Of a stretch of 64,000 bases of DNA, positions 1 through 64,000 are shown piece by piece. Numbering within the stretch: position 1 is the stretch's first letter; the number at the start of each line of letters is the position of its first letter. The notes beneath the pieces were generated by a model, which was given only the letters and a program-made list of their open reading frames with translations, was not told where the DNA came from and searched no databases. Position numbers and translations under genes: made by a program. Source of the stretch: an uncultured Clostridia bacterium (GTDB lineage Bacteria; Bacillota; Clostridia; Oscillospirales; Acutalibacteraceae); contig CANQGK010000011.1 of NCBI GenBank assembly GCA_947623175.1, positions 1 through 64,000 of the forward strand. Reading direction: 5' to 3'.

Positions 1-10
1 TTTTTCAAAA

Positions 11-335
11 TGTCCTCTCACTTAATTTGGACAAAGGGTACCGAAATGGACACCCATTTTTGCGGTCGTGAGAAAAAATCCCTCCACTTGTTCCGACTGG
101 GAGAAGTGGATATTCAACCGTTTTTTGAAAAAATTATTCTTTTGTTTGGTCAAGGGCAGCGATTCCAACTCTTGCTTTACTGCTGTGAGAAAAAGTCCCC
201 TCACTTGTTCCGACTGGGAGAGCCCATTTTCCAACCCTCCTTGCAATAAAAATTTTTGCCTCCCACTAATTCGCACTGGGAAAGGGTCAACCACAAGTCA
301 TTTTTGAAAATTTTCTCTCATTATGTCTGGACAAC
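11..335. repeat. Six degenerate ~60-bp tandem repeat units
   Basis: Six related segments share a core resembling CTCACTTGTTCCGACTGGGA, in variants that end CTGG, TTGG or TTTGG. The shared GG lies near positions 30, 100, 149, 217, 279 and 330, so the period is roughly 50 to 70 bp. The two clearest copies are at 81-104 and 198-221. T-rich runs separate the units. Long open frames through this stretch only read the repeat and are not believable genes. The function is unknown, and the units are too diverged and unevenly spaced for a CRISPR array. From the repeats to the hsdR stop at 570 I see only the terminator at 382-418. Confidence 0.6.
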
Positions 336-381
336 GGACAGCGTTTTTTAAGTCAGTCGGCAGATTTTTCTGAATTTGGGC

Positions 382-418
382 AAAAAAAATAGAGCGCCCG
401 ATGTTGCTCGGACGCTCT
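382..418 (-). terminator. Intrinsic terminator downstream of hsdR
   Basis: AGAGCG and CGCTCT close a stem, extended after one mismatch by CCGA/TCGG. Read on the minus strand, it is followed by a run of T (A's at 383-389 on the plus strand). It lies about 150 bp beyond the hsdR stop and would end the restriction-modification transcript. Confidence 0.75.
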
Positions 419-569
419 GCGCTAAGTTGATATTATATTGTGCCTTACTATTTGTAATCGTATGCCTTTTCCCAACGTTGATAAGACCTTTTGCAGTGCA
501 GTTGAAAAAAAGAAAGAGAAGCTAAGGAAGCAAAGTAGTGATACCTCGTGCTTATGCTCTAATTAGTTT

Positions 570-3500
570 TTATGCCACCCAATTGTATCCAGTCATCGCT
601 TGGTCAACGATGTGATCGAACACAAGTGAGCTCTTTCTCAAGAAAATTTCTCTGTCATAACTCTCCGGCAAAAACTTATTCAAGATATGGACAATCTCGC
701 TCTTGACTCGTTCCTTTGGCTGGGGATCGTTTTGCCATCCAACAACAAATAACTCATTGCGTTTTTCTGTAAGCGTGTTGTACAGTTCTTTAGCTGCCAG
801 CTTTACACGCTTTTCTTCATCAGCAGTAAGATGTTCTTTTCTAAGAAGATCAAACAATTCCAATTCTGCTTCCGTCAATTCTTCCTTAATATGACGTTCT
901 TCTTCTGCACGAAGTTCTTCCATCAACTTCAGAAGCTTCTCATAAAAATCATCGTTTTGAGAACCGCCAGCATTGTACTCATCAATTATGTTTCTGAAAC
1001 GCTCGGCAAACTTTGTGCGAGTTGTATTACGACGAAGCATCTTTTGAAGCTTCTCCTCAATATGTTTACGGAGGTTCACAATTTCAAGGTTTTTGTTCTT
1101 CAGCTTTTTGAACTGTGCTCTGAGCTCATCAATATCCAGCTTAGACAGGTCAAGTTCTTTTCCTGCTTCCGTAATAGTGTATTTTCTTGCATCAGAAGCA
1201 GTGATAACACTCTGATCCAGAAGTGCGTTGATTCTGGCTTGTGCCGCTTCAATCTTCTCTGGACGAATTTTTCCATCAATAATGCCTTTTAGATAGAGAA
1301 TCGCATCTTTGTACGCAGGCTCAAAATCCATCTTGAAAATATCTGGTCGTAGTGATTCATACAGCCCATCGACGGTATTAGCCATTACAGCAAATTCATT
1401 CTTCAAATCATCATTACCGACAATGGTATTTGCATAGTCCTCAAACAACGACAAGTTCTTAAATGTATCGCCATCTTCAATAACCTTACTTAAATCTACA
1501 TCATGGCTCATGCAGAATGCCTTTGTCATATCAATCGCTTCATGCAACTGTTCCAGCAGTTTCTCTATATCTTTCACTGGCATTAAGTCGCCGTCATCGG
1601 ATGCATAATCAGCAAGAGCACGTTTCAAATACTTGAACACATCCAAGTAGTCGATGATTAAACCGCATTCTTTGCCGTTATATACACGGTTAGCACGAGC
1701 AATAGTCTGCATCAGGGTATGGCCTTTCATCGGCTTGTCCAGATATAGCGTAGAAACGGACGGCGCATCAAATCCGGTAAGCCACATTGCGCACACGAAA
1801 ACCAACTGTAGGGGATGGTTAGGATCTTTGAAGTTGTCCTCAATGTCAAAACCGTTTTCATCGACCTTGTTCATGCGGTCACGGTGCGGTTTTATGGACA
1901 ATTCTTCTGCTGAAAATTTGGCTTCTTCATCTGCATCTTCACTGATGACAACTGCCATTTCAACTTTGCGCATATAATCCACGATGTCTTTCAGGCGCAG
2001 TTTTTCCTCCGCATCAGAAGCCTTCGAAATCTGTGCATTCAATTTTTTGATTTCTTCTTTCCAGTAGTAATTAACCTTATCATACATTTTTACTGCAGTA
2101 AATTTATCTACTGAAATTACCATACCTTTACCACGGAAGCCACGGCGTGGGAAGTGGTAAACAATATGCTGCGCGATTGCGTCCAAGCGATCGTCACGCT
2201 TGATAACTTCCAATTCCTTCGCATAGTGATTTTCCAAGCGGCGCTGCTCTGCATCCGTCAGGTTTTCTTCTTCCAGTATCTCAGCAAAATCAGAATCAAG
2301 AAAATCGTTCTGCAATTCCACTTCCGGTACACGCTTCACATAATACAGAGGTACAGTAGCATTATCTTTGATGGATTCTGCAAAATTGTATTCGCTGACA
2401 TAGTCGCCGAACCATGCATTGGTCAGTCGTTTTGCCCCAAGCAGCGGTGTGCCTGTAAATGCTAGAAACTGTGCATTTGGCAACCCCGTACGCATGTTTT
2501 CAGCCAAATCCTTATACTGTGTACGATGTGCTTCATCGACGATAACGATGATGTCATCACGCTTAGACAAAACGGGATATTTCTTGCCCTTGTCATATCT
2601 GAACTTATGAATCAGTGTGAACAGGATTGGTTTGTTGGTTTTCAGTTCTTCACGCAACTGCTTACTGTTTGCAGGTCGTACTTTGTCTTTCTCGGTAATA
2701 AACTCGGTACGCAGGAAATTCTTATAAATCTGCGCATCCAGTTCTTCACGGTCTGTGACGATAAGGAAAGTAAAATTGCCAGTACACTTATGTTTGACCT
2801 TTCTGGCAAGCATAACCATAGAATAACTTTTACCGCTGCCCTGCGTATGCCAGAATACACCCAGCTTACCCTTCAATTCCTCACGGCGCAGGAAGGCGCT
2901 ATAGGCATTATTCACGCCAAAGAACTGGTGGTTCTTTGCAATAATTTTTGTCCTGCGACGATCATACAGAATGAAGTTTTCTATGTAATCCAATAAATTC
3001 TCCGGTTTACAAAGGCCGGTAATGAAATACTCCAAACTCGTACAATTTTCACGGATCGCTTTTCTGTCCGGATTCTCTTTTTCATTATCAACCTTCAGCC
3101 ATTCAAAGAAGAACTCATAACCTGCGGCAAAGCTGCCCAGCCGAGTTTCCATACCATTGGAAAGAACGCATATCTGGTTGTAGTTGAATAGATACGGAAT
3201 GTCTTTCAGATAGTTTTTCAGATTGATGTCATAGGCATTCTTCACCGGAATATTGCTGTTTTTCAGTTCAATGAAAACCATCGGGAAGCCATTGATGAAA
3301 ATAATCAAATCCGGTCTACGCCAATGGGTTTCGCCCTTTATCCACATTTGGGACGCAACTGTAAATGTATTGCTTAAAGCATCATTGTAGGCCAACAGGC
3401 GAAGGATATTTGAAGTTTTCTTACCATTCTTGTTGTACTCCACCGTGATGCCATTGCGGATTTTCTGATAGTTCTGGTAATTGGTCAGCATCAAATCACC

Positions 3501-3752
3501 GGAAACCGGGGTGCGGCACAGCTCGTCCGTGACAACACGAACAGTCTCCGCCGGAATATCCGGATTGATTTTGCACAGGCTCTCAAACATCACATCCGGC
3601 AGAACAACCTGCTTCTTATCTTTGCGCCCGGTTCCGTCAGGAAGTGTGTCTGGTTCTTCTGTCATACAATTCAAAACGGAATAACCATGCCGCTCCTGCA
3701 AAGCCTTGATAGCTGCTTGCTCAATCATATCTTCTGTTATGATTTTTGGCAT
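570..3752 (-). CDS. hsdR: Type I restriction enzyme, R (motor and nuclease) subunit
   Basis: HsdR is the ATP-driven DNA translocase and endonuclease of a type I restriction-modification complex with HsdM and HsdS. The 1,060-residue protein has the normal family length. It shows a PD-(D/E)XK nuclease (D148, then E162-L-K164), a Walker A HTQGSGKS at about 302-309, a DEAH box at 406-409, a helicase motif III FTGTP, and QTIARANR typical of motif VI. A strong AGGAGG precedes the ATG. It is the last gene of the operon and lies 203 bp beyond the 282-codon gene, a gap in which I found no convincing promoter. All catalytic motifs are intact, so it should be active. Confidence 0.95.
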   Translation of the reverse strand: MPKIITEDMIEQAAIKALQERHGYSVLNCMTEEPDTLPDGTGRKDKKQVVLPDVMFESLCKINPDIPAETVRVVTDELCRTPVSGDLMLTNYQNYQKIRNGITVEYNKNGKKTSNILRLLAYNDALSNTFTVASQMWIKGETHWRRPDLIIFINGFPMVFIELKNSNIPVKNAYDINLKNYLKDIPYLFNYNQICVLSNGMETRLGSFAAGYEFFFEWLKVDNEKENPDRKAIRENCTSLEYFITGLCKPENLLDYIENFILYDRRRTKIIAKNHQFFGVNNAYSAFLRREELKGKLGVFWHTQGSGKSYSMVMLARKVKHKCTGNFTFLIVTDREELDAQIYKNFLRTEFITEKDKVRPANSKQLREELKTNKPILFTLIHKFRYDKGKKYPVLSKRDDIIVIVDEAHRTQYKDLAENMRTGLPNAQFLAFTGTPLLGAKRLTNAWFGDYVSEYNFAESIKDNATVPLYYVKRVPEVELQNDFLDSDFAEILEEENLTDAEQRRLENHYAKELEVIKRDDRLDAIAQHIVYHFPRRGFRGKGMVISVDKFTAVKMYDKVNYYWKEEIKKLNAQISKASDAEEKLRLKDIVDYMRKVEMAVVISEDADEEAKFSAEELSIKPHRDRMNKVDENGFDIEDNFKDPNHPLQLVFVCAMWLTGFDAPSVSTLYLDKPMKGHTLMQTIARANRVYNGKECGLIIDYLDVFKYLKRALADYASDDGDLMPVKDIEKLLEQLHEAIDMTKAFCMSHDVDLSKVIEDGDTFKNLSLFEDYANTIVGNDDLKNEFAVMANTVDGLYESLRPDIFKMDFEPAYKDAILYLKGIIDGKIRPEKIEAAQARINALLDQSVITASDARKYTITEAGKELDLSKLDIDELRAQFKKLKNKNLEIVNLRKHIEEKLQKMLRRNTTRTKFAERFRNIIDEYNAGGSQNDDFYEKLLKLMEELRAEEERHIKEELTEAELELFDLLRKEHLTADEEKRVKLAAKELYNTLTEKRNELFVVGWQNDPQPKERVKSEIVHILNKFLPESYDREIFLRKSSLVFDHIVDQAMTGYNWVA

Positions 3753-3955
3753 AAGGCTTCCTCCTTTAATTTCACAAGAAATGTTACTTTGTTTGTTTTC
3801 ATTACATTTCTACAATCAAATGACTTTGGGATGAAAATGCAGAGCAAGATTTTTTGAGTAAACCACATGCTAACAATTCTTCACAGAGCTATACTGAAAT
3901 ATAATGTCAACGATTTTTATACTGCATACTTTTTTACATTGAATGTGGGCCTTGA

Positions 3956-4804
3956 TTACGCAGGGTTGTCTGTTTTTAATTGTTTCACACGACTTTTGCG
4001 TTCCAAATGATCTATTTCCAAAAATGCGAGAAGGCACATCTGGTATGTATCATCATACCATTTTTCTAGCGTCTCCTTATCCATCGATGCAGCGTATGGT
4101 TTATATTTTTTTCCTGCTTTGTCAATATTGTTGTGTCGAATATTTACTTTATTGAAAAGATAAAAAAGATCCGATTCCAATGCGCTATTAGCTTGTTTAA
4201 GTGCAGACCTCTGGGACTCCAATTTATCGGACAGCGCCAACAAAATATTTTTCTTGCGGTCGAGATCACCTTTCATTGAGTAATGATTGTACTCGATCAC
4301 CCGGTATGATAAATCAGGATCAATAATCTCGGCAACAGATATCGCCGCTTGGTCTTTTGGGACAAAATCGGTTATTCCGCCTTGCGCATTTGACATATAA
4401 CCGACAGCTTCAATAACAGTCATTACCTGTTGAACATAAAACTGTATCGGCTGGCTGAGATTTAAACTGCCAACAAAATCGTAGCCGGGAAATCCCATTC
4501 CTTGACTATAAATTGCAAGATTATATGTGTATTCGCAGAAGGAAATCAGGTAATCAATATCGCATTCAGCAGGAACCTTTTCAAAATGATATCCGTAAAA
4601 ATCATCGAAATCATCAAGGGATATACACGTTCCTCTAAATGGAAGTCTGATGAAATTTTCCGCACAATAATCACGCAAACAGATTTGTTTATACTGATTT
4701 TCTTGAAATCTTTGTAAAAAGAACATCCCGTAGAGGCGGTCATATTCTCTACGAATGTCTATTGAAGCAGATTTGAGAACCTGAGAGAATGAAATTCGGC
4801 TCAT
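3956..4804 (-). CDS. Uncharacterised 282-aa protein coupled to hsdS
   Basis: I do not recognise a family. The protein is soluble (no signal peptide or membrane helix) with many aromatic residues in its first half. It has a likely helical or coiled-coil stretch at about 180-215 (RKKNILLALSDKLESQRSAL) and a charged C-terminus. Its ATG overlaps the hsdS stop by four bases (ATGA), so translation is probably coupled to hsdS. It lies between hsdS and hsdR, a usual position for accessory genes of type I loci such as anti-restriction, nuclease or abortive-infection proteins. A role linked to the restriction system is inferred from position only. Confidence 0.8.
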   Translation of the reverse strand: MSRISFSQVLKSASIDIRREYDRLYGMFFLQRFQENQYKQICLRDYCAENFIRLPFRGTCISLDDFDDFYGYHFEKVPAECDIDYLISFCEYTYNLAIYSQGMGFPGYDFVGSLNLSQPIQFYVQQVMTVIEAVGYMSNAQGGITDFVPKDQAAISVAEIIDPDLSYRVIEYNHYSMKGDLDRKKNILLALSDKLESQRSALKQANSALESDLFYLFNKVNIRHNNIDKAGKKYKPYAASMDKETLEKWYDDTYQMCLLAFLEIDHLERKSRVKQLKTDNPA

Positions 4805-6009
4805 ACCTTCACCTCCAATTTTCCGCTCATAAGGCGAGGCAACAGCATATCACGCTGTGCGGCAAGGTTTTTGTTTTTCATCAAGAGCATCTTAATATTA
4901 TTATATATGTCGTCTATCTGATTCTCAAAGGCCGTTACAACATCATCAGACGGCATGGTGATTCTAATTTTCTTGATCAAATCCTGACTGAGATTCTGTT
5001 GTGCTGCTCCAAAAGAAATCAGCAAGAGGTACTCTCTTATAGATTTTAAGTAATGATACAGGTAGTGTTTTGAAGAAAAATTACGCTTGTCAGAGAACAC
5101 ACAGCAAGCCTGGTTGCAGGTCATCTCACTATCAAAATAAGCAAGCAAGCCTATATTTACACCATACATCGCCATTGCAACTGATTTTGCAGGGAGTATT
5201 TTGACTGAAGAATGATTTATAGCCTCTTTGGTAATATGTTCTTCCGTATCGATTATTACACAATCGTCAATTTCGCCTGTTTTTACCCAAGGGTATATGC
5301 CATTTTCAAAATATTCTGGTTTACTTCTGCTTGGCGTACCACCAGAACAAGTACGATAATATTTTTGAATTTTGTTTCTTTCCCATCCTTCAGGCAACCC
5401 GTTTTCAATCTTGGCGTTCTCATACCCAGGGAAGCGGAAACGGACAAACCATTCCTTGTATAGCTCCTGTGCTGTCTGTTCCAACAACTCAATTCTGCGG
5501 TTATTTGCTTCAATTAGGTCATCATAGGTGGAAAGAATATCTGCAATACGTTCTTGTGTGTGAAGATCTGGCAAATTGAGTTTTAATCGCTGAATAAATC
5601 TCTTATCCGCACGCTGTCTTCCACTTGCGCCGGTCATACTGTTAATTGCGGGCAACACAACTGCATCACTAGAGGTAAGATAATAGGTGAATCGTGCATC
5701 AGCTTTTTCCTTTTTTGCTCTGAAAACATAGAACTCCGTTGAGCCAAACGCAGCATCACCATCAATGGCTACTTTGGCAATCTTTCTATTTTCCAAGCAA
5801 GGCGTGATACGAGAAAAAACGGTATCTCCATCACAAAATTTACTGCTGCTTTGCCCATCATAAACTCTCACCTCGTCGTTCGTTACCGAGCGATGAGTAG
5901 GAGAGACCTTGTCAATATCGATAAAAGGGTAAGACTTTCCCTTTTTGAGCTTCACTGGTGGGTTTACATCAATAATATCTGCCAATCTTTTTTCTTCCCG
6001 TTTGCTCAT
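4801..6009 (-). CDS. hsdS: Type I restriction-modification specificity subunit
   Basis: HsdS recognises the bipartite DNA target for both the methylase and the nuclease. At 402 residues it has the full two-domain length. The first target-recognition domain covers about 1-145. It is followed by a conserved helical spacer (QERIADILSTYDDLIEANNR, about 150-180). The second domain follows LPEGWERNKI at about 205, and a second helical spacer ends the protein (ENQIDDIYNNIKMLL to LLPRLMSG). The ATG overlaps the preceding 128-codon gene by four bases. The target sequence cannot be read from the protein. Neither half looks truncated. Confidence 0.93.
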   Translation of the reverse strand: MSKREEKRLADIIDVNPPVKLKKGKSYPFIDIDKVSPTHRSVTNDEVRVYDGQSSSKFCDGDTVFSRITPCLENRKIAKVAIDGDAAFGSTEFYVFRAKKEKADARFTYYLTSSDAVVLPAINSMTGASGRQRADKRFIQRLKLNLPDLHTQERIADILSTYDDLIEANNRRIELLEQTAQELYKEWFVRFRFPGYENAKIENGLPEGWERNKIQKYYRTCSGGTPSRSKPEYFENGIYPWVKTGEIDDCVIIDTEEHITKEAINHSSVKILPAKSVAMAMYGVNIGLLAYFDSEMTCNQACCVFSDKRNFSSKHYLYHYLKSIREYLLLISFGAAQQNLSQDLIKKIRITMPSDDVVTAFENQIDDIYNNIKMLLMKNKNLAAQRDMLLPRLMSGKLEVKV

Positions 6010-6392
6010 ACCATAACCCCACCAAATCCATTAACCAACAATTTACACAGCGAGGCACATCTTGCGTTATGTTCCTTTTCAGCTTCTGACTTTGCAGTCA
6101 TGTTCAGAATTTCTTCCAATACATCTACGGCAATTTTTGCATCCTCTTTTGTAACTTTTGCCGGTTGTTTGTTTTCCAATATGAGTTTTATTGCAGAAAA
6201 CACGGCTTTTGCTTTTTTATATCTATCAATCAATGGATTTTTGTGAGCCAGTACTCCTAAAATATAATCTATGGCATCTTGTGCCATAGCGACTGTTATT
6301 TTTTCATCATCCTTTGTAAACAGTACGGTATTGGGCAGAAAATGCTTTATCCCGGTATTAACTTTATAACCCATAAAAAATCTGTCACTCAC
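6006..6392 (-). CDS. Uncharacterised 128-aa protein between hsdM and hsdS
   Basis: No family is recognised. This is a small, probably mostly helical, soluble protein without Cys-rich or nucleotide-binding motifs. It contains lysine-rich helices (IDRYKKAKAVFSAIKLIL) and a helix around VDVLEEILNMTAK. It overlaps hsdM upstream and hsdS downstream by four bases each, so three proteins are likely made from one coupled reading unit and in related amounts. Such tight insertion between the two methylase subunits suggests a protein that binds or tunes the HsdM/HsdS complex, but that is inference. Confidence 0.8.
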   Translation of the reverse strand: MSDRFFMGYKVNTGIKHFLPNTVLFTKDDEKITVAMAQDAIDYILGVLAHKNPLIDRYKKAKAVFSAIKLILENKQPAKVTKEDAKIAVDVLEEILNMTAKSEAEKEHNARCASLCKLLVNGFGGVMV

Positions 6393-8137
6393 TTAAACAA
6401 CTCCTTTAAGTTTTCCGCAATCTTGCTTTCCAGCCTGTGCGCATCTTCGTTTAGCTTAGAGAGTTCGTCGTAGTATGCCATCATTTTTTGTTTGAATTCA
6501 TCCTGCGTTAGTCCATCATCCTCAATCACAACGCCAACATAGCGACCGGGATTCAAAGAAAAGTCCTGGTCGCCGATACTGTCATCCTCATAGCCAACAA
6601 ACTTTCCCTTGTCATCATAAACCTTGCCGATTTTTGCAACCTTACACAGACCGACTACATCTCTGTATTTTTCTTCAGGAAAGCGTTCGGTCAGCCAGTC
6701 GATATTAGACTGCCAGTAGCTCTTAGGCATAATGTCTTCATCATCGGATACTTCCGGCGCTTCATCTAATTTTGCGCTGTAATCAGCCAGCAGAGCTTCA
6801 AAGTCTTCTGTTTTGCCTTCATAAAGTCTGGTGATGATACCGAGGTTGCGAATCTGTTCATCAGAAAATTTCCGATGTGCTCGGTCGATCTGGGTGAAAA
6901 TATTTCTGGCGTCGATAAACAGAATTTCATCTTTCTTTACCTTTGCCTTATCGAAGAACCACAGAGTAGCAGGCAGAGTAACAGAGGTAAACATATTAGA
7001 CGGCAATGTTACCATCTGGCTGATAATGCCGCTTTCAATCAGCTTTACACGGATGTCTTTTTCACTGTTACCGGCATCAGATGCAGAGTTTGCCATAACC
7101 AGAGCAGCACGGCCACTATTATTCAGCGCAGTCGCAAACTGATTGATCCAAAGATAGTTTGCATTAGGAACCGTTTCCTTTGCATCTTTCTTTTTACTTT
7201 TGGTTTTGTTCTGTGGAACGCCATATGTATTAAAACGTGGCTGGTCTTTGACTCCGTCCAGTTCGACCTCATCCACATTGAATGGCGGATTTGCCATGAC
7301 ATAATCAAAATTTCCAAAGCTGTCATAAGGATCTCGATAATAGGAATTTGCTTCTGTAATTGTTCCCCGGACATTATTCAAAACAAGATTCATTTTCGCA
7401 AGTTTTACGGTAGCGCCGGTTTTCTCCACGCCGTAAGCACGCAGATTCATTTGCTTGCCTTTAGCCTTATGGCGCTCAATATAATGCGCTGTTTGCACAA
7501 ACATACCGCCGCTTCCGCACGCAGGGTCAAGTATTTTACCCTCAGTAGGAGCAAGCACTTCTACCATATACTGCACGACCGTGGACGGTGTGAAGAACTC
7601 GCCACCGCCCTGGCCTTCCGCCAATGCAAATTTGCCAAGAAAATATTCGTAAATCTCTCCAAAGATATCTAATTCCACATCAGCAGGAATATCCTTAAAA
7701 TTCTTTAGGAGCTTTGCCAGAACGAGAGGGTCATCCTCACTGTTAACGCTGTAATAAATATCTTTTGGAAGCGTATCTTCCAGTTCGGCAGTATATTTCT
7801 CAATCGCTTCCATAGCTTCCTTAACCTTTTTGGCAAGGTCTTCGCTTTCGGGCAGATTCAGCAACCAATCGTATCGGGCTTCTTTAGGTAAATAAAAACC
7901 GCATTTTTCAATAGCAATTTCGTGGATCGGGCGCTCCATACGGGTTCCCTTGATAGAATCAAACTCTGCCTTGATTGCAGGTTCAAACTTGCTATACTTT
8001 ACATCTGCAAATCGCAAGAAAATCAGGCCGAGAATAGGCTCAGCATATTCAGTAGACTTTAATCCGGAATTAGCACGCAGTTGATCGGCGGTCGTCCACA
8101 ATGTATCTTTTAAGTTTTTCAACTGTTTATTTGTCAT
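6389..8137 (-). CDS. hsdM: Type I restriction-modification DNA methyltransferase subunit
   Basis: HsdM with HsdS methylates adenine in the target sequence and protects host DNA from HsdR. The protein has 582 residues. The N-terminal helical HsdM domain covers about 1-145. The methylase follows, with the SAM-binding motif I DPACGSGG at about 204-211 and the catalytic NPPF at 283-286, typical of gamma-class N6-adenine methylases. The C-terminal part is helical. The RBS GGAG lies close to the ATG. It is the first of four coupled genes (hsdM, 128-aa, hsdS, 282-aa). All key residues are present. Confidence 0.95.
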   Translation of the reverse strand: MTNKQLKNLKDTLWTTADQLRANSGLKSTEYAEPILGLIFLRFADVKYSKFEPAIKAEFDSIKGTRMERPIHEIAIEKCGFYLPKEARYDWLLNLPESEDLAKKVKEAMEAIEKYTAELEDTLPKDIYYSVNSEDDPLVLAKLLKNFKDIPADVELDIFGEIYEYFLGKFALAEGQGGGEFFTPSTVVQYMVEVLAPTEGKILDPACGSGGMFVQTAHYIERHKAKGKQMNLRAYGVEKTGATVKLAKMNLVLNNVRGTITEANSYYRDPYDSFGNFDYVMANPPFNVDEVELDGVKDQPRFNTYGVPQNKTKSKKKDAKETVPNANYLWINQFATALNNSGRAALVMANSASDAGNSEKDIRVKLIESGIISQMVTLPSNMFTSVTLPATLWFFDKAKVKKDEILFIDARNIFTQIDRAHRKFSDEQIRNLGIITRLYEGKTEDFEALLADYSAKLDEAPEVSDDEDIMPKSYWQSNIDWLTERFPEEKYRDVVGLCKVAKIGKVYDDKGKFVGYEDDSIGDQDFSLNPGRYVGVVIEDDGLTQDEFKQKMMAYYDELSKLNEDAHRLESKIAENLKELFK

Positions 8138-8139
8138 GT

Positions 8140-8178
8140 TTATTCTCCATATAGGCGTTTGGCAGTTTTTAAGTTCAT
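8140..8178 (-). CDS. Possible 12-codon leader ORF before hsdM
   Basis: Between fic and hsdM the minus strand reads GAGAGG, then ATG, 11 further sense codons and TAA: MNLKTAKRLYGE. The stop overlaps the RBS region of hsdM, two bases before its ATG. It could couple ribosomes into hsdM or be chance; a peptide this short cannot be judged from sequence alone. Confidence 0.3.
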   Translation of the reverse strand: MNLKTAKRLYGE

Positions 8179-8191
8179 AGGAATTCCTCTC

Positions 8192-8797
8192 TTACAATTC
8201 TTCCGTCTTAAAGGTTGTATATCCCTCATAGTAGTAGCTGTGGTCGATGCCTTTCATAAAGACTTCACGGCTGTCGGTCTCATCGGTCAAAGCGTTTTTC
8301 AGTAGATGCTTAATTTCAATGTCTTTCACAGGACTGCGCTCCATGGCAAGCAGATAGTCCTCTTTATCAACCTTGCTCCAATCGACCACCTTGCCCAGTT
8401 CCTTTTTGAAAATGCAGTCCAGCCAAATACGGGTGCTCCGCCCATTTCCTTCCCGAAACGGGTGGGCGATATTCATTTCAACGTATTTCTCAACGATTTC
8501 ATCGAACGTGGACTGCGGCATCTTGTTGATGTTTTCGAGAGCTGCTTCAAGATACATTAAAGGGGCAAAGCGAAAATTCCCTTTTGCCAGATTTACCGTC
8601 CGCAACTTTCCCGCAAAGTCGTAAATTTCGTCAAAAAGGTACTTATGAATTGCTTTCAGCGAAGAGAAGGTTCCGACTTTCAGCTTGTCAAGCTCCCCGC
8701 TTTCAAAAAGCTCCAACGCTTTTTTCTTGCTGATCCGTTCTTCTTCACGAGCAAGATCGGCGGAGTTTGTCAGTCCTAATTTATTTTCCAGTGCCAT
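8192..8797 (-). CDS. Fic-domain protein (predicted AMP transferase)
   Basis: Fic proteins transfer AMP or related groups from nucleotides to target proteins, often as toxins. The signature [12 protein letters not shown] is complete at about residues 112-123, including the catalytic His and the Gly-Asn-Gly-Arg loop. The reading frame extends 12 codons further upstream, but the ATG at 8797 has GGAGG seven bases before it and is the better start (201 residues). I do not see a clear (S/T)xxxE(G/N) inhibitory helix at either end, and no separate small antitoxin gene is evident apart from the HTH gene 19 bp upstream. Fic genes are often found inside type I restriction loci; the role there is unsettled. 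Confidence 0.9.
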
Positions 8798-8816
8798 AAT
8801 GACCTCCAAATTCAAA

Positions 8817-9005
8817 TTACTTTTCGGCGGCAACCCCAGATTTCATCCAAGCGTCCACTTCACTGATTTTGAATTTCCAAAGGCGTCCGATTTTTGCTGC
8901 GGGCATATTTCTTTTTTCGATCCAAGCCAGTACTGTGTCACGGCTGACACCCAAATACGTTGTTATCTCTTTCATGGAATACCAGCGTTCAAGGTTGTTG
9001 TTCAT
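8817..9005 (-). CDS. Excisionase-type helix-turn-helix protein
   Basis: This 62-residue protein has the layout of the MerR-like/excisionase HTH family: [20 protein letters not shown] (helix-turn-helix) followed by a wing [16 protein letters not shown]. Such proteins bind promoter DNA or act in excision of mobile elements. The frame is open 24 codons further upstream, but that part contains the promoter region; MNNNLERW at 9005 is chosen, with only a weak ribosome site. It is the first gene of the restriction operon and ends 19 bp before fic. It may autoregulate the operon or act as partner of Fic (inference). Confidence 0.8.
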
Positions 9006-9048
9006 CACAAAGCCCACTGTCTTTGCAGAATACAATACTACATGATAT

Positions 9049-9077
9049 ATTATACCATCACTATTGTCAAAAATCAA
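9049..9077 (-). promoter_or_regulatory. Promoter of the HTH-fic-hsd operon
   Basis: On the minus strand TTGATT (9072-9077) and TATAAT (9049-9054) are 17 bp apart. The start of transcription would be near 9041, some 35 bases before the first gene. The -10 region lies in an imperfect AT-rich palindrome (TGATGGTATAATATATCA), a possible site for the HTH protein. Confidence 0.65.
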
Positions 9078-9194
9078 GGTTTAATGCGGATTTATTCGGA
9101 GATTTTACGAAAATATCATAATTGAGTTTGTATTATCTATGGCAAATAATTTAATATGATTGTATCGCAGGTAAAAAACATCATTCTTCTATAA

Positions 9195-9224
9195 AGCGGC
9201 GGCAAGGATTGCTCCCCGCCGCCG
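9195..9224 (-). terminator. GC-rich hairpin after tnpV
   Basis: GCGGCGGC pairs with GCCGCCGC around a 14-base loop just beyond the tnpV stop. On the minus strand it is followed by TTTAT, a short U-tract, so termination may be partial. Confidence 0.5.
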
Positions 9225-9231
9225 CCCGGAT

Positions 9232-9606
9232 TTACCTGTAGATCAGTTCATTATTGACAATCTCCGTTGCCCGGTTGCGGATACTGTTCATCCGTCCAAT
9301 CCACGCCATTTGGTCTTGCGCTTTGAGCGCTTCGGTCACACCCTCACGCTCTGCCATCTGTTTTACCAGCCGGGAAAACAGTTCCTCCGCCTGTCGGTTG
9401 ATGTCTGCAAGGTAGCCGTTCAGCTTGCAGGTGGTGAGCAGATTGGTGTAGAGCAGCCGTTTGTGCTGCCGGAGATACTGCAAATGCCGCTGTCCCCATA
9501 TCCCAACAGGTTGTTCTTCCTCGGCGGGTAAAGTTAGGCAAGGGAGTAAATAATTGCCCTGCCGTTCGTATTTCCCGCCCATTTGCTCAAATAAACTTTG
9601 TTTCAT
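9232..9606 (-). CDS. tnpV: TnpV-like mobile-element protein
   Basis: The 124-residue protein matches my memory of TnpV, a small protein of unknown function carried by integrative and mobilizable elements of gut Firmicutes. Recognisable stretches are MKQSLFEQMGGKYERQGNYL, the middle QPVGIWGQRHLQYLRQHKRL and the C-terminal ending RNRATEIVNNELIYR. The frame is open 51 codons further upstream, but AAAGGAG before the ATG at 9606 fixes the start. No integrase, relaxase or replication gene accompanies it, so it is probably a leftover of an element that carried the neighbouring accessory genes. Confidence 0.8.
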   Translation of the reverse strand: MKQSLFEQMGGKYERQGNYLLPCLTLPAEEEQPVGIWGQRHLQYLRQHKRLLYTNLLTTCKLNGYLADINRQAEELFSRLVKQMAEREGVTEALKAQDQMAWIGRMNSIRNRATEIVNNELIYR

Positions 9607-9737
9607 CTTGAAAAACTCCTTTCGATTTGGTATTATCATGATAGGCTTGTTTTCGGCAAAAATCGAATGTGCGAATCGAATCCGTGCGCCGGTGCCGGTT
9701 GTGATATGATGAAATCCCTTATGAACACTCGCACCAG

Positions 9738-9769
9738 AAAAAGCCGATTGCGTTTGCAATCGGCTTTTT
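9738..9769. terminator. Strong bidirectional terminator-like hairpin
   Basis: AAAAAGCCGATTGC and GCAATCGGCTTTTT form a perfect 14-bp stem with a four-base loop, with A-run before and T-run after, so it can end transcription from both sides. It separates the tnpV side from the hairpin array. Confidence 0.8.
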
Positions 9770-9782
9770 CAATGATATTTGC

Positions 9783-9965
9783 CCTTGCGGGTACATGATG
9801 TCGCTTACGCCCATGATGTCGGCTTCGCCGAATGATGTTTTGTCTTCGGTAAAATGTCCTGCGCCCGCGGCGCAGGAAGGCAAACATCGCCTCATTGCGA
9901 ACAAAGTGAGCAACATCATTACGCCACCGAGCGTAACATCATGTCGCCGTAAGGCGATACATCAT
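9783..9965. repeat. Array of small hairpins separated by ATGATG/CATCAT
   Basis: ATGATG occurs at 9795, 9813 and 9832, and its complement CATCAT at 9914, 9937 and 9960, so the whole array is arranged as a large inverted repeat. Between these tags lie short palindromes: TCGGCTTCGCCGA (9819-9831), CCTGCGC/GCGCAGG (9858-9876), TTACGC/GCGTAA (9919-9936) and TCGCC/GGCGA (9944-9957). The CATCAT half has an exact 23-bp period. No believable reading frame covers it. Its role is unknown; an attachment or recombination site of the tnpV element, or a mobile palindromic repeat, are possibilities. Apart from this array and the two flanking terminators, 9607-10,100 holds nothing else that I can see. Confidence 0.7.
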
Positions 9966-10024
9966 TAAAAAATTCCATTGAACGATAATGCAAAAGCAGT
10001 TTTTAGTTTGCTGTTTAGTTAAAG

Positions 10025-10057
10025 TATAGTACATCGAAAGATGTGCTATATTTTTTT
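10025..10057 (+). terminator. Intrinsic terminator
   Basis: TATAGTACATC and GATGTGCTATA pair (one G-U) around a GAAA tetraloop, followed by seven T. It insulates the next promoter from upstream transcription. Confidence 0.8.
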
Positions 10058-10106
10058 AGCAATATTACTCTCACTTTCCGTTATTAAAAAAATATTATAA
10101 AAAAAG

Positions 10107-10135
10107 TTTACATTTGATTAAAATAGTGTTATACT
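10107..10135 (+). promoter_or_regulatory. Strong sigma-A type promoter
   Basis: TTTACA (10107-10112) and TATACT (10130-10135) are separated by exactly 17 bp. Transcription would start near 10142, at the first base of the structured RNA. Confidence 0.8.
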
Positions 10136-10140
10136 ATGAT

Positions 10141-10307
10141 TACCACACAAAGTTTAATAATGTTTCTTAATAGGGACTGTTTTTTATTTTGGTAAAAATG
10201 CAGGCTCTTTATTCGCATTTCCTATTAGGAAACGAAACTTTGTGTGGTAGCAAGTTAGAGTTATGCATTTTTCGGTGTGTGTAACTTTAAGTTGCACACA
10301 CTTTTTT
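10141..10307 (+). ncRNA. Structured leader or small RNA with terminator
   Basis: TACCACACAAAGTTT (10141-10155) pairs perfectly with 10235-10249. A further 13-bp stem (10162-10174 with 10221-10233, one G-U) follows an asymmetric bulge, and AAATGC/GCATTT closes an apical loop. A separate stem (GTGTGTG/CACACAC with AACT/AGTT inside, 10275-10301) with six T forms an intrinsic terminator 20 bases before the next gene. The order promoter, long structure, terminator, RBS is that of an attenuator or riboswitch. The 3' arm of the first stem (TTTGTGTGG) and the terminator 5' arm (GTGTGTG) could compete for the same CA-rich strands. I do not recognise a known class. The first stem is flanked by TA at both ends, so a small MITE is an alternative. 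Confidence 0.55.
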
Positions 10308-10327
10308 ATTTTTAGGGGGTGAAGTAA

Positions 10328-10522
10328 ATGGGCAAATATTTGTATAACAAAGATACAGGCAAATTACATATTAAAGGTTATTGCCAATATACAAAATACG
10401 GTTTAAGTAATTTTGAAGAATTTGACACCGAAAATGAAGCATTAGCATTTGATGGGCGAGCAGTTGGTTTATGCAAAATATGCGAAAGGAAAAGAGAAAT
10501 AAATAACAAAGGAGTAAAATAA
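10328..10522 (+). CDS. Small zinc-ribbon-like protein
   Basis: A 64-residue protein with an AGGGGGTGAAG ribosome site. The pattern is LHxxGYC, then FDTENEALAFDGRAVG, then CKIC. This His/Cys...Phe...Ala...Gly...Cys-x-x-Cys order resembles the short metal-binding domain of Ada-type proteins, so it may bind zinc. I do not recognise an exact family. It is expressed from the attenuator-like leader at 10141-10307 and is followed by a membrane protein gene one base downstream, so both are probably made together. Confidence 0.7.
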   Translation: MGKYLYNKDTGKLHIKGYCQYTKYGLSNFEEFDTENEALAFDGRAVGLCKICERKREINNKGVK

Positions 10523-10523
10523 A

Positions 10524-10952
10524 ATGGGAGTTATTTCAGTAATTTCAGGATTTGCAGCAATAATATTACTTTACAGTTTTATTATTATCACTTATTTAAA
10601 AGGTTTTAAAAAAGGTAGAAAGTTTTTATTTATTGCACTAATACCATTTATTATTTGTCTCGTATGCAAAACAGAAAATGTAAGAGAATGGCTATTTTGG
10701 AGTTTTGTTGCGGCATTGCTATTTCCTGCATATAATCTATCTGAAAAAGAATATAGAAAAGATATACTTTATGCTTTAGTAAATTTAATTGTTGTGGTTT
10801 TATGTATGATAGTCGTTGCTACAACAGGTAATGGGAAAAACAAGTCACATAATAGCAAATATGGTGATGTATGGAACAAGAATCCTAATGAGTGGACTCA
10901 AGATGAAAAAGACTATATAGATGAAAACTATGATTGGTTGAACGATAATTAA
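10524..10952 (+). CDS. Small membrane protein of unknown function
   Basis: The 142-residue protein has about four hydrophobic segments: residues 3-24, 32-47, 54-70 and 84-103. They are followed by a polar, acidic tail of about 35 residues (KNPNEWTQDEKDYIDENYDW). GGAG lies at the end of the previous gene, with only one base between the two frames, which indicates co-translation. The base composition is very AT-rich compared with the restriction genes and with metK, which suggests separate acquisition. No family is recognised. Confidence 0.75.
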   Translation: MGVISVISGFAAIILLYSFIIITYLKGFKKGRKFLFIALIPFIICLVCKTENVREWLFWSFVAALLFPAYNLSEKEYRKDILYALVNLIVVVLCMIVVATTGNGKNKSHNSKYGDVWNKNPNEWTQDEKDYIDENYDWLNDN

Positions 10953-11112
10953 ACAAATTAAATGCCGCTCCCATAAAAGCAGATCAAAGAATAATAAAAG
11001 CAATTGAAAGTGATTGTTAAATTATTCTCGCTTTTGGTGAGAGGTATTTCTTAAATAATCTTGACAAATTTATACCATATAATGTAATAACCAATACTTA
11101 CCTGTAAAAAGC

Positions 11113-11181
11113 TGCTGAATGAATTTTAAAAATATTGCTGAATGATATTGCAAAATCCTGCTGAATATGCTATAATGACTT
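11113..11181 (+). promoter_or_regulatory. Three 23-bp direct repeats over a promoter
   Basis: TGCTGAAT begins at 11113, 11136 and 11159, exactly 23 bp apart (about two helical turns), with partly conserved AT-rich remainders. A promoter TTGCAA (11148-11153), 17 bp, TATAAT (11171-11176) is embedded in copies two and three. This layout fits cooperative operator sites for a repressor acting on the ATPase gene that follows. Confidence 0.65.
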
Positions 11182-11207
11182 TGGAATAAAAATAGGAGTC
11201 TTTCGTG

Positions 11208-12494
11208 ATGAGCATAGCTGATAAGAAACGATACAAACACAGAGTAATCGACAAGCAAGTGGAGAGATATTTGAAAAACTTCGGCGCCGTCTGTGTTGAA
11301 GGGCCGAAATGGTGCGGAAAAACCTGGACTTCATCCTATCACAGCAAGAGCGAATTTTTGATTGGTGATCCGACGGCTAACTTTCAAAACAGACAGCTTG
11401 CACAATTATCTCCGTCGATCGTGCTGGAGGGTGAAACACCGAGACTGATTGACGAGTGGCAGGAAGCGCCTTCAATTTGGGACGCCGTTCGGTATACGGT
11501 AGATCAAAGAGGGAAAAAATCGCAGTTTTTACTGACCGGTTCGTCTACTCCAAACAGAAAAGGAGTGCTGCACAGCGGCGCGGGCAGAATCGGAAAGCTG
11601 CGCATGAGAACCATGTCTTTATATGAGTCGGGAGATTCGTCCGGAAAAGTGTCGTTGGCACAGCTGTGTAACGGGAAATTGACGCCGGCGCTGACGGGCG
11701 AGGTCGATCTGCGGGATTTAATCTATTATACGGTGCGCGGCGGCTGGCCCGGAAACCTCGACGTGCCTGTCGAGGATGCACAGATTTTGCCCGAGTCTTA
11801 TATCAATGCGATTATCGACGACGATGCGAAGCGAATCGATAATATTCAATACGATAAGTACAAGATGCAGCTTTTGCTGCGTTCTCTGGCACGAAACGAA
11901 AGCACAACGGCTTCACAAAGTAAGCTGATTGGCGATATTCGCGGGTTTGATGATGAGAGCATTGACAGAAATACGGTTGCGCAGTATCTTGACGTGTTTT
12001 CACGGCTTTTCCTTTTGGATAATCAGCCCCCGTTTTCAAGTAATATCCGTTCATCGGTTCGGATAAAACAGGCCGAAAAGAGGCATTTTTGCGATCCCGC
12101 GCTCGCTTGCGCGCTTTTAAAGGCGACGCCCGAACGATTGCTGAATGACCTCAATACCTTTGGTTTTCTGTTTGAAGCAATGTGTGAACGCGATCTGAAA
12201 ATTTACGCAGAATCCTTTGACGCAAAGCTGTTTCACTATCAGGATTATCAAAACCGTGAAATAGATGCGGTCATTGAGCTTGCGGACGGCCGTTGGTGCG
12301 CGTTTGAAATCAAACTCGGAGCAAATCAAATTGACGCTGCCGCCGAGGAACTTCTTGCGATCCGAAATGATATTGCAAGCGAAAATAACGGCGTTTCACC
12401 GTCCGTTCTGTGTGTCATATGCGGACTGAGCAATGCCGCCTATCAGCGACCGGACGGCGTATTTGTCATACCGATCACTGCTTTGAAGGATTAA
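11208..12494 (+). CDS. AAA-type ATPase with DUF4143 domain
   Basis: The 428-residue protein has a Walker A at residues 32-39 (GPKWCGKT), a Walker B-like LIDEWQEAP and a sensor-like FLLTGSST. The C-terminal DUF4143 region contains a PD-(D/E)XK-like pattern (EIDAVIEL...FEIK). Members are common in mobile or accessory DNA of gut bacteria; the function is unsettled and some are linked to toxin-like or DNA-related roles. The frame also opens at a GTG one codon earlier, but AGGAG at 11194-11198 favours the ATG at 11208. Its promoter lies in three direct repeats, so tight control is likely. Confidence 0.9.
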   Translation: MSIADKKRYKHRVIDKQVERYLKNFGAVCVEGPKWCGKTWTSSYHSKSEFLIGDPTANFQNRQLAQLSPSIVLEGETPRLIDEWQEAPSIWDAVRYTVDQRGKKSQFLLTGSSTPNRKGVLHSGAGRIGKLRMRTMSLYESGDSSGKVSLAQLCNGKLTPALTGEVDLRDLIYYTVRGGWPGNLDVPVEDAQILPESYINAIIDDDAKRIDNIQYDKYKMQLLLRSLARNESTTASQSKLIGDIRGFDDESIDRNTVAQYLDVFSRLFLLDNQPPFSSNIRSSVRIKQAEKRHFCDPALACALLKATPERLLNDLNTFGFLFEAMCERDLKIYAESFDAKLFHYQDYQNREIDAVIELADGRWCAFEIKLGANQIDAAAEELLAIRNDIASENNGVSPSVLCVICGLSNAAYQRPDGVFVIPITALKD

Positions 12495-12541
12495 AACGAC
12501 GAAAAAAATACCGGAATTATATTAAACGAAAGGGTGCTTTT

Positions 12542-13009
12542 ATGATAATACGCAGGGCTCGGGTAAAGGATATTGAGGATATTAACCGTCTTTTGGAGCA
12601 GGTACTCGAAATTCATCACAACGGCAGACCGGATATTTTTAAGGGCAATACGAAAAAATATACCGACGAACAGCTTATAAGCATAATTAATGACGATAAC
12701 CGACCGATTTTTGCGGCGGTTGAGGACGGCAGGGTTTTGGGATATGCCTTTTGCGTATTTCAACAACATTTAAACGATAATATTTTAACCGATATTAAAA
12801 CCCTTTATATAGACGATTTATGCGTGGACGAAGACATGAGGGGAAAGCATATAGGCGCCGCGCTTTATGAACATGTAATTGAGTTTGCAAAGCGGGAGGG
12901 CTGTTATAACGTAACCCTCAACGTATGGGCATGCAACGAATCCGCCCTGCGCTTTTACGAAAAATGCGGCTTGAAGCCCTTAAAAATCGGTATGGAAAAA
13001 ATTCTTTGA
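12542..13009 (+). CDS. GNAT-family N-acetyltransferase
   Basis: The 155-residue protein transfers an acetyl group from acetyl-CoA to an unknown amine. It starts MIIRRARVKDIEDINRLLEQ, the usual first strand and helix of GNAT enzymes. The acetyl-CoA loop is in LCVDEDMRGKHIGAALYEHV (R/Q-x-x-G-x-G/A pattern), and the end NESALRFYEKCGLKPL is typical of motif B. The frame runs further upstream, but AAAGGGTG before the ATG at 12542 fixes the start. It lies 47 bp after the ATPase and is probably co-transcribed. The substrate cannot be told. Confidence 0.9.
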   Translation: MIIRRARVKDIEDINRLLEQVLEIHHNGRPDIFKGNTKKYTDEQLISIINDDNRPIFAAVEDGRVLGYAFCVFQQHLNDNILTDIKTLYIDDLCVDEDMRGKHIGAALYEHVIEFAKREGCYNVTLNVWACNESALRFYEKCGLKPLKIGMEKIL

Positions 13010-13084
13010 ATTTTAAAATTCGGATAGTTAAAACTTACGAAGCTTTGTCTTTTTGAAAGAATAATTTTAATGAATATTTCCCAC

Positions 13085-13112
13085 TTGACAAAGCCGTATT
13101 ATGTGGTACAAT
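13085..13112 (+). promoter_or_regulatory. Promoter of the metK leader
   Basis: TTGACA (13085-13090) and TACAAT (13107-13112) are 16 bp apart and lie directly before the SAM riboswitch. Confidence 0.8.
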
Positions 13113-13134
13113 ATTATAAGTCAATTGAATAATT

Positions 13135-13267
13135 CCTTATCAAGAGAGGCGGAGGGTACCGGCCCTGTGAAGCCCGGCAACCTAAGAAAATTCTTAAGGT
13201 GCCAATTCCGGCGGATTATCCGAAAGATGAGGTTATTTTAACCGCTTCTTTTAAGAGCGGTTTTTTT
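13135..13267 (+). ncRNA. SAM-I (S-box) riboswitch with terminator
   Basis: The conserved S-box blocks are present in order: CTTATCAAGAGAGGCGGAGG, GGCCCTGTGAAGCCCGGCAA, GGTGCCAATTCC and GAAAGATGAGG. They are followed by a terminator stem (AACCGCTT.../AGCGGTT, 13240-13260) with seven T at 13261-13267. When SAM is abundant the terminator should form and switch off metK, the SAM-making enzyme, which starts 14 bases after the T-run. Confidence 0.95.
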
Positions 13268-13281
13268 ATGGAGGAAGTTAA

Positions 13282-14460
13282 ATGTCAAAGCTGCTTTTCA
13301 CGTCCGAATCCGTAACCGAGGGGCATCCCGATAAGGTTTGCGACCGTATATCCGACGCGATTTTGGACGCTATTATCGCCGAAGACTCCGATGCGCGCGT
13401 TGCCTGCGAGACCTTTTGCACTACCGGTGTGGTTACCGTTATGGGAGAAATCACCACCACCGCTCAGGTGGATATTCCGCAAATAGTGCGCGATACCGTT
13501 TGCGAAATCGGTTACGACAGCGTAGAAGCCGGATTTGACGGCAACACCTGCGCCGTTTTTACTTCGATAGACAAGCAGTCGCCGGATATTGCGCTGGGCG
13601 TCGATAATTCGCTGGAGTATAAAGGCGGCGAAGCCGATCCTTACAATCTTCACGGCGCGGGCGACCAGGGAATGATGTTCGGCTATGCCTGCAACGAAAC
13701 GCCCGAGCTTATGCCGCTTGCCGTTTCTTTGGCGCACAAAATGTCGAAAAAGCTTGCCGATATAAGGAAATCGGGCGAGCTTGCATATTTACTGCCCGAC
13801 GGTAAAACGCAGGTTACGGTTGAATATGACAACGGCAAGCCGGTTCGGATAGACGCGGTTGTGGTATCGACACAGCACAAGCCCGAAGCGGAGCTTGAGA
13901 TTTTGAGAAAAGATATTTTGGAAAAGGTAATCAAGCCGATAATTCCGCCGGAATTATTTGATGAAAATACTAAGGTATTTATCAATCCCACCGGAAGATT
14001 TGTCGTGGGCGGCCCCGCGGGCGATACCGGACTTACCGGCAGAAAGATAATCGTTGATACCTACGGCGGTTATGCACGCCACGGCGGCGGCGCCTTTTCG
14101 GGCAAGGATCCGACAAAGGTCGACCGCAGCGCCGCTTACGCAAGCCGCTATATCGCCAAAAACATTGTGGCGGCAGGTCTTGCCGATAAATGCGAAATTC
14201 AGCTGGCTTACGCCATAGGCGTCGCAAAGCCCGTTTCGGTTATGGTCGATACCTTCGGCACCGGTCGGGTATCCGACGAAAGAATTGCAAAGGCGGTAAA
14301 TACGGTTTTCGATTTGCGCCCCGCCGCCATAATCGACAGCCTCAATTTGCGAAATCCCATTTATAAACAGCTTTCCGCTTACGGACATATGGGAAGATCC
14401 GATATCGACCTTCCCTGGGAAAAAACCGATAAAACCGAAGCTTTAAAATCGGCTTTATAA
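13282..14460 (+). CDS. metK: S-adenosylmethionine synthetase
   Basis: MetK makes S-adenosylmethionine from methionine and ATP. The 392-residue protein has the full family length. It has [10 protein letters not shown] near the N-terminus (residues 14-23), [12 protein letters not shown] at about 126-137, and [20 protein letters not shown] with the phosphate-binding glycine-rich loop at about 270-290. GGAGG precedes the ATG. Expression is controlled by the SAM-I riboswitch directly upstream. The two nfn genes follow 38 bp downstream on the same strand and may be read through. Confidence 0.98.
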
Positions 14461-14498
14461 TTTTACATATATAAATTTCTTATAAAGGAAAGGTCAAA

Positions 14499-15329
14499 GT
14501 GTATAAAATTACAGAAAAAAAGGTACTCAACGAGCAGGTAACCTCCCTTACAATCGAGGCTCCCTTTATTGCCCGCAAGGTTAAACCCGGGCAGTTCGTA
14601 ATCGTCCGCATCGACGAAAAGGGCGAACGTATTCCTCTCACCGTCGCGGATTTTGACGGCGAAAAGGGAACGGTTTCGATTATTTTTCAAGCGGTAGGTT
14701 ACACCACAAAAAAATTAGCCGCTTTATCGATAGGCGACTTTGTTGCTGACTGCGTAGGCCCGTTAGGACTTCCCACCGAGTTCGGCAACCCGAAAAGGGC
14801 GATCGTAATCGGCGGTGGAGTAGGCTGCGCTATCGCTTATCCGCAGGCTAAGGCTTTACATAATATGGGCGTCAAAACCGACGTTATTGTGGGCTTCAGG
14901 AGCAAAAATATAGTTATTTTAGAGGACGAAATGCGCAAGGTGTGTGATAATTACTACGTTACCACCGACGACGGCACATACGGCGAAAAGGGCTTCGTTA
15001 CCAACGTTTTAAAGCGGCTTATATCCGCCGAAAAATACGATCTGGTCATAGCCATAGGCCCTATACCGATGATGAAATTCGTATCGCTTACCACAAAGGA
15101 ATCCGGTATAAAGACTATAGTAAGCCTTAATCCGATTATGATAGACGGTACCGGTATGTGCGGAGGCTGTCGTGTAACCGTCGGGGGCGAGACGAAGTTC
15201 GCATGCGTTGACGGCCCCGATTTTGACGGTCATTTAGTGGATTATGATTCGCTTATGAGCCGTAACGGCTTCTACCGTGAGGAAGAAGCGGAGCATGCTT
15301 GCAGATTGGGGGCTTACAATAATGGCTAA
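14499..15329 (+). CDS. nfnA: NfnA-type FAD/NAD-binding flavoprotein (ferredoxin-NADP reductase subunit)
   Basis: With NfnB this protein forms an electron-bifurcating NADH-dependent ferredoxin:NADP oxidoreductase in many anaerobes. The 276 residues comprise an FAD-binding domain (PGQFVIVRIDEKGERIPLTV, about 30-50), an NAD-binding domain (IGGGVGCAIAYPQ, about 105-117) and a C-terminal [2Fe-2S] site (MCGGCRVTVGGETKFACVDG, about 220-240). It uses a GTG start with AAAGGAAAGG upstream. Its last eight bases overlap the NfnB start. Closely related sulfide dehydrogenase or glutamate synthase small-subunit names are used for the same family. Confidence 0.9.
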   Translation: MYKITEKKVLNEQVTSLTIEAPFIARKVKPGQFVIVRIDEKGERIPLTVADFDGEKGTVSIIFQAVGYTTKKLAALSIGDFVADCVGPLGLPTEFGNPKRAIVIGGGVGCAIAYPQAKALHNMGVKTDVIVGFRSKNIVILEDEMRKVCDNYYVTTDDGTYGEKGFVTNVLKRLISAEKYDLVIAIGPIPMMKFVSLTTKESGIKTIVSLNPIMIDGTGMCGGCRVTVGGETKFACVDGPDFDGHLVDYDSLMSRNGFYREEEAEHACRLGAYNNG

Positions 15330-16707
15330 TATGTGTCCGAATAAAACCAAAATACCCGAGCAGGAGCCGCTTGTTCGCAACCGAAATTTTGACGAGGTGG
15401 TGCTCGGTTATACCGAGGAAATGGCGGTTGAGGAAGCGACGAGATGCCTCAACTGTAAAAACGCGCCCTGTATTACGGGCTGTCCCGTAAAGGTAAAAAT
15501 TCCGGAATTTATAGCCCGCATTGCAAACGGTGAGTTCGAAGCCGCTTATCAAAAGATAATCGAGACAAATTCTTTGCCGGCGGTTTGCGGCAGAGTATGT
15601 CCGCAGGAATGTCAATGCGAAAGCAAATGCGTTCGCGGCATTAAGGCGGAAAGCGTCGGCATAGGCAGACTCGAGCGCTTTGCGGCGGATTATCATATGA
15701 AAAATTCAAAACCCGAGAAAGCGGAAATAAAATCCAACGGCAAAAAGGTCGCCGTTATAGGCGCGGGCCCTGCCGGGCTTACATGCGCGGGCGATCTTGC
15801 AAAGCTCGGTTATAAGGTGACGATTTTCGAGGCGTTCCACACCGCAGGCGGCGTTTTGGTTTACGGTATTCCAGAGTTTAGACTCCCCAAATCAATTGTT
15901 GCCCGCGAAATCGAAAATCTTAAAAATATCGGCGTGGAAATTATGACCGATATGGTAATAGGTAAGGTTTTGTCGGTGGATGAAATTATCGATATGGGCT
16001 ACGAAGCCGTATTTATCGGTTCGGGCGCCGGACTTCCTATGTTTATGGGTATAGAGGGCGAAAACAGTGTCGGAGTTTACTCGGCTAACGAATTTTTAAC
16101 CCGAATAAATCTTATGAAGGCTTACCTTGACGATTATGATACCCCTATTAAAAAATCAAAATCAATAGCGGTAGTCGGAGGCGGCAACGTCGCTATGGAC
16201 GCCGCGCGCTGTGCAAAGAGACTCGGCGCAGAGCACGTTTATATAATATACCGCCGCAGTGAAGAGGAAATGCCCGCCCGTAAGGAAGAGGTTCACCACG
16301 CAAAAGAGGAAGAAATCGAATTTAAGCTGCTTTGCAATCCGCTGCGCATTTTAAGCGACGACAAGGGCAACGTAACCGCCGTCGAATGCATTAAAATGGA
16401 GCTCGGAGAGCCGGACGCTTCCGGCAGACGCAGACCGGTGGAAATACCGGGCTCCGAGTTTATACTCGACGCGGACGCCGTGATCATGGCTTTGGGCACC
16501 TCGCCGAATCCGCTTATCAAATCCACCACTCCCGGGCTTGACAGCAACAAACGCGGCTGTATAGTCGTCGACGAAAGCATGAAAACCTCCAAGGAAGGCG
16601 TTTACGCCGGCGGAGACGCCGTAACGGGCGCCGCAACCGTTATTCTTGCTATGGGCGCCGGAAAGTCAGCGGCGGAGGCTATTGACGATTATTTGAAAAA
16701 TAAGTAA
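15322..16707 (+). CDS. nfnB: NfnB-type NADPH oxidoreductase (glutamate synthase small-subunit family)
   Basis: The large partner of NfnA, 461 residues. The N-terminus has the two [4Fe-4S] ligand groups (CLNCKNAPCITGCPVKVKIP and CGRVCPQECQCESKC). An FAD fold follows with VIGAGPAGLTCAGDLA, then an NADP site VVGGGNVAMDAARCAKRLGA and the FAD-binding end GGDAVTGAATVILAMGAGKS. The frame is open upstream, but MANMCPNKT at 15322 matches the family start and overlaps the nfnA end by eight bases. It could be annotated gltA or gltD-like; without a glutamate synthase large subunit nearby, and paired with NfnA, the bifurcating role is preferred. Confidence 0.9.
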   Translation: MANMCPNKTKIPEQEPLVRNRNFDEVVLGYTEEMAVEEATRCLNCKNAPCITGCPVKVKIPEFIARIANGEFEAAYQKIIETNSLPAVCGRVCPQECQCESKCVRGIKAESVGIGRLERFAADYHMKNSKPEKAEIKSNGKKVAVIGAGPAGLTCAGDLAKLGYKVTIFEAFHTAGGVLVYGIPEFRLPKSIVAREIENLKNIGVEIMTDMVIGKVLSVDEIIDMGYEAVFIGSGAGLPMFMGIEGENSVGVYSANEFLTRINLMKAYLDDYDTPIKKSKSIAVVGGGNVAMDAARCAKRLGAEHVYIIYRRSEEEMPARKEEVHHAKEEEIEFKLLCNPLRILSDDKGNVTAVECIKMELGEPDASGRRRPVEIPGSEFILDADAVIMALGTSPNPLIKSTTPGLDSNKRGCIVVDESMKTSKEGVYAGGDAVTGAATVILAMGAGKSAAEAIDDYLKNK

Positions 16708-16727
16708 AACTGTTTTTTGTCATATAC

Positions 16728-16774
16728 AAAATAAGCCGCACAAGCCTTATTTTTTGACTTGTGCGGCTTATTTT
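16728..16774. terminator. Bidirectional terminator between nfnB and the DUF378 gene
   Basis: AAAATAAGCCGCACAAG and CTTGTGCGGCTTATTTT form a 17-bp perfect stem. A/T runs on both sides serve the two converging genes. Confidence 0.9.
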
Positions 16775-16781
16775 CGATTGT

Positions 16782-16982
16782 TTAATCCGAAAGCGCTTTG
16801 TTTCTGAAAAGCAGGGAAATACACCAAATGCCCGCCAAAGCGATAATTGTGTAAATAATACGGCTTACTATAGCCGCCGCACCTCCGAACGCCCAGGCGA
16901 CAAGGTCGAATTGGAAAAGCCCTACAAGCCCCCAATTAAGCGCGCCGATGATTATAAGAATCAAACAGATTTTATCAAACAT
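16782..16982 (-). CDS. DUF378 small membrane protein
   Basis: The 66-residue protein has two membrane helices (about 4-24 and 38-58) and the typical DUF378 start MFDKICLILIIIGALNWGLV followed by GLFQFDLVAWAFGG. The family is widespread in Firmicutes and has no known function. The frame opens 18 codons further upstream, but AAAGGAG before the ATG at 16982 decides the start. It converges with nfnB on a shared terminator. Confidence 0.9.
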   Translation of the reverse strand: MFDKICLILIIIGALNWGLVGLFQFDLVAWAFGGAAAIVSRIIYTIIALAGIWCISLLFRNKALSD

Positions 16983-17058
16983 AATTTCAACTCCTTTGCC
17001 TTTACTATTTTTAACGCAATATACTTTTTTATTCATGATTAATATTTTTTTAATTATT

Positions 17059-17333
17059 TAGTCAATGCAATCAGATTACAATGCGCCCGAGGCGGACGGA
17101 TTTCTCCGCCGCCTGTGTCATCGTCCTTGAAATACGACAGTATTCCTGCGTCCTCTTCCTTGCCGGACGAAAAAATCCGCTCCGACTCGGGTCGAAGATT
17201 TTGCATGAGAACGCCGTTCGTGTTCCGCGCGAAGCAGGGTTGCGAGCATACTGTCGTATGGTAAGACCGTGCGACAAAGCGGGCGCGGACGTCGTTCCGC
17301 GCAAAACGCATTGTAATCTGATTGCATTGACTA
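17059..17333. mobile_element. MITE-like element with 27-bp perfect inverted ends
   Basis: The ends TAGTCAATGCAATCAGATTA... (17059-17085) and its exact complement (17307-17333) are perfect 27-bp inverted repeats whose outermost TA could be a duplicated TA target. Inside, ATACGACAGTAT (17132-17143) has its exact complement at 17248-17259, so the element is a long imperfect palindrome. The 271-bp body is more GC-rich than its flanks and has only shadow frames, no transposase. This is the form of a miniature inverted-repeat element moved by a mariner/IS630-type enzyme encoded elsewhere. It ends 22 bp before the murA -35 box. Confidence 0.8.
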
Positions 17334-17355
17334 CAAGTCGCGAATTAAATAAAAA

Positions 17356-17384
17356 TTGACAAAAATGCCAAAAAGGTTTATAAT
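17356..17384 (+). promoter_or_regulatory. Promoter of murA
   Basis: A consensus pair, TTGACA (17356-17361) and TATAAT (17379-17384), 17 bp apart. Transcription would start near 17391. Confidence 0.85.
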
Positions 17385-17478
17385 AAGCTAAGCTGAATTT
17401 GATTTTATTCTTTCCGCTTCGGATATAATATAAAGGTAGTTTAAAAGTCTTAATTTTTGTTGACGGGAGTTGCCTTAT

Positions 17479-18765
17479 TTGGATAAGTTTGTAATAAACG
17501 GCGGCAAAGCGTTAAAGGGAGAGGTTCGTATAAGCGGCGCCAAAAATGCCGCGGTGGCTATTCTTCCTGCCGCTATGCTTGCCGACAGTCCTTGTGTTAT
17601 TGAAAACGTTCCCGAAATTTCGGACGTTACCGCCATTTTAAGGGCTATGCAGTGCCTGGGCGCCGAAATTCGCTATATTAACAGATCAACCGTTCAAATC
17701 GATCCCACTCATATCAATTCTTTTATCGTTTCCAAGGAAATGGCCGACGGCATGCGTGCTTCGAGCTATTTTTTGGGCGCGCTCTTAGGCAGGATGCACC
17801 GCGCAAAGGTGGCGCCGCCCGGAGGCTGTAATTTGGGCGTCAGACCTATCGACCAGCATATAAAGGGCTTTGAGGCTTTGGGCGCCGAAATGAGCATCGA
17901 AAACGGTATGGTTGAGGGTAAAGCTCCTATTCTCAGGGGAGCTTCTATATATCTTGACGTGGTTTCGGTGGGCGCCACGATAAATATAATGCTGGCGGCG
18001 GTAAAGGCAAAGGGGCTTACCGTTATTGAAAATGCCGCGCGTGAACCGCATATAGTTGATCTTGCGAATTTTCTTAATTCAATGGGCGCAAATATTATGG
18101 GCGCCGGTACCAACGTTATCAAGGTTCGCGGCGTTGATTCGCTGTTCGGAGCCACCTACAGTATTATTCCCGACCAGATCGAGGCGGGCACCTATATGGC
18201 GGCGGCGGTCGCCACAGGCGGCGACGTTTTACTTACCAACGTTACACCTAAGCATTTGGAGTCTATTACGGCGAAGCTGCGTGAAATCGGAGCCGATATT
18301 ACCGAGTATGACGAGGCAGTCCATGTCGTAATGAACCGACGCCCCAAAAAATGCAACGTAAAAACATTTCCGCATCCCGGCTTTCCTACCGATATGCAGC
18401 CGCAAATCGCTACTGTTTTGACCATTGCCGACGGTACGAGCATAGTCACCGAGGGCGTTTGGGACAGCCGCTTCCGCTATGCCGAACAGCTCATTTTAAT
18501 GGGCGCCGATATTCAGGTCGACGGTAAAATGGCGGTCATTACCGGGGTTGAAGCCATCAATCCCGCGCCCGTCAAGGCGGTGGATCTCAGAGCCGGCGCC
18601 GCCATGATAATCGCGGGGCTTATGGCAAAGGGTACGACCGAAATCGATAATATCGATCATATCGACCGCGGTTACGAAAATATCGTGGAAAAGTTTTCGG
18701 CACTCGGAGCCGATATAAAGAGAATACCGAAAATCGAGGGCAGAGTCGTCTTTAAACGGGCATAA
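17479..18765 (+). CDS. murA: UDP-N-acetylglucosamine 1-carboxyvinyltransferase
   Basis: MurA adds enolpyruvate to UDP-GlcNAc, the first committed step of peptidoglycan synthesis and the target of fosfomycin. The 428-residue protein begins (M)DKFVINGGKALKGEV, carries the UDP-GlcNAc site SGAKNAAVA and the loop PPGGCNLGVRP with the catalytic Cys at 117, and has the family length. The start is TTG at 17479: CGGGAG lies nine bases upstream, whereas the TTG three codons earlier is too close to it. The Cys, rather than Asp, implies fosfomycin sensitivity of this copy (family knowledge). Confidence 0.96.
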   Translation: MDKFVINGGKALKGEVRISGAKNAAVAILPAAMLADSPCVIENVPEISDVTAILRAMQCLGAEIRYINRSTVQIDPTHINSFIVSKEMADGMRASSYFLGALLGRMHRAKVAPPGGCNLGVRPIDQHIKGFEALGAEMSIENGMVEGKAPILRGASIYLDVVSVGATINIMLAAVKAKGLTVIENAAREPHIVDLANFLNSMGANIMGAGTNVIKVRGVDSLFGATYSIIPDQIEAGTYMAAAVATGGDVLLTNVTPKHLESITAKLREIGADITEYDEAVHVVMNRRPKKCNVKTFPHPGFPTDMQPQIATVLTIADGTSIVTEGVWDSRFRYAEQLILMGADIQVDGKMAVITGVEAINPAPVKAVDLRAGAAMIIAGLMAKGTTEIDNIDHIDRGYENIVEKFSALGADIKRIPKIEGRVVFKRA

Positions 18766-18855
18766 TTCGTCGGGGCTGCTCCGACGGCTTTTGCGGCTTG
18801 CCCTATAGCTTTTGTGGGGGAGCGCTGCTCTCCCTTTTTGTCAGGTGGAATTGTA

Positions 18856-19644
18856 ATGTCAAGAATATGTCCGCTTTACAGCGGTTCTACGGGAAACAGT
18901 ACCTATATTGCGGCGCAAACGGGAGGAATACTTGTAGACGTCGGAGCTTCCATGAAGGGTATATGCTATGCCTTGGAGCGCGCCGGCGGCTCCTACGACG
19001 AAATAAAAGCGGTTGTTATTACCCACGAGCATTCCGACCATATAAAGGGTTTGGAGGTGTTTTTAAGTAAAACCGGCGCGAAGCTTATCGCTTCGACCGA
19101 TACTCTCGAAACGCTCCGAAATATGAAAAAAATCCCCGCCGGAACACAGGTTTTGCCGATAGACGATACCGCCGCTGAAATTGACGGTATAGTCATAAAC
19201 CGCTTTCCGACAAGCCACGACTGCTCGGGCTCGAGCGGATACACCTTTCTTTTGCCGGACGGTAAAAAGATATCGGTTTGTACCGATTTGGGGGTTGTCA
19301 CAGAGCAAGTACATAACGCCGTTAAGGAAAGCGACGCCATACTTTTGGAATCAAATCACGATATCGAAATGCTCAAAAACGGACCGTATCCGCCCTATTT
19401 AAAGGTTCGGATTTTATCCGATTCGGGGCATATTTCAAATAACGCCTGCGCGGCGGAGCTTAAGGAGCTGTTCAAGGGCGGCACAACACGGTTTATTTTG
19501 GGGCATTTAAGCCAAAAAAACAACACCGTGATGTTGGCGCGCTCGGTGGCTGAGGCGGCGCTTATGGACCTTGGCGCCAGAGACAATAAGGATTATACTT
19601 TAAGCGTGGCGTTACCTACGGACAACAGGGTGACGGTTATATGA
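18856..19644 (+). CDS. walJ: WalJ/YycJ-like metallo-beta-lactamase-fold hydrolase
   Basis: The 262-residue protein has the metallo-beta-lactamase fold, with the metal motif THEHSDH at 56-62 and further ligands in SHDCSG, CTDLG and ILGHLS. The start MSRICPLYSGSTGNSTYI is typical of the YycJ/WalJ family, which is linked to cell-wall and DNA maintenance in Firmicutes. The ATG at 18856 follows AGGTGGA; the frame is open upstream. As in many Firmicutes the gene lies immediately before rlmH, overlapping it by four bases. The symbol is by family resemblance; the walRK genes are not in this window. Confidence 0.9.
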   Translation: MSRICPLYSGSTGNSTYIAAQTGGILVDVGASMKGICYALERAGGSYDEIKAVVITHEHSDHIKGLEVFLSKTGAKLIASTDTLETLRNMKKIPAGTQVLPIDDTAAEIDGIVINRFPTSHDCSGSSGYTFLLPDGKKISVCTDLGVVTEQVHNAVKESDAILLESNHDIEMLKNGPYPPYLKVRILSDSGHISNNACAAELKELFKGGTTRFILGHLSQKNNTVMLARSVAEAALMDLGARDNKDYTLSVALPTDNRVTVI

Positions 19645-20120
19645 TGCGGGTAAAGCTTATCGTTCTCGGCAAATGCAAAGAAAAATATCTCAAAGCCGCG
19701 TCGGACGAATATACAAAGCGACTTTCAAGATACTGTCGGCTTGAAATAGTTGAAACGCAACCGGTAAAACTGCCGGAAAATCCGTCAATTGCGCAGATAA
19801 ATTCCGCTTTGGAGCGTGAGGCGGACGAAATATTAAAAAAAATACCCGAGGGCTGCGAGATTTTTTCGCTCTGCATCGAGGGCGAGCAAATGTCGAGCGA
19901 CGCCTTTGCAAAAAGGCTTAAACACGCTGAAAACGCCGGCAAAACCGTAGCTTTTATTATAGGAAGCTCCTACGGTTTAGCCGAAAAAATTAAGGATAAA
20001 GCGGATTATAAGCTCTCCTTTTCGCAAATGACCTTTCCGCATCAGCTTTTCAGGGTTATGCTCTTAGAGCAAATATACCGCGCTTTTAAAATCAACGAGG
20101 GCTCCGCTTATCACAAATAA
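19641..20120 (+). CDS. rlmH: 23S rRNA (pseudouridine1915-N3)-methyltransferase RlmH
   Basis: RlmH methylates pseudouridine 1915 in helix 69 of 23S rRNA. The 159-residue SPOUT-fold protein has VKLIVLGKCKEKYLKAASDE at the N-terminus, the SAM-site IIGSSYGLAEKI and the C-terminal signature MTFPHQLFRVMLLEQIYRAF ending in YHK. The start overlaps the previous gene in ATGA. This is the last gene of the core block before the sugar genes. Confidence 0.97.
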   Translation: MMRVKLIVLGKCKEKYLKAASDEYTKRLSRYCRLEIVETQPVKLPENPSIAQINSALEREADEILKKIPEGCEIFSLCIEGEQMSSDAFAKRLKHAENAGKTVAFIIGSSYGLAEKIKDKADYKLSFSQMTFPHQLFRVMLLEQIYRAFKINEGSAYHK

Positions 20121-20148
20121 GCTGTAATAAGCCGCAGGAGGAATTATT

Positions 20149-21324
20149 ATGAAAGAATATATCGTTACCGATTACGGAGTAAAAAGTAATTCAAAAGCAT
20201 TTCAAACCGAAAAAATACAGGCGGTAATCGATCTTTGCAAAGACGAGGGCGGCAGGGTGGTAATACCCGCCGGCGAATATTACGTCGCTTCGCTGAGACT
20301 CCCGTCAAATACGGTTCTTTATCTTAAAGCGGACGCTAAAATATACGGCAGCGACGAGGTCGACGATTACACGGTGTATGATATTCCCAAAGGGGTAAAC
20401 ACACGAACCGACAGAGATTTGTTCGCCGAATATTTTGAAAACGCGGGCCATTACGATAACTACCGCAAAGCGATTATATCGGCTTACGGCGAAAAAAACG
20501 TCTCGATAATCGGTGAAAAAAATTCTGTGATAGACGGGCGCGACTGCTTTGACGCCGACGGCGAGGAGGGCTTTCGCGGACCGCACGGGATTTTTATGTC
20601 CTGCTGTGAAAACGTTATCCTTCGCGGATATACGATTATGAATACCGGCAATTTTATGCACCAGATAGACAACAGCAAAAATATTGTGCTTGACGGGGTT
20701 ACCATGCTTGCGGGACACGACGGTGCGCATTTGCATTTATGCGAAAACGTAACCGTGGAAAATTGCAAATTTATTACCGGCGACGATTGTATAGCCGGCG
20801 TAAATATCAATAAAATGACCGTAAAAAACTGCGAATTAAACACTGCCTGCCAGAATTTTCGGGTGGGCGGCAGAGATATACTTATCGAAAATTGCAGATT
20901 ATACGGGCCGGGATATTATCCCCACAGAATGACCGTAGTAAAGGGAAAACGAAATTATCTTCCGCGCGAAGAGGGAAGACACAATACCTTATCGGCGTTT
21001 ATTTATTTCGCAAGCGAACGTTATCCCGACACTCTGCCGCATAATATTACCTTTAAAAACTGTACAATTGAAAATATCGACAGCTTCATGCATTACGACT
21101 GCGACAATGCCGCGCTTTTGGAAGGCGGTGCGCATTTGCGGGAAATAAATCTTGAAAACGTCAAAATGAGCGGGCTTGTAAAATCCTCCGTTTGCAACGC
21201 CTCAAGCGAAAATCCGCTTATTATAAATCTTAAAAATACCGATATTTCTTTTGCAGATTCCGCCGAGTCGACGGAAGCTTTCGGCGACGACAAGCTCAAC
21301 GTTAAAATAAACAAAATCGTATAA
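20149..21324 (+). CDS. Right-handed beta-helix protein, GH28/pectin-lyase-like
   Basis: The 391-residue protein has the repeating short strands of a pectin-lyase-type beta-helix (N-x-x-I/V-E-N-C and VTVENCKFI, MTVKNCELN, ILIENCRLYG). It has a GDDCIAG motif that matches the Asp-Asp pair of GH28 polygalacturonases and rhamnogalacturonases. The classic GHG and RIK motifs are not obvious, so activity on a different uronide or sugar, or none, is possible. No signal peptide: the enzyme is cytoplasmic and would act on imported oligosaccharides. A good GGAGGA site precedes it, 28 bp after rlmH. It starts a three-gene carbohydrate group. Confidence 0.75.
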   Translation: MKEYIVTDYGVKSNSKAFQTEKIQAVIDLCKDEGGRVVIPAGEYYVASLRLPSNTVLYLKADAKIYGSDEVDDYTVYDIPKGVNTRTDRDLFAEYFENAGHYDNYRKAIISAYGEKNVSIIGEKNSVIDGRDCFDADGEEGFRGPHGIFMSCCENVILRGYTIMNTGNFMHQIDNSKNIVLDGVTMLAGHDGAHLHLCENVTVENCKFITGDDCIAGVNINKMTVKNCELNTACQNFRVGGRDILIENCRLYGPGYYPHRMTVVKGKRNYLPREEGRHNTLSAFIYFASERYPDTLPHNITFKNCTIENIDSFMHYDCDNAALLEGGAHLREINLENVKMSGLVKSSVCNASSENPLIINLKNTDISFADSAESTEAFGDDKLNVKINKIV

Positions 21325-21346
21325 TCGATGGTTGGAGGTGCTTTAT

Positions 21347-22579
21347 ATGCTTGACAGTCGTAAAATCTCGGTTTTAAGGGAGCTTGCTCAAAAATATATG
21401 TCCTACGCAACGCTTCCCGTACAAAAGGAAAAACGCGAAATGTGGTATTCGCTAAACCGTCTTAACATGCAAAAGCCCATGGTGCTTATCGATCAGATAC
21501 CCTGGAACGAGCTTAGCAGAACCGACGATTTTTTAACCTGCGTTATAAAGGACGATCCGTATTGGAATTGGGTGGAGTTCAGTTTGCGCTCAAATATTTA
21601 CAAATTTGAGCATATGCCGGTCGACAGGGTATTTCCGCCCTATATTCTCCTGCCGCGGCCTATCAATAATACGGGATACGGTCTTCCCGAAACCAAAACG
21701 GTGCTCGGTAAGGATCCCGACGGTGTGTTTTCCCAAAGCTTTGAAGACGGGCTTAAAACAGACGAGGATCTCGAACGACTGCACGCTCCCGTGATTACCT
21801 GCGATAAAGCTGCCGAAAGGGAAATAAAAGAAACCGCCGAAATGATTTTTGAAGGCATAGCGCCGCTAAAATTTCAAGGGCTATGCATGCATTTGGGGCT
21901 GTGGGATTTTATTTCCGAGTCAAAGGGGGTTACCGCCTGCTATTATGATCTTGTAGACAGGCCGGAATTTATGCATGCCATAATGGAGAAGCTGACCGTT
22001 TACACCCTCGAGGCTATAGATCAATTAAACGCGATAAACGGCTTTGACGCCTCCTCTACGATCTGCCACTGCTCACATACCTTTTGCGACGACCTTCAAA
22101 ACGACAGCGAGTACGCCACCGCAGACAAAGCATGGGCTTTCGGCTTGGCACAGCTTTTTTCCTCGGTTTCACCCGAAATCACCGAGGAATTTGAAGTGCC
22201 CTATATGCAGCGCATTTTTAAACGCTTCGGCGCCGTTTATTACGGCTGCTGCGACCGGCTGGACGACCGGCTCGATATAATCGATAAAATGCCGAATATT
22301 CGCAAAATTTCCTGCAGTCCCTGGAGCGATCGCGAAAATTTTGTCGCAAATTTACCTTCCAAATACATAATGTCAAATAAGCCTAACCCAGCCGTTCTTG
22401 CCGGTATCGGATTTGACGAGCAGGCGGCAAGGGAGGATATTCGCCGCACTATAAACGCCGCGAAGGCGCATAACGTACAGCTTGAAATAATTCTTAAGGA
22501 TATAAGCACGGTAAAAGAGGATCCGTCAAGGCTTTGGCGCTGGGCGGAAATCGCAATGGAGGAAACGTCGAAGCTTTGA
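21347..22579 (+). CDS. Uroporphyrinogen decarboxylase-like protein of unknown substrate
   Basis: The 410-residue protein resembles the URO-D/corrinoid methyltransferase-related superfamily seen beside sugar genes in Firmicutes. It has a TIM-barrel pattern with QGLCMHLGLWDFI, a CHCSHTFCD segment that could bind metal, and the C-terminal ISCSPWSDRE and LEIILKDIST strands. It does not show the haem-pathway URO-D start motif, so a role in haem synthesis is unlikely. GGAGG precedes the ATG at 21347. Its position between a beta-helix protein and an alpha-galactosidase suggests a job in sugar or methyl-group metabolism, but this is inference. Confidence 0.55.
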   Translation: MLDSRKISVLRELAQKYMSYATLPVQKEKREMWYSLNRLNMQKPMVLIDQIPWNELSRTDDFLTCVIKDDPYWNWVEFSLRSNIYKFEHMPVDRVFPPYILLPRPINNTGYGLPETKTVLGKDPDGVFSQSFEDGLKTDEDLERLHAPVITCDKAAEREIKETAEMIFEGIAPLKFQGLCMHLGLWDFISESKGVTACYYDLVDRPEFMHAIMEKLTVYTLEAIDQLNAINGFDASSTICHCSHTFCDDLQNDSEYATADKAWAFGLAQLFSSVSPEITEEFEVPYMQRIFKRFGAVYYGCCDRLDDRLDIIDKMPNIRKISCSPWSDRENFVANLPSKYIMSNKPNPAVLAGIGFDEQAAREDIRRTINAAKAHNVQLEIILKDISTVKEDPSRLWRWAEIAMEETSKL

Positions 22580-22658
22580 TTGACGGCGTTCTGCCGCATT
22601 CCAAAAACAAGTTACCGTGAGTATCAATATTTTTTATTATTTAAAGGGGGAACCCGGC

Positions 22659-24476
22659 ATGACGAAAAACTTAAATGCGTCGCTTAAAATCGACGGTAAA
22701 TATTATACTATAAGCGCGCTTGAAAACAGTAAAATCAAAATGAATATAACCGATTCGGGCAACGGTTATATATACCGTAAAACGGAGCTTTATAATTCGG
22801 ACGGTAAAAACAGTCCCGAAATTACGGAAATTTATACCTTGGATCATACCTTTAAGTGCGAAAATACGGCGTATTTTTATTCGCTTCGCGGCGATGACGA
22901 TACAAAAAACAGCTTTTTACCGATTGAGAAAACGATCGAAAAGGGTGAAGAGTTTGTACTCGCGCCGATTGGAGGGCGCCCCTCAAACACGACGGCGTTT
23001 CCGTATTTTGACCTTACGCTGGACGGCAAACCGATCCTTTTTGCGGTAGGCTGGGCAGGTCAGTGGAAAGCGATAATAAAGCGCACAACCGACGGCGTTA
23101 ACGTCAAAATCGGTATGGAAAACGCCGACTTTTATATGCTTGCGGGCGAAAAGCTCAATATGCCCTCATGCTGTGTTATGACAGGCGAATGCGGCGAAGA
23201 CGCTCCCGCTTTGCGCCGCCGTTTTCGCAAAATGCTCGCAACCGATATGAATCCTTTGCCCGACGGAGTGGAGCATCTTCCTATCTCCGTGGCTCCGTAT
23301 GACCGCTATTTTTACGGTAAATGTCCGGATTGGCCTACGGTGGACGGACAGCTGCGAACCTTAAAAGCGACGCAAAAATGCAAATATTTCGATACTTTTT
23401 GGATAGACGCGGCTTGGTTTCGTTTGGGCTTTCCGGACGGCGTGGGAAATTACACCTTTGCCGAAGGCTTTCCGGACGGTCTTCGCCCCGTGGCGGACGC
23501 GGTTCATGAGGCGGGGATGCGCTTTATGGTCTGGTTCGAGCCCGAAAGAATACATTCCGGGAGTGAAATTTTTGAAAATCACAAGGATTTTCTGCTGTCG
23601 GTAACCGGAGAAAAGGATACCTTCCTTTATAATTTGGGCGATGAAACGGCATTTTCATGGCTTAAAAATACCCTTATAAATTTTATACGCGACAACGGCA
23701 TCGATAACTACCGTCAGGATTTTAATATGGAACCGCTGCCTTATTGGCTGCAAAATGACCAAGAGGGAAGACGCGGAATTACCGAAATACGCTACGTAAA
23801 CGGACTTTACAAGCTTTGGGATTCATTGCTCGACGAATTTCCGAACCTGCTTATCGATAACTGCGCAAGCGGCGGCAGAAGGCTTGATTTCGAGCTTACG
23901 CGCCGTTCCGTTCCGCTGTGGCGAAGCGATATTAACTGCGCGCCCGTAAAGCCGGATTGGCACTGCGACGTATGGAATCAAAATCAAACCTTGACCCTTT
24001 CAGAGTATCTGCCTTATCATGCATGCGGTGCATGGGAGCTTAATACCTTTGAACTGCGCTCCGCCGCAACGTCGGGTATCGCATGCGACTTTGACTTGCT
24101 TAACGAGAATTACGATTTTGAGCGGGCATGCAAAATGCTTTGTGAGCTAAAGAATTTAAGCAAATATTGGAAAGGCGATTTTTACCCCCTGACAAAGCCT
24201 ACCACGGATGAAAACGTATTCGCGGCTTTTCAGTTGGCAGAAGAAGACGCGGGCTTTGCTTTAATTTTCCGAAGAGCGGACTGCGAAGAAGCGGACTTTG
24301 TTTTAAAGCTTGAGGCTATTGACGAAAATGCGGATTATAAGCTTTTAATTACCGATAACGATTATAACACAACCGAAAAAACGGTAAGCGGAAGCGTTCT
24401 CAAAAGCGGTATTACCGTTATCCTCGCAGATGCCCGTACAAGCGCGGTTTGCGAATATTTTAAAACAAAAAATTAG
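22659..24476 (+). CDS. Alpha-galactosidase-type glycoside hydrolase, GH36
   Basis: The 605-residue protein is an intracellular GH36-type (clan GH-D) enzyme. The barrel carries FWIDAAWFRLGFPDG, MVWFEPERI, the nucleophile region NYRQDFN (Asp about 354) and the acid/base region NCASGGRR...LWRSD (Asp about 424). An N-terminal beta-sandwich precedes the barrel. No signal peptide. The frame extends upstream to a GTG, but AAGGGGGAA before MTKNLNASL at 22659 decides the start. It would release alpha-linked galactose, or a close relative such as alpha-GalNAc, from imported glycan. It ends the three-gene group before a strong terminator. Confidence 0.88.
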   Translation: MTKNLNASLKIDGKYYTISALENSKIKMNITDSGNGYIYRKTELYNSDGKNSPEITEIYTLDHTFKCENTAYFYSLRGDDDTKNSFLPIEKTIEKGEEFVLAPIGGRPSNTTAFPYFDLTLDGKPILFAVGWAGQWKAIIKRTTDGVNVKIGMENADFYMLAGEKLNMPSCCVMTGECGEDAPALRRRFRKMLATDMNPLPDGVEHLPISVAPYDRYFYGKCPDWPTVDGQLRTLKATQKCKYFDTFWIDAAWFRLGFPDGVGNYTFAEGFPDGLRPVADAVHEAGMRFMVWFEPERIHSGSEIFENHKDFLLSVTGEKDTFLYNLGDETAFSWLKNTLINFIRDNGIDNYRQDFNMEPLPYWLQNDQEGRRGITEIRYVNGLYKLWDSLLDEFPNLLIDNCASGGRRLDFELTRRSVPLWRSDINCAPVKPDWHCDVWNQNQTLTLSEYLPYHACGAWELNTFELRSAATSGIACDFDLLNENYDFERACKMLCELKNLSKYWKGDFYPLTKPTTDENVFAAFQLAEEDAGFALIFRRADCEEADFVLKLEAIDENADYKLLITDNDYNTTEKTVSGSVLKSGITVILADARTSAVCEYFKTKN

Positions 24477-24481
24477 TACAA

Positions 24482-24517
24482 AAAATCCCTATCGGGCGAG
24501 AACCCGGTAGGGATTTT
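24482..24517. terminator. Bidirectional terminator after GH36 and ireB
   Basis: AAAATCCCTATCGGG and CCCGGTAGGGATTTT form a long stem (one T-G pair) around a six-base loop, with T and A runs at the two ends. It lies between the converging GH36 and ireB genes. Confidence 0.85.
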
Positions 24518-24535
24518 GCAAATGCGGCGTAAATT

Positions 24536-24781
24536 TTAAGAGCCCAAATAATACTTTACAAGCGATTGCAGAATAGTATCGCTGTCAAATTTGCGGATAA
24601 GATTACGGGCATTATTATGAGTGGTAATATAGGTCGGATCCTCGGAAAGAATGTAACCCACTATTTGATTTATGGGATTGTAACCTTTTTCCTTAAGTGC
24701 ATCGTAAACGAGCATTAAAGTATTTCTGATTTCACGTTCGGTCTGGTCGCCTATAGAAAAGGTCATGGTTCTGTCGTTCAT
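24536..24781 (-). CDS. ireB: IreB family regulatory phosphoprotein
   Basis: This 81-residue protein matches the IreB/UPF0297 (DUF965) family: MTFSIGDQ, then REIRNTLMLVYDALKEKGYN, then NQIVGYILSEDPTYITTHNN and ARNLIRKFDSDTI. In enterococci IreB is phosphorylated by the kinase IreK and lowers cephalosporin resistance. The usual neighbours yrzL/ruvX are not seen here. GAGGTG precedes the ATG at 24781; a start three codons earlier lacks such a site. It lies 65 bp beyond pheT. Confidence 0.93.
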   Translation of the reverse strand: MNDRTMTFSIGDQTEREIRNTLMLVYDALKEKGYNPINQIVGYILSEDPTYITTHNNARNLIRKFDSDTILQSLVKYYLGS

Positions 24782-24846
24782 AAATAACACCTCTTGTAAT
24801 TCTGTCTGTAATATATTTTATAACACTTTTTCAAAAAGCGCAAGTA

Positions 24847-27237
24847 TTATTTTCGAAGCTCTGCTCCGATTTTTTCGAGCTTCTTTATAATCTTATTATT
24901 AACGTCTTCTATCTCTTTATCACTTAAAGTGTTGTCGTTAGAGCGAAGCAATACGCTGTAAGCAACGCTTTTTTTGCCTTCGGGTATCTGAGCGCCGGTA
25001 TAAACGTCGAAAAGCTCGATTTTTTCGAGCAATCTGCCAGCGCCCGAGCTTATAGCCCGCTCAATAGCGCCTACGGGAAGATCTGCGTCAACCAGCATCG
25101 CAAAGTCGCGTTCGACGGCGGGGAATTTGGGCAGCGGCTTGTAGGTTACTTTGCGCTTTTCGATGGCGAGCAAAAGGTCAAGCTTGATTTCCGCAACGTA
25201 AACGCGGCGGTCTATGCCGTAGCCTGCGGCAACGTCGGGATGTACCTCGCCGAAGGTGCCGATTTCGGTATTGTTTGCCTTTATAAGCGCTTGTCTGCCC
25301 GGGTGGAGATAGGGCTCTGCGCTTCGCTCATATTCCGTATGCGCTCCGAAAAGCTTGCATACCGCCTCAACGATGCCCTTTAAGGTGAAGAAATCCTCAT
25401 CCTCGCCGTAAATACCTATCGACATTGTCGGAAGCTCATACGGCTGTTCGGTAAGGGGAAGAGATTTCGGTATAAACCGCTTGCTTATTTCAAAAAATCT
25501 GCTGTCGGGTATTTTTTTGTTTATATTTGTGGCAAGCACGGTAAGCATGCTTGTGGTAAGCTGAGTGCGCATGGTAGAATATTCGTCGCCCAAGGGATTT
25601 AATATCCGTATTTGCGCGCGGCGTTCGTCATCCTCCGCCAATTTAAGAGTATCGATGGCTTTGGAGGCAATAAACGAATAGGTGGCTATTTCATACGCGC
25701 CCGCGCCGGTGAGCAGTTTTTTGATTTTATCGGTTTTTATTCTTTCGGGTAGAAGCTTACCGCGAACTACAGTGCCCCGCATGGGAGTACCCACAATATA
25801 ATCATAGCCGTAAATTCTCATAACTTCCTCTGCCAAGTCGGCTCTGCCCTCGATATCGCTTCGAATTGAAGGAACGCGGCAGGTGATTTTATTGCCGTCG
25901 GCGTCGGTTTTAAGACCTAAGCTGTTGAGAATTGATACGATTTTTTCGTCCGGAACCTTTACGCCGATAAGCTCCATGATTTTATCGGTCGTGGTCTCGA
26001 TTATCCGGTCCTCCGGAAGTCCGACGCTGCAGTCGATGGCGCCGTCTATAATATCTCCGGCGTCAAGCTCGTAAATAAGCTGTAAGGCGCGTTCGGCGGC
26101 ATACTCGACGTTGACAATATCAACCCCGCGTTCGTATCTTCCGCTCGCTTCGGTGCGAATACCCAAGGCGCGGCCGGTATGGCGGATATTGTCGCGGCGG
26201 AATTTAGCCGACTCCAAGAATAAATCCTCGGTATCGTTTTCGATTTCGCTTTCCTTGCCGCCCATAATTCCGGCAAGACATGAGGGCTTTTCGCCGTCGG
26301 CAATAACCAGCATGTCTTCGCTCAATTTGTATTCCTTGCCGTCAAGCGTGGTAATGCTTTCGCCGTTTCGTGCGTTGCGCACGATTATCTTTTTGTCGGA
26401 TAAATCGTTGTAATTAAAGGCATGCATGGGTTGACCGGTTTCAAGCATTACGAAGTTCGTAATATCGACGATATTGTTTATCGGGCGCATACCGGACGCC
26501 GTAATCGCCTTTTGCATCCATAAGGGGGATTGCTTTATGCGCAGATTTTTAACCACTCTGCCTATATATCTCGGGCAAAGGTCGGGATTTTTGACCTCGA
26601 TGCTTATATAATCATTTATATTGCCGCCTACGGTTTTATATTCCGGCTTCGGCGCCGTGAATTTTGTGCCCAATACGACGCTTATTTCCTTTGCCACGCC
26701 CAAAAAACAGTTACAGTCCGGGCGGTTTGCGGTAATTTTAAAGTCTATAATATAATCGTCAAGCCCCAAAACCTCGCGCATATCGGTACCCGGCTTGTGC
26801 TCGCCCTTCAGTATCAAAATACCGTTTACCGAAGCGCCCTCGTAATCCTCCTCGGTAAGGCAAAGCTCCTCTCCCGAGCATAGCATTCCGTTGGAGGCAA
26901 CTCCGCGCAGCTTGCCGTTTACAATGTGCGCGCCGCAGGGAAGATAACTGTCGTTAAGGGCGGCGGGAACCAGATCTCCAACCTTGATATTTTGCGCGCC
27001 GGTAACTATTTGCACAAATTCCTCGGCGCCGATATCCATTTGACAAATCTGCAAATGGTCGCTGTTTTCGTGGGGGGTTATCTCCATAATGCGTGCGACT
27101 ACGACGTTGACGAGCTTATCGCCCTGATTTTCTATGCTTTCGACCTCAAATCCCGCCATTACCATGCGGTTGCAGAGCTCTTCCACTGGAACGTTTATGT
27201 CTACGTAATATTTTAAAGCTTTAAGTGAAATTTTCAT
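24847..27237 (-). CDS. pheT: Phenylalanine-tRNA ligase, beta subunit
   Basis: PheT with PheS charges tRNA-Phe as a two-plus-two tetramer. The 796-residue protein has the full bacterial domain order: N-terminal helix MKISLKALKYYVDINVPVEE, EMAP-type tRNA-binding domain (about 40-150), B3/B4 editing domain (about 210-380), B5 (about 400-475), the catalytic-like core and the C-terminal FDX-ACB anticodon-binding domain (YKPLPKFPAVERDFAMLVDA, about 700-796). A 13-bp gap separates it from pheS, so both belong to the T-box-controlled transcript. Confidence 0.97.
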   Translation of the reverse strand: MKISLKALKYYVDINVPVEELCNRMVMAGFEVESIENQGDKLVNVVVARIMEITPHENSDHLQICQMDIGAEEFVQIVTGAQNIKVGDLVPAALNDSYLPCGAHIVNGKLRGVASNGMLCSGEELCLTEEDYEGASVNGILILKGEHKPGTDMREVLGLDDYIIDFKITANRPDCNCFLGVAKEISVVLGTKFTAPKPEYKTVGGNINDYISIEVKNPDLCPRYIGRVVKNLRIKQSPLWMQKAITASGMRPINNIVDITNFVMLETGQPMHAFNYNDLSDKKIIVRNARNGESITTLDGKEYKLSEDMLVIADGEKPSCLAGIMGGKESEIENDTEDLFLESAKFRRDNIRHTGRALGIRTEASGRYERGVDIVNVEYAAERALQLIYELDAGDIIDGAIDCSVGLPEDRIIETTTDKIMELIGVKVPDEKIVSILNSLGLKTDADGNKITCRVPSIRSDIEGRADLAEEVMRIYGYDYIVGTPMRGTVVRGKLLPERIKTDKIKKLLTGAGAYEIATYSFIASKAIDTLKLAEDDERRAQIRILNPLGDEYSTMRTQLTTSMLTVLATNINKKIPDSRFFEISKRFIPKSLPLTEQPYELPTMSIGIYGEDEDFFTLKGIVEAVCKLFGAHTEYERSAEPYLHPGRQALIKANNTEIGTFGEVHPDVAAGYGIDRRVYVAEIKLDLLLAIEKRKVTYKPLPKFPAVERDFAMLVDADLPVGAIERAISSGAGRLLEKIELFDVYTGAQIPEGKKSVAYSVLLRSNDNTLSDKEIEDVNNKIIKKLEKIGAELRK

Positions 27238-27250
27238 AAGTTACCCTCCT

Positions 27251-28270
27251 TTAAAACTGCTCGAGGAAGCGTTTGTCATTTTCGAATAAAAGACGAATAT
27301 CGCTTATCCTATAGCTTGTCGTCGTAAGCCTGTCGAGACCTATTCCGAATGCAAAGCCGGAATATTCCTCCGGATCTATTCCGCATGAGCGCAGTACGTT
27401 CGGATGAACCATACCCGCGCCCAAAATTTCTATCCAGCCGCTGCCTTTGCAGACGCGACAGCCCTTACCGCCGCATTCCGAGCAGGTGACGTCAACCTCG
27501 ACCGACGGCTCGGTAAAGGGGAAGAAGGAGGGACGGAATTTTACCTTCGTATCGTTTCCGTATATTTCATGCGCAAACTGTTCGAGCACGCCCTTAAGGT
27601 CGCACATCGTAATGCCCTTGTCGACAACAAGACCTTCGATCTGGTGAAAAACGGGGGAATGGGTGGCGTCCACTTCGTCCGCGCGGAAAACCCGCCCCGG
27701 ACAGATTACGCGTATGGGAGGCTTTCTTGTCTCCATGGTTCGTATCTGCGCCGCCGAGGTTTGGGTACGCAAAAGCAGATTATCCGCAAGATAAAAGGTA
27801 TCCTGCATATCTCTTGCCGGGTGGTCTGCGGGAACGTTGAGACATTCGAAATTATAATGCTCCGTTTCGACCTCGGGGCCGTCCACAACGTCAAATCCCA
27901 TGGACTGAAATATATTTATCATATTATCGAGTACGGTGTTAAGCGGGTGAAGCTTGCCCTGCTTTATTTCCTTTGCGGGCATCGTAATATCCACGGTTTC
28001 GGCTTTGAGCTTGATTTCGCGCGCTTTTGCGGCGATTTCCTGTTTTTTGGCGGCGATAAGCTCCTCCAACTCCTGCTTTGCCTCGTTTACAAGCTGCCCC
28101 ATTTTAGGCCGTTCCTCGGGAGAGAGGGAGCCCATTTGCTTTAAAATGGCGGTAAGCTCACCTTTTTTGCCCAAATACTTAACCCGCAGGTTTTCGATTT
28201 GAGTCTCGTCTTCAAAAGCTTTAACGGCATCTTTTGCGGCGGCGGTTATTGCTTTTAACTTTTCTTGCAT
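27251..28270 (-). CDS. pheS: Phenylalanine-tRNA ligase, alpha subunit
   Basis: Catalytic subunit of phenylalanyl-tRNA synthetase, 339 residues. It has an N-terminal coiled coil (about 1-85), class II motif 2 around [20 protein letters not shown] and motif 3 [11 protein letters not shown] near the C-terminus. The short Cys-rich insert [17 protein letters not shown] is normal for this family. GGAGGAATAAAT before the ATG at 28270 gives the start; the open frame further upstream reads the T-box terminator. Expression follows the charging state of tRNA-Phe through the leader. Confidence 0.97.
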
Positions 28271-28283
28271 ATTTATTCCTCCA

Positions 28284-28545
28284 TAAAAAATAAGCTTCGC
28301 CCCGAGACTCCAAGGTCTTAACAGGACGAAGCAATAAATTCTTCGCGGTACCACCCGTTTTTTCGCTCAAAGAGCAAACACTCTTGCGGCAGATAACGGT
28401 GCCTGCCGTCGGCGTCTACTGAAGCTTCAACACCGCTGCTCGAAAGGGAACTTCGGCAAAATTGCGCTTATGCGTGTTTTCAGCCCCGACACGCATTCTC
28501 TGAAAAGTCAAATTTTTGCTTACTTTTCTTTGTCATTGCATTTTT
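28284..28545 (-). ncRNA. T-box leader of pheST
   Basis: The minus strand has the T-box antiterminator sequence GGGTGGTACCGCGAAGAA (28340-28357). It is followed by a terminator stem (GCTTCG.../...CGAAGC, 28294-28332) and a T-run (A's at 28284-28290). Upstream lie the stem I elements and a UUC triplet (28448-28450, minus) that would be a phenylalanine specifier. Uncharged tRNA-Phe should stabilise the antiterminator and switch on pheST. Confidence 0.92.
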
Positions 28546-28549
28546 AATT

Positions 28550-28578
28550 ATTTTACCACTTATATTTGCTTTTTTCAA
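28550..28578 (-). promoter_or_regulatory. Promoter of the pheST T-box transcript
   Basis: On the minus strand TTGAAA (28573-28578) and TAAAAT (28550-28555) are 17 bp apart, just before the T-box leader. Confidence 0.7.
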
Positions 28579-28646
28579 GTCTTTTTTTAAATAAACGGCG
28601 ATAAACGGCGAATTTTAAGCGTTTTTTATTAAAAATTTAAAGATTT

Positions 28647-29567
28647 TTACTCTTTGTTTTCTCTCAGCTCCAAAATTTTGTTGATTGTGTTTTTATAAAA
28701 ATCGTCTTCTTTTGCTTTGATCACATATCCGTGCCTGCCGCCGCTATCCTCTATAAAGCGGTTTTCGCCGGTTTTTCCGTTAACGAATGCGGTGCCTTTT
28801 ACCAATTTATAACCCGCCTTTTCCTCGTCATGTATGGACGCCATCAGCACGAGCATCGGATCCCATGAGAACCTGCCGAAGGGCGATCTTGCGGCGCACA
28901 AGGCGTTTTTGAGTATGTCATTTTTTCCGGTCAAGGTATCGCCGGTTACGACGGTAAAACCTATTTCAAAGCCTAAAAAGGTAATTGGCGTCGGCCATTC
29001 CGAACAGATTTTTTCCCCGGCGCGCATGGCTTTTTCATTAGCCGAAAAATTGTATTCCTTGCCGCATGGCTTATCCCATTTGCCCGCCATCATCCAAAGC
29101 TTGCCGACTTTTTCCTTTACCAATTCTTTTCCGGAAAGCGGGGAAAACTCGTCGGCTTTGCTTTCGAGAAGCCGCGCCAATGCGGAGCTGAAGCCGATTT
29201 CCATAATATCGACTTTTTCGTGTGATTCGGACAAAATTCTTCGGTACATATGAACCGATTCCTCATAATCCTCGTTGCGGTCATACCGGTGCGGCTTTTG
29301 CGCCAACCATTCCTGATAGACCGTTTCGCCCTCGTAATCGGTTGCCGTAAGATCTATTCCTATATCTAAATTCGGCAAACCCTCGGCGGTTAAATAAGCG
29401 TCCAGGGAGGGCGCGGAAAAGGGCATACAGGCGTCTATATTTATACCCTTGATTTCAATAAGTCCTTGGTCGTTTGCCCATGCAAGGACACGCATGGCGA
29501 CTATGTCGTCGCAATCGGTCCACCAATCGGTGCCGAGTATAATCGGTATTTTTTTACTATTTGTCAT
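28647..29567 (-). CDS. Nucleoside hydrolase-like protein
   Basis: The 306-residue protein resembles inosine-uridine-preferring nucleoside hydrolases. These use a calcium-binding Asp cluster at the N-terminus and split N-glycosidic bonds of nucleosides. Here the cluster reads GTDWWTDCDD (residues 12-21): the usual first Asp is Gly while the later Asp pair is kept, so activity may be changed. A second conserved patch is SWDPMLVLMAS near the C-terminus, where the last metal-binding Asp is expected. It has its own promoter, divergent from the glycan-locus promoter. No signal peptide is visible. Confidence 0.75.
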   Translation of the reverse strand: MTNSKKIPIILGTDWWTDCDDIVAMRVLAWANDQGLIEIKGINIDACMPFSAPSLDAYLTAEGLPNLDIGIDLTATDYEGETVYQEWLAQKPHRYDRNEDYEESVHMYRRILSESHEKVDIMEIGFSSALARLLESKADEFSPLSGKELVKEKVGKLWMMAGKWDKPCGKEYNFSANEKAMRAGEKICSEWPTPITFLGFEIGFTVVTGDTLTGKNDILKNALCAARSPFGRFSWDPMLVLMASIHDEEKAGYKLVKGTAFVNGKTGENRFIEDSGGRHGYVIKAKEDDFYKNTINKILELRENKE

Positions 29568-29620
29568 TTTTTCTCTTTTCCTTTCGAATTGTTTTTTCGG
29601 ATTGCCTTTAAAACACAGTG

Positions 29621-29649
29621 ATTATATTTCAAATAAACCGATTTGTCAA
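29621..29649 (-). promoter_or_regulatory. Promoter of the nucleoside hydrolase-like gene
   Basis: On the minus strand TTGACA (29644-29649) and TATAAT (29621-29626), full consensus, are 17 bp apart. Confidence 0.8.
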
Positions 29650-29775
29650 GATGTAAAAAGTAAAAAATTACCATTATTTTGCAGATATCTTTTCAAAAAA
29701 ATTACCATTTTCCCCGTTTTAATAGGCAAAATATCCAAAGGCGTTGTATTTTCAGATATATTCCCAAAATAAGAG

Positions 29776-29845
29776 ATGAAACAGGAAAAGAGAACGTGTA
29801 TAATGATATCGTAAAATAATACCGTTACCGTTACCTTTACCGTTT
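29776..29845 (+). promoter_or_regulatory. Promoter and repeat-bearing leader of the glycan importer operon
   Basis: A consensus -10 TATAAT (29799-29804) has only a weak -35 (ATGAAA, 29776-29781), as in activator-dependent promoters. Just after the probable start, 29820-29845 holds tandem ACCGTT, ACCGTT, ACCTTT, ACCGTT units, a possible regulator site. Confidence 0.5.
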
Positions 29846-29865
29846 GAGCTTAGAGGATGAGAATT

Positions 29866-32655
29866 ATGAGCCGTTTAACCGAAAAAATCAAAAAATTGAT
29901 TTCTGCCGCTTTGGCAATTTCCACGGTGTTTTCGTTTGGATTTTCCAACCGGATTGCCGCGCAGCCGGCAGAAAGCAAAGTAATTGTTTTAACCGCGCAA
30001 TCGGCTTCGCGCGGCGGTAAGTGCGATTTAAAAAAGGATTATGACGGTAAAGAAGGCGTTTCGGTATACACGGGTGAGGGAAGTACTCTTTCCTGGAGCT
30101 TCAACGCAACCGCCGGCAGGTATACCGTTGAGGTGGTATATCACACCGAGCAGGGCGGCGGCATCGATATTCAGCGCGATCTGAAAATAAACGGCGCATA
30201 TCAGTCGGAAGACGCATCGGAGCTTCATTTACATCGCTGTTGGATCGACCTAAAAAAAGATAACGGCGAATTTTTAACCGATATTTACGGTAATGAGCTG
30301 CGCCCGTCTCAGGCGGAAAGGTTTTGCTGGATGACGCAGGTTTTGCGAGATTATGTGGGCTACGATTCCTCGCCGGTTACCGTAACGCTTAAAGACGGCG
30401 AAAACTCCCTTGCGCTCGGATATATCGAAGAACCCGTCACAATAAGCGAAGTACGCCTGCAGCCGGCAGAGAAGCTTAAGCCCTATTCCGAACTTTCAAA
30501 GCAATACGGGCAAAACGGTTACAAAACGGTAAAGGACCGGCAAATCGTCTGCGAGGGAGAAAACAGCGCCTTTAAAACCGATCCCGTTCTTTATCCCGGA
30601 AGCGACCGTTCAAGTTCGGGCGTCAGTGACAACGATCCGTATTTGCAAATCATCAATAAAATAGGCGGCACCGCCTGGAGCAGCGGCGGTCAGAAAATTG
30701 CCTGGAATATAGATATACCGAAAACCGGACTATACCGCATTACATTCAAGGTCAGAAAAAACTCTTCCAAAGGCTTAAACGCTTACAGGCGACTTTACAT
30801 AGACGGAGAGGTTCCGTTCGCTCAAGCGGACGCGTTGGCTTTTCGTTTTATGAACGATTGGACCAATCAAACTCTCGGGGATGAAAACGGTGAATGGCTT
30901 TTTTACTTCGAAAAGGGCAAGCATGAAATCGCGCTTGAAGCCACATACGGCGAAATGACCGAAATCCTTAACGAAACGAAAAATTCACTTAACCGAATGA
31001 ACGCCGTTTATCGCCGTATCCTTGTCGTAACGGGTACCGCGCCCGATTTAAACCGCAATTATCATTTTGATGAAATTATGCCGGACGTGGTTGAGCAAAT
31101 TGCCGCGGAATATAAGACGATGAAGGACATTACCGCAAAAGCGCTCAAAATTTCGGGTGAGAAGGGCGAAAGCTTTACCTCGCTTGACGCGACGGTGCGC
31201 ACGCTCGGCAATATGGTTGAGGATCCAAATAATATTGCAGAAAATCTGTCGGATTTTAAGACCAACATCGGCTCGCTCGGCACATGGCTTAATACGGTAA
31301 GCAGTCAATACATAGAAATTGACAGATTGTATGTCGATACTCCCGATTCAACCTTGCCGAAAGCCAAAAAATCCTTTTTTGCAAGACTCTGGTTCGGGAT
31401 CCGGACGCTGATTGCATCCTATGTTATTGACTACAACAACATAGGCGACAACGGAAACGCGGATAAAAACCGTGACGCCGTTACGGTTTGGATCACCGAC
31501 GGGCGCGAACAGTACCAGGCGCTGAAGGCTCTCGTTAACAACGATTTTATACCGAATGAGAAAATTCCGGTGGAGCTTAAGCTTGTAAGCTCCGGAATTT
31601 TACTCTCCTCGATCGTGGCGGGCGTCGCTCCCGACGTTAATATCGGTACTACCGACGTTGTCAATCTCGCATTGCGGAAAGCGGTTGTAAATCTAGCGGA
31701 GTTTCCGGATTTTGAAAAAACGGTAAGCGACAGCTTTTCGCCCGAGGAAACGATACCCTTTACCTTGAACGGCGGCATATACGCCCTGCCCGAAACGGTG
31801 ACATTCCCTGTTTTGTTTTATCGTAAGGATATTTTGGAGGAGCTGTCCCTTGACGTTCCCGAAACCTGGGGAGACGTAACCCGAATGATTTCGGTTCTCA
31901 ATAAAAATAATATGACCTTTGGGCTGGGAACAGACCTGCTGACTTATTATATGTTCCTTTCGCAAAACGGGGTTGACCTTTACTCCGAAAGCGGCAGCAG
32001 CTGTGCGTTCGGCAATGAGGACGGGGTTCGCGCTTTCGGCACTTGGACAAATTATTTCCTTAATTATTCGCTTCCGCTTTCTTATGATTTTCAAAACCGT
32101 TTCAGAACAGGTGAAATGCCGGTGGGCATAGCCGCCTATTCGACCTATAATACTCTGGCGGTTGCGGCGCCCGAAATAAACGGATTATGGGATTTCACGC
32201 TTGTTCCTGGAACTCAAAGGGAAGACGGAACCGTAGATCATACGGGCTATATGTCGACAACCGGATGCGTTATTATTTCTCGGACAAAGCTTATGGAGGA
32301 CGCATGGCAGTTTGTCAAATGGTGGACCTCGGCGAATTCTCAGCTTTCCTACGGATTGGAGCTTGAAAGTATTATGGGCCCCTCTTCGCGCTATCAGACT
32401 GCGAATATTAAAGCGTTTTCATCTCTGCCCTGGAAAACAAAGCAGCGCTCCGTACTGCTCGAACAGTTTAATAACTGTAAAGCGGTTCCGGAGGTTCCCG
32501 GCGGATACCTGACGGCGCGAAACGTTCAGTACGCTTTTCGTAAGGTCGTCCTGCAGGAAGCCGACGCCAAGGATACCTTGCTTGAATACATAAGCACAAT
32601 TAATGCCGAATTGGTCGGTAAAAGAAGAGAATACGGCCTTTCGGTGGATGAATAA
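29866..32655 (+). CDS. Exported sugar-binding protein with extra N-terminal sugar-binding-like domains
   Basis: The 929-residue protein pairs with the two permeases that follow. Residues 1-32 form a signal peptide. Two beta-rich regions (about 40-205 and 225-385) resemble carbohydrate-binding modules (GEGSTLSWSFNATAGRYTVE, IAWNIDIPKTGLYRITFKVR). A helical linker follows, and the C-terminal ~400 residues are a family 1 extracellular solute-binding domain (ALPETVTFPVLFYRKDILEE, PETWGDVTRM, GVRAFGTWTNYFLN, ISRTKLMEDAWQFVKWW). There is no lipobox Cys, unusual for a Gram-positive binding protein. The ATG at 29866 has AGAGGA eight bases upstream; the ATG at 29857 is too close to it. Confidence 0.85.
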   Translation: MSRLTEKIKKLISAALAISTVFSFGFSNRIAAQPAESKVIVLTAQSASRGGKCDLKKDYDGKEGVSVYTGEGSTLSWSFNATAGRYTVEVVYHTEQGGGIDIQRDLKINGAYQSEDASELHLHRCWIDLKKDNGEFLTDIYGNELRPSQAERFCWMTQVLRDYVGYDSSPVTVTLKDGENSLALGYIEEPVTISEVRLQPAEKLKPYSELSKQYGQNGYKTVKDRQIVCEGENSAFKTDPVLYPGSDRSSSGVSDNDPYLQIINKIGGTAWSSGGQKIAWNIDIPKTGLYRITFKVRKNSSKGLNAYRRLYIDGEVPFAQADALAFRFMNDWTNQTLGDENGEWLFYFEKGKHEIALEATYGEMTEILNETKNSLNRMNAVYRRILVVTGTAPDLNRNYHFDEIMPDVVEQIAAEYKTMKDITAKALKISGEKGESFTSLDATVRTLGNMVEDPNNIAENLSDFKTNIGSLGTWLNTVSSQYIEIDRLYVDTPDSTLPKAKKSFFARLWFGIRTLIASYVIDYNNIGDNGNADKNRDAVTVWITDGREQYQALKALVNNDFIPNEKIPVELKLVSSGILLSSIVAGVAPDVNIGTTDVVNLALRKAVVNLAEFPDFEKTVSDSFSPEETIPFTLNGGIYALPETVTFPVLFYRKDILEELSLDVPETWGDVTRMISVLNKNNMTFGLGTDLLTYYMFLSQNGVDLYSESGSSCAFGNEDGVRAFGTWTNYFLNYSLPLSYDFQNRFRTGEMPVGIAAYSTYNTLAVAAPEINGLWDFTLVPGTQREDGTVDHTGYMSTTGCVIISRTKLMEDAWQFVKWWTSANSQLSYGLELESIMGPSSRYQTANIKAFSSLPWKTKQRSVLLEQFNNCKAVPEVPGGYLTARNVQYAFRKVVLQEADAKDTLLEYISTINAELVGKRREYGLSVDE

Positions 32656-32666
32656 GGAGATTATGA

Positions 32667-33581
32667 ATGAAAAAGAGTCTGGCTAAGAAAAACGGGTTGT
32701 TTGCCCGTATTCTGAAAAATGCGGATTGCTATTTATATTTGCTTCCTTATTGTGCAATCTTTTTTACCTTTACGGTCCTTCCGGTTTGTATTTCCATATT
32801 TTTCAGCTTTACTTATTATGACGTTTTGCAGCCTCCGCGCTTTATCGGCTTTCAGAATTATATCAATTTGTTTGCCAACGACGACATTTTCATTTTATCG
32901 CTCAAAAATACCTTGGTAATTTCGGTATTTACGGGGCCTATCGGTTATTTGATGAGCTTGATATTTGCCTGGATGATAGCCGAGCTCACGCCGAAATTGC
33001 GAGCGGTTATGGTGACGGCTCTGTATGCGCCGTCAATTTCCGGCGGAGCGTTTATGATTTTTTCTCTGCTGTTCAGCGGCGACAGCTACGGATATATTAA
33101 CGGCGTTTTATTGAAGCTCGGTATTATAAGAACTCCTATTCAATTTTTGACCGATACAAAGTACATGCTCGCGATCGTTATAGTTGTAATGATCTGGATG
33201 AGCATGGGCACGGGCTTTCTGTCCTTCGTAGCCGGATTTCAGACGATTGACCGAACATTGTACGAGGCGGGTTATGTAGAGGGAATAAAAAACCGCTGGC
33301 AGGAATTATGGTTTATTACATTGCCGTCTATAAAGCCTCAGCTGTTGTTCGGTGCGGTTATGAGTATCACCGGATCCTTCGGGGCGGGCTCCGTAAGCAC
33401 CTCGCTTTTCGGTTTTCCGAGTACCGATTATGCCGCGCATACGATAGTCAACCATCTTGAGGATTACGGTACGACGCGTTTTGAAATGGGCTATGCCTGC
33501 GCTATTGCGACGGTATTGTTTGTTTTGATGCTTTCCGCCAATAAGCTCGTTCAGAAGCTAATCGGCAAAGTGGGGATGTGA
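32667..33581 (+). CDS. Sugar ABC importer permease, MalF/UgpA type
   Basis: The 304-residue membrane protein has six predicted helices and the ATPase-contact EAA loop YEAGYVEGIKNRWQELWFIT LPSIKP (read in two parts, about 198-222). It forms a heterodimer with the next gene product and passes oligosaccharides delivered by the binding protein upstream. It starts 11 bp after that gene and ends two bases before the next. No ATPase gene is in the window, as usual for Firmicutes that share one MsmX-like ATPase among importers. Confidence 0.93.
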   Translation: MKKSLAKKNGLFARILKNADCYLYLLPYCAIFFTFTVLPVCISIFFSFTYYDVLQPPRFIGFQNYINLFANDDIFILSLKNTLVISVFTGPIGYLMSLIFAWMIAELTPKLRAVMVTALYAPSISGGAFMIFSLLFSGDSYGYINGVLLKLGIIRTPIQFLTDTKYMLAIVIVVMIWMSMGTGFLSFVAGFQTIDRTLYEAGYVEGIKNRWQELWFITLPSIKPQLLFGAVMSITGSFGAGSVSTSLFGFPSTDYAAHTIVNHLEDYGTTRFEMGYACAIATVLFVLMLSANKLVQKLIGKVGM

Positions 33582-33582
33582 C

Positions 33583-34449
33583 ATGGTTAAGATACGCTGG
33601 AATTTAAAATCCCGTCCCGGACGAACACTCGGCGGCAATATCGCGATTTTCATTTTTCTCTGTTTAGTCGGAATAGTTATGGTTTTGCCGATGGTTTATA
33701 TTGTTTCGAGCGCTTTTAAGCCGCTTGACGAATTGTTCATGTTTCCGCCGCGATTTTTCGTGCGCAACCCGACGCTTGATAATTTCAAAAATTTAGGTTC
33801 GCTTTTGGGCGAGTCTTCGGTTCCGATAAGTCGGTATTTCATGAATACGATATTTTTAACCGTTGTTACGACCGCCGCGCATATCATAATTGCTTCGCTT
33901 GCGGCATATGTGCTCGAAAAACGCGATTTTCCCGGAAAAAATGCAATTTTCAGCATGATTGTCCTTTCTTTAATGTTTTCGGGCTCCGTGACAAGCATTC
34001 CGAACTATATTATTTTGAGTAAGTTGGGCTGGATAAATACATATTGGGCTGTCGTAATACCGCAGATCGGATCTACTCTCGGTTTGTATCTTATGAAACA
34101 GTTTATGTGCACCGTTCCGGATTCGCTGCTCGAATCCGCTCGAATAGACGGAGCGTCGGATTTGACCATTTTTTGGCGAATAGTTATGCCTATTGTAAAG
34201 CCGGCATGGCTTACTTTGATTATAATGCTGTTTCAATCGATTTGGGGCCTTACCGGCAGTAACGTGCTGTTTGACGAACAGCTCAAACCGCTTAATTATG
34301 CCATAGGTCAGATTATAAGCGGCGGAATTTCGAGAACGGGTGTCGGCTCCGCCGTAACCTTCCTTATGATGCTCGTTCCGCTGAGCGTATTCATTATTAC
34401 GCAGAGCAATATTATCGAAACTATGGCTTCGTCCGGAATGAAGGATTAG
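33583..34449 (+). CDS. Sugar ABC importer permease, MalG/UgpE type
   Basis: The 288-residue membrane protein has six predicted helices, the typical MalG-type first helix and FKPLDEL loop, and the EAA motif LESARIDGASDLTIFWRIVM (about 185-205). It is the second half of the importer pore with the gene upstream, one base away, and co-translation is likely. Substrate: probably the same glycan as the neighbouring hydrolases (inference). Confidence 0.93.
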   Translation: MVKIRWNLKSRPGRTLGGNIAIFIFLCLVGIVMVLPMVYIVSSAFKPLDELFMFPPRFFVRNPTLDNFKNLGSLLGESSVPISRYFMNTIFLTVVTTAAHIIIASLAAYVLEKRDFPGKNAIFSMIVLSLMFSGSVTSIPNYIILSKLGWINTYWAVVIPQIGSTLGLYLMKQFMCTVPDSLLESARIDGASDLTIFWRIVMPIVKPAWLTLIIMLFQSIWGLTGSNVLFDEQLKPLNYAIGQIISGGISRTGVGSAVTFLMMLVPLSVFIITQSNIIETMASSGMKD

Positions 34450-34470
34450 CGGCAGAAAGAGGTGTGTTAT

Positions 34471-36552
34471 TTGAAATTCAGAAAAATCCTCGTCTTGTTT
34501 TTGATTTTGGTTTTTGCCGCGGCTTTTCCAGCGTCTGCGAAGGAGGCGGCTCAAAGCTACACGTATGACGATAACGGTGAGGTTATTTTGACTCCGGACG
34601 CCGCCGAATTTTCATATAATATCGATGAAAAGACCTTAAAAACGACCCTTTCAACCATATCGGATATAACGATAAGAAATAAAGAAATTTACGCGGTCGA
34701 CAGCGGCGCCAATCGGATTTTGATTTTAGATTCGGACGGCAATTTTATTCGTTCTGTAGATTCATATTCGGCGGACGGCGTTAAACATACCTTTAATAAA
34801 CCGAACGGTCTGTTTGTTACGGAAGAGGGCGAAATTTACGTTGCCGATACCGAAAACAAGCAAATTGTCCATTTAAAAAATGACGGCGCCTTTATTCGCA
34901 CCGTCCGCGTAGAGCCGATGGCTTTACTCGGCAAAGATTTTGAGTTTCATCCCGTCAAAATAGCGGTAGACAGCGTCGGCAGAATTTTTGCGGTGTCGCG
35001 CAATTTCAATCAAGGACTTTTGGAGCTTAACCGTGAGGGTGAATTTGTACAGTGTCTCGGTGCGCCGGCGGTTTCGGTAAATCCGGCGGAATATTTTTGG
35101 CGGCTTATTTCGACTAAGGATCAGCTTTCGCGATTGGAGGAATATGTTCCTACCGAATTTAACAGCGTTACCGTCGATTCCGAGGATTTTCTCTTTGTCA
35201 CTTCGAGCGCATACAGTTATTGGGATTATATAGGAAAAAATGCGGTTTCCTTGCGCAAGCTGAACGCTTTGGGAGTCGACGTTTTAAAAAGCTATAACGG
35301 CATGAAGCCCTTCGGGGATGAAAGGCTTTCAACACAGGGCGCCTACCGAGGCGGCTCAACGTTAGTCGACGTGATTTCGCTCGATTATGGCGGTTTTGCG
35401 GTTTTGGACTCAAACCGTTCAAAGGTTTTTGTTTACAATTCCTCGTCGCAGTTGCTTTTCGAATTCGGCGCTCCCGGTACCGTTGACGGATCCATGATCA
35501 CTCCTTCGGCGCTTGCGTTTTATAACGACAGATTTTATGTTGCGGATACCGGCAAGAACTGTATTTCGGTATTTACACTTACCGATTACGGAAAAAATTT
35601 GATGCTTACCGCAAAATTGCATGAAGAGGGCAATTACAATCAAGAGGATGCGGTTTGGGAAAAGCTGCTTTCACAGAATTGCTACAATAAAAACGCGATT
35701 TCGGGCAGGGCTATGGCGGCTTTTCGCGCGAATGATATGAAAACCGCAATGAAATATTTCAAGCAGGTAAACAATAAGACCTACTATTCAAAAGCATATC
35801 AGCGCTACCGAAAAGAGTGGCTCAATAAGAATTTCGGCGTTATGTTTTTTGCTATAGTCGGCGGTGTATTCGCGTTATATCTTTTGAACCGATATTTGAA
35901 ACGTAAGCTACCTCCGATTAAGGATAAATCTTTGCTCGGCAGTATTAAATTCTCAAAAAGATTTATTTTTCACCCGCTCGCCGGCTCATGGGAGCTTACG
36001 AGAGAAAATAACGGCACCTTTGCCGGAGGATGCATTATCTTAACCGTCGCGACAATTGCGCTGGCGTTTCAAAGCTATTGTACCGGCTTTATTTTCAACG
36101 GTTCTTCGTCTGCGCAAATCAGCCCGTTCGTTGTTTTGATAAAGCTTTCGGCTCCAATTTTGATTTATTCGCTCTGCAATTGGTGCGTCACTTCCTTGAT
36201 GGACGGCGAAGCCACATTTGGGCAGATATTTATGACGAATTGTTACTGCTTAACGCCTTTGATTATTTTGGTGCCGCCGGCGGTAATATTAAGCAATATT
36301 ATGGTGGCGGAAGAAGGCGCATTTTTTCACACGGTTTTAATTATTGCTTATTTTTGGGTGGCTTTATTGTTGATTTGCGGCAATAAGCAAATTCACGATT
36401 ATTCAATGGGAAAATCGTTGACGGTATTGCTTATAAGCCTTTTGGTAATGGCTTTGGCGGTCTTTTTAACGCTTCTGTTTTTAATTTTGATGCAGCAATT
36501 CGGCGGCTTTTGCATTGATTTTTTGAGCGATCTATTTAACAAATTCTTTTAA
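34471..36552 (+). CDS. NHL beta-propeller plus Yip1-domain membrane protein
   Basis: The 693-residue protein has a signal peptide (1-25) and a beta-propeller of NHL-type repeats (about 45-370, e.g. ITIRNKEIYAVDSGANRILI and GLFVTEEGEIYVADTENKQI). A short helical repeat region (about 380-440) and one membrane helix (about 453-472) follow. The C-terminal Yip1-like domain has about five membrane helices. Outside, the propeller would bind protein or sugar; the Yip1 part lies in the membrane. The start is TTG at 34471, eight bases after AAGAGG; a GTG three codons upstream overlaps this site. It is conserved beside DUF5696 and sugar importers in Firmicutes as I recall, with unknown role; a sensor or importer accessory is a guess. 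Confidence 0.8.
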   Translation: MKFRKILVLFLILVFAAAFPASAKEAAQSYTYDDNGEVILTPDAAEFSYNIDEKTLKTTLSTISDITIRNKEIYAVDSGANRILILDSDGNFIRSVDSYSADGVKHTFNKPNGLFVTEEGEIYVADTENKQIVHLKNDGAFIRTVRVEPMALLGKDFEFHPVKIAVDSVGRIFAVSRNFNQGLLELNREGEFVQCLGAPAVSVNPAEYFWRLISTKDQLSRLEEYVPTEFNSVTVDSEDFLFVTSSAYSYWDYIGKNAVSLRKLNALGVDVLKSYNGMKPFGDERLSTQGAYRGGSTLVDVISLDYGGFAVLDSNRSKVFVYNSSSQLLFEFGAPGTVDGSMITPSALAFYNDRFYVADTGKNCISVFTLTDYGKNLMLTAKLHEEGNYNQEDAVWEKLLSQNCYNKNAISGRAMAAFRANDMKTAMKYFKQVNNKTYYSKAYQRYRKEWLNKNFGVMFFAIVGGVFALYLLNRYLKRKLPPIKDKSLLGSIKFSKRFIFHPLAGSWELTRENNGTFAGGCIILTVATIALAFQSYCTGFIFNGSSSAQISPFVVLIKLSAPILIYSLCNWCVTSLMDGEATFGQIFMTNCYCLTPLIILVPPAVILSNIMVAEEGAFFHTVLIIAYFWVALLLICGNKQIHDYSMGKSLTVLLISLLVMALAVFLTLLFLILMQQFGGFCIDFLSDLFNKFF

Positions 36553-36575
36553 CCGATAGGAAGGACATGTGAAAG

Positions 36576-39113
36576 TTGAAACGCATAACGGCTTTGTTAT
36601 TGACAATTGTATTAACCTTCTGCTTTGCCGGATGTTCGGAAACTAAAAAGGCGAAATCCGTCACAAACGACAGCGCCTGGATTAAAGAAGGCGCCGCCGC
36701 AAACGACGTTACAAAAAAAGAATTTGACAGCGTCGCCGAAAGCGATGATTTGCAGCTGCTCATAAATCCGAATACCACCGATGTGGCGGTAAAGGTTAAA
36801 GAAACCGGTTACGTCTGGTCTACCGACCGACATTCGGACGATAAAAGCAATACTTACCCTGTTTTAACCCTTTCGTATGAAGACGCTTCCGGCAATGCCG
36901 ACCGCATGGATACCACGCTTGACTGCGTGAAAAAGGGGCAATATAAAATTTCACCGGTTGAAAACGGCGTAAAGGTTTCCTATACTCTGGGAACGGTTCC
37001 GGTAATTTATATATATCCCAACTGTCTTTCCGAAAAACGCTTTAATTATTTTTATGAAAAAGCCGACGAAGAAACACGGCAGCTTTTGGATTTGTGCTAT
37101 TCGTTAATAAATTTGGAGGATTATACTTTTGACCAAGAGGTATACAATCAAATGGCGGAAAAATATCCGCTTTCCAAAGACGGTCCGGTTTACGGAGTAT
37201 ACGAGGAGGTCATGAACGATAGCCTCAGCAAAGAGCTTTCCGACGCTTTCGCCGCAATGGGATATACCGAGGATGACTTAAAAGAGGATAACGGAAAAAC
37301 CTCGGAGAGCACCGAAAAGGAAACGCTTTTCAATATAAATATCATATATACCCTTGACGACGGCAATTTAAAGGTCGAGATACCGCAAACCGAAATAAAG
37401 ATTTCCGACGGGTGCTTTCTTGAACGTATCGAGCTTTTTTCGGTTTTCAGCGGCGGGGATTATACCGACGGGTATTTTCTTTTGCCGGATGGCTCCGGAT
37501 CGGTTATGGAATTTTACAACGGTAAAAGCAATATAGGCGATTATTCCACAACGGTATACGGCAAGGACTATGCCTTAAAATACGACACCGAGATTTTAAA
37601 GTACAAAAACGCGACAATGCCCGTTTTCGGATGCAAGGAAAACGGCAACGCTTATTTTGCCGTTATAGAAGATTGCGAATGTAATGCCGAAATTAATGCC
37701 GCCACGGGCAATGAAAAGCTTCCTCCGCGCGTTTGGCCCGATTTTACCGTGCAGGCGCGCGATGAAATGGTTTCCGCAACCCTCAACGAAAGCTCCGCCG
37801 GATACAGCATTTCGGTTCATCAGCAGAAATTGTACGACGGCAATATCGCGCTGAGATACGCGTTTTTCTCGGGTGACGACGCCGATTACAGCCATATGGC
37901 TGACTACTACGGCGATTATCTTTTTAGCGATAAAACCATTGGCGGTAATTCCGAATACCCGGCTGTAATCAATATTGTGGGTTCGGTTGATATTAAGAAA
38001 ACGGTTTGCGGCATATCCTACCGCAAAAATACCGTACTCACTTCGGTGGACGAAGCCAAGAATATTATCTCGTCGCTTCAAAAAGACGGCTTAGACAATT
38101 TAAAGGTAAGATATTCCGGCTGGTTCGGCAGCGGTTACAGAAACGGCATTATAAAGAATATTAAGGTGCGACGGGACGTCGGAGGGCTTAAAACCCTCAC
38201 TTCCTGGGTGAATAATCCCGGGAAAGGCGTAACGGTCTATCTTGACGCCGACCTTCAGTACGCATGGAAATATGCATGCGGAATATTCGGTATCGGGAAT
38301 AAGGCGATTAAAAAACTCGATCAGTCGACGGCGGCTTTGCAAAGCTTTGACGCCGCTACATACCGTATTTCAAAGGACAGCGAAATTTTTTATGCGCTTA
38401 ATCCCGAAACCGTCGGCGCAGAATTTTCGCAATTTCAAAAATTTTGCGGCGAAAACCAAATTCCGGCAGTTTCTTTTTCGAAAATCGCCACGGATTTAAA
38501 CGCCGACTACAATGAATCTAACAAAATAAACCGGCAGGACGCGGGGAAAAGCCTGGCGTCCGACGCCGAAAGCGTTGCAAAAAGCTTTGATACAATGTTT
38601 TCGGGCGGAAATATTTTGACTGCGCGCTATGCGGGATTTCTTAACGAATTGCCGTTATGCTCGGACAGAGAGGGTATGACCGACTATTCGGTGCCGTTTC
38701 TTGAAATGGCTTTAAGCGGTCGTATAGCATATTCGGGTCCGCCCGTCAATCTCGATAACGCCGAGCCTGCGGATTTACTGCGCTACATCGAATCTGCCGC
38801 CGCGCCGTCCTTTACTTTGACCGAGCGCATAAGCGACGCCGCCGATACCAATACCTACAGCTTTCTTTACGCTTCCGAATTTTCTTCACAAAGAAATTAC
38901 GTGAAAGAAAATTATGACTATCTAAAAAAGGCGGTCGGCGATTTATACTCTAAACGTATCGTTGCGCACAAACGCTTGCAAAACGGCGTGTTTGAAACGC
39001 TTTTCGAGAGCGGAGACGCCGTTATCGTAAATTATAATGATTGGCAGTGTACCGTAGACAACAAAACGGTGGAAGCGAAAAGCTATTTGCGTATTAAGGA
39101 GGCGGGAGTATGA
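36576..39113 (+). CDS. DUF5696 lipoprotein
   Basis: The 845-residue protein has a lipoprotein signal (LLLTIVLTFCFAGC, Cys at about 20) and would be anchored outside the membrane. The typical DUF5696 signature YFLLPDGSGSVMEFYNGK is at about 303-320. The later part (about 450-800) has a TIM-barrel-like alternation (NLKVRYSGWFGSGYRNGI, GVTVYLDADLQYAW, SRDREGMTDYSVPFLEMALSG-like segment). The family is uncharacterised and is found beside sugar importers, so a surface glycoside hydrolase is plausible. It uses TTG at 36576 after AGGAAGG. The next permease overlaps it by four bases. Confidence 0.85.
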   Translation: MKRITALLLTIVLTFCFAGCSETKKAKSVTNDSAWIKEGAAANDVTKKEFDSVAESDDLQLLINPNTTDVAVKVKETGYVWSTDRHSDDKSNTYPVLTLSYEDASGNADRMDTTLDCVKKGQYKISPVENGVKVSYTLGTVPVIYIYPNCLSEKRFNYFYEKADEETRQLLDLCYSLINLEDYTFDQEVYNQMAEKYPLSKDGPVYGVYEEVMNDSLSKELSDAFAAMGYTEDDLKEDNGKTSESTEKETLFNINIIYTLDDGNLKVEIPQTEIKISDGCFLERIELFSVFSGGDYTDGYFLLPDGSGSVMEFYNGKSNIGDYSTTVYGKDYALKYDTEILKYKNATMPVFGCKENGNAYFAVIEDCECNAEINAATGNEKLPPRVWPDFTVQARDEMVSATLNESSAGYSISVHQQKLYDGNIALRYAFFSGDDADYSHMADYYGDYLFSDKTIGGNSEYPAVINIVGSVDIKKTVCGISYRKNTVLTSVDEAKNIISSLQKDGLDNLKVRYSGWFGSGYRNGIIKNIKVRRDVGGLKTLTSWVNNPGKGVTVYLDADLQYAWKYACGIFGIGNKAIKKLDQSTAALQSFDAATYRISKDSEIFYALNPETVGAEFSQFQKFCGENQIPAVSFSKIATDLNADYNESNKINRQDAGKSLASDAESVAKSFDTMFSGGNILTARYAGFLNELPLCSDREGMTDYSVPFLEMALSGRIAYSGPPVNLDNAEPADLLRYIESAAAPSFTLTERISDAADTNTYSFLYASEFSSQRNYVKENYDYLKKAVGDLYSKRIVAHKRLQNGVFETLFESGDAVIVNYNDWQCTVDNKTVEAKSYLRIKEAGV

Positions 39114-40006
39114 AACCGAAGTCGTCATTGATAAAAAAACGTGGAAGATACGGCTATTTCTTCATTTTCCCGTTTTTGGTAGGATTGCTGTTTTATTTTA
39201 TTATTCCGCTTATAGGGGCGTTTCGCTTTTCTCTTTCGGAGCTAAAGGTAAACTCTACGGGATATGAGCTCAGCTTTGTCGGCGCGGAAAATTTTCGGCA
39301 TGCCTTTCTTGTGGATACGCAGTTTCGTAAGCTATTGGTTTCCTCTGTGGGAAATATGTGCGTGAATGTTCCGATAACCGTGATTTTTTCCTTCTTTTTG
39401 GCAAGTCTTGTAAGTATGGAGTTTAAGGGAAGAGGCGCGGTTCGCACCATTCTGTTTTTACCGATCATTATTTCTTCGGGAGCGGTTGCAATGCTGACCG
39501 CCGACGATTATATGAGCATCATGATAAACAATTCGGACAAATACACTGCCGCAAATGGCGGTCTTGCGAGCGTATTTGTAAGCACCGTCAGTCAAATGGA
39601 GCTTTCAAGCGGCGTGGTGGATTTCCTTGTGCGCTCTGTAGAAAGAGTTTATGATATTACGGTAATGTCGGCGGTTCCGATTGTAATTTTCTTGGCGGCG
39701 CTCCAATCCGTTCCGGATGCGCTTTACGAGGCGGCATTTATAGAGGGAGCCACAAGGTGGGAGGTCTTTTGGAAGATAAAATTTCCAATGGTAAGCCCGC
39801 ATATATTGGTTTGTCTGATTTACAGCATAGTCGATTCCTTTAACAGCGCCTCCAACGTCGTAATCGCCGATATTAAAAATGTTACCTATATGAAATTCAA
39901 TTACGGTATGGGCGCGGCGATGTCCTTTTCGTATATGGCGATCGTATTGGTTATTTTGGCAATCGTCTATTGGGCGGTTTCGCGTAAAGTCTTTTATAAT
40001 AATTAA
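39110..40006 (+). CDS. Second sugar ABC importer permease, MalF type
   Basis: The 298-residue membrane protein has six helices. An unusual extended loop (about 120-165) after the third helix holds VAMLTADDYMSIMINNSDKY. The EAA motif is YEAAFIEGATRWEVFWKIKF. It overlaps the DUF5696 gene by four bases (ATGA), so the lipoprotein and this importer are coupled. It is clearly different from the permease at 32667, so the operon carries two importers, possibly for different chain lengths or sugars. Confidence 0.92.
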   Translation: MKPKSSLIKKRGRYGYFFIFPFLVGLLFYFIIPLIGAFRFSLSELKVNSTGYELSFVGAENFRHAFLVDTQFRKLLVSSVGNMCVNVPITVIFSFFLASLVSMEFKGRGAVRTILFLPIIISSGAVAMLTADDYMSIMINNSDKYTAANGGLASVFVSTVSQMELSSGVVDFLVRSVERVYDITVMSAVPIVIFLAALQSVPDALYEAAFIEGATRWEVFWKIKFPMVSPHILVCLIYSIVDSFNSASNVVIADIKNVTYMKFNYGMGAAMSFSYMAIVLVILAIVYWAVSRKVFYNN

Positions 40007-40041
40007 GCAAATAAGCAATTTTGGGAAAGGAGCAGATATCC

Positions 40042-40989
40042 TTGAAAAAGGCTGTCAGTCGGGAAATAAACGCAGAAACACGCCGCTACCGCCGAAAACA
40101 GCGCATTATCGGAATTACGATTTCCTTTTTACGCACCTTATTTTTGATCGGTATTTGTTTTACGATTATTTATCCTATGTTATCGCATGTTTTTGCTTCG
40201 TTTATGCCGGCGCGTGATTTTTACAATTCGAATATCAAATATTTACCGAGCTCTTTTGTGCTTGATAATTATAAAAAAGCGGTGCAATTGCTTGATTACG
40301 GTTCAACCCTTTTAAATTCGCTGATTCTTTGCCTGTTAACCTCGGTTTCGCAGGTAATCGTTTGCACTATGGTAGGCTACGGATTTGCGCGGTTTGAGTT
40401 TAAGGGCAAAAGAATATTTTTTATGCTCCTTATATTGGGGCTTGTGGTACCGCCGGATTTGCTGTTAATTCAGCGTATGTTTCAGTTCAAGTTTTTTGAC
40501 CTGTTCGGTGTTTTTAAATTGATAAAGGGCGCTCCGCTTGATTTGCTTAATACGGTTTGGCCCTTCGTAATGCTGGGGCTTACCTGCAGCGGTTTAAAAA
40601 ACGGACTTTACGTCTTTATAATGAGACAGTATTTTATGGGCTTGCCCAAGGAAATAGAGGAAGCGGCTTACGTCGACGGCGCCGGTCCGATAAAAACCTA
40701 TATAAAAGTTATATTGCCGGGGGCTGTTACTAATATCGTGACGATTTTCCTTTTCTCTGTGGTATGGCAGTGGAACGATACGGTATATACGCCGGTTTTT
40801 TACACCGAAAAAAATGTGATTACCACAATGATAAAAATGCTCCCTACAGGAACTATAAGTATGTCATCGGTCAACAGTTTAACAACCAATGCGGGAATTG
40901 TGTTGATTGTTTTACCAATGCTTATACTTTACGTCTTTTTGCAGAATTATTTTGTAAAAGGCGTGGAGCGCAGCGGGTTGGTCGGTTAA
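40042..40989 (+). CDS. Second sugar ABC importer permease, MalG type
   Basis: The 315-residue membrane protein has six helices, a long basic N-terminal tail (REINAETRRYRRKQRI) and the EAA motif EEAAYVDGAGPIKTYIKVIL. AAAGGAG lies nine bases before a TTG at 40042; an in-frame TTG at 40021 precedes the ribosome site and is rejected. It pairs with the permease at 39110 and with the binding lipoprotein that follows. Confidence 0.92.
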   Translation: MKKAVSREINAETRRYRRKQRIIGITISFLRTLFLIGICFTIIYPMLSHVFASFMPARDFYNSNIKYLPSSFVLDNYKKAVQLLDYGSTLLNSLILCLLTSVSQVIVCTMVGYGFARFEFKGKRIFFMLLILGLVVPPDLLLIQRMFQFKFFDLFGVFKLIKGAPLDLLNTVWPFVMLGLTCSGLKNGLYVFIMRQYFMGLPKEIEEAAYVDGAGPIKTYIKVILPGAVTNIVTIFLFSVVWQWNDTVYTPVFYTEKNVITTMIKMLPTGTISMSSVNSLTTNAGIVLIVLPMLILYVFLQNYFVKGVERSGLVG

Positions 40990-41017
40990 AATAAAATAAT
41001 ATTTTGGAGGTTTCTTT

Positions 41018-42568
41018 ATGAAAAACACACGCGTTATAAAAACAGCGGCATTCTTGTTATGCTTACTTCTCATCTTTTCCGCGGTGGGCTGTAAAAAATC
41101 ACCGGGTAAGACCGATGAAATAAGCGAATGGTCATACTACGAGGATTACGAGGACGTTCCGAGCGGTGAGACAAGCAATACCGAAAGCAAAACCGACGGA
41201 AGCTCCGGTACAAATTCCGGAAGCGGCAGTGATAAAACCGGCGGCGGGAAAACCGACAGCGCCGGAAAATCGGGCGGCAAAACCATGTCAAGGGAGTTTT
41301 TGAACTCTTTAAAAGGTATGACTATCAATATTACCGATTTGTATAAGGACGATATTCCGCAAAAGGGTACCGCAATCGGCAATATGTATTTTGCAAACCT
41401 TAACAAGGTCGCCTCGAAATACGGCGTCACCATAAATTATAAAGTTACAAATCTGGATCAGGCGGCATTGCAGGCGTCCTTCCTTGCCGGAAATCCGGAG
41501 GTAGACGTTTTCACCTGCCAGGATTATTATTTCCCCTCATATATTACCTCAGGAGCCTGCGCCGATTTGACCTCGGCTATGAAAACTCTGGGCTTAAACC
41601 TTAAAGAGGATTGGTACGATTCAAACGTCACCTCGCTTTATAACATCAACAATAAGCAATATGCTTACGCCAACGGCACACGCGACGTTTTAATGATCGC
41701 TTACAATAAACGCATAATAAGCGAGCACGGCTTAACCGATCCGTATACCCTCTACGAAAAAGGTCAATGGAATTACGATAAGCTTGCGCAGTACGCGGAA
41801 ACCATTCTTACCAAATCAAAGGACGGCTCGACGCAGGTTTGGGGCTTTATGGCTCCGAGCGCACAGACGCTTTTTGAGATGCTTGCTTACAACAACGGCG
41901 GCGCGCTCATTAATATTAAAAACGGCAAGTTCGATATAGGCTGTATGAGCGACTCCAAAACAATACAGGCGCTCAACTATTTCCATGATTGGTATGTCGG
42001 CAATAAAATTATTGAAATAGGTATGACTACCTGGCAGGAACCGTACGATACCTTTATCGCGGGCAAAATCGGTATGTTTTTGACGGGCGACTATTTGTTC
42101 AGCCGCATTCAGGAAAAGGGCGGCATGTCGGATACCATAGGCATCGTGCCTTTCCCGAAGGGACCTTCCGGCTCCAAAACAAACGAGGCTTATATGAACT
42201 GCTGGCCCACGGCTATCGTTAAGAGCCGCGAAAAGGACGCCGCCAAATACCTTTATATCATGAATGAATTTTATAAGCTGCAATACGAACAGCAGGCAAC
42301 CTACTGTAAGACAAAATACGGCTCCGTAATCAGAGACACAAAGGCTTATCAAGCTTATTATAAGCGCTTGACAAATGCGGTAAAAATGGATTTGACCTAC
42401 ATGAAGGCCTCGGGTACTATTTTCGAGGATGGCGGATATATGGGATTTACTATGGCGATTTTCGCAAACAATCAAACCCCGAGCGCCGCCGTCAGCGCAT
42501 ACAAAGGCGTTATTCCGAATGTAATAAAGGATATTTGGGGCAACTCGAAATTCACCGGCTTTAATTGA
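41018..42568 (+). CDS. Sugar-binding lipoprotein of the second importer
   Basis: The 516-residue family 1 solute-binding protein has a lipoprotein signal (LLLIFSAVGC, Cys at about 25). A Ser/Gly/Thr-rich flexible linker (about 45-90) follows, then a two-lobed binding domain (NPEVDVFTCQDYYFPSYITS, YAYANGTRDVLMIAYNKRII, GKIGMFLTGDYLFSRIQEKG, WPTAIVKSREKDAAKYLY). GGAGG precedes the ATG. It would capture oligosaccharide for the permeases at 39110 and 40042. Unlike the binding protein at 29866 it has a normal lipid anchor and no extra domains. Confidence 0.92.
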   Translation: MKNTRVIKTAAFLLCLLLIFSAVGCKKSPGKTDEISEWSYYEDYEDVPSGETSNTESKTDGSSGTNSGSGSDKTGGGKTDSAGKSGGKTMSREFLNSLKGMTINITDLYKDDIPQKGTAIGNMYFANLNKVASKYGVTINYKVTNLDQAALQASFLAGNPEVDVFTCQDYYFPSYITSGACADLTSAMKTLGLNLKEDWYDSNVTSLYNINNKQYAYANGTRDVLMIAYNKRIISEHGLTDPYTLYEKGQWNYDKLAQYAETILTKSKDGSTQVWGFMAPSAQTLFEMLAYNNGGALINIKNGKFDIGCMSDSKTIQALNYFHDWYVGNKIIEIGMTTWQEPYDTFIAGKIGMFLTGDYLFSRIQEKGGMSDTIGIVPFPKGPSGSKTNEAYMNCWPTAIVKSREKDAAKYLYIMNEFYKLQYEQQATYCKTKYGSVIRDTKAYQAYYKRLTNAVKMDLTYMKASGTIFEDGGYMGFTMAIFANNQTPSAAVSAYKGVIPNVIKDIWGNSKFTGFN

Positions 42569-42600
42569 CGCGGCGCTTGATTATAAGGTGGAGGAAAATA

Positions 42601-45600
42601 ATGAAGAATTATAAAAAGACAGTTTCGCTGATAATGGCTTTTTGCATCCTGTTGAGCAGTTTTTCTGTAACTCTTTTTGTCGGCGCGCAAGGCGCCTCGG
42701 ATTATACCTCCGTTTGCGATTTCGGTCGGTATGCTTTGCCGTCGGGCGTTTCGGCGGTTGACGGTAAGAAGGATGAATTATACCTCGGCAGTGACAGCTC
42801 GGACGAGGGGCTGTCATTAAAGCTGATTGCAAAAGGAACAAACAATTCGCGTTTCGCCGGCGTTACGTTTGACGCAAAACAAGGGGAGCTTAGCGGTACG
42901 GGCATTTCGTTTTGGATGGAAAGCGCCGACGCGGGACTCGGCGGTGTAGTCGCTTTGCGATCTACCGATTCTACAGGTAAAGAAAAATGGTTCAGGACTC
43001 GCGGCGGCGCCGACGGTGCGGCAAAGCCGTTTTCAAGCTTTAAAACCGACGGGAAAATTAAGATTTTATACAGCGAGCTTCGCTTTGTCGAAGATTGGCA
43101 AACCCTGTCGGCAGACGATGCCGGCGCCGCTCCCTCGGAGAGCGATATTATAAATTTCGATAAAATAGCCGTCGGCGTTTATCTGCAAGCGGATTCACCC
43201 GACAAGATAGTATATTTTGATACGGTTTCGGCGCTTTCTGAGTTCGGAACCCCGAGTGAAACTCCCGTGGACGTTATGACCTTCGACGATTTCGACGAAG
43301 TACCGGCTTTTGTTGCCTCCGGATACGAATCCGACGCAATTTCGATAGAGAAAAACGAGAAGATCGATTCGGGCAATGCCCTTAAGGTTTCCTCGGCGGC
43401 GAACGGTACGACGCATCTTTCCTACGTCTATTTTTCCCTTAACAGGGGAGAGCTGTACGGGAGCGGACTTACCTTTAAAATGAAGGGCTCATACTCCGAT
43501 ACCTGGGGAAATGTAGCAATGCACGCAACCTATTCGGACGGTACTCAAAAATGGTTCACCCTTATGGGGCAGTACGGCAATCCCGCATTGATCCTTAATA
43601 CCGGGAACAACGCTCTTGATCCTTTTGACGTCACCTTTAATTTTTCCGATTTGTATCAGGTGGCGGATTGGCGCACAAGCATCGTTTCGGGAACCGAAGC
43701 GAGAGCTACCGCCGAGGATATCGCCGCTTTCGACGGATTTGCCATAGGCTACTACATATGGGACGCCTGGAGCGGTATTAAACCCTTCTATGTCGACAGC
43801 GTTCGTCTGTTGGGCAAGATTAATGCGCCCGTTGTGGACGATACGCTCGAAAATTTCGACGAAGGCGACGCATTGCCCGCCGGCGTGAGCGGCACGTCCG
43901 AAGACGACGTAATTTCTCTGTCGCGCGAGTTTTCATCAAAAAACAATTCTCTGAAAATCGCCGCAAAGGGGAACAGCAGCAGTCATATTACCGGTATCAC
44001 GATTCGGAAAAATAAGGGCGATTTTACGGCAACCGGAATTTCTTTCTGGATGAAGGGCCCCGATACGAATACATGGGGCGCCGTTGCAATGCACGCCTCA
44101 TACCCCGACGGCAGCGAAAAATGGTTCAAAACCAACGGTCAGTATGACAACCCCGCTTATATTATGAACCAGGGCGACGGATCCGCTTTTAACGTTTCCG
44201 TAAATTACGCCGACTTGCATGAGGTCGGCAATTGGATTACCGGTATTCCCAACGGAACGCCCTCGCCCACGGAAGAGGACATAGCATGCTTTGACGCCGT
44301 CGCAATAGGCGTTTATATGTGGGCAAATTGGCCCGATAAAACCGCATATATCGATTCCGTTCGTTTTATCGGTAAAAAGTCGGATCGCTTGGATAAGGAC
44401 ATCGTTTTGTTCGATTTCGGCGATATGCCCGAAGCTCCGGCGGGAGTTTCGGCAGTAGTAGGCTACGGAGATTCGGCGACGCTCGTTATGTCGCCCTCCG
44501 AGGACGGCTATGCTGTAGAGCTTGCGGCTAAAGGAACGCAGGTAAACCGCCTTGCCGCATTACAGTATGAAACCTATTCCGGCAATCTCTACGGTAAGGG
44601 CATTCGTTTCTGGCTGAAAAGCGATCTTAAGAGTGTTTACGGAACCGTGGCGCTTCGCTCAACCGATAATAACGGCGTACAGTCATGGTTTGAGGCGCCG
44701 TTGTCACAGCTTACCTCAAACGGTACCGAAGGCGCCGTCTACGAGTACCTCTACAAGGATTTAGGCAGGGTAGATAATTGGAAAACCGATACGGTCGACG
44801 GCAATTCAAAACCTCCAACGGATCGCGATATTGCAGGCTTTGACTGTATTGTTGTGATTTTACGGATTTCCGCAAACACCGACGCTAAATTTTATATCGA
44901 TACCTTGGGTGTAATTGAAAAGACTTCTGCGCCTTCGTATGAACCCGGTATGATTTACGACTTCAATTCCTTAAACGTTTTGCCGGACAGTATTTCGGTA
45001 TCCGATAAAAAGAATGATAAAATATCACTTTCAACCGAAAATTCTTCCGACGGTAAAGCGCTTAGGCTGGACGCAAAATCGATAGGAGTCACGCATAACA
45101 GCGGCGTTACCTTCGCGGTAGAACGCGGAAGCCTTAACGGAACCGGACTTTCCTTCTGGATGATGAGTCAATATCCCAACACATGGGGCACGGTTGCTTT
45201 CCGTTCGACCGACGTTAACGGAAAATCAAAGTGGTTTAAGATCGACGGCGATTACGACAATCCCGCCGCGATACTTTCAAGCTTTGAGGGCGGATTTACC
45301 TGCACGGTCAATTACGCTAATCTCTATCAGGTTTCGGATTGGCTGACCGCTGTGCCGAACGGTTCAGGAAATCGCCCGACCGCCGCCGATATTGCTGGCT
45401 TCGATATGATCTGCATCGGCTGTTATATGTGGGATGCATGGAAGGATTCGAGCTTCTGGATCGATGATATTAAGGTCATCAATCCGAGCGTACCCACCGA
45501 ATACGTTGACGGCTTGATCGAGGGATTTGACAGCTGCGGGGAAGTACCCGAAGGCATTGTATCGCTTGACGGTAATACCGAGCTTTCGATTTCGGAAGAC

Positions 45601-48027
45601 GGGCAAACTGCCAAATCCTTAAAGCTTACTGCCGCCGCCGGAGAAAAGCGTATATCCGCCGTCTCGCTTGATATAAAGGCAGGAAGCGCCAAAGGAGACG
45701 GATTTTCGTTCTGGCTTGATAACGGTACCGAAAGCATATCCGCCGGAACTGTAGCTCTATTTGTTTCGGGTGAAGACGGCGCGGGGCAGTGGTACCGAAA
45801 AACCTTGGGAGAAAACGAAGCAATCGAGTTTGCGCGTATTTTCCGGAATACAAATACTTCATACACCACCAGAATATCCTATAAAGGCTTTTATGCGGTT
45901 TCGGACGTATTCGGTAAGGCAAGCGAAGAATCTTTAGCGGATATTTCTAAGCTGAGCGAAAAAATAAGCCGCATCGTGATAGGGTTCGAAATTCCCGAAA
46001 ATGCGGAATACAACATAAAAATTGACAATATTGCCGCCGTAAAGGAAGAAGACAATATTATCTGCAGCTTCGATTGGGATAATAAAATTCCCCGGGATTT
46101 TATGATAAGCAACGAAAACGGCGACACCGCGAAAATTTCCGAAGATGTAGCCGCCTCGGTAAATTCACTTGCATTTGACCTGCACGCTACGGGATATAAT
46201 CACAGCGCTTATATCCAAATTCCCTGCGAAAAGGGAGAGCTTGCGGGCGAGGGAATAACCTTTTGGCAAAATTCCTTCAATACGGATCAATGGGGCTCCG
46301 TTTTGGTTCGCTCGACCGACGAAACCGGCGCGACGGCATGGTTTAAAACGATGGGCTCTTACGGTTCGGTTGCATCAATTTGGCGTCAGGGCAGTGCGGG
46401 AGAATCCTGGGTAACCGTTAATTATGCGGATATGCGTGAGGTTGAAAATTGGAGCGACGCCGCTACCGACGTAATGCCCTCTCCCTCAATCGAGGATATT
46501 TTAAACTTCGATACCTTGGTTATCATGCCGTATATTTGGGATCTTAATCCCGACGGTACATGGTACCTTGACAGCATTCAGGTTAAAAATCAATATACCG
46601 AGGATAATATGCCAGAAATTATTCCTTACTCATCTCTCTGGCTTGATGAAACCGAATTGCGCATGGAAGCGGGCGATACCATTACTTTGAGGCCCGGATA
46701 TCTGCCGGCAAACGCAACCGCAACACGCTTAAAATGGGAAAGCGACAACCCCGAGGTAGCTACGGTAAATTCCAGAGGATTTGTAATTGCCGTAAGCGGC
46801 GGATGGGCGAATATTATCGGAACGAGTCAGTCGACGGGACTTTCCGTCAGCTGTCGGATTTACGTTACCGGTACGGACGATAACGAGTATCGGATGCTCG
46901 AATCGTTTGACAGCGGTATTTTAACCGATGAAGTAACCGCGAAGGCTTGCGATGTCAATATGGAATATATTCATACAGGTCATGGAACGGGTATAAATAT
47001 CGCGGCAGGCAAAAACAACGTAAAGCTTACCTATCATCCGAAATCGCCATATCTGTTTTACGGTGACGCATTTGTTTATTGGTCGTTCAACGAAAACGCG
47101 GTGCCGCTTAATATCAGCTTTAAAACGTCGGACGGCAGGGTATTTTCCAAAAGACAAAACTGTCAGCAGTACGGCGAATATAATTCGGTCGTTTATTCCG
47201 ATTTGCGCGATAAATACGGAAAGGCTCCGAATAAGGTCGATATTCGCGAGATATGCGAAATTACATTCGAGCTTCCGAACGGACTCAACGATAAGATCTA
47301 TCTTGACGAATTTAAGGTTTTAAATCCGAGAAATTATCAACCCGTCGGCACGCCGAAAAACGATACGGGTGATACGGGGCTTAAGATCAACGATACCGCA
47401 AATCGCCTTACCGACAAACGCCTTAACGCTTTTGTTTTGGAGCAGGGAACCGACTACGATTGGGCGATAAAGGCGCTTACGGTCAATAATCTTATTGAAT
47501 ATGCCTATGATACGATTCTTTGGGATATTTCTTTTATCGATATGAATTACCGACCGGTAAAAAGCGTCGGCGAAGTTTCGCTTTCATATGAAATTCCGTC
47601 TTCATTTGCAGGCTACGCGGAGTTGTTTGTGGTGAAGATATGTGATAACGGTACGGTGCTTAATATGAATGCAGTAATTTCTGACGGTCACATTTATTTC
47701 AAAGCGGACGAAACCGCCGTATATGCGCTTATAGGCTACGTTGATAGGGTGTCAAAACCGGAAACCGTCGTTACGGATACGGGAATTACCGTTATTCCGG
47801 AGACCGAGATCGATTCGTCCGATAATACAACTGTCGACGAAGAAACAACCGCCGTTAAAAAGCTCAAGCGCCGTAAGGTGGTACGCCGTGTGACGTCCGG
47901 TGAAGAGGAGAACCTAAACGTTCTCGTTTGGGTATTGATTTCTGCCGGAGCTGTGTTTGTTGTGGGCGGCGGCGTTACTGCCGGCATTATAATTCATAAA
48001 AAGAAAAACCGAAAAAGGGGGCGTTGA
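42601..48027 (+). CDS. Giant membrane-anchored surface protein with ~7 repeated beta modules
   Basis: The 1,808-residue protein has a signal peptide (1-32). About seven tandem ~180-200-residue modules follow (about 33-1330). Each has a G-T/S-G-I/L-S-F-W-M block, then W-G-x-V-A-x-R/H-S/A, a K-W-F block, D-I-x-x-F-D and ending Y-I-D-S-V-R. A bacterial Ig-like (BIG2) domain follows (about 1340-1425: LRPGYLPANATATRLKWESD), then one more diverged module, a further domain, and a C-terminal membrane helix (VLVWVLISAGAVFVVGG) with a basic tail. No LPXTG or dockerin. Each module looks like a jelly-roll sugar-binding domain, but I recognise no CBM family. The ATG at 42601 has GGTGGAGG upstream. Surface capture of glycan is inferred. 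Confidence 0.85.
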   Translation: MKNYKKTVSLIMAFCILLSSFSVTLFVGAQGASDYTSVCDFGRYALPSGVSAVDGKKDELYLGSDSSDEGLSLKLIAKGTNNSRFAGVTFDAKQGELSGTGISFWMESADAGLGGVVALRSTDSTGKEKWFRTRGGADGAAKPFSSFKTDGKIKILYSELRFVEDWQTLSADDAGAAPSESDIINFDKIAVGVYLQADSPDKIVYFDTVSALSEFGTPSETPVDVMTFDDFDEVPAFVASGYESDAISIEKNEKIDSGNALKVSSAANGTTHLSYVYFSLNRGELYGSGLTFKMKGSYSDTWGNVAMHATYSDGTQKWFTLMGQYGNPALILNTGNNALDPFDVTFNFSDLYQVADWRTSIVSGTEARATAEDIAAFDGFAIGYYIWDAWSGIKPFYVDSVRLLGKINAPVVDDTLENFDEGDALPAGVSGTSEDDVISLSREFSSKNNSLKIAAKGNSSSHITGITIRKNKGDFTATGISFWMKGPDTNTWGAVAMHASYPDGSEKWFKTNGQYDNPAYIMNQGDGSAFNVSVNYADLHEVGNWITGIPNGTPSPTEEDIACFDAVAIGVYMWANWPDKTAYIDSVRFIGKKSDRLDKDIVLFDFGDMPEAPAGVSAVVGYGDSATLVMSPSEDGYAVELAAKGTQVNRLAALQYETYSGNLYGKGIRFWLKSDLKSVYGTVALRSTDNNGVQSWFEAPLSQLTSNGTEGAVYEYLYKDLGRVDNWKTDTVDGNSKPPTDRDIAGFDCIVVILRISANTDAKFYIDTLGVIEKTSAPSYEPGMIYDFNSLNVLPDSISVSDKKNDKISLSTENSSDGKALRLDAKSIGVTHNSGVTFAVERGSLNGTGLSFWMMSQYPNTWGTVAFRSTDVNGKSKWFKIDGDYDNPAAILSSFEGGFTCTVNYANLYQVSDWLTAVPNGSGNRPTAADIAGFDMICIGCYMWDAWKDSSFWIDDIKVINPSVPTEYVDGLIEGFDSCGEVPEGIVSLDGNTELSISEDGQTAKSLKLTAAAGEKRISAVSLDIKAGSAKGDGFSFWLDNGTESISAGTVALFVSGEDGAGQWYRKTLGENEAIEFARIFRNTNTSYTTRISYKGFYAVSDVFGKASEESLADISKLSEKISRIVIGFEIPENAEYNIKIDNIAAVKEEDNIICSFDWDNKIPRDFMISNENGDTAKISEDVAASVNSLAFDLHATGYNHSAYIQIPCEKGELAGEGITFWQNSFNTDQWGSVLVRSTDETGATAWFKTMGSYGSVASIWRQGSAGESWVTVNYADMREVENWSDAATDVMPSPSIEDILNFDTLVIMPYIWDLNPDGTWYLDSIQVKNQYTEDNMPEIIPYSSLWLDETELRMEAGDTITLRPGYLPANATATRLKWESDNPEVATVNSRGFVIAVSGGWANIIGTSQSTGLSVSCRIYVTGTDDNEYRMLESFDSGILTDEVTAKACDVNMEYIHTGHGTGINIAAGKNNVKLTYHPKSPYLFYGDAFVYWSFNENAVPLNISFKTSDGRVFSKRQNCQQYGEYNSVVYSDLRDKYGKAPNKVDIREICEITFELPNGLNDKIYLDEFKVLNPRNYQPVGTPKNDTGDTGLKINDTANRLTDKRLNAFVLEQGTDYDWAIKALTVNNLIEYAYDTILWDISFIDMNYRPVKSVGEVSLSYEIPSSFAGYAELFVVKICDNGTVLNMNAVISDGHIYFKADETAVYALIGYVDRVSKPETVVTDTGITVIPETEIDSSDNTTVDEETTAVKKLKRRKVVRRVTSGEEENLNVLVWVLISAGAVFVVGGGVTAGIIIHKKKNRKRGR

Positions 48028-48028
48028 T

Positions 48029-50329
48029 ATGCGAAAAAAAATACAAAGCATTATATGTATGGTTCTCTGTGCCGCAATGCTTTCGGCTTGCGGGGGCGGT
48101 GCGAAAACCACCTCGTCCGAACAGACGGAGAGCGGCGGTAAAACGGACAATTCGGTTGTTTCGTCCGAAACCGAAAGTGTCGCAGAGGACGGCGCGTCCG
48201 AGAATAACGGGCAGGTATCATCCGACCAAAAACAACCGTCCGTAAGCGACGTTACCTACGGCGAACAGAGCAATGCTTCAAAAAAGGCGTGGACTAAATT
48301 TGCCGAAAACCGTAAAACCGTTTCAAATCTTCCAAATTACGTATTTAATGAGGATGATTACTCGGATACCGTCATGACCGGCGGAAGCGCGGTACGTGCG
48401 CGTGAATTTGTCCGCGGCGCGGCTTACGGCGCATACCATGCTACCGAGGGTTGGAATCTTTCGGAAAAAACCAAGGCAAAGGACGAAGCCAACTTTAAAG
48501 AGCTGGCGATTATGTCAATCAGAGATTATACCGGCGGATTGAATGTCCAGGGCGGATACGATTATTACAATTCGCTCGGCAGAACTCTTTCGGACACATA
48601 CGCTTTGGATACCGGACAGAGTATTCTCGAAAACGGCAAGCCGGGAGGCCATTTGTGGATAAATCAGAACTCGCTTGAGCAGTGTATCAAAAAGGTGGTC
48701 AACAATCTTTCGCAGATTACCGATACCACCGCAATGGAGGTTATGCTGCTCGGAAACGAGGAGCAATGGAAAAATCAATATATAGATGAAAACGGCGTAT
48801 GGACAGGACAATATTATGATTCCGGTTTCGATCCCGAGACCTTAAGCGCTTTCAGAAACAATTGGCTTAAAAACCGCTACGGTAACATTAAAAATCTTAA
48901 TAAGCTGCTCGGAACCGAATATAAAAGCTTTACGGATATAGATCCGAACGACACGATTTGGATAAAAACGGAGTTTTGGCTTTTCAGGCGTACCGTTTTT
49001 GAAGACTTTTATCATAAGCTTTACGACGCGGCTAAAAAGGTAAATCCGCTCGCTAAATTGGGACTTGCCAAATATATCGGCAGAACGCCCGATTCCGATG
49101 ACGTTGCGCTTTCCTTTATGGATTACGGCTGTCAGAATTTGTACGTCGAAGGGTACGGAGACATGTTCTGGTACACCTCCAAAATGGCACAGCTTTACAG
49201 CATTTCGGGCGGAAAACCCTGCTTTAACACCGAAAGCGGCTTCAAAGAGTCAGCCGGCGGAAAGCTTACAAACGACACCCTCGAGCGCGCCGCCAGAAGC
49301 TTCAAGCAATTGATATCGCTTACCTATATGCAGCCGCAGATGCAGGGAATGTACGTTTATCAATATTCGGGTACCGAGGATTTATCGATTGATTTTTCCT
49401 GGGGATTAACCTCTCCGATGCGTGAAAAGCGTCCGGCTTACTATGCGGTCAAGCAGGCGTATAACGATATCAAATATCTCGATACCTTTATGGTAGGCGT
49501 TTCATCATCACCGCTTGTGGGAATTACTCACCGCCTGATAGATCAGCTTTGCGGAAACGGTTCAAACGACAGCGAAGTAATTATGCATCCGCTTTCCACG
49601 ATGGGCGTCGGCGTTACGGTAGTTACCGCCGATGACGCCGCGAGTATCGATAATTTTAAGCTTGACCGTTTGATTTTAAACGATATTGCGCTCAATCAGA
49701 ACCCGGACGGAAGCAACGACGTGGGAACGGCGCTTAAAAAATATTTAGCCGACGGCGATAATAAAATGCTGACCTTTAACCGCAAGGTTCCGTATTCGGT
49801 ATTTAATAAAATTAACGCGTTTACGGCGTCGGATATCGGCAAGCTCACCGCAAAATACGACAATTTCGAATACAAAAACGTTTCCAAAGCGGATTATAAC
49901 AAAACCTGGGAAGTATTGGCGCCCTTTGTTCACGGCGATTTCGTAAACGGCAAGGTTGCCGCGCGTAAAGGCACGCTCAACGAGTCCGCCGTCAGAATAC
50001 TCGATACCTTTACTACCGGCGACAGCGAAAAACGCTGGGATATTCAGCAAAAACTGCTGTATAAAAACGGTCGTATCTATCTTGAACTCGTTAATTGCGG
50101 GGATGAGCCGATCGATCAGATTACAGTCACCCTCGGCGTAAATAAAGGCGTCAATTTCAATCTTCATCCGGAAATGCTCAGATGTGACGGCGCTGTGACG
50201 GTAAGCAAGCCTTCGCGCGCGGTACTGCCCGCATGGACCGACAGCGATGCCGTATCTTACGGAAGTATCGTAATTGACGGACTTGACACCTATGCTTACG
50301 TAGACCTCGGTATGGCGTATGTTAAATAA
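48029..50329 (+). CDS. Lipid-anchored TIM-barrel glycoside hydrolase (clan GH-A-like)
   Basis: The 766-residue protein has a lipoprotein signal (LCAAMLSAC, Cys21), a Ser/Glu-rich linker (22-85) and a TIM-barrel hydrolase. LLGNEEQW puts the probable acid/base at Glu244 and KPCFNTESGF the nucleophile at Glu402. A GH42-like second domain (about 480-610) and a beta domain at the C-terminus follow. The family resembles GH42-type beta-galactosidases but is not assigned with confidence. It begins one base after the giant gene. The product of 58641 is a clear paralogue without the signal and linker. Confidence 0.75.
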   Translation: MRKKIQSIICMVLCAAMLSACGGGAKTTSSEQTESGGKTDNSVVSSETESVAEDGASENNGQVSSDQKQPSVSDVTYGEQSNASKKAWTKFAENRKTVSNLPNYVFNEDDYSDTVMTGGSAVRAREFVRGAAYGAYHATEGWNLSEKTKAKDEANFKELAIMSIRDYTGGLNVQGGYDYYNSLGRTLSDTYALDTGQSILENGKPGGHLWINQNSLEQCIKKVVNNLSQITDTTAMEVMLLGNEEQWKNQYIDENGVWTGQYYDSGFDPETLSAFRNNWLKNRYGNIKNLNKLLGTEYKSFTDIDPNDTIWIKTEFWLFRRTVFEDFYHKLYDAAKKVNPLAKLGLAKYIGRTPDSDDVALSFMDYGCQNLYVEGYGDMFWYTSKMAQLYSISGGKPCFNTESGFKESAGGKLTNDTLERAARSFKQLISLTYMQPQMQGMYVYQYSGTEDLSIDFSWGLTSPMREKRPAYYAVKQAYNDIKYLDTFMVGVSSSPLVGITHRLIDQLCGNGSNDSEVIMHPLSTMGVGVTVVTADDAASIDNFKLDRLILNDIALNQNPDGSNDVGTALKKYLADGDNKMLTFNRKVPYSVFNKINAFTASDIGKLTAKYDNFEYKNVSKADYNKTWEVLAPFVHGDFVNGKVAARKGTLNESAVRILDTFTTGDSEKRWDIQQKLLYKNGRIYLELVNCGDEPIDQITVTLGVNKGVNFNLHPEMLRCDGAVTVSKPSRAVLPAWTDSDAVSYGSIVIDGLDTYAYVDLGMAYVK

Positions 50330-50388
50330 TAAAACGTTTGTCACAAATACAGTGACCGCTAATAAAAATTAAGAAAGAGGGTTTTTCT

Positions 50389-52392
50389 ATGGCTACTTTT
50401 AAATCCCGCTCGGTTAAAGCGGTAATATCGACGGCAATTTCCGCAGTGCTGTTGATTACATCTCTATTAGTGCCCTTTGCGGTAAATGCGGAAAGTACGG
50501 GCAAGCAATTTTCCGTTATTCAAAACGGATTTTCCGATTCGGTAAATTCCGTCAACGGCGTTTCAAGGCTCGGCTCCGCCTCGGGCGGCGGCGTAACGCA
50601 TTTGAGCGGCTGGGAAATGGCGCTTTCCCGCGGCGACTTTAACGGAAGCGGAGTTTCGTTTTGGATGAAAGGGCCGGCTGCTTCGACTTGGGGGCGTATT
50701 GCGATGCGTTCGACCGACGCCGACGGAAAGAGCACCTGGTTTGTAACCTCGTCCGATTTCGGTAATCCGGCAAAAATTTTAAGCAACAATTCCGGCGCTT
50801 TTAACGTTACGGTGAATTACGAAAATCTCTTTAAAACGACAAATTACGACGCTGTCGTTAACGGCAACGAAGCGCACCCGAACGAATTGGATATCGCCAA
50901 TTTCGATATGATACGCATATGCGTTTTGATTTGGGACGGTTGGAACGCATCCTCATCCTATCTCGGATCCTTTTCCGTTTTGAATTATTCTAAGCCCGAG
51001 AAGCTTACGGAAAACCGTGTCGTTGCCGATTTCGAGAGTCTCGACGGCATATCTACAGATAATAACGTCGTTTCATCCGTTACGCTTTCCGATACGCTCG
51101 TTGATTCGGGAAAATCTTTGCTCGTTTCCGGAAATACCGCGCTTACCGACACGACTCATTTTCTGCCTGTCTTTATCGAAGGAAATGCCGGCGACTTTAA
51201 CGGTACGGCGGTTTCCCTTAAAATACTTTCCGATATAAACAGCGTATGGGATACCTTTGCGGTGCACACCTCCGACGGTAAATGGTATAAATATAAATGG
51301 ACCGATATGGACTACGATTTTCACAGTGCAAATAATTCGCAGAGCCAATCGGGCGCGATAACGGAGCTTAAATTCAGTTACGAATATCTCGTTTATGCCG
51401 ATAATTGGGACAGCGCCGTTTCTAACGACAGCACAAACGTTATAAGCGAGTCGGATATTCCTAAAATAGATAAAATCGTTTTTGCTGTCAGAATTTGGTC
51501 GGGCTGGAACGATTATCCCACATGGTACAACTTTAATATCGATACCGTTAAGGTTCACGATTTCGGAGCCTACGTCAATACCGATACCGTGGTAAAGGAT
51601 TTTGAGACTCTTGACGGCATATCTACAGATGACAACGTCGTTTCATCCGTCACGGTTTCCGATACGGTTATTGACTCGGGTAACTCGCTGCTCGTTTCCG
51701 GAAATACCGCGCTCACCACCGATACGCATTTCCTGCCGGTTTTTATAGCAGGAAAAGCCGGCGACTTTAACGGCAGCGGAATTACGCTTAAGATCAAATC
51801 GGATATACAAGGTGTATGGGATGCTTTTGCCGTACATACGACCGACGATAAATGGTTTAAATATAAATGGACAAACGAGGACCAAACGGCATCCGCCAAT
51901 TGGAGCAGAAGCAATCCGGGTGAAGTAACCCTCCGCACCTTCAAGTACAGTGATCTTGTGCTCGCCGGAAGCTGGGACGGCGCTGTATCATCCGCAAGTG
52001 CGGACGTCATAACCGACGAGGATATTGCAAAAATCGATTCGATCGTTTATGCTGTGAGAATTTGGGCGGGCTGGGATGCGTATCCTACATGGTACAGCTT
52101 CAATCTCGATTCCGTTACGGTTAAGGATTATAAGGCGCCGGTTGCCGAACCCGAAAATGTTACATTTGTCGATTGCGGCGATGCGCCCGTTGCGTATGAC
52201 GCCAACGGTGACGGCACAGTCAACATTATTGATTTTATCCGCCTTAAGAAATTCGTTCTCGAAACCGACGGCGTAGTCGTAAATGCCGTTGCCGCGGACA
52301 TGAGCGAAATATACGATGAGCAACAGCTTTGCGACGGTATTATAAATGCGCTTGATCTTACGGCGCTTAAAAAGGCGCTGCTTAACAGTTGA
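50389..52392 (+). CDS. Dockerin protein with three beta modules
   Basis: The 667-residue protein has a signal peptide (1-36). Three modules of the same type as in the giant protein follow (about 37-205, 210-400, 401-590). Module 1 has the SGVSFWMKGPAASTWGRIAM block seen there; modules 2 and 3 are close duplicates of each other (DFESLDGIS/DFETLDGIS). The C-terminus is a type I dockerin: a canonical calcium repeat DANGDGTVNIIDFIRLKKFV and a second, looser one DGIINALDLTALKKALL. Dockerins dock into cohesins of cellulosome-like complexes; no cohesin is in this window. AGAAAGAGGG precedes the ATG. Confidence 0.88.
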   Translation: MATFKSRSVKAVISTAISAVLLITSLLVPFAVNAESTGKQFSVIQNGFSDSVNSVNGVSRLGSASGGGVTHLSGWEMALSRGDFNGSGVSFWMKGPAASTWGRIAMRSTDADGKSTWFVTSSDFGNPAKILSNNSGAFNVTVNYENLFKTTNYDAVVNGNEAHPNELDIANFDMIRICVLIWDGWNASSSYLGSFSVLNYSKPEKLTENRVVADFESLDGISTDNNVVSSVTLSDTLVDSGKSLLVSGNTALTDTTHFLPVFIEGNAGDFNGTAVSLKILSDINSVWDTFAVHTSDGKWYKYKWTDMDYDFHSANNSQSQSGAITELKFSYEYLVYADNWDSAVSNDSTNVISESDIPKIDKIVFAVRIWSGWNDYPTWYNFNIDTVKVHDFGAYVNTDTVVKDFETLDGISTDDNVVSSVTVSDTVIDSGNSLLVSGNTALTTDTHFLPVFIAGKAGDFNGSGITLKIKSDIQGVWDAFAVHTTDDKWFKYKWTNEDQTASANWSRSNPGEVTLRTFKYSDLVLAGSWDGAVSSASADVITDEDIAKIDSIVYAVRIWAGWDAYPTWYSFNLDSVTVKDYKAPVAEPENVTFVDCGDAPVAYDANGDGTVNIIDFIRLKKFVLETDGVVVNAVAADMSEIYDEQQLCDGIINALDLTALKKALLNS

Positions 52393-52405
52393 AATTAAAA
52401 GGATT

Positions 52406-52434
52406 GGGCTTCCGTTTTACAGCGGAAGCCCTTT
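52406..52434 (+). terminator. Hairpin between dockerin gene and GH78
   Basis: GGGCTTCCG and CGGAAGCCC form a nine-bp stem around an eight-base loop, followed by only three T. It may be a weak terminator or an RNA-processing or stabilising stem that separates expression of surface proteins from intracellular enzymes. Confidence 0.55.
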
Positions 52435-52447
52435 GGAGGAAAACTGA

Positions 52448-54688
52448 ATGGAATTTCCGAAACAGTATATTTGTTATGATACCGAAACGGGAGATTTAGA
52501 TAATCCGATTCGCACCCCTTATTTTCGCAGAAAATTCAGATTGGAGCATTTACCGCATTCGGCTGTAATCAGAATTACCGGACTGGGGTTTTACCGATTG
52601 TTTGTTAACGGACAAGAAATAACAAAAGGATATTTGGCGCCGTATATTACCGCGCCCGACAGATTGGTCTATTTTGACGATTATGATGTTTCAAGCCTGC
52701 TTGTCAAAGGCGATAACTGCATAGGCGTTTGGCTGGGAAACGGTATATGGAATAATCCCGGAGGTTATCCTTGGGAGCTTGATAAGGCTCCTTGGAGAGC
52801 CTCGCCGCAATTTGCCATGCGCTTTGAAGTGTCGGGAAGGGAAAATACGGCTTTCGAAACAGACGCTCTTTTTAAATCGGCGCCTTCGCCCGTTATTTTC
52901 GACGATTTTCGATTTGGAGAAGAGTATGACGCGAGACTTGAGGAAGACGGCTGGTCATCCGCCGATTTTGACGATTCGTTATGGCGGCAGGCAGTTCTCG
53001 CAAAAGCGCCGGCGGGCGAAAACGTCATGTGTCCGCTAAAGCCGATTGTAACCGAAGAAGTGTTGGCGCCGGTCAGTATAAAAAAGTTAAACGACAGCTT
53101 TGTTTACGATTTCGGCAAAAACGGCGCGGGAGTATGCGAAATAAAGATAACCGGTTCGCCCGGTCAGCGAATAGAACTGCAATACGGAGAGCTTTTGGAC
53201 GAAAACGGCAACGTACAGCTTAAGCATCAATGGTTTGACGACCGAAAAGGCTTTAACCGCGACGTATATATTTGCCGCGGCAATACGGAAGAAAGACATA
53301 AGGCGCTTTTTACCTATCACGGTTTTCGCTACGTTCAGGTTTACGGCGTTACCGAGGCGCAGGCTGACGAAACACTGCTTACCTATAATTTTATGCATTC
53401 GCAATTGGACGTTTTGGCAGGTTTTGAATGCTCCGACGAAACGGTCAACGCGCTTTTTAATATGACGCGCCGTGCCGATTTGTCAAATTTGTACTATTTC
53501 CCGACCGACTGCCCGCACCGTGAAAAACATGGATGGACGGGAGACGCCGCATTTTCATGCGAACATATGCTGCAAAATCTTTCGGTGGACGAGTATTATC
53601 ATGAGTGGCTTCACCAAATGCGGGCGGCACAGCGCCCATACGGATTAATTCCCATGATTGTTCCGACTGCCGGATGGGGATATCATTCCTCCGTAGGCTT
53701 TGATTATGCCTTGATAGAAATACCCTGGCGGCTTTGGCAATATCGCGGCGATAAAAAGGTAATAGAGGATAACGCCGACGCCATGTGGAGTCTTATGACC
53801 TATTTTGTAAATCATTCGACAATTGACGGCTTCGATGATTACGGCATCGGGGATTGGTCGCCTGTCAATGACAAGCAGTGGGTATATATTTCACCTGTAG
53901 CATTTACAAATACCTTGGTTGCAAAATACGCCTGTGAAAAGGCGGCGAAAATGTTCAAAGTTATAGGGCAAAATCGCAGAGCTGCCTATGCCGAAATGCT
54001 GTCGGGATGGTTTAGGGATAATCTACGCGAAAAAATGATTGATTTTGATACTATGACGGCGAAGGGCGCTTGCGAAACCTCTCAGGCGATGGCGATATTT
54101 TACGGGCTGTTTGAACCGGACGAAATACCGCGGGCGGTCAAAAGGCTGATTGAAATCATTCACGATACGGGCGACGTTATAGATACCGGAATTTTGGGCT
54201 TTCGCGTTATTTTCCATACGCTTACGGAATACGGCTTTTCGGAGCTTGCCTATAGCATGATCACAGGGCCTCGCTCGCCCTGCTTCGGCGATTGGGTACG
54301 CGAGGGGGAGACTACTATGCGAGAGCTGGTTATAGCTCCCGACGACGGAATTTGCTCGCATAATCACCATTTTTGGGGGGATATTTCCGGTTGGTTTATG
54401 CGCGCTCTCGCGGGTATTCGGGTCAACGACTCGGGCGACGATGCGCATCATGTCGATTTGAAGCCGCAGTTTATCAATTCTTTGGATTATGTGAGCGCTT
54501 GGGAAATTACCGTAGACGGCAAACTAAGCGTTGATTGGAGAAAAAACGGAGCGGAGATCCTGCTTACCGTCGAGGTACCGGAGGGTTGTTACGGCAAAAT
54601 TATTCTGCCGAAAAATTATACCTTCGAAAATTTCGAAACCGAGCGGGAGCTTAAAACCGGCAGTTATAAAATTTATGGTAAAGGTTGA
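52448..54688 (+). CDS. Alpha-L-rhamnosidase, GH78
   Basis: The 746-residue protein matches GH78 enzymes, which release alpha-L-rhamnose from plant glycans and glycosides. N-terminal beta-sandwich domains (about 20-320, including GLGFYRLFVNGQEITKGYLA and VWLGNGIWNN) precede an (alpha/alpha)6 barrel. The barrel starts with the signature FPTDCPHREKHGWTGDA (351-367) and contains EIPWRLWQYRGDK. No signal peptide: cytoplasmic. GGAGG lies before the ATG. It suggests a rhamnose-containing substrate for the whole locus, for example rhamnogalacturonan or a flavonoid glycoside. Confidence 0.92.
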   Translation: MEFPKQYICYDTETGDLDNPIRTPYFRRKFRLEHLPHSAVIRITGLGFYRLFVNGQEITKGYLAPYITAPDRLVYFDDYDVSSLLVKGDNCIGVWLGNGIWNNPGGYPWELDKAPWRASPQFAMRFEVSGRENTAFETDALFKSAPSPVIFDDFRFGEEYDARLEEDGWSSADFDDSLWRQAVLAKAPAGENVMCPLKPIVTEEVLAPVSIKKLNDSFVYDFGKNGAGVCEIKITGSPGQRIELQYGELLDENGNVQLKHQWFDDRKGFNRDVYICRGNTEERHKALFTYHGFRYVQVYGVTEAQADETLLTYNFMHSQLDVLAGFECSDETVNALFNMTRRADLSNLYYFPTDCPHREKHGWTGDAAFSCEHMLQNLSVDEYYHEWLHQMRAAQRPYGLIPMIVPTAGWGYHSSVGFDYALIEIPWRLWQYRGDKKVIEDNADAMWSLMTYFVNHSTIDGFDDYGIGDWSPVNDKQWVYISPVAFTNTLVAKYACEKAAKMFKVIGQNRRAAYAEMLSGWFRDNLREKMIDFDTMTAKGACETSQAMAIFYGLFEPDEIPRAVKRLIEIIHDTGDVIDTGILGFRVIFHTLTEYGFSELAYSMITGPRSPCFGDWVREGETTMRELVIAPDDGICSHNHHFWGDISGWFMRALAGIRVNDSGDDAHHVDLKPQFINSLDYVSAWEITVDGKLSVDWRKNGAEILLTVEVPEGCYGKIILPKNYTFENFETERELKTGSYKIYGKG

Positions 54689-54694
54689 ACTTCT

Positions 54695-55414
54695 ATGGAC
54701 ATAAGAGAAAAAATCAAGCGAAAGCTTGCGGACGCGCCGAGCGAAGCACCCGTAAGCATAGCCTTTTTGGGCGACAGCGTAACGCACGGTTGTTTTGAGG
54801 TATTCGAAAAGGAAAAACCCGGTTTAATTGACTGTGTTTACGACCAGGAAAACGTCTACGTCAATCGTTTTCGCAAAAAGTTTGAGGCTGTCTTTCCGCA
54901 ATGCCCGCTTACGGTTATAAATGCGGGTATTTCCGGCGGCAGCGCGCAAACGGGAGCCGAACGCGTCGGGCGTGACGTAATAGCCTTTCATCCCGATATT
55001 TGCGTAGTTGCGTTCGGTCTTAACGACGTGCTTTCCGAAAACCTTGACGCATATACAGAGGGGCTTAAATCGATTTTTGAGCAGTTAAAGGCGGCGGATG
55101 TTGTGCCGGTGCTTATGACCGAAAATATGCTTTGCAGTAAAGGCGGCTGTTCTCCGGTAAAGTTTTTCGAGGAGATGACTTATCACTGCGCCGAGCTTCA
55201 AAACAACGGCACCTTTGACCGCTTTATCGAGGCCGCAAAGGAGCTTTGCGAAAAGGAAAAAATCGCCGTCGCGGATTGCTACGCCGATTGGAAAAAATTA
55301 GCGGACATGGGTGTGGATACAACCTATTTGCTTTCAAATTATATCAATCATCCGATAAGAGAAATGCATGAACTCTTCGCTTCGCGTTTAATAGATACAA
55401 TTATTTTTAAATGA
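54695..55414 (+). CDS. SGNH/GDSL hydrolase (probable carbohydrate esterase)
   Basis: The 239-residue protein has block I FLGDSVTHG (Ser28), the Gly block NAGISGG, block III FGLND (Asn), and a C-terminal NHP His; the usual Asp three residues before the His is Asn here (NYINHP). Such enzymes remove acetyl or similar esters from sugars. No signal peptide. It begins six bp after GH78, and another, different SGNH enzyme is at 63169, so the substrate is probably heavily acetylated. Confidence 0.85.
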   Translation: MDIREKIKRKLADAPSEAPVSIAFLGDSVTHGCFEVFEKEKPGLIDCVYDQENVYVNRFRKKFEAVFPQCPLTVINAGISGGSAQTGAERVGRDVIAFHPDICVVAFGLNDVLSENLDAYTEGLKSIFEQLKAADVVPVLMTENMLCSKGGCSPVKFFEEMTYHCAELQNNGTFDRFIEAAKELCEKEKIAVADCYADWKKLADMGVDTTYLLSNYINHPIREMHELFASRLIDTIIFK

Positions 55415-55434
55415 TTTTAAATAAGGGGTAAGAC

Positions 55435-56994
55435 ATGAAAACCAAAAAAGTCATAAATATTATTAATTTTATTCGCGCGGAGGATCCGCGCGTCGAACAG
55501 CAAATGCTTTACGATACCTTTAAAAATCAAATCGAGCTTTGCCGCGAGTATCCGATGCCCTATACCTTTTTAATGCAGTACGACGCCATCGCAAGGCCCG
55601 AGTACGTTAAACTGCTTAAGGACAACGAAGACGATAAAAATATGGAAATCGGCGTTTGGATAGAGCTTGCCAGAGAGCAAATCGAAAAGGTCGGGCTTAC
55701 CTGGAACGGTCTGCCCGATCGGAAGTGGGATTGGCGCGTTAATCCCGGGATGCTCATGGCATATACGCTTCCTCAGCGAAAAATTTTGATCGACGAGTTG
55801 TTCGAACGCTTTAAAGCCGCGTTCGGTTATTATCCCGAGTCGGCGGGTTCATGGCTTTTAGACAGCTATTCTATCCGTTATATGGCAGAAAAGTATAATG
55901 TAAAAGCCTTTTGTATTTGCAAAGAACAGTTCGGAACAGACGGATATACCCTTTGGGGAGGCTACTGTAATCAGGGATATTTTCCGAGTAAGAAAAATAT
56001 GTTCGTTCCGGCGCAGACAATTGAGGAACAGATTCACGTGCCGGTATTCAGAATGCTCGGCGTAGATCCTATCTATCAATATGATTTCGGTATAGATGAG
56101 CATTACAACCCCGCGCCCCTGCAGCACGTGCTTACTTTGGAGCCTTCCTGGCAGTGCGGTCAAAACCCCGATTGGGTGGAGTGGTATTTACATAACAACA
56201 TGGAAGAGGAAGCGATTTCGTTCTCCTACACTCAGGCAGGACAGGAAAATCCGTTTATGTGGCCGGTATTCGGCGAAGCTCTAAAGATGCAAATGGCAAA
56301 AATCTATGACGGAGTAAAGGCAAAACGCTGGGAGGTCTTAACTCTGCGCGATACCGGTAAATGGTTTACCGAGCGTTATCAAATGACGCCGGCGACCTCC
56401 ATGACCGCCCTTACTGATTGGAAAAACGAGGGCAGACAATCGGTTTGGTTTGACAGCAAACGTTATCGTTTAAATCTGTATACACAAAACGACAGCGTTT
56501 GTATTCGCGATATTTTCCTTTTTGACGAAAATCATCCCGAGCGCTATTGGGAGCATCCGGTAGAAGGCGGCAGCGCGATTTACGACGCTTTGCCTATAAT
56601 AGACGGCTACCGCTGGGGCGGAAACGATGTCCATGCCGCCTGGTATTTTACGCGTCCGGAAACCGGCGAAAAGGCGCAGGCGCAAATTTTCAACGTTTTT
56701 TCGGAAAATGAAAACGAGCTTACGGTACAGCTTAAAGTGGACGGCGAGCCTGTTACGTTTAGATGCTTCGAAAACGGCTTCCGTATCGAGTTTTTAAAAA
56801 CGCTTTTCGGTCTCTCGTTCCGCTATTTTTCACTTGCCGATACCGAAATTACCGCCGTCGATCGGCAAAGCGTCATCTATCGCCACGACCATGCCGAATA
56901 CGGTATGCGGGCGACGGGAGGATATTTTGCGGAAAACAACGGCTTTGATTTGATCGCAAACGAAAAAACGGTGGAAATTGCCTTTTTCAGCTGA
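55435..56994 (+). CDS. DUF3863-like protein, possible sugar-active barrel enzyme
   Basis: The 519-residue protein resembles uncharacterised proteins I remember as DUF3863/DUF3864, common in Bacteroides and Clostridia polysaccharide loci. Features are FLMQYDAIARPEYVKLL, EIGVWIELAREQIEKVGLTW, FGYYPESAGSWLLDSYSIRY and GTDGYTLWGGYCNQGYFPSK, then VFRMLGVDPIYQYDFG and YTQAGQENPFMWPVFGEA. The first ~330 residues look like a deacetylase or GH57/GH38-type distorted barrel, followed by a beta domain. No signal peptide. Function is unproven; position among GH78, SGNH and GH38 suggests oligosaccharide processing in the cytoplasm. Confidence 0.6.
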   Translation: MKTKKVINIINFIRAEDPRVEQQMLYDTFKNQIELCREYPMPYTFLMQYDAIARPEYVKLLKDNEDDKNMEIGVWIELAREQIEKVGLTWNGLPDRKWDWRVNPGMLMAYTLPQRKILIDELFERFKAAFGYYPESAGSWLLDSYSIRYMAEKYNVKAFCICKEQFGTDGYTLWGGYCNQGYFPSKKNMFVPAQTIEEQIHVPVFRMLGVDPIYQYDFGIDEHYNPAPLQHVLTLEPSWQCGQNPDWVEWYLHNNMEEEAISFSYTQAGQENPFMWPVFGEALKMQMAKIYDGVKAKRWEVLTLRDTGKWFTERYQMTPATSMTALTDWKNEGRQSVWFDSKRYRLNLYTQNDSVCIRDIFLFDENHPERYWEHPVEGGSAIYDALPIIDGYRWGGNDVHAAWYFTRPETGEKAQAQIFNVFSENENELTVQLKVDGEPVTFRCFENGFRIEFLKTLFGLSFRYFSLADTEITAVDRQSVIYRHDHAEYGMRATGGYFAENNGFDLIANEKTVEIAFFS

Positions 56995-57052
56995 TTTACC
57001 GTATAAGACCGAAAGTCTGCCGATTACTCCTTAAAATTTTAAAAACCGTAAT

Positions 57053-57085
57053 AAAAAATGTGCCCTTTAGAGTTTAAAGGGCACA
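57053..57085 (-). terminator. Terminator of the AraC-type gene
   Basis: TGTGCCCTTTA and TAAAGGGCACA pair around a short loop. Read on the minus strand, six T follow (A's at 57053-57058). It may also stop plus-strand transcripts from the 55435 gene less efficiently. Confidence 0.8.
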
Positions 57086-57096
57086 GACCGATATAT

Positions 57097-57960
57097 TTAT
57101 ATATTTTCCGAAAGGCTTTTTCCGGCTTTGATTCGCTTGCGCAGTTCGGATGACGAACAATGGTATTTCGCCTTAAATTCATGCTGAAAATGCGCCATGG
57201 AATCGAACCCGCTCGAAAAGCAAATGTCGGTTATGGAGGCGTTTGAGCTGAAAATAAGATTTCTGGCGTATTGCAGCTTCAGATTATTAAGATATCGGTT
57301 GAATTTTTTACCGGTAAATTTATGAAATAATTCGCTGAAATAATTATCGCTGAAGCCGGACGCCGCCGCGACGGTATGCAGGCTCGGGTTATCCCTGAAA
57401 TTGCAATGCATGTACATGAGTGCTCGCCTTATCGGTTCGGGCATGTCCTCCGAACCGGTATTTTTATTGGCGTCGCTGTTATAAACGATTTCCGTGAAAA
57501 TGCAATGCATGAGGCTTTGAATGTAGGTAGTTTTGTGCTGATTATCGCTGTGAAATTCTTCGTACAGGCGTTCGACTATAACCTTTAAGTATTCGAAATT
57601 TTTCTTTGAGAGAATTATTTCCACTCCGTGATTTATTTCCATAAAGTAACTCAGATATTCCGAGGGTATTAAGGATTCACGGAAAGAAATATTATACAAC
57701 TCGACGGGTTCCAAAACCTCTATTTCATGAAAATCCGCGGGGGAGAGGAAATAGAGGTTGCCCGGCCCCATAACGCATGCGACGCCGTTAATGCGGTGGA
57801 TCATTTTGCCTTTGATAATCATTTCGATTTCGCAATAATCATGCCAATGAAGCTGTGGATGACCGTTTTCGTACACCTTTTCAATACTTAAATTAAGGTC
57901 CGAAAAGATATAATTTTTATACGTGAAGCGCTGAGGCGCCGACCAATTTGAGCGTTTCAT
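57097..57960 (-). CDS. AraC-family transcriptional regulator
   Basis: The 287-residue protein has an N-terminal cupin-type sensor domain (HPQLHWHDYCEIEMIIKGKM, about 35-55) and a C-terminal double helix-turn-helix. The first HTH is SLHTVAAASGFSDNYFSELF; the second, with the AraC signature, includes ITDICFSSGFDSMAHFQHEF. Such proteins sense a sugar and activate nearby genes. It is the only gene on this strand inside the locus and is divergent from 58066. The ATG at 57960 follows GGGGGA; the GTG just upstream is too close. It is the likely local activator of the glycan genes. Confidence 0.93.
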   Translation of the reverse strand: MKRSNWSAPQRFTYKNYIFSDLNLSIEKVYENGHPQLHWHDYCEIEMIIKGKMIHRINGVACVMGPGNLYFLSPADFHEIEVLEPVELYNISFRESLIPSEYLSYFMEINHGVEIILSKKNFEYLKVIVERLYEEFHSDNQHKTTYIQSLMHCIFTEIVYNSDANKNTGSEDMPEPIRRALMYMHCNFRDNPSLHTVAAASGFSDNYFSELFHKFTGKKFNRYLNNLKLQYARNLIFSSNASITDICFSSGFDSMAHFQHEFKAKYHCSSSELRKRIKAGKSLSENI

Positions 57961-58006
57961 CACGATCCCCCTTTTATGAATATAAGTTATTTAAGAGAAT
58001 TTTTAA

Positions 58007-58048
58007 GTTCTTCTATATTATATTAGAACAAAAATAATATTTTGTCAA
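58007..58048 (-). promoter_or_regulatory. AraC-gene promoter with overlapping inverted repeat
   Basis: On the minus strand TTGACA (58043-58048) and TAATAT (58020-58025) are 17 bp apart. GTTCT (58007-58011) and AGAAC (58025-58029) form an inverted repeat across the -10 box, a candidate operator between the two divergent genes. No clear plus-strand promoter is visible. Confidence 0.6.
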
Positions 58049-58065
58049 TTATCCGGAGGCAAAAA

Positions 58066-58644
58066 ATGCTTAAAGACAAATTGAAATTTTTATATGACGA
58101 GAAACGGCTTCGTATAGGCGTACTCGGACTCGGACGCGACGGTTGGCAGCTTGCCTGCCGCATGGCTATGTTCGATTTTCCGAGCCTTGGGTATACGCTT
58201 CGTCCCGAAATTGCCGAAACGACTAATAACGGTGTAAATTATTTACATGACGCTACGGTGATCGACGATCCCGGTACGGTACGCTCAAAATTGGTTTTCA
58301 AAGGATTGCTTAACGGTACTACAGATTTATTTTCCGCGATACACCGGGATATTGTTTTTGTATGCGTTTCGGATTTGGCGGACGAATACCGCAAGGATTA
58401 CAAAACCGCATTGAAGCTTTATACGGAAGCGATAGGCGCGGCGCTTCGCCGCTATGCGGTTTTGGTATTTTTAACGAATGACGACGATACCTTTGACAAA
58501 GAAGCCGTTATCGCCGAGCTTTGCAGGCTTTCGGGGTTGGACGGCGGCAAAGATTTTTTCGTGGGAGAAATTTCGGAGTCTCGTGCACACGCGGAAGATG
58601 CCGCGGCGCTTTTGCGGGATATTATCGAGGGAGTTAACATATGA
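58066..58644 (+). CDS. Rossmann-fold protein, like the N-terminal half of UDP-sugar dehydrogenases
   Basis: The 192-residue protein starts with a nucleotide-binding strand-loop-helix IGVLGLGRDGWQLA (GxGxxG, about 17-30). It continues with the pattern of UDP-glucose/UDP-mannose dehydrogenase N-domains: NNGVNYL, then NGTTDLFSAIHRDIVFVCVS, then AVLVFLTNDDD and DFFVGEISESR. The middle and C-terminal domains and the catalytic Cys are missing (192 against about 430 residues), with no remnant downstream, so it is a shortened or specialised form rather than a broken gene. GGAGG precedes the ATG at 58066. It overlaps the next hydrolase gene by four bases. Confidence 0.6.
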   Translation: MLKDKLKFLYDEKRLRIGVLGLGRDGWQLACRMAMFDFPSLGYTLRPEIAETTNNGVNYLHDATVIDDPGTVRSKLVFKGLLNGTTDLFSAIHRDIVFVCVSDLADEYRKDYKTALKLYTEAIGAALRRYAVLVFLTNDDDTFDKEAVIAELCRLSGLDGGKDFFVGEISESRAHAEDAAALLRDIIEGVNI

Positions 58645-60632
58645 GCAATACCGTTTACAGAAAAAAAGGCTTTGTCCGCGGAATAGGCGAGGGAAAATGG
58701 CATGATAAGGAAAATTGGAATTTTTCCGAACATACCCTAAGACAGGATGATTATAATTACAACGAGCTTTCCGTACAAAGCGTACGCAGTTGGGGCTGGT
58801 TTCCGGACGACGAGTCGCTTCAATCGCACTTTGAGCATTTCGGTACAACCGTAATCGGTACGGTGAATATGGCGCAGACCAACGCCGCCGCAATGCCCGA
58901 CGGTACCCCCTGCGTCGAAAACTTTTTTAAGCAAAACCTCGCAGAAGAGACAATAGAAAAGCTCGATTATCTGACCGAATTTAAAAAGCTTGACGGGCTC
59001 GAATGTATACTTATGGGCAACGAGCAAAGTTATCTTGCGCAAATGTCGAACGGAGATTATGCGCTTGCCGGTTTTGATGCGGACGCGCTGCAGGCGTTTC
59101 ATAAAAAGTGGCTGCCCGAGCGCTTCGGCAATATCGAAAAATTCAATCGCTTATGCAACACCTCGTATGAACGGTTTGATGACGTCGATCCTATCGCTAA
59201 TTCATACGTTAAGCTTGAGTTCTGGTTCTTTTTGCGAAACGGTTTTGAAAGCGTTTTCGAAAAAACGGTAAAAGCGCTTAAGGCAAAAAATCCGCGTCTT
59301 CGTTTCGGATACGCCAAATTTATGGGGCGGAGAAATCCGACGGCGGACGACGCGTATCTGCGGTTTATGGATTACGGATGTCAAAATCTTTATTGGCAAT
59401 GGTATCGCGATTCGCTTCGCTATTCCGTAAGGCTCGACGAGCTTATCGGCAGTCGATACGGGCGACCCTGCTTTTTAACCGAATACGGTATGCAAAATAT
59501 GTTTCATTTATATGGTCAGCATGAAGCGGCGAGAAGATTTCGCCAAAATATGCCGGCGATGTATATGCGTCCTCAGATACAGGGGGTTGAATTATTCGCC
59601 TATTCCGGTCAGTTTGAAGCTCATAATCTTAATGACCCGGAATGGTCATGGGGGATTACTTGGCCGTCGAGAAACAAAAAAACTTCATATTACGCGATAA
59701 AAGAGCTTTATAATAATTTTAAAATGCTTGACGGTATTTTCGCGGGAGATATGCATAATGCGCCCCTTGCGGCAATCACCAATCAGCTGATTGACGAATT
59801 GCAAACGGCGGTTTGCACTACCGACAAGCTGTGCAGGGCACTTTATGCAAACGGTGTAAACGTCCGCTTTTTGCCTACCGATACCGCCGAAAGCTTTATA
59901 GACTGCGACATAGACCGCTTAATTCTTGCCGATTATGATTTGATGCAGTCGCCCGACGGATCCGACGACGTCGGAAAAGGGCTTTGCGATTATCTTGCAC
60001 GCTCAAAAAATCACCGGATGCTTATAACGGGCGACAAATTGCCGAAAGGCCATTACGGATACAAGAGCGATATTATTGTCGACTTTCCGCAGGAGCTTGA
60101 CGCGCGTTTTGACGGGCGAGTGGAATTTTGTCCCGTAAATCCGCTTAATCCGATCGACGTCTGGGAAAAGGCGGCGCCTTTTATTCACGGCGATTTTGCA
60201 GAGGGTAATACAAAGGTCTGCGAAGAAACAACGGACGAAACCTATATCCGTATTCTCGATACCGTCGGATTTAGCGGAAATTTCCATTGGGATAAAGAGG
60301 AAAAACCGCTCGAACGCAACAGACAGTGGGATGTTCAGCAATCGATAGTATTTGCCAATTCCCATGCATATCTTTTTGTTATCAACACTTCTGAGAAAGT
60401 AATTGATACGCTTTATGTGACCTTCGGTATAAATAATAACGTATCGGAAGATTGGTTTCCCGCGGTAATATGCTCCGGCAGTGATATTTCGGTGTATGAT
60501 AAGGAAAAAGCGGATATACCTACTTGGATTTCGGAAGAAAAAATTAAAATACCGATTCGTACGCTGGTTATTAACAGCCTGGATACTTATGCGGTAATAG
60601 ATCTCGGCAAGTTTATTATTAAGAAAAATTAA
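58641..60632 (+). CDS. Cytoplasmic TIM-barrel glycoside hydrolase, paralogue of the lipoprotein at 48029
   Basis: The 663-residue protein has no signal peptide. The barrel shows ILMGNEQSY with probable acid/base Glu128 and RPCFLTEYGM with probable nucleophile Glu281. Shared blocks with the 48029 product include FMDYGCQNLY, the PSMKR/PSRNK-like strand before YYAIK/YYAVK, and QSPDGSDDVGKG/QNPDGSNDVGTA. A GH42-like middle domain and C-terminal beta domain follow. It is coupled to 58066 through ATGA. It probably acts on the imported shorter product of the same linkage that the surface enzyme attacks. Confidence 0.75.
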   Translation: MSNTVYRKKGFVRGIGEGKWHDKENWNFSEHTLRQDDYNYNELSVQSVRSWGWFPDDESLQSHFEHFGTTVIGTVNMAQTNAAAMPDGTPCVENFFKQNLAEETIEKLDYLTEFKKLDGLECILMGNEQSYLAQMSNGDYALAGFDADALQAFHKKWLPERFGNIEKFNRLCNTSYERFDDVDPIANSYVKLEFWFFLRNGFESVFEKTVKALKAKNPRLRFGYAKFMGRRNPTADDAYLRFMDYGCQNLYWQWYRDSLRYSVRLDELIGSRYGRPCFLTEYGMQNMFHLYGQHEAARRFRQNMPAMYMRPQIQGVELFAYSGQFEAHNLNDPEWSWGITWPSRNKKTSYYAIKELYNNFKMLDGIFAGDMHNAPLAAITNQLIDELQTAVCTTDKLCRALYANGVNVRFLPTDTAESFIDCDIDRLILADYDLMQSPDGSDDVGKGLCDYLARSKNHRMLITGDKLPKGHYGYKSDIIVDFPQELDARFDGRVEFCPVNPLNPIDVWEKAAPFIHGDFAEGNTKVCEETTDETYIRILDTVGFSGNFHWDKEEKPLERNRQWDVQQSIVFANSHAYLFVINTSEKVIDTLYVTFGINNNVSEDWFPAVICSGSDISVYDKEKADIPTWISEEKIKIPIRTLVINSLDTYAVIDLGKFIIKKN

Positions 60633-60668
60633 AATGCGATTTTTAGATTATCCCGGAGGTTATTATTA

Positions 60669-63167
60669 ATGAAATCAAAAACCAAGATTCATCTTATCGG
60701 CAACGCTCATTTGGATCCCGTTTGGCTTTGGCGCTGGAGCGAGGGCTTTGCGGAGACTATTCAAACCTTTCGCGCTGCCGTGGAGATTTTGGAGGAAACC
60801 GACGACGCGATTTTTACATGCTCGTCCGCCTGTTATTACGAATGGGTGGAAGAAAACGATCCCGAGACCTTTGAAAAGGTCAAAAAATTTGTCAAAGAGG
60901 GGAGATTTGTTCCCGTAAACGGGTGGTTTATTCAACCCGATTGCAATATACCCGACGCGGAGAGCTTTGCGCGTCAGGCGTTATACAGCCAGCGTTATTA
61001 TGCCGAAAAATTCGGTATAACCTGCAAAACGGGCTACAACGTTGATTCGTTCGGCCATAACGGAATGCTGCCTCAGCTGTTGAAGCTCGGAGGCATGGAT
61101 AACTACGTTATGATGCGCCCCAATTTTTCCGAAAATCCGAAAATACCGAAGGGCGCCTTTATATGGAAATCTCCGGACGGCTCCGAGGTTTTGGCTTACC
61201 GCCTTCTCGGCGAGTATACCGCCAGCGGAAGCGAGCGTTTGGACGCCGCCGTTAAAGCCGCTTCGGAAAATATCGAAAACGCATCTTCAATGCTGTTTTA
61301 CGGAGTCGGCAATCACGGCGGCGGCATTACCAGATTTGATTTAAACTATTTAAGGGAGTATATGAATCGCCCCGATTCCCCCGAATGTGTTTTTTCATCA
61401 CCCGACGCTTTTTTTGAAGAAATCGCCGCCGAAAAGGGAAAATTGCCCGTTTGGAGCAGTGATATGCAGCATCATGCCAGCGGATGCTATGCGGTCAACG
61501 GCAGTATTAAACGCATAAACCGACAGTGCGAAAACATCGCCGCGGCTTGCGAAAAATGGGATACTGCAGCCGAATATCTCTTTAAATTGCCGGCGCATAC
61601 GAAGCAGTTCGAAGAGATCTGGAAAAAAATCATGTTTAATCAATTCCACGATATTTTGGCAGGTTGTTGTATAAAAGAGGCGTATGACGATCAATTTGCT
61701 TTAGGCGCCGCCGCTGTTTCGGACGCCTTGACGCTGCAGACAAAAATATTGTGCAGGATTGCAGCGAATATAGATACCTATCGCGAAAATGTGAATTTGC
61801 CGAGCGACTCAAAGGATGGCGTGCCGCTGAGGCATCAAAGTATTCCTGCCGGTCAGCCGCGCCCGATTGTGGTTTTTAATTCGCTTTGTTTCCCCGTTAC
61901 AAAAACCGTAACAGTACATGACATGGCGGAAAAAATAACCGACGACGCCGGAAGTGAAATTCCCTTTGAGCTTGTCAGAAGCAGTGAAATATGCAATCAA
62001 CACGCCGCGACGCTCTTCGAGGCGGAATTGCCCGCCTTCGGTTACCGTACTTATTGGGTTACACAAGCGGATAATACGCAAATTTCTATGCCGACTTATT
62101 CCTGTCGGTGTTTTTCGCTCGAAAATAACCGACTTAAAATTGATTTTGACAGCGAAACCGGCGCAATTACCTCGTTTTTTGACAAAGAAAGCGGTTCGCG
62201 CCTTATCGCCCCCGACGGCATACTTCCGATTGTGGTTGACGACCATGAGACCGATACATGGGCGCACAATGTTTTTAAATTTGATAAAGTCTTAGGGAAT
62301 ATGAAATGCGTATTTATCGAAAAAACCGCCGAAGGCGAGGTTGAAGAACGAATATTTGCCAAATACCGTTGGAAGGACTCTTATATTACGCAGGAATTTT
62401 CACTTTCGGCAAACAGTAATTGCTTAAATGTTAAGTGCAAGACGCTTTGGAAAGAACCGAGGACGATTTTAAAATTAAATATTCCGCTTGCAAACGGTGC
62501 AAGCAATAACTTTGCCGGTATGTCGGCGGGGGAAATTATTCGCCCTTGCAATGGGGAGGAAGAACCGTTCTGCGGATATGCGGGAGCTTCTTTTACGGGA
62601 AACGACGGAAAAAACAGCGGAATCGTATTTATTTCCGATTCTCACGGCGGCTATAGCTGTGAAAGGGATAATTTCCGTCCTACGCTGTTGCGAAATGCGA
62701 TTTTTGCCGATCATTATTCGGATCATCCTTTCAGCGAGGAATATTACGATTACACCGACGAGGGGGTGAGCCGTTTTATCTACTCGCTTTGCCCAATGCC
62801 CGAAAAGCGCTGCGAAACAGTTGAGAAGGTAATGCTTTTAAACAATCCGCCTATAGTGGTCGAAGAAGGTTATCATAAGGGCGCCCTCCCGCGGGAAAAA
62901 AGCTTTGCGTCAAGCGATAACGGTTCGGTTTTATTAACGGTGCTTAAACGTCCCGAGAATAAATCCGACGGCTATATTATCCGACTTTGCGAATTGTCGG
63001 GAGAAAAAAGCAAGGCAAAAATATCCGTATCCGTTTGCGATTTTGAAGCCGAGATAACTCTCGAGCCTTATCAAATCCTTAATCTGCATATTTATAAAAA
63101 CGGTACTTATGAAGTTGTGAATTTTATTGAGGAACCGCTTAACCGAAATTACGAAAGGATAAATTAA
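60669..63167 (+). CDS. Alpha-mannosidase-type glycoside hydrolase, GH38
   Basis: The 832-residue protein is a GH38 enzyme. The zinc and active-site motif NAHLDPVWLWRW is at 12-23, with the nucleophile in TGYNVDSFGHNGMLPQLLKL (Asp126). SSDMQHHASGCYAVNG is at about 258-273 and the central helical domain with FNQFHDILAGCCIKEAYDDQ follows. The C-terminal half is beta-rich. No signal peptide, so it acts in the cytoplasm, cutting alpha-mannosidic or related links. CCGGAGG precedes the ATG. One base separates it from the last SGNH gene. Confidence 0.93.
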   Translation: MKSKTKIHLIGNAHLDPVWLWRWSEGFAETIQTFRAAVEILEETDDAIFTCSSACYYEWVEENDPETFEKVKKFVKEGRFVPVNGWFIQPDCNIPDAESFARQALYSQRYYAEKFGITCKTGYNVDSFGHNGMLPQLLKLGGMDNYVMMRPNFSENPKIPKGAFIWKSPDGSEVLAYRLLGEYTASGSERLDAAVKAASENIENASSMLFYGVGNHGGGITRFDLNYLREYMNRPDSPECVFSSPDAFFEEIAAEKGKLPVWSSDMQHHASGCYAVNGSIKRINRQCENIAAACEKWDTAAEYLFKLPAHTKQFEEIWKKIMFNQFHDILAGCCIKEAYDDQFALGAAAVSDALTLQTKILCRIAANIDTYRENVNLPSDSKDGVPLRHQSIPAGQPRPIVVFNSLCFPVTKTVTVHDMAEKITDDAGSEIPFELVRSSEICNQHAATLFEAELPAFGYRTYWVTQADNTQISMPTYSCRCFSLENNRLKIDFDSETGAITSFFDKESGSRLIAPDGILPIVVDDHETDTWAHNVFKFDKVLGNMKCVFIEKTAEGEVEERIFAKYRWKDSYITQEFSLSANSNCLNVKCKTLWKEPRTILKLNIPLANGASNNFAGMSAGEIIRPCNGEEEPFCGYAGASFTGNDGKNSGIVFISDSHGGYSCERDNFRPTLLRNAIFADHYSDHPFSEEYYDYTDEGVSRFIYSLCPMPEKRCETVEKVMLLNNPPIVVEEGYHKGALPREKSFASSDNGSVLLTVLKRPENKSDGYIIRLCELSGEKSKAKISVSVCDFEAEITLEPYQILNLHIYKNGTYEVVNFIEEPLNRNYERIN

Positions 63168-63168
63168 A

Positions 63169-63831
63169 ATGGTATTAAAAAATAAAAAAATAAATTTCAT
63201 CGGAGACAGTATTACCGAAGGGTGCGGAACGAGCGGACCCGACAAAAATTTTTGCAGCATTATCGAACGCGAATACGGAGCCGTTTGCCGCAATTACGGC
63301 ATATCCGGCACGAGAATTTCAAAGCAAAGTCCTCCGTATGAGGAGGAAAACGAACGCGATTTTTGTTCCAGGGTGAACGATATGGATCCAGATGCGGATA
63401 TTGTCGTGGTTTTCGGCGGAACAAATGATTTCGGACACGGAAGCGCATTGATAGGCAATATGTCCGACCGCACGCCATATACCTTTTACGGAGCACTGCA
63501 TACGCTTTACAGATCATTAATCGAAAGATACAGCGAAGCCGATATTGTAATATTGACGCCGCTTCACAGGGGCGATTGCGAGGATTGCCGACGCGGACAG
63601 GGTATTAATAAAATTACCGATACCGGAACTCTTAAAGAATACGTCGAGGCGATCCGCCAAACGGCGGAGTATTATTCGCTTCCCGTGTTCGATTTGTATG
63701 CCGCGGGAGGCTTACAGCCCAACGTTCCCATAATACGCGAACGCTACATGCCCGATTCCGTCCACCCCAACGACGCCGGACACGCCCTATTGGCAAAAAA
63801 AATAGCGACCTATTTGGAAAATACGTTATAA
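63169..63831 (+). CDS. SGNH hydrolase (probable carbohydrate esterase)
   Basis: The 220-residue protein has the complete SGNH set: FIGDSITEG (Ser14), NYGISGT (Gly), FGGTNDFG (Asn) and DSVHPND (Asp/His pair). There is no signal peptide. It follows GH38 after one base and is a different subtype from the SGNH enzyme at 54695. It probably removes acetyl groups from imported oligosaccharides. Confidence 0.9.
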   Translation: MVLKNKKINFIGDSITEGCGTSGPDKNFCSIIEREYGAVCRNYGISGTRISKQSPPYEEENERDFCSRVNDMDPDADIVVVFGGTNDFGHGSALIGNMSDRTPYTFYGALHTLYRSLIERYSEADIVILTPLHRGDCEDCRRGQGINKITDTGTLKEYVEAIRQTAEYYSLPVFDLYAAGGLQPNVPIIRERYMPDSVHPNDAGHALLAKKIATYLENTL

Positions 63832-63956
63832 TGGCTATTAGTTTTCTCGAGATCGCTTCTTAATCGCTCGATAATTCGTAAATTCGGGCAGCCTTTCGTC
63901 TTTTAAAGGCATAAAAACCAAAGAAAAATCATACAATTAACCGGTGAGTAAGTGCA

Positions 63957-63968
63957 TAAAGCGCTTTA
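63957..63968. promoter_or_regulatory. LacI/CcpA-like palindrome
   Basis: TAAAGCGCTTTA is a perfect 12-bp palindrome with the central CG-rich core of LacI-family operators. It lies directly before the ribosome site of the next gene, where a bound repressor would block expression. Confidence 0.5.
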
Positions 63969-63980
63969 AGGGGGGATTGT

Positions 63981-64000
63981 ATGAAAGACGTTACACCCGG
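63981..64000 (+). CDS. Start of a gene cut by the window end
   Basis: AAGGGGGGA is followed by ATG and the codons for MKDVTP. Only six complete residues are visible, so no identity can be given. Position and the operator-like palindrome upstream suggest that the glycan locus, or its regulator, continues. Confidence 0.6.

Follow-up and report, generated by a model that had tools for sequence, protein, structure and literature searches.

A repeated CBM11-like module in two neighbouring proteins of an uncultured Clostridia bacterium, a probable glycan-capture pair

Two proteins, A and B, encoded close to each other on a 64,000-nucleotide stretch of DNA from an uncultured Clostridia bacterium (the window), contain copies of the same module of approximately 180 residues. 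The locus raises the question of what this module is and what two such proteins could do with it. An earlier note had proposed about seven tandem copies in A and three in B, belonging to a carbohydrate-binding module (CBM) family that could not be named. Our analysis indicates that the module probably represents a new CBM11-like family, carried by two putative non-catalytic glycan-capture proteins that are encoded beside importers and glycosidases. The features of the locus, with the module copies placed by HMM mapping, are the following.

41018..42568, plus strand: ABC sugar-type solute-binding protein (PF01547, E 4.9e-16), ending 32 bases before the ATG of A
42601..48027, plus strand: protein A, ORF of 1808 aa, ATG at 42601 with GGAGG upstream
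42601..42687, plus strand: putative signal peptide of A, from a hydropathy peak that begins at residues 8-11 (boundary by eye)
42703..43239, plus strand: module A1, residues 35-213, R50 class
43273..43818, plus strand: module A2, residues 225-406, H50/W80/W162 class
43837..44376, plus strand: module A3, residues 413-592, H50/W80/W162 class
44398..44922, plus strand: module A4, residues 600-774, R50 class
44947..45486, plus strand: module A5, residues 783-962, H50/W80/W162 class; the copy modelled with AlphaFold2
45505..46047, plus strand: module A6, residues 969-1149, R50 class
46048..46593, plus strand: module A7, residues 1150-1331, H50/W80/W162 class
46645..46854, plus strand: Big_2 Ig-like domain of A, residues 1349-1418 (PF02368, E 1.6e-9)
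47050..47331, plus strand: decayed eighth module, residues ~1484-1577, C-terminal to Big_2 (hhalign and hmmsearch)
47920..47976, plus strand: putative C-terminal membrane helix of A, ahead of a basic tail (hydropathy peaks at 2.35, residue 1774)
48029..50329, plus strand: lipoprotein-like gene between A and B (weak match to PF02449, GH42, with E 0.009; its 15.8 bits lie below the cut-off of 21)
50389..52392, plus strand: protein B, 667 aa, with a putative signal peptide, three CBM11-like modules and a type I dockerin
50470..50988, plus strand: module B1, residues 28-200
51013..51561, plus strand: module B2, residues 209-391
51583..52131, plus strand: module B3, residues 399-581
52195..52383, plus strand: type I dockerin of B, residues 603-665 (PF00404, E 6e-7)
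52448..54688, plus strand: alpha-L-rhamnosidase, directly downstream of B (PF17389, E 3.9e-59)

The proposed copy numbers were confirmed with leave-one-out profiles. Each of the ten modules was recovered in an HMM search by the profile of the remaining nine, with E values (computed with Z = 1000) ranging from 8e-18 for A6, the most divergent full copy, to 1.4e-62 for A5. Pairwise identity was 14-44%, with the exception of B2 and B3 (63%), the closest pair, and the modules are therefore diverged repeats, B2/B3 excepted. The sequence blocks described earlier as common to the copies were partly recovered: loosened forms matched in 10/10 modules, several of these matches lying outside the blocks meant, but the literal forms were too tight. 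G-x-G-[IV]-SFWMKG was present in one module and WGx[VI]AM[RH] in three of the ten, and [YW]xIDSV in none of them.

Protein A consists, in order, of the putative signal peptide, the seven full modules, Big_2, the decayed eighth module, an unassigned region, the C-terminal membrane helix and the basic tail. Big_2 was the sole Pfam family above the cut-off in A. The eighth copy scored 33.7 in hhalign, whereas none of 15 letter shuffles exceeded 13.9 and the Big_2 and C-terminal stretches reached 13.3 and 9.0, respectively; with hmmsearch only its last ~40 residues were matched (E 0.1). The dockerin of B passed the gathering score of PF00404 (30 bits, cut-off 22.9). Of its calcium loops, as read by eye, the first is canonical and the second is broken by an insertion. 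Cohesin matches exist in the same genome, four of them above the cut-off. A Pfam search recognised no catalytic domain in either protein, and a script scan found no LPxTG-like motif. The layout of A and B is that of surface glycan-binding proteins, with export (signal peptides of both) and an anchor (membrane helix of A) as read from hydropathy, or a dockerin, and an adjoining importer gene.

The module, which the earlier note had called unrecognised, was not recognised by sequence search either: no credible match was found in Pfam, NCBIfam, PADLOC or PDB sequence searches, and a PDB profile search gave only chance immunoglobulin and T-cell-receptor matches, or nothing. Among 16 module rows searched against Pfam at a limit of E 10, where HMMER filters discard most matches above ~0.1, five families other than CBM_11 were listed once each (E 0.039-0.083), CE2_N among them. 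CBM_4_9 (PF02018) was absent among the Pfam matches of A, B and the module rows. The genome itself has two PF02018 matches, listed without genome positions.

Next, the structure and profile of the module were compared with known families. The AlphaFold2 model of A5 is a beta-sandwich (pLDDT 89), and Foldseek gave CBM11 as its best match, the two folds aligning with ~15% identity in the case of CtCBM11; the earlier note had proposed such a comparison with jelly-roll CBMs. VIA-align did not separate CBM11 from other CBM-like folds, and a complex I assembly factor (CIA30), which is not known to bind sugar, was also among the tied folds. In hhalign the module profile matched CBM11 with Prob 96.6 over 162 columns, the whole domain length, and a score of 66 compared to at most 17 in 40 shuffles; one reversal was also used as control. 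CBM11 was the better of the two profiles compared by hhalign, the other being CBM_4_9 (Prob 14.8). W132 and W162 aligned with two tyrosine positions of CBM11, and the aligned CtCBM11 tyrosines may be ligand-contact residues of the cleft. H50 and W80 did not pair with CBM11 aromatic residues in the alignment. The earlier CBM proposal is partly supported, by the predicted CBM-type beta-sandwich, the lack of a credible sequence match and the clear relatives in GH16 proteins. Since the profile-profile and fold comparisons set the module beside CBM11, it is not unplaceable.

The clear relatives found elsewhere are tandem modules in GH16 proteins of one goat-colon Clostridia MAG, RGIG2202 (L028, L075). 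They matched the window modules in hhalign with Prob 97.0 and score 70.3 over 152 columns. Alone against CBM11 they gave Prob 92.5, but over 55 columns only; a model of one goat module had CBM11 as best match. Among the weak goat matches, three come from long proteins with no catalytic domain in the part read. Overall the module was rare in the genomes searched, which comprised overlapping sets scanned by a fast first look and genome contigs scanned by a method that depends on short conserved peptides. One borderline order-level match (G184; E 8e-4 over 64 profile positions; by eye the protein resembles GH26) and two class-level matches at E <= 0.01, to an isoleucyl-tRNA-synthetase-like frame and a protein that by eye looks unrelated, were put down to chance or, at best, a remote relationship. 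Foreign origin was rejected on composition, as the GC content over A and B (0.46-0.49) lies within the range of the window (0.37-0.50). Viral or plasmid carriage was rejected too: three viral-contig scans gave no relative, nor did plasmids searched with a single module, and the eight PHROG matches of A all fell on the Big_2 region, with none for B.

The gene neighbourhood bears on the possible ligand. Judging from the gene spacing, the A-B cluster would be co-transcribed. The product of the gene at 48029, which has a paralogue at 58647 and a lipobox as read by eye, is possibly a clan GH-A glycosidase, on the basis of the weak GH42 match and of catalytic blocks read by eye. The rhamnosidase at 52448 presumably belongs to GH78, and the window also encodes a GDSL esterase, GH38 and sugar-binding importer proteins. 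One alternative is that the modules are specific for mixed-linkage or other beta-glucan, like CtCBM11, and that A and B form a beta-glucan capture device. The choice of CBM11 by both Foldseek and hhalign speaks for this, and so does the attachment of the goat relatives to GH16, to which many beta-glucanases belong. CtCBM11 itself binds beta-1,3-1,4-glucan, according to PMC8612152. However, no beta-glucanase family was found among the window genes scanned (part of the ORFs), and the rhamnosidase, GDSL esterase and GH38 indicate a rhamnose- or mannose-bearing glycan; no enzyme family of the cluster clearly indicates a beta-glucan or mannan backbone. Moreover, CBM specificity shifts easily within the CBM11-like fold, and we regard beta-glucan as an unlikely, though not negligible, answer.

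The conserved residues bear on whether the modules bind sugar at all. W96 was found in 10/10 modules, and H50, W80 and W162 are kept together in seven of them; A1, A4 and A6 lack the three jointly, so that binding is not required of every copy. The joint loss is only suggestive of a distinct class, because A1 and A4 form a sister pair in the module tree (82/90) and the trio B1, B2 and B3 likewise yields three separating alignment columns. The modules might instead have a CBM-like fold but bind no sugar, serving for adhesion or as spacers, with A as a long stalk or adhesin and B as a structural cohesin-dockerin component. This seems distinctly improbable in view of the residues kept together, the clear relatives that precede GH16 catalytic domains, and the sugar-binding importer proteins and rhamnosidase nearby. 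That the module is a divergent CBM11 member and needs no new family is very improbable despite the full-length hhalign match, as CBM_11 (PF03425) was listed for 0/16 module rows under the limit and filters given above, a CBM_11 search of the own genome was empty at E 1e-3, and identity to CtCBM11 was low.

The glycan-capture reading builds on the observed repeats, homology, CBM11 profile link and dockerin and cohesin matches, and on the predicted fold. A would be exported and held by its C-terminal membrane helix, with the seven modules and the decayed one projecting as a multivalent rod. B would be secreted and recaptured through binding of its dockerin to cohesins that the bacterium anchors on its own surface. 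Each competent module would probably hold one chain in its concave face, where tryptophans may replace the CBM11 tyrosines. A and B could keep the polysaccharide close to the lipoprotein-like glycosidase and the neighbouring sugar importers, and smaller products may be imported for final breakdown in the cytosol, by the rhamnosidase among other enzymes. More tentatively, and falling somewhat short of likely, a CBM family separate from CBM11 may be the sole working part of a clustered two-tier capture system for a rhamnose-bearing glycan. This would combine a membrane rod with two module classes (R50 for another ligand or as spacer) and a dockerin-borne soluble partner.

If true, the two-tier system would parallel the surface glycan-binding proteins encoded in Bacteroidota PULs, here in a probably Gram-positive bacterium, and would add a CBM family missed by the sequence libraries tried. 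The ten natural variants in two residue classes would be a test set for specificity change in a CBM11-like fold. The ligand of this enzyme-free paired capture system would indicate the substrate of the glycosidase/esterase cluster.

Among known modules, CtCBM11 of Clostridium thermocellum Lic26A-Cel5E (PDB 1v0a, 6r31) resembles ours in the beta-sandwich and profile-profile match over the whole length, the ID-type last strand, and aromatics at two aligned positions. Our module differs in its ~15% identity, the lack of a Pfam CBM_11 match, tryptophans in place of tyrosines, and its occurrence in three to seven tandem copies in host proteins without a recognised catalytic domain. The CBM part of the Bacillus JAMB-602 alkaline mannanase (PDB 1wky, residues 341-490), tied with CBM11, had the highest VIA-align Z (15.0, rmsd 2.4), at 14% identity in the alignment and with a likeness from structure comparison. 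The RGIG2202 GH16 proteins share with A and B the homologous tandem modules, and with B a dockerin in the same protein, but have two modules per protein, of ~160 residues, N-terminal to the GH16 catalytic domain.

The earlier note had called it unusual for one operon to display the same module through a membrane helix and through a dockerin. This was not borne out, as Ruminococcus bromii Sca5 and Sas20 provide a precedent (PMC9112005). In contrast to A and B, this amylosome pair has X25-type starch modules, a sortase anchor and cohesins on Sca5 itself, and an operon common to both is not mentioned in the excerpt of PMC9112005. As proposed for B, Sas20 is a non-catalytic binding protein that is secreted and has a dockerin; its domain 2 shares 81% identity with a binding region of Sca5 (residues 491-734). 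Sca5, the anchored member of the pair, is a scaffoldin that carries a sortase sequence.

The repeated module of about 180 residues that had been noticed in two products of the window proved to be real. A (42601-48027) carries seven modules (A1-A7), Big_2 and a putative C-terminal membrane helix, and B (50389-52392) carries three modules (B1-B3) and then a type I dockerin. Over the Pfam cut-off, Big_2 was found in A and Dockerin_1 in B; CE2_N in B stayed below it (14.3 bits vs 27.9). Nothing credible turned up for the modules themselves in NCBIfam, PADLOC or Pfam; in Pfam, five families each appeared in a single row at E 0.039-0.083. All eight PHROG matches of A lay on the Big_2 region, and B had no PHROG match. 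In PDB sequence searches A matched through its Big_2 region and B through its dockerin, B with two additional short chance matches. Module profiles against the PDB returned immune-receptor chains only (E at least 0.33) or nothing, and a literature search on these modules found no paper.

The distribution of the module was examined in overlapping genome sets. A single-module query matched 1 of 60 genomes, namely the module's own genome (GCA_947623175.1). The ten-module profile matched 2 of 295 genomes of the order and 1 of 391 of the class, a 16-row profile 3 of the 391 class genomes at E 0.01, and an 18-row profile 1 of 398 of the phylum. In each of these searches the own genome was judged the sole credible match. 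A pattern scan of genome contigs gave 58 pattern matches and one related locus (L028), in the goat-colon Clostridia MAG RGIG2202:

L028:1071-9944, three adjacent GH16-dockerin paralogues, each with two N-terminal CBM11-like modules

The RGIG2202 genome had 12 module matches at E <= 0.1. Six were in the three L028 proteins (E <= 2e-48; domains by Pfam) and two in a protein of L075 that reads as GH16 with dockerin (E 4e-23 and 7e-14). The remaining four were weaker (E 6e-7 to 6e-4): a GH16-like protein of L079 has one, and long proteins of L077, L078 and L080 have the other three. These last three proteins are truncated at the ends of their loci, and the portions read showed no catalytic domain by eye. 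They are multi-domain proteins in which sandwich-like repeats occur several times, along with Thr/Pro linkers. The C-terminal regions of the first two L028 paralogues are almost identical.

For comparison with CBM11, a CBM_11 search of the class matched 13 of 245 genomes, and eight of the 22 places listed (four strong, four weak) were aligned. In hhalign, 18 module rows aligned with CBM11 over 162 columns (Prob 96.6, score 66.1). The ten window modules alone gave Prob 94.6 and score 53.7. With the goat modules alone (eight rows), Prob was 92.5 and the score 47.9, but the alignment spanned only 55 columns. Window and goat modules matched each other with Prob 97.0 and score 70.3. As E-values from single-template hhalign lack database calibration, we relied on controls: 40 column shuffles scored at most 16.6 and reversal 16.2, while the module rows scored 25.1 against 20 CBM_4_9 rows, and CBM11 against CBM_4_9 scored 29.3. 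Judged by sequence profiles, the module is closer to CBM11 than to CBM_4_9, the two families compared by hhalign. The earlier reading of the modules as a carbohydrate-binding family that the note could not name holds in part: they are likely carbohydrate-binding modules, and the family, new to the sequence libraries tried, is yet placeable as CBM11-like by profile comparison.

In the alignment, W132 stands opposite the Tyr of CBM11 RMDYQPP and W162 opposite that of FMYSN, tyrosines which we take to be ligand contacts in CtCBM11 of Clostridium thermocellum; H50 and W80 stand opposite non-aromatic CBM11 residues. W96 is kept in all ten modules. H50, W80 and W162 are kept jointly in seven copies and lost jointly in A1, A4 and A6. 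This joint loss suggests two module classes, but A1 and A4 are sisters in the tree (82/90), and the trio B1/B2/B3 also gives three separating columns. One study describes surface aromatic residues of a CBM11 as important for binding (PMC12603373).

Between 29857 and 56994, the long ORFs share the + strand and are separated by short gaps. The neighbours of A and B are:

29857-32655, +, solute-binding protein with an extra N-terminal part (Pfam)
32667, +, permease (Pfam)
34462, +, NHL/Yip1 protein
36576, +, DUF5696
39110 and 40021, +, two permease-looking genes (by eye)
41018, +, solute-binding protein (Pfam)
48029-50329, +, lipoprotein-like gene with weak GH42 similarity, between A and B
after B, +, alpha-L-rhamnosidase
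54695, +, GDSL esterase
55435-56994, +, 519-residue protein within the glycan cluster, no Pfam match at E 0.01
58641-60632, paralogue of the lipoprotein-like gene
60669, GH38

The region 29857-42568 apparently holds two sets of ABC sugar importer genes within a single cluster, with DUF5696 and the NHL/Yip1 protein between them; two solute-binding proteins and one permease were assigned by Pfam and some other putative members by eye. The extra N-terminal part encoded by 29857-32655 (about 500 residues) weakly resembles CBM35/golvesin sandwiches, below cut-off, and the product is perhaps a binding protein fused to sugar-binding domains.

The lipoprotein-like product and its paralogue, which has no evident signal peptide, are 36% identical, and by eye the GNE and TE blocks in both look like the catalytic residues of clan GH-A. 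Among 98 other relatives 48029-50329 had no orthologue, the one match there (G028) being short and over the signal region, so at least this neighbour of A and B is also unusual for its genus.

Of five cohesin matches in the own genome four were over cut-off, as were 26 of its 28 dockerin matches, including that of B; one of the 26 passes only together with its neighbours. Four loci (L036-L039) encode short proteins with one cohesin match apiece, and membrane or wall anchors were seen by eye in three (L037, L038, L039). No large scaffoldin was seen in this cohesin-dockerin system. Given anchored cohesin proteins and dockerin matches in the same genome, B could be kept at the cell surface through its dockerin by a putative partner.

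Display of one module in both an anchored and a dockerin protein, which the earlier note regarded as unusual, is not unique. In R. bromii, Sas20 has a dockerin but no catalytic domain, and its domain 2 shares 81% identity with part of Sca5, a scaffoldin with a sortase sequence (PMC9112005). CtCBM11 is described as a type B module with beta-1,3-1,4-glucan as ligand (PMC8612152), and the recent CBM112 is present in enzymes as well as in surface glycan-binding proteins (PMC13357471).
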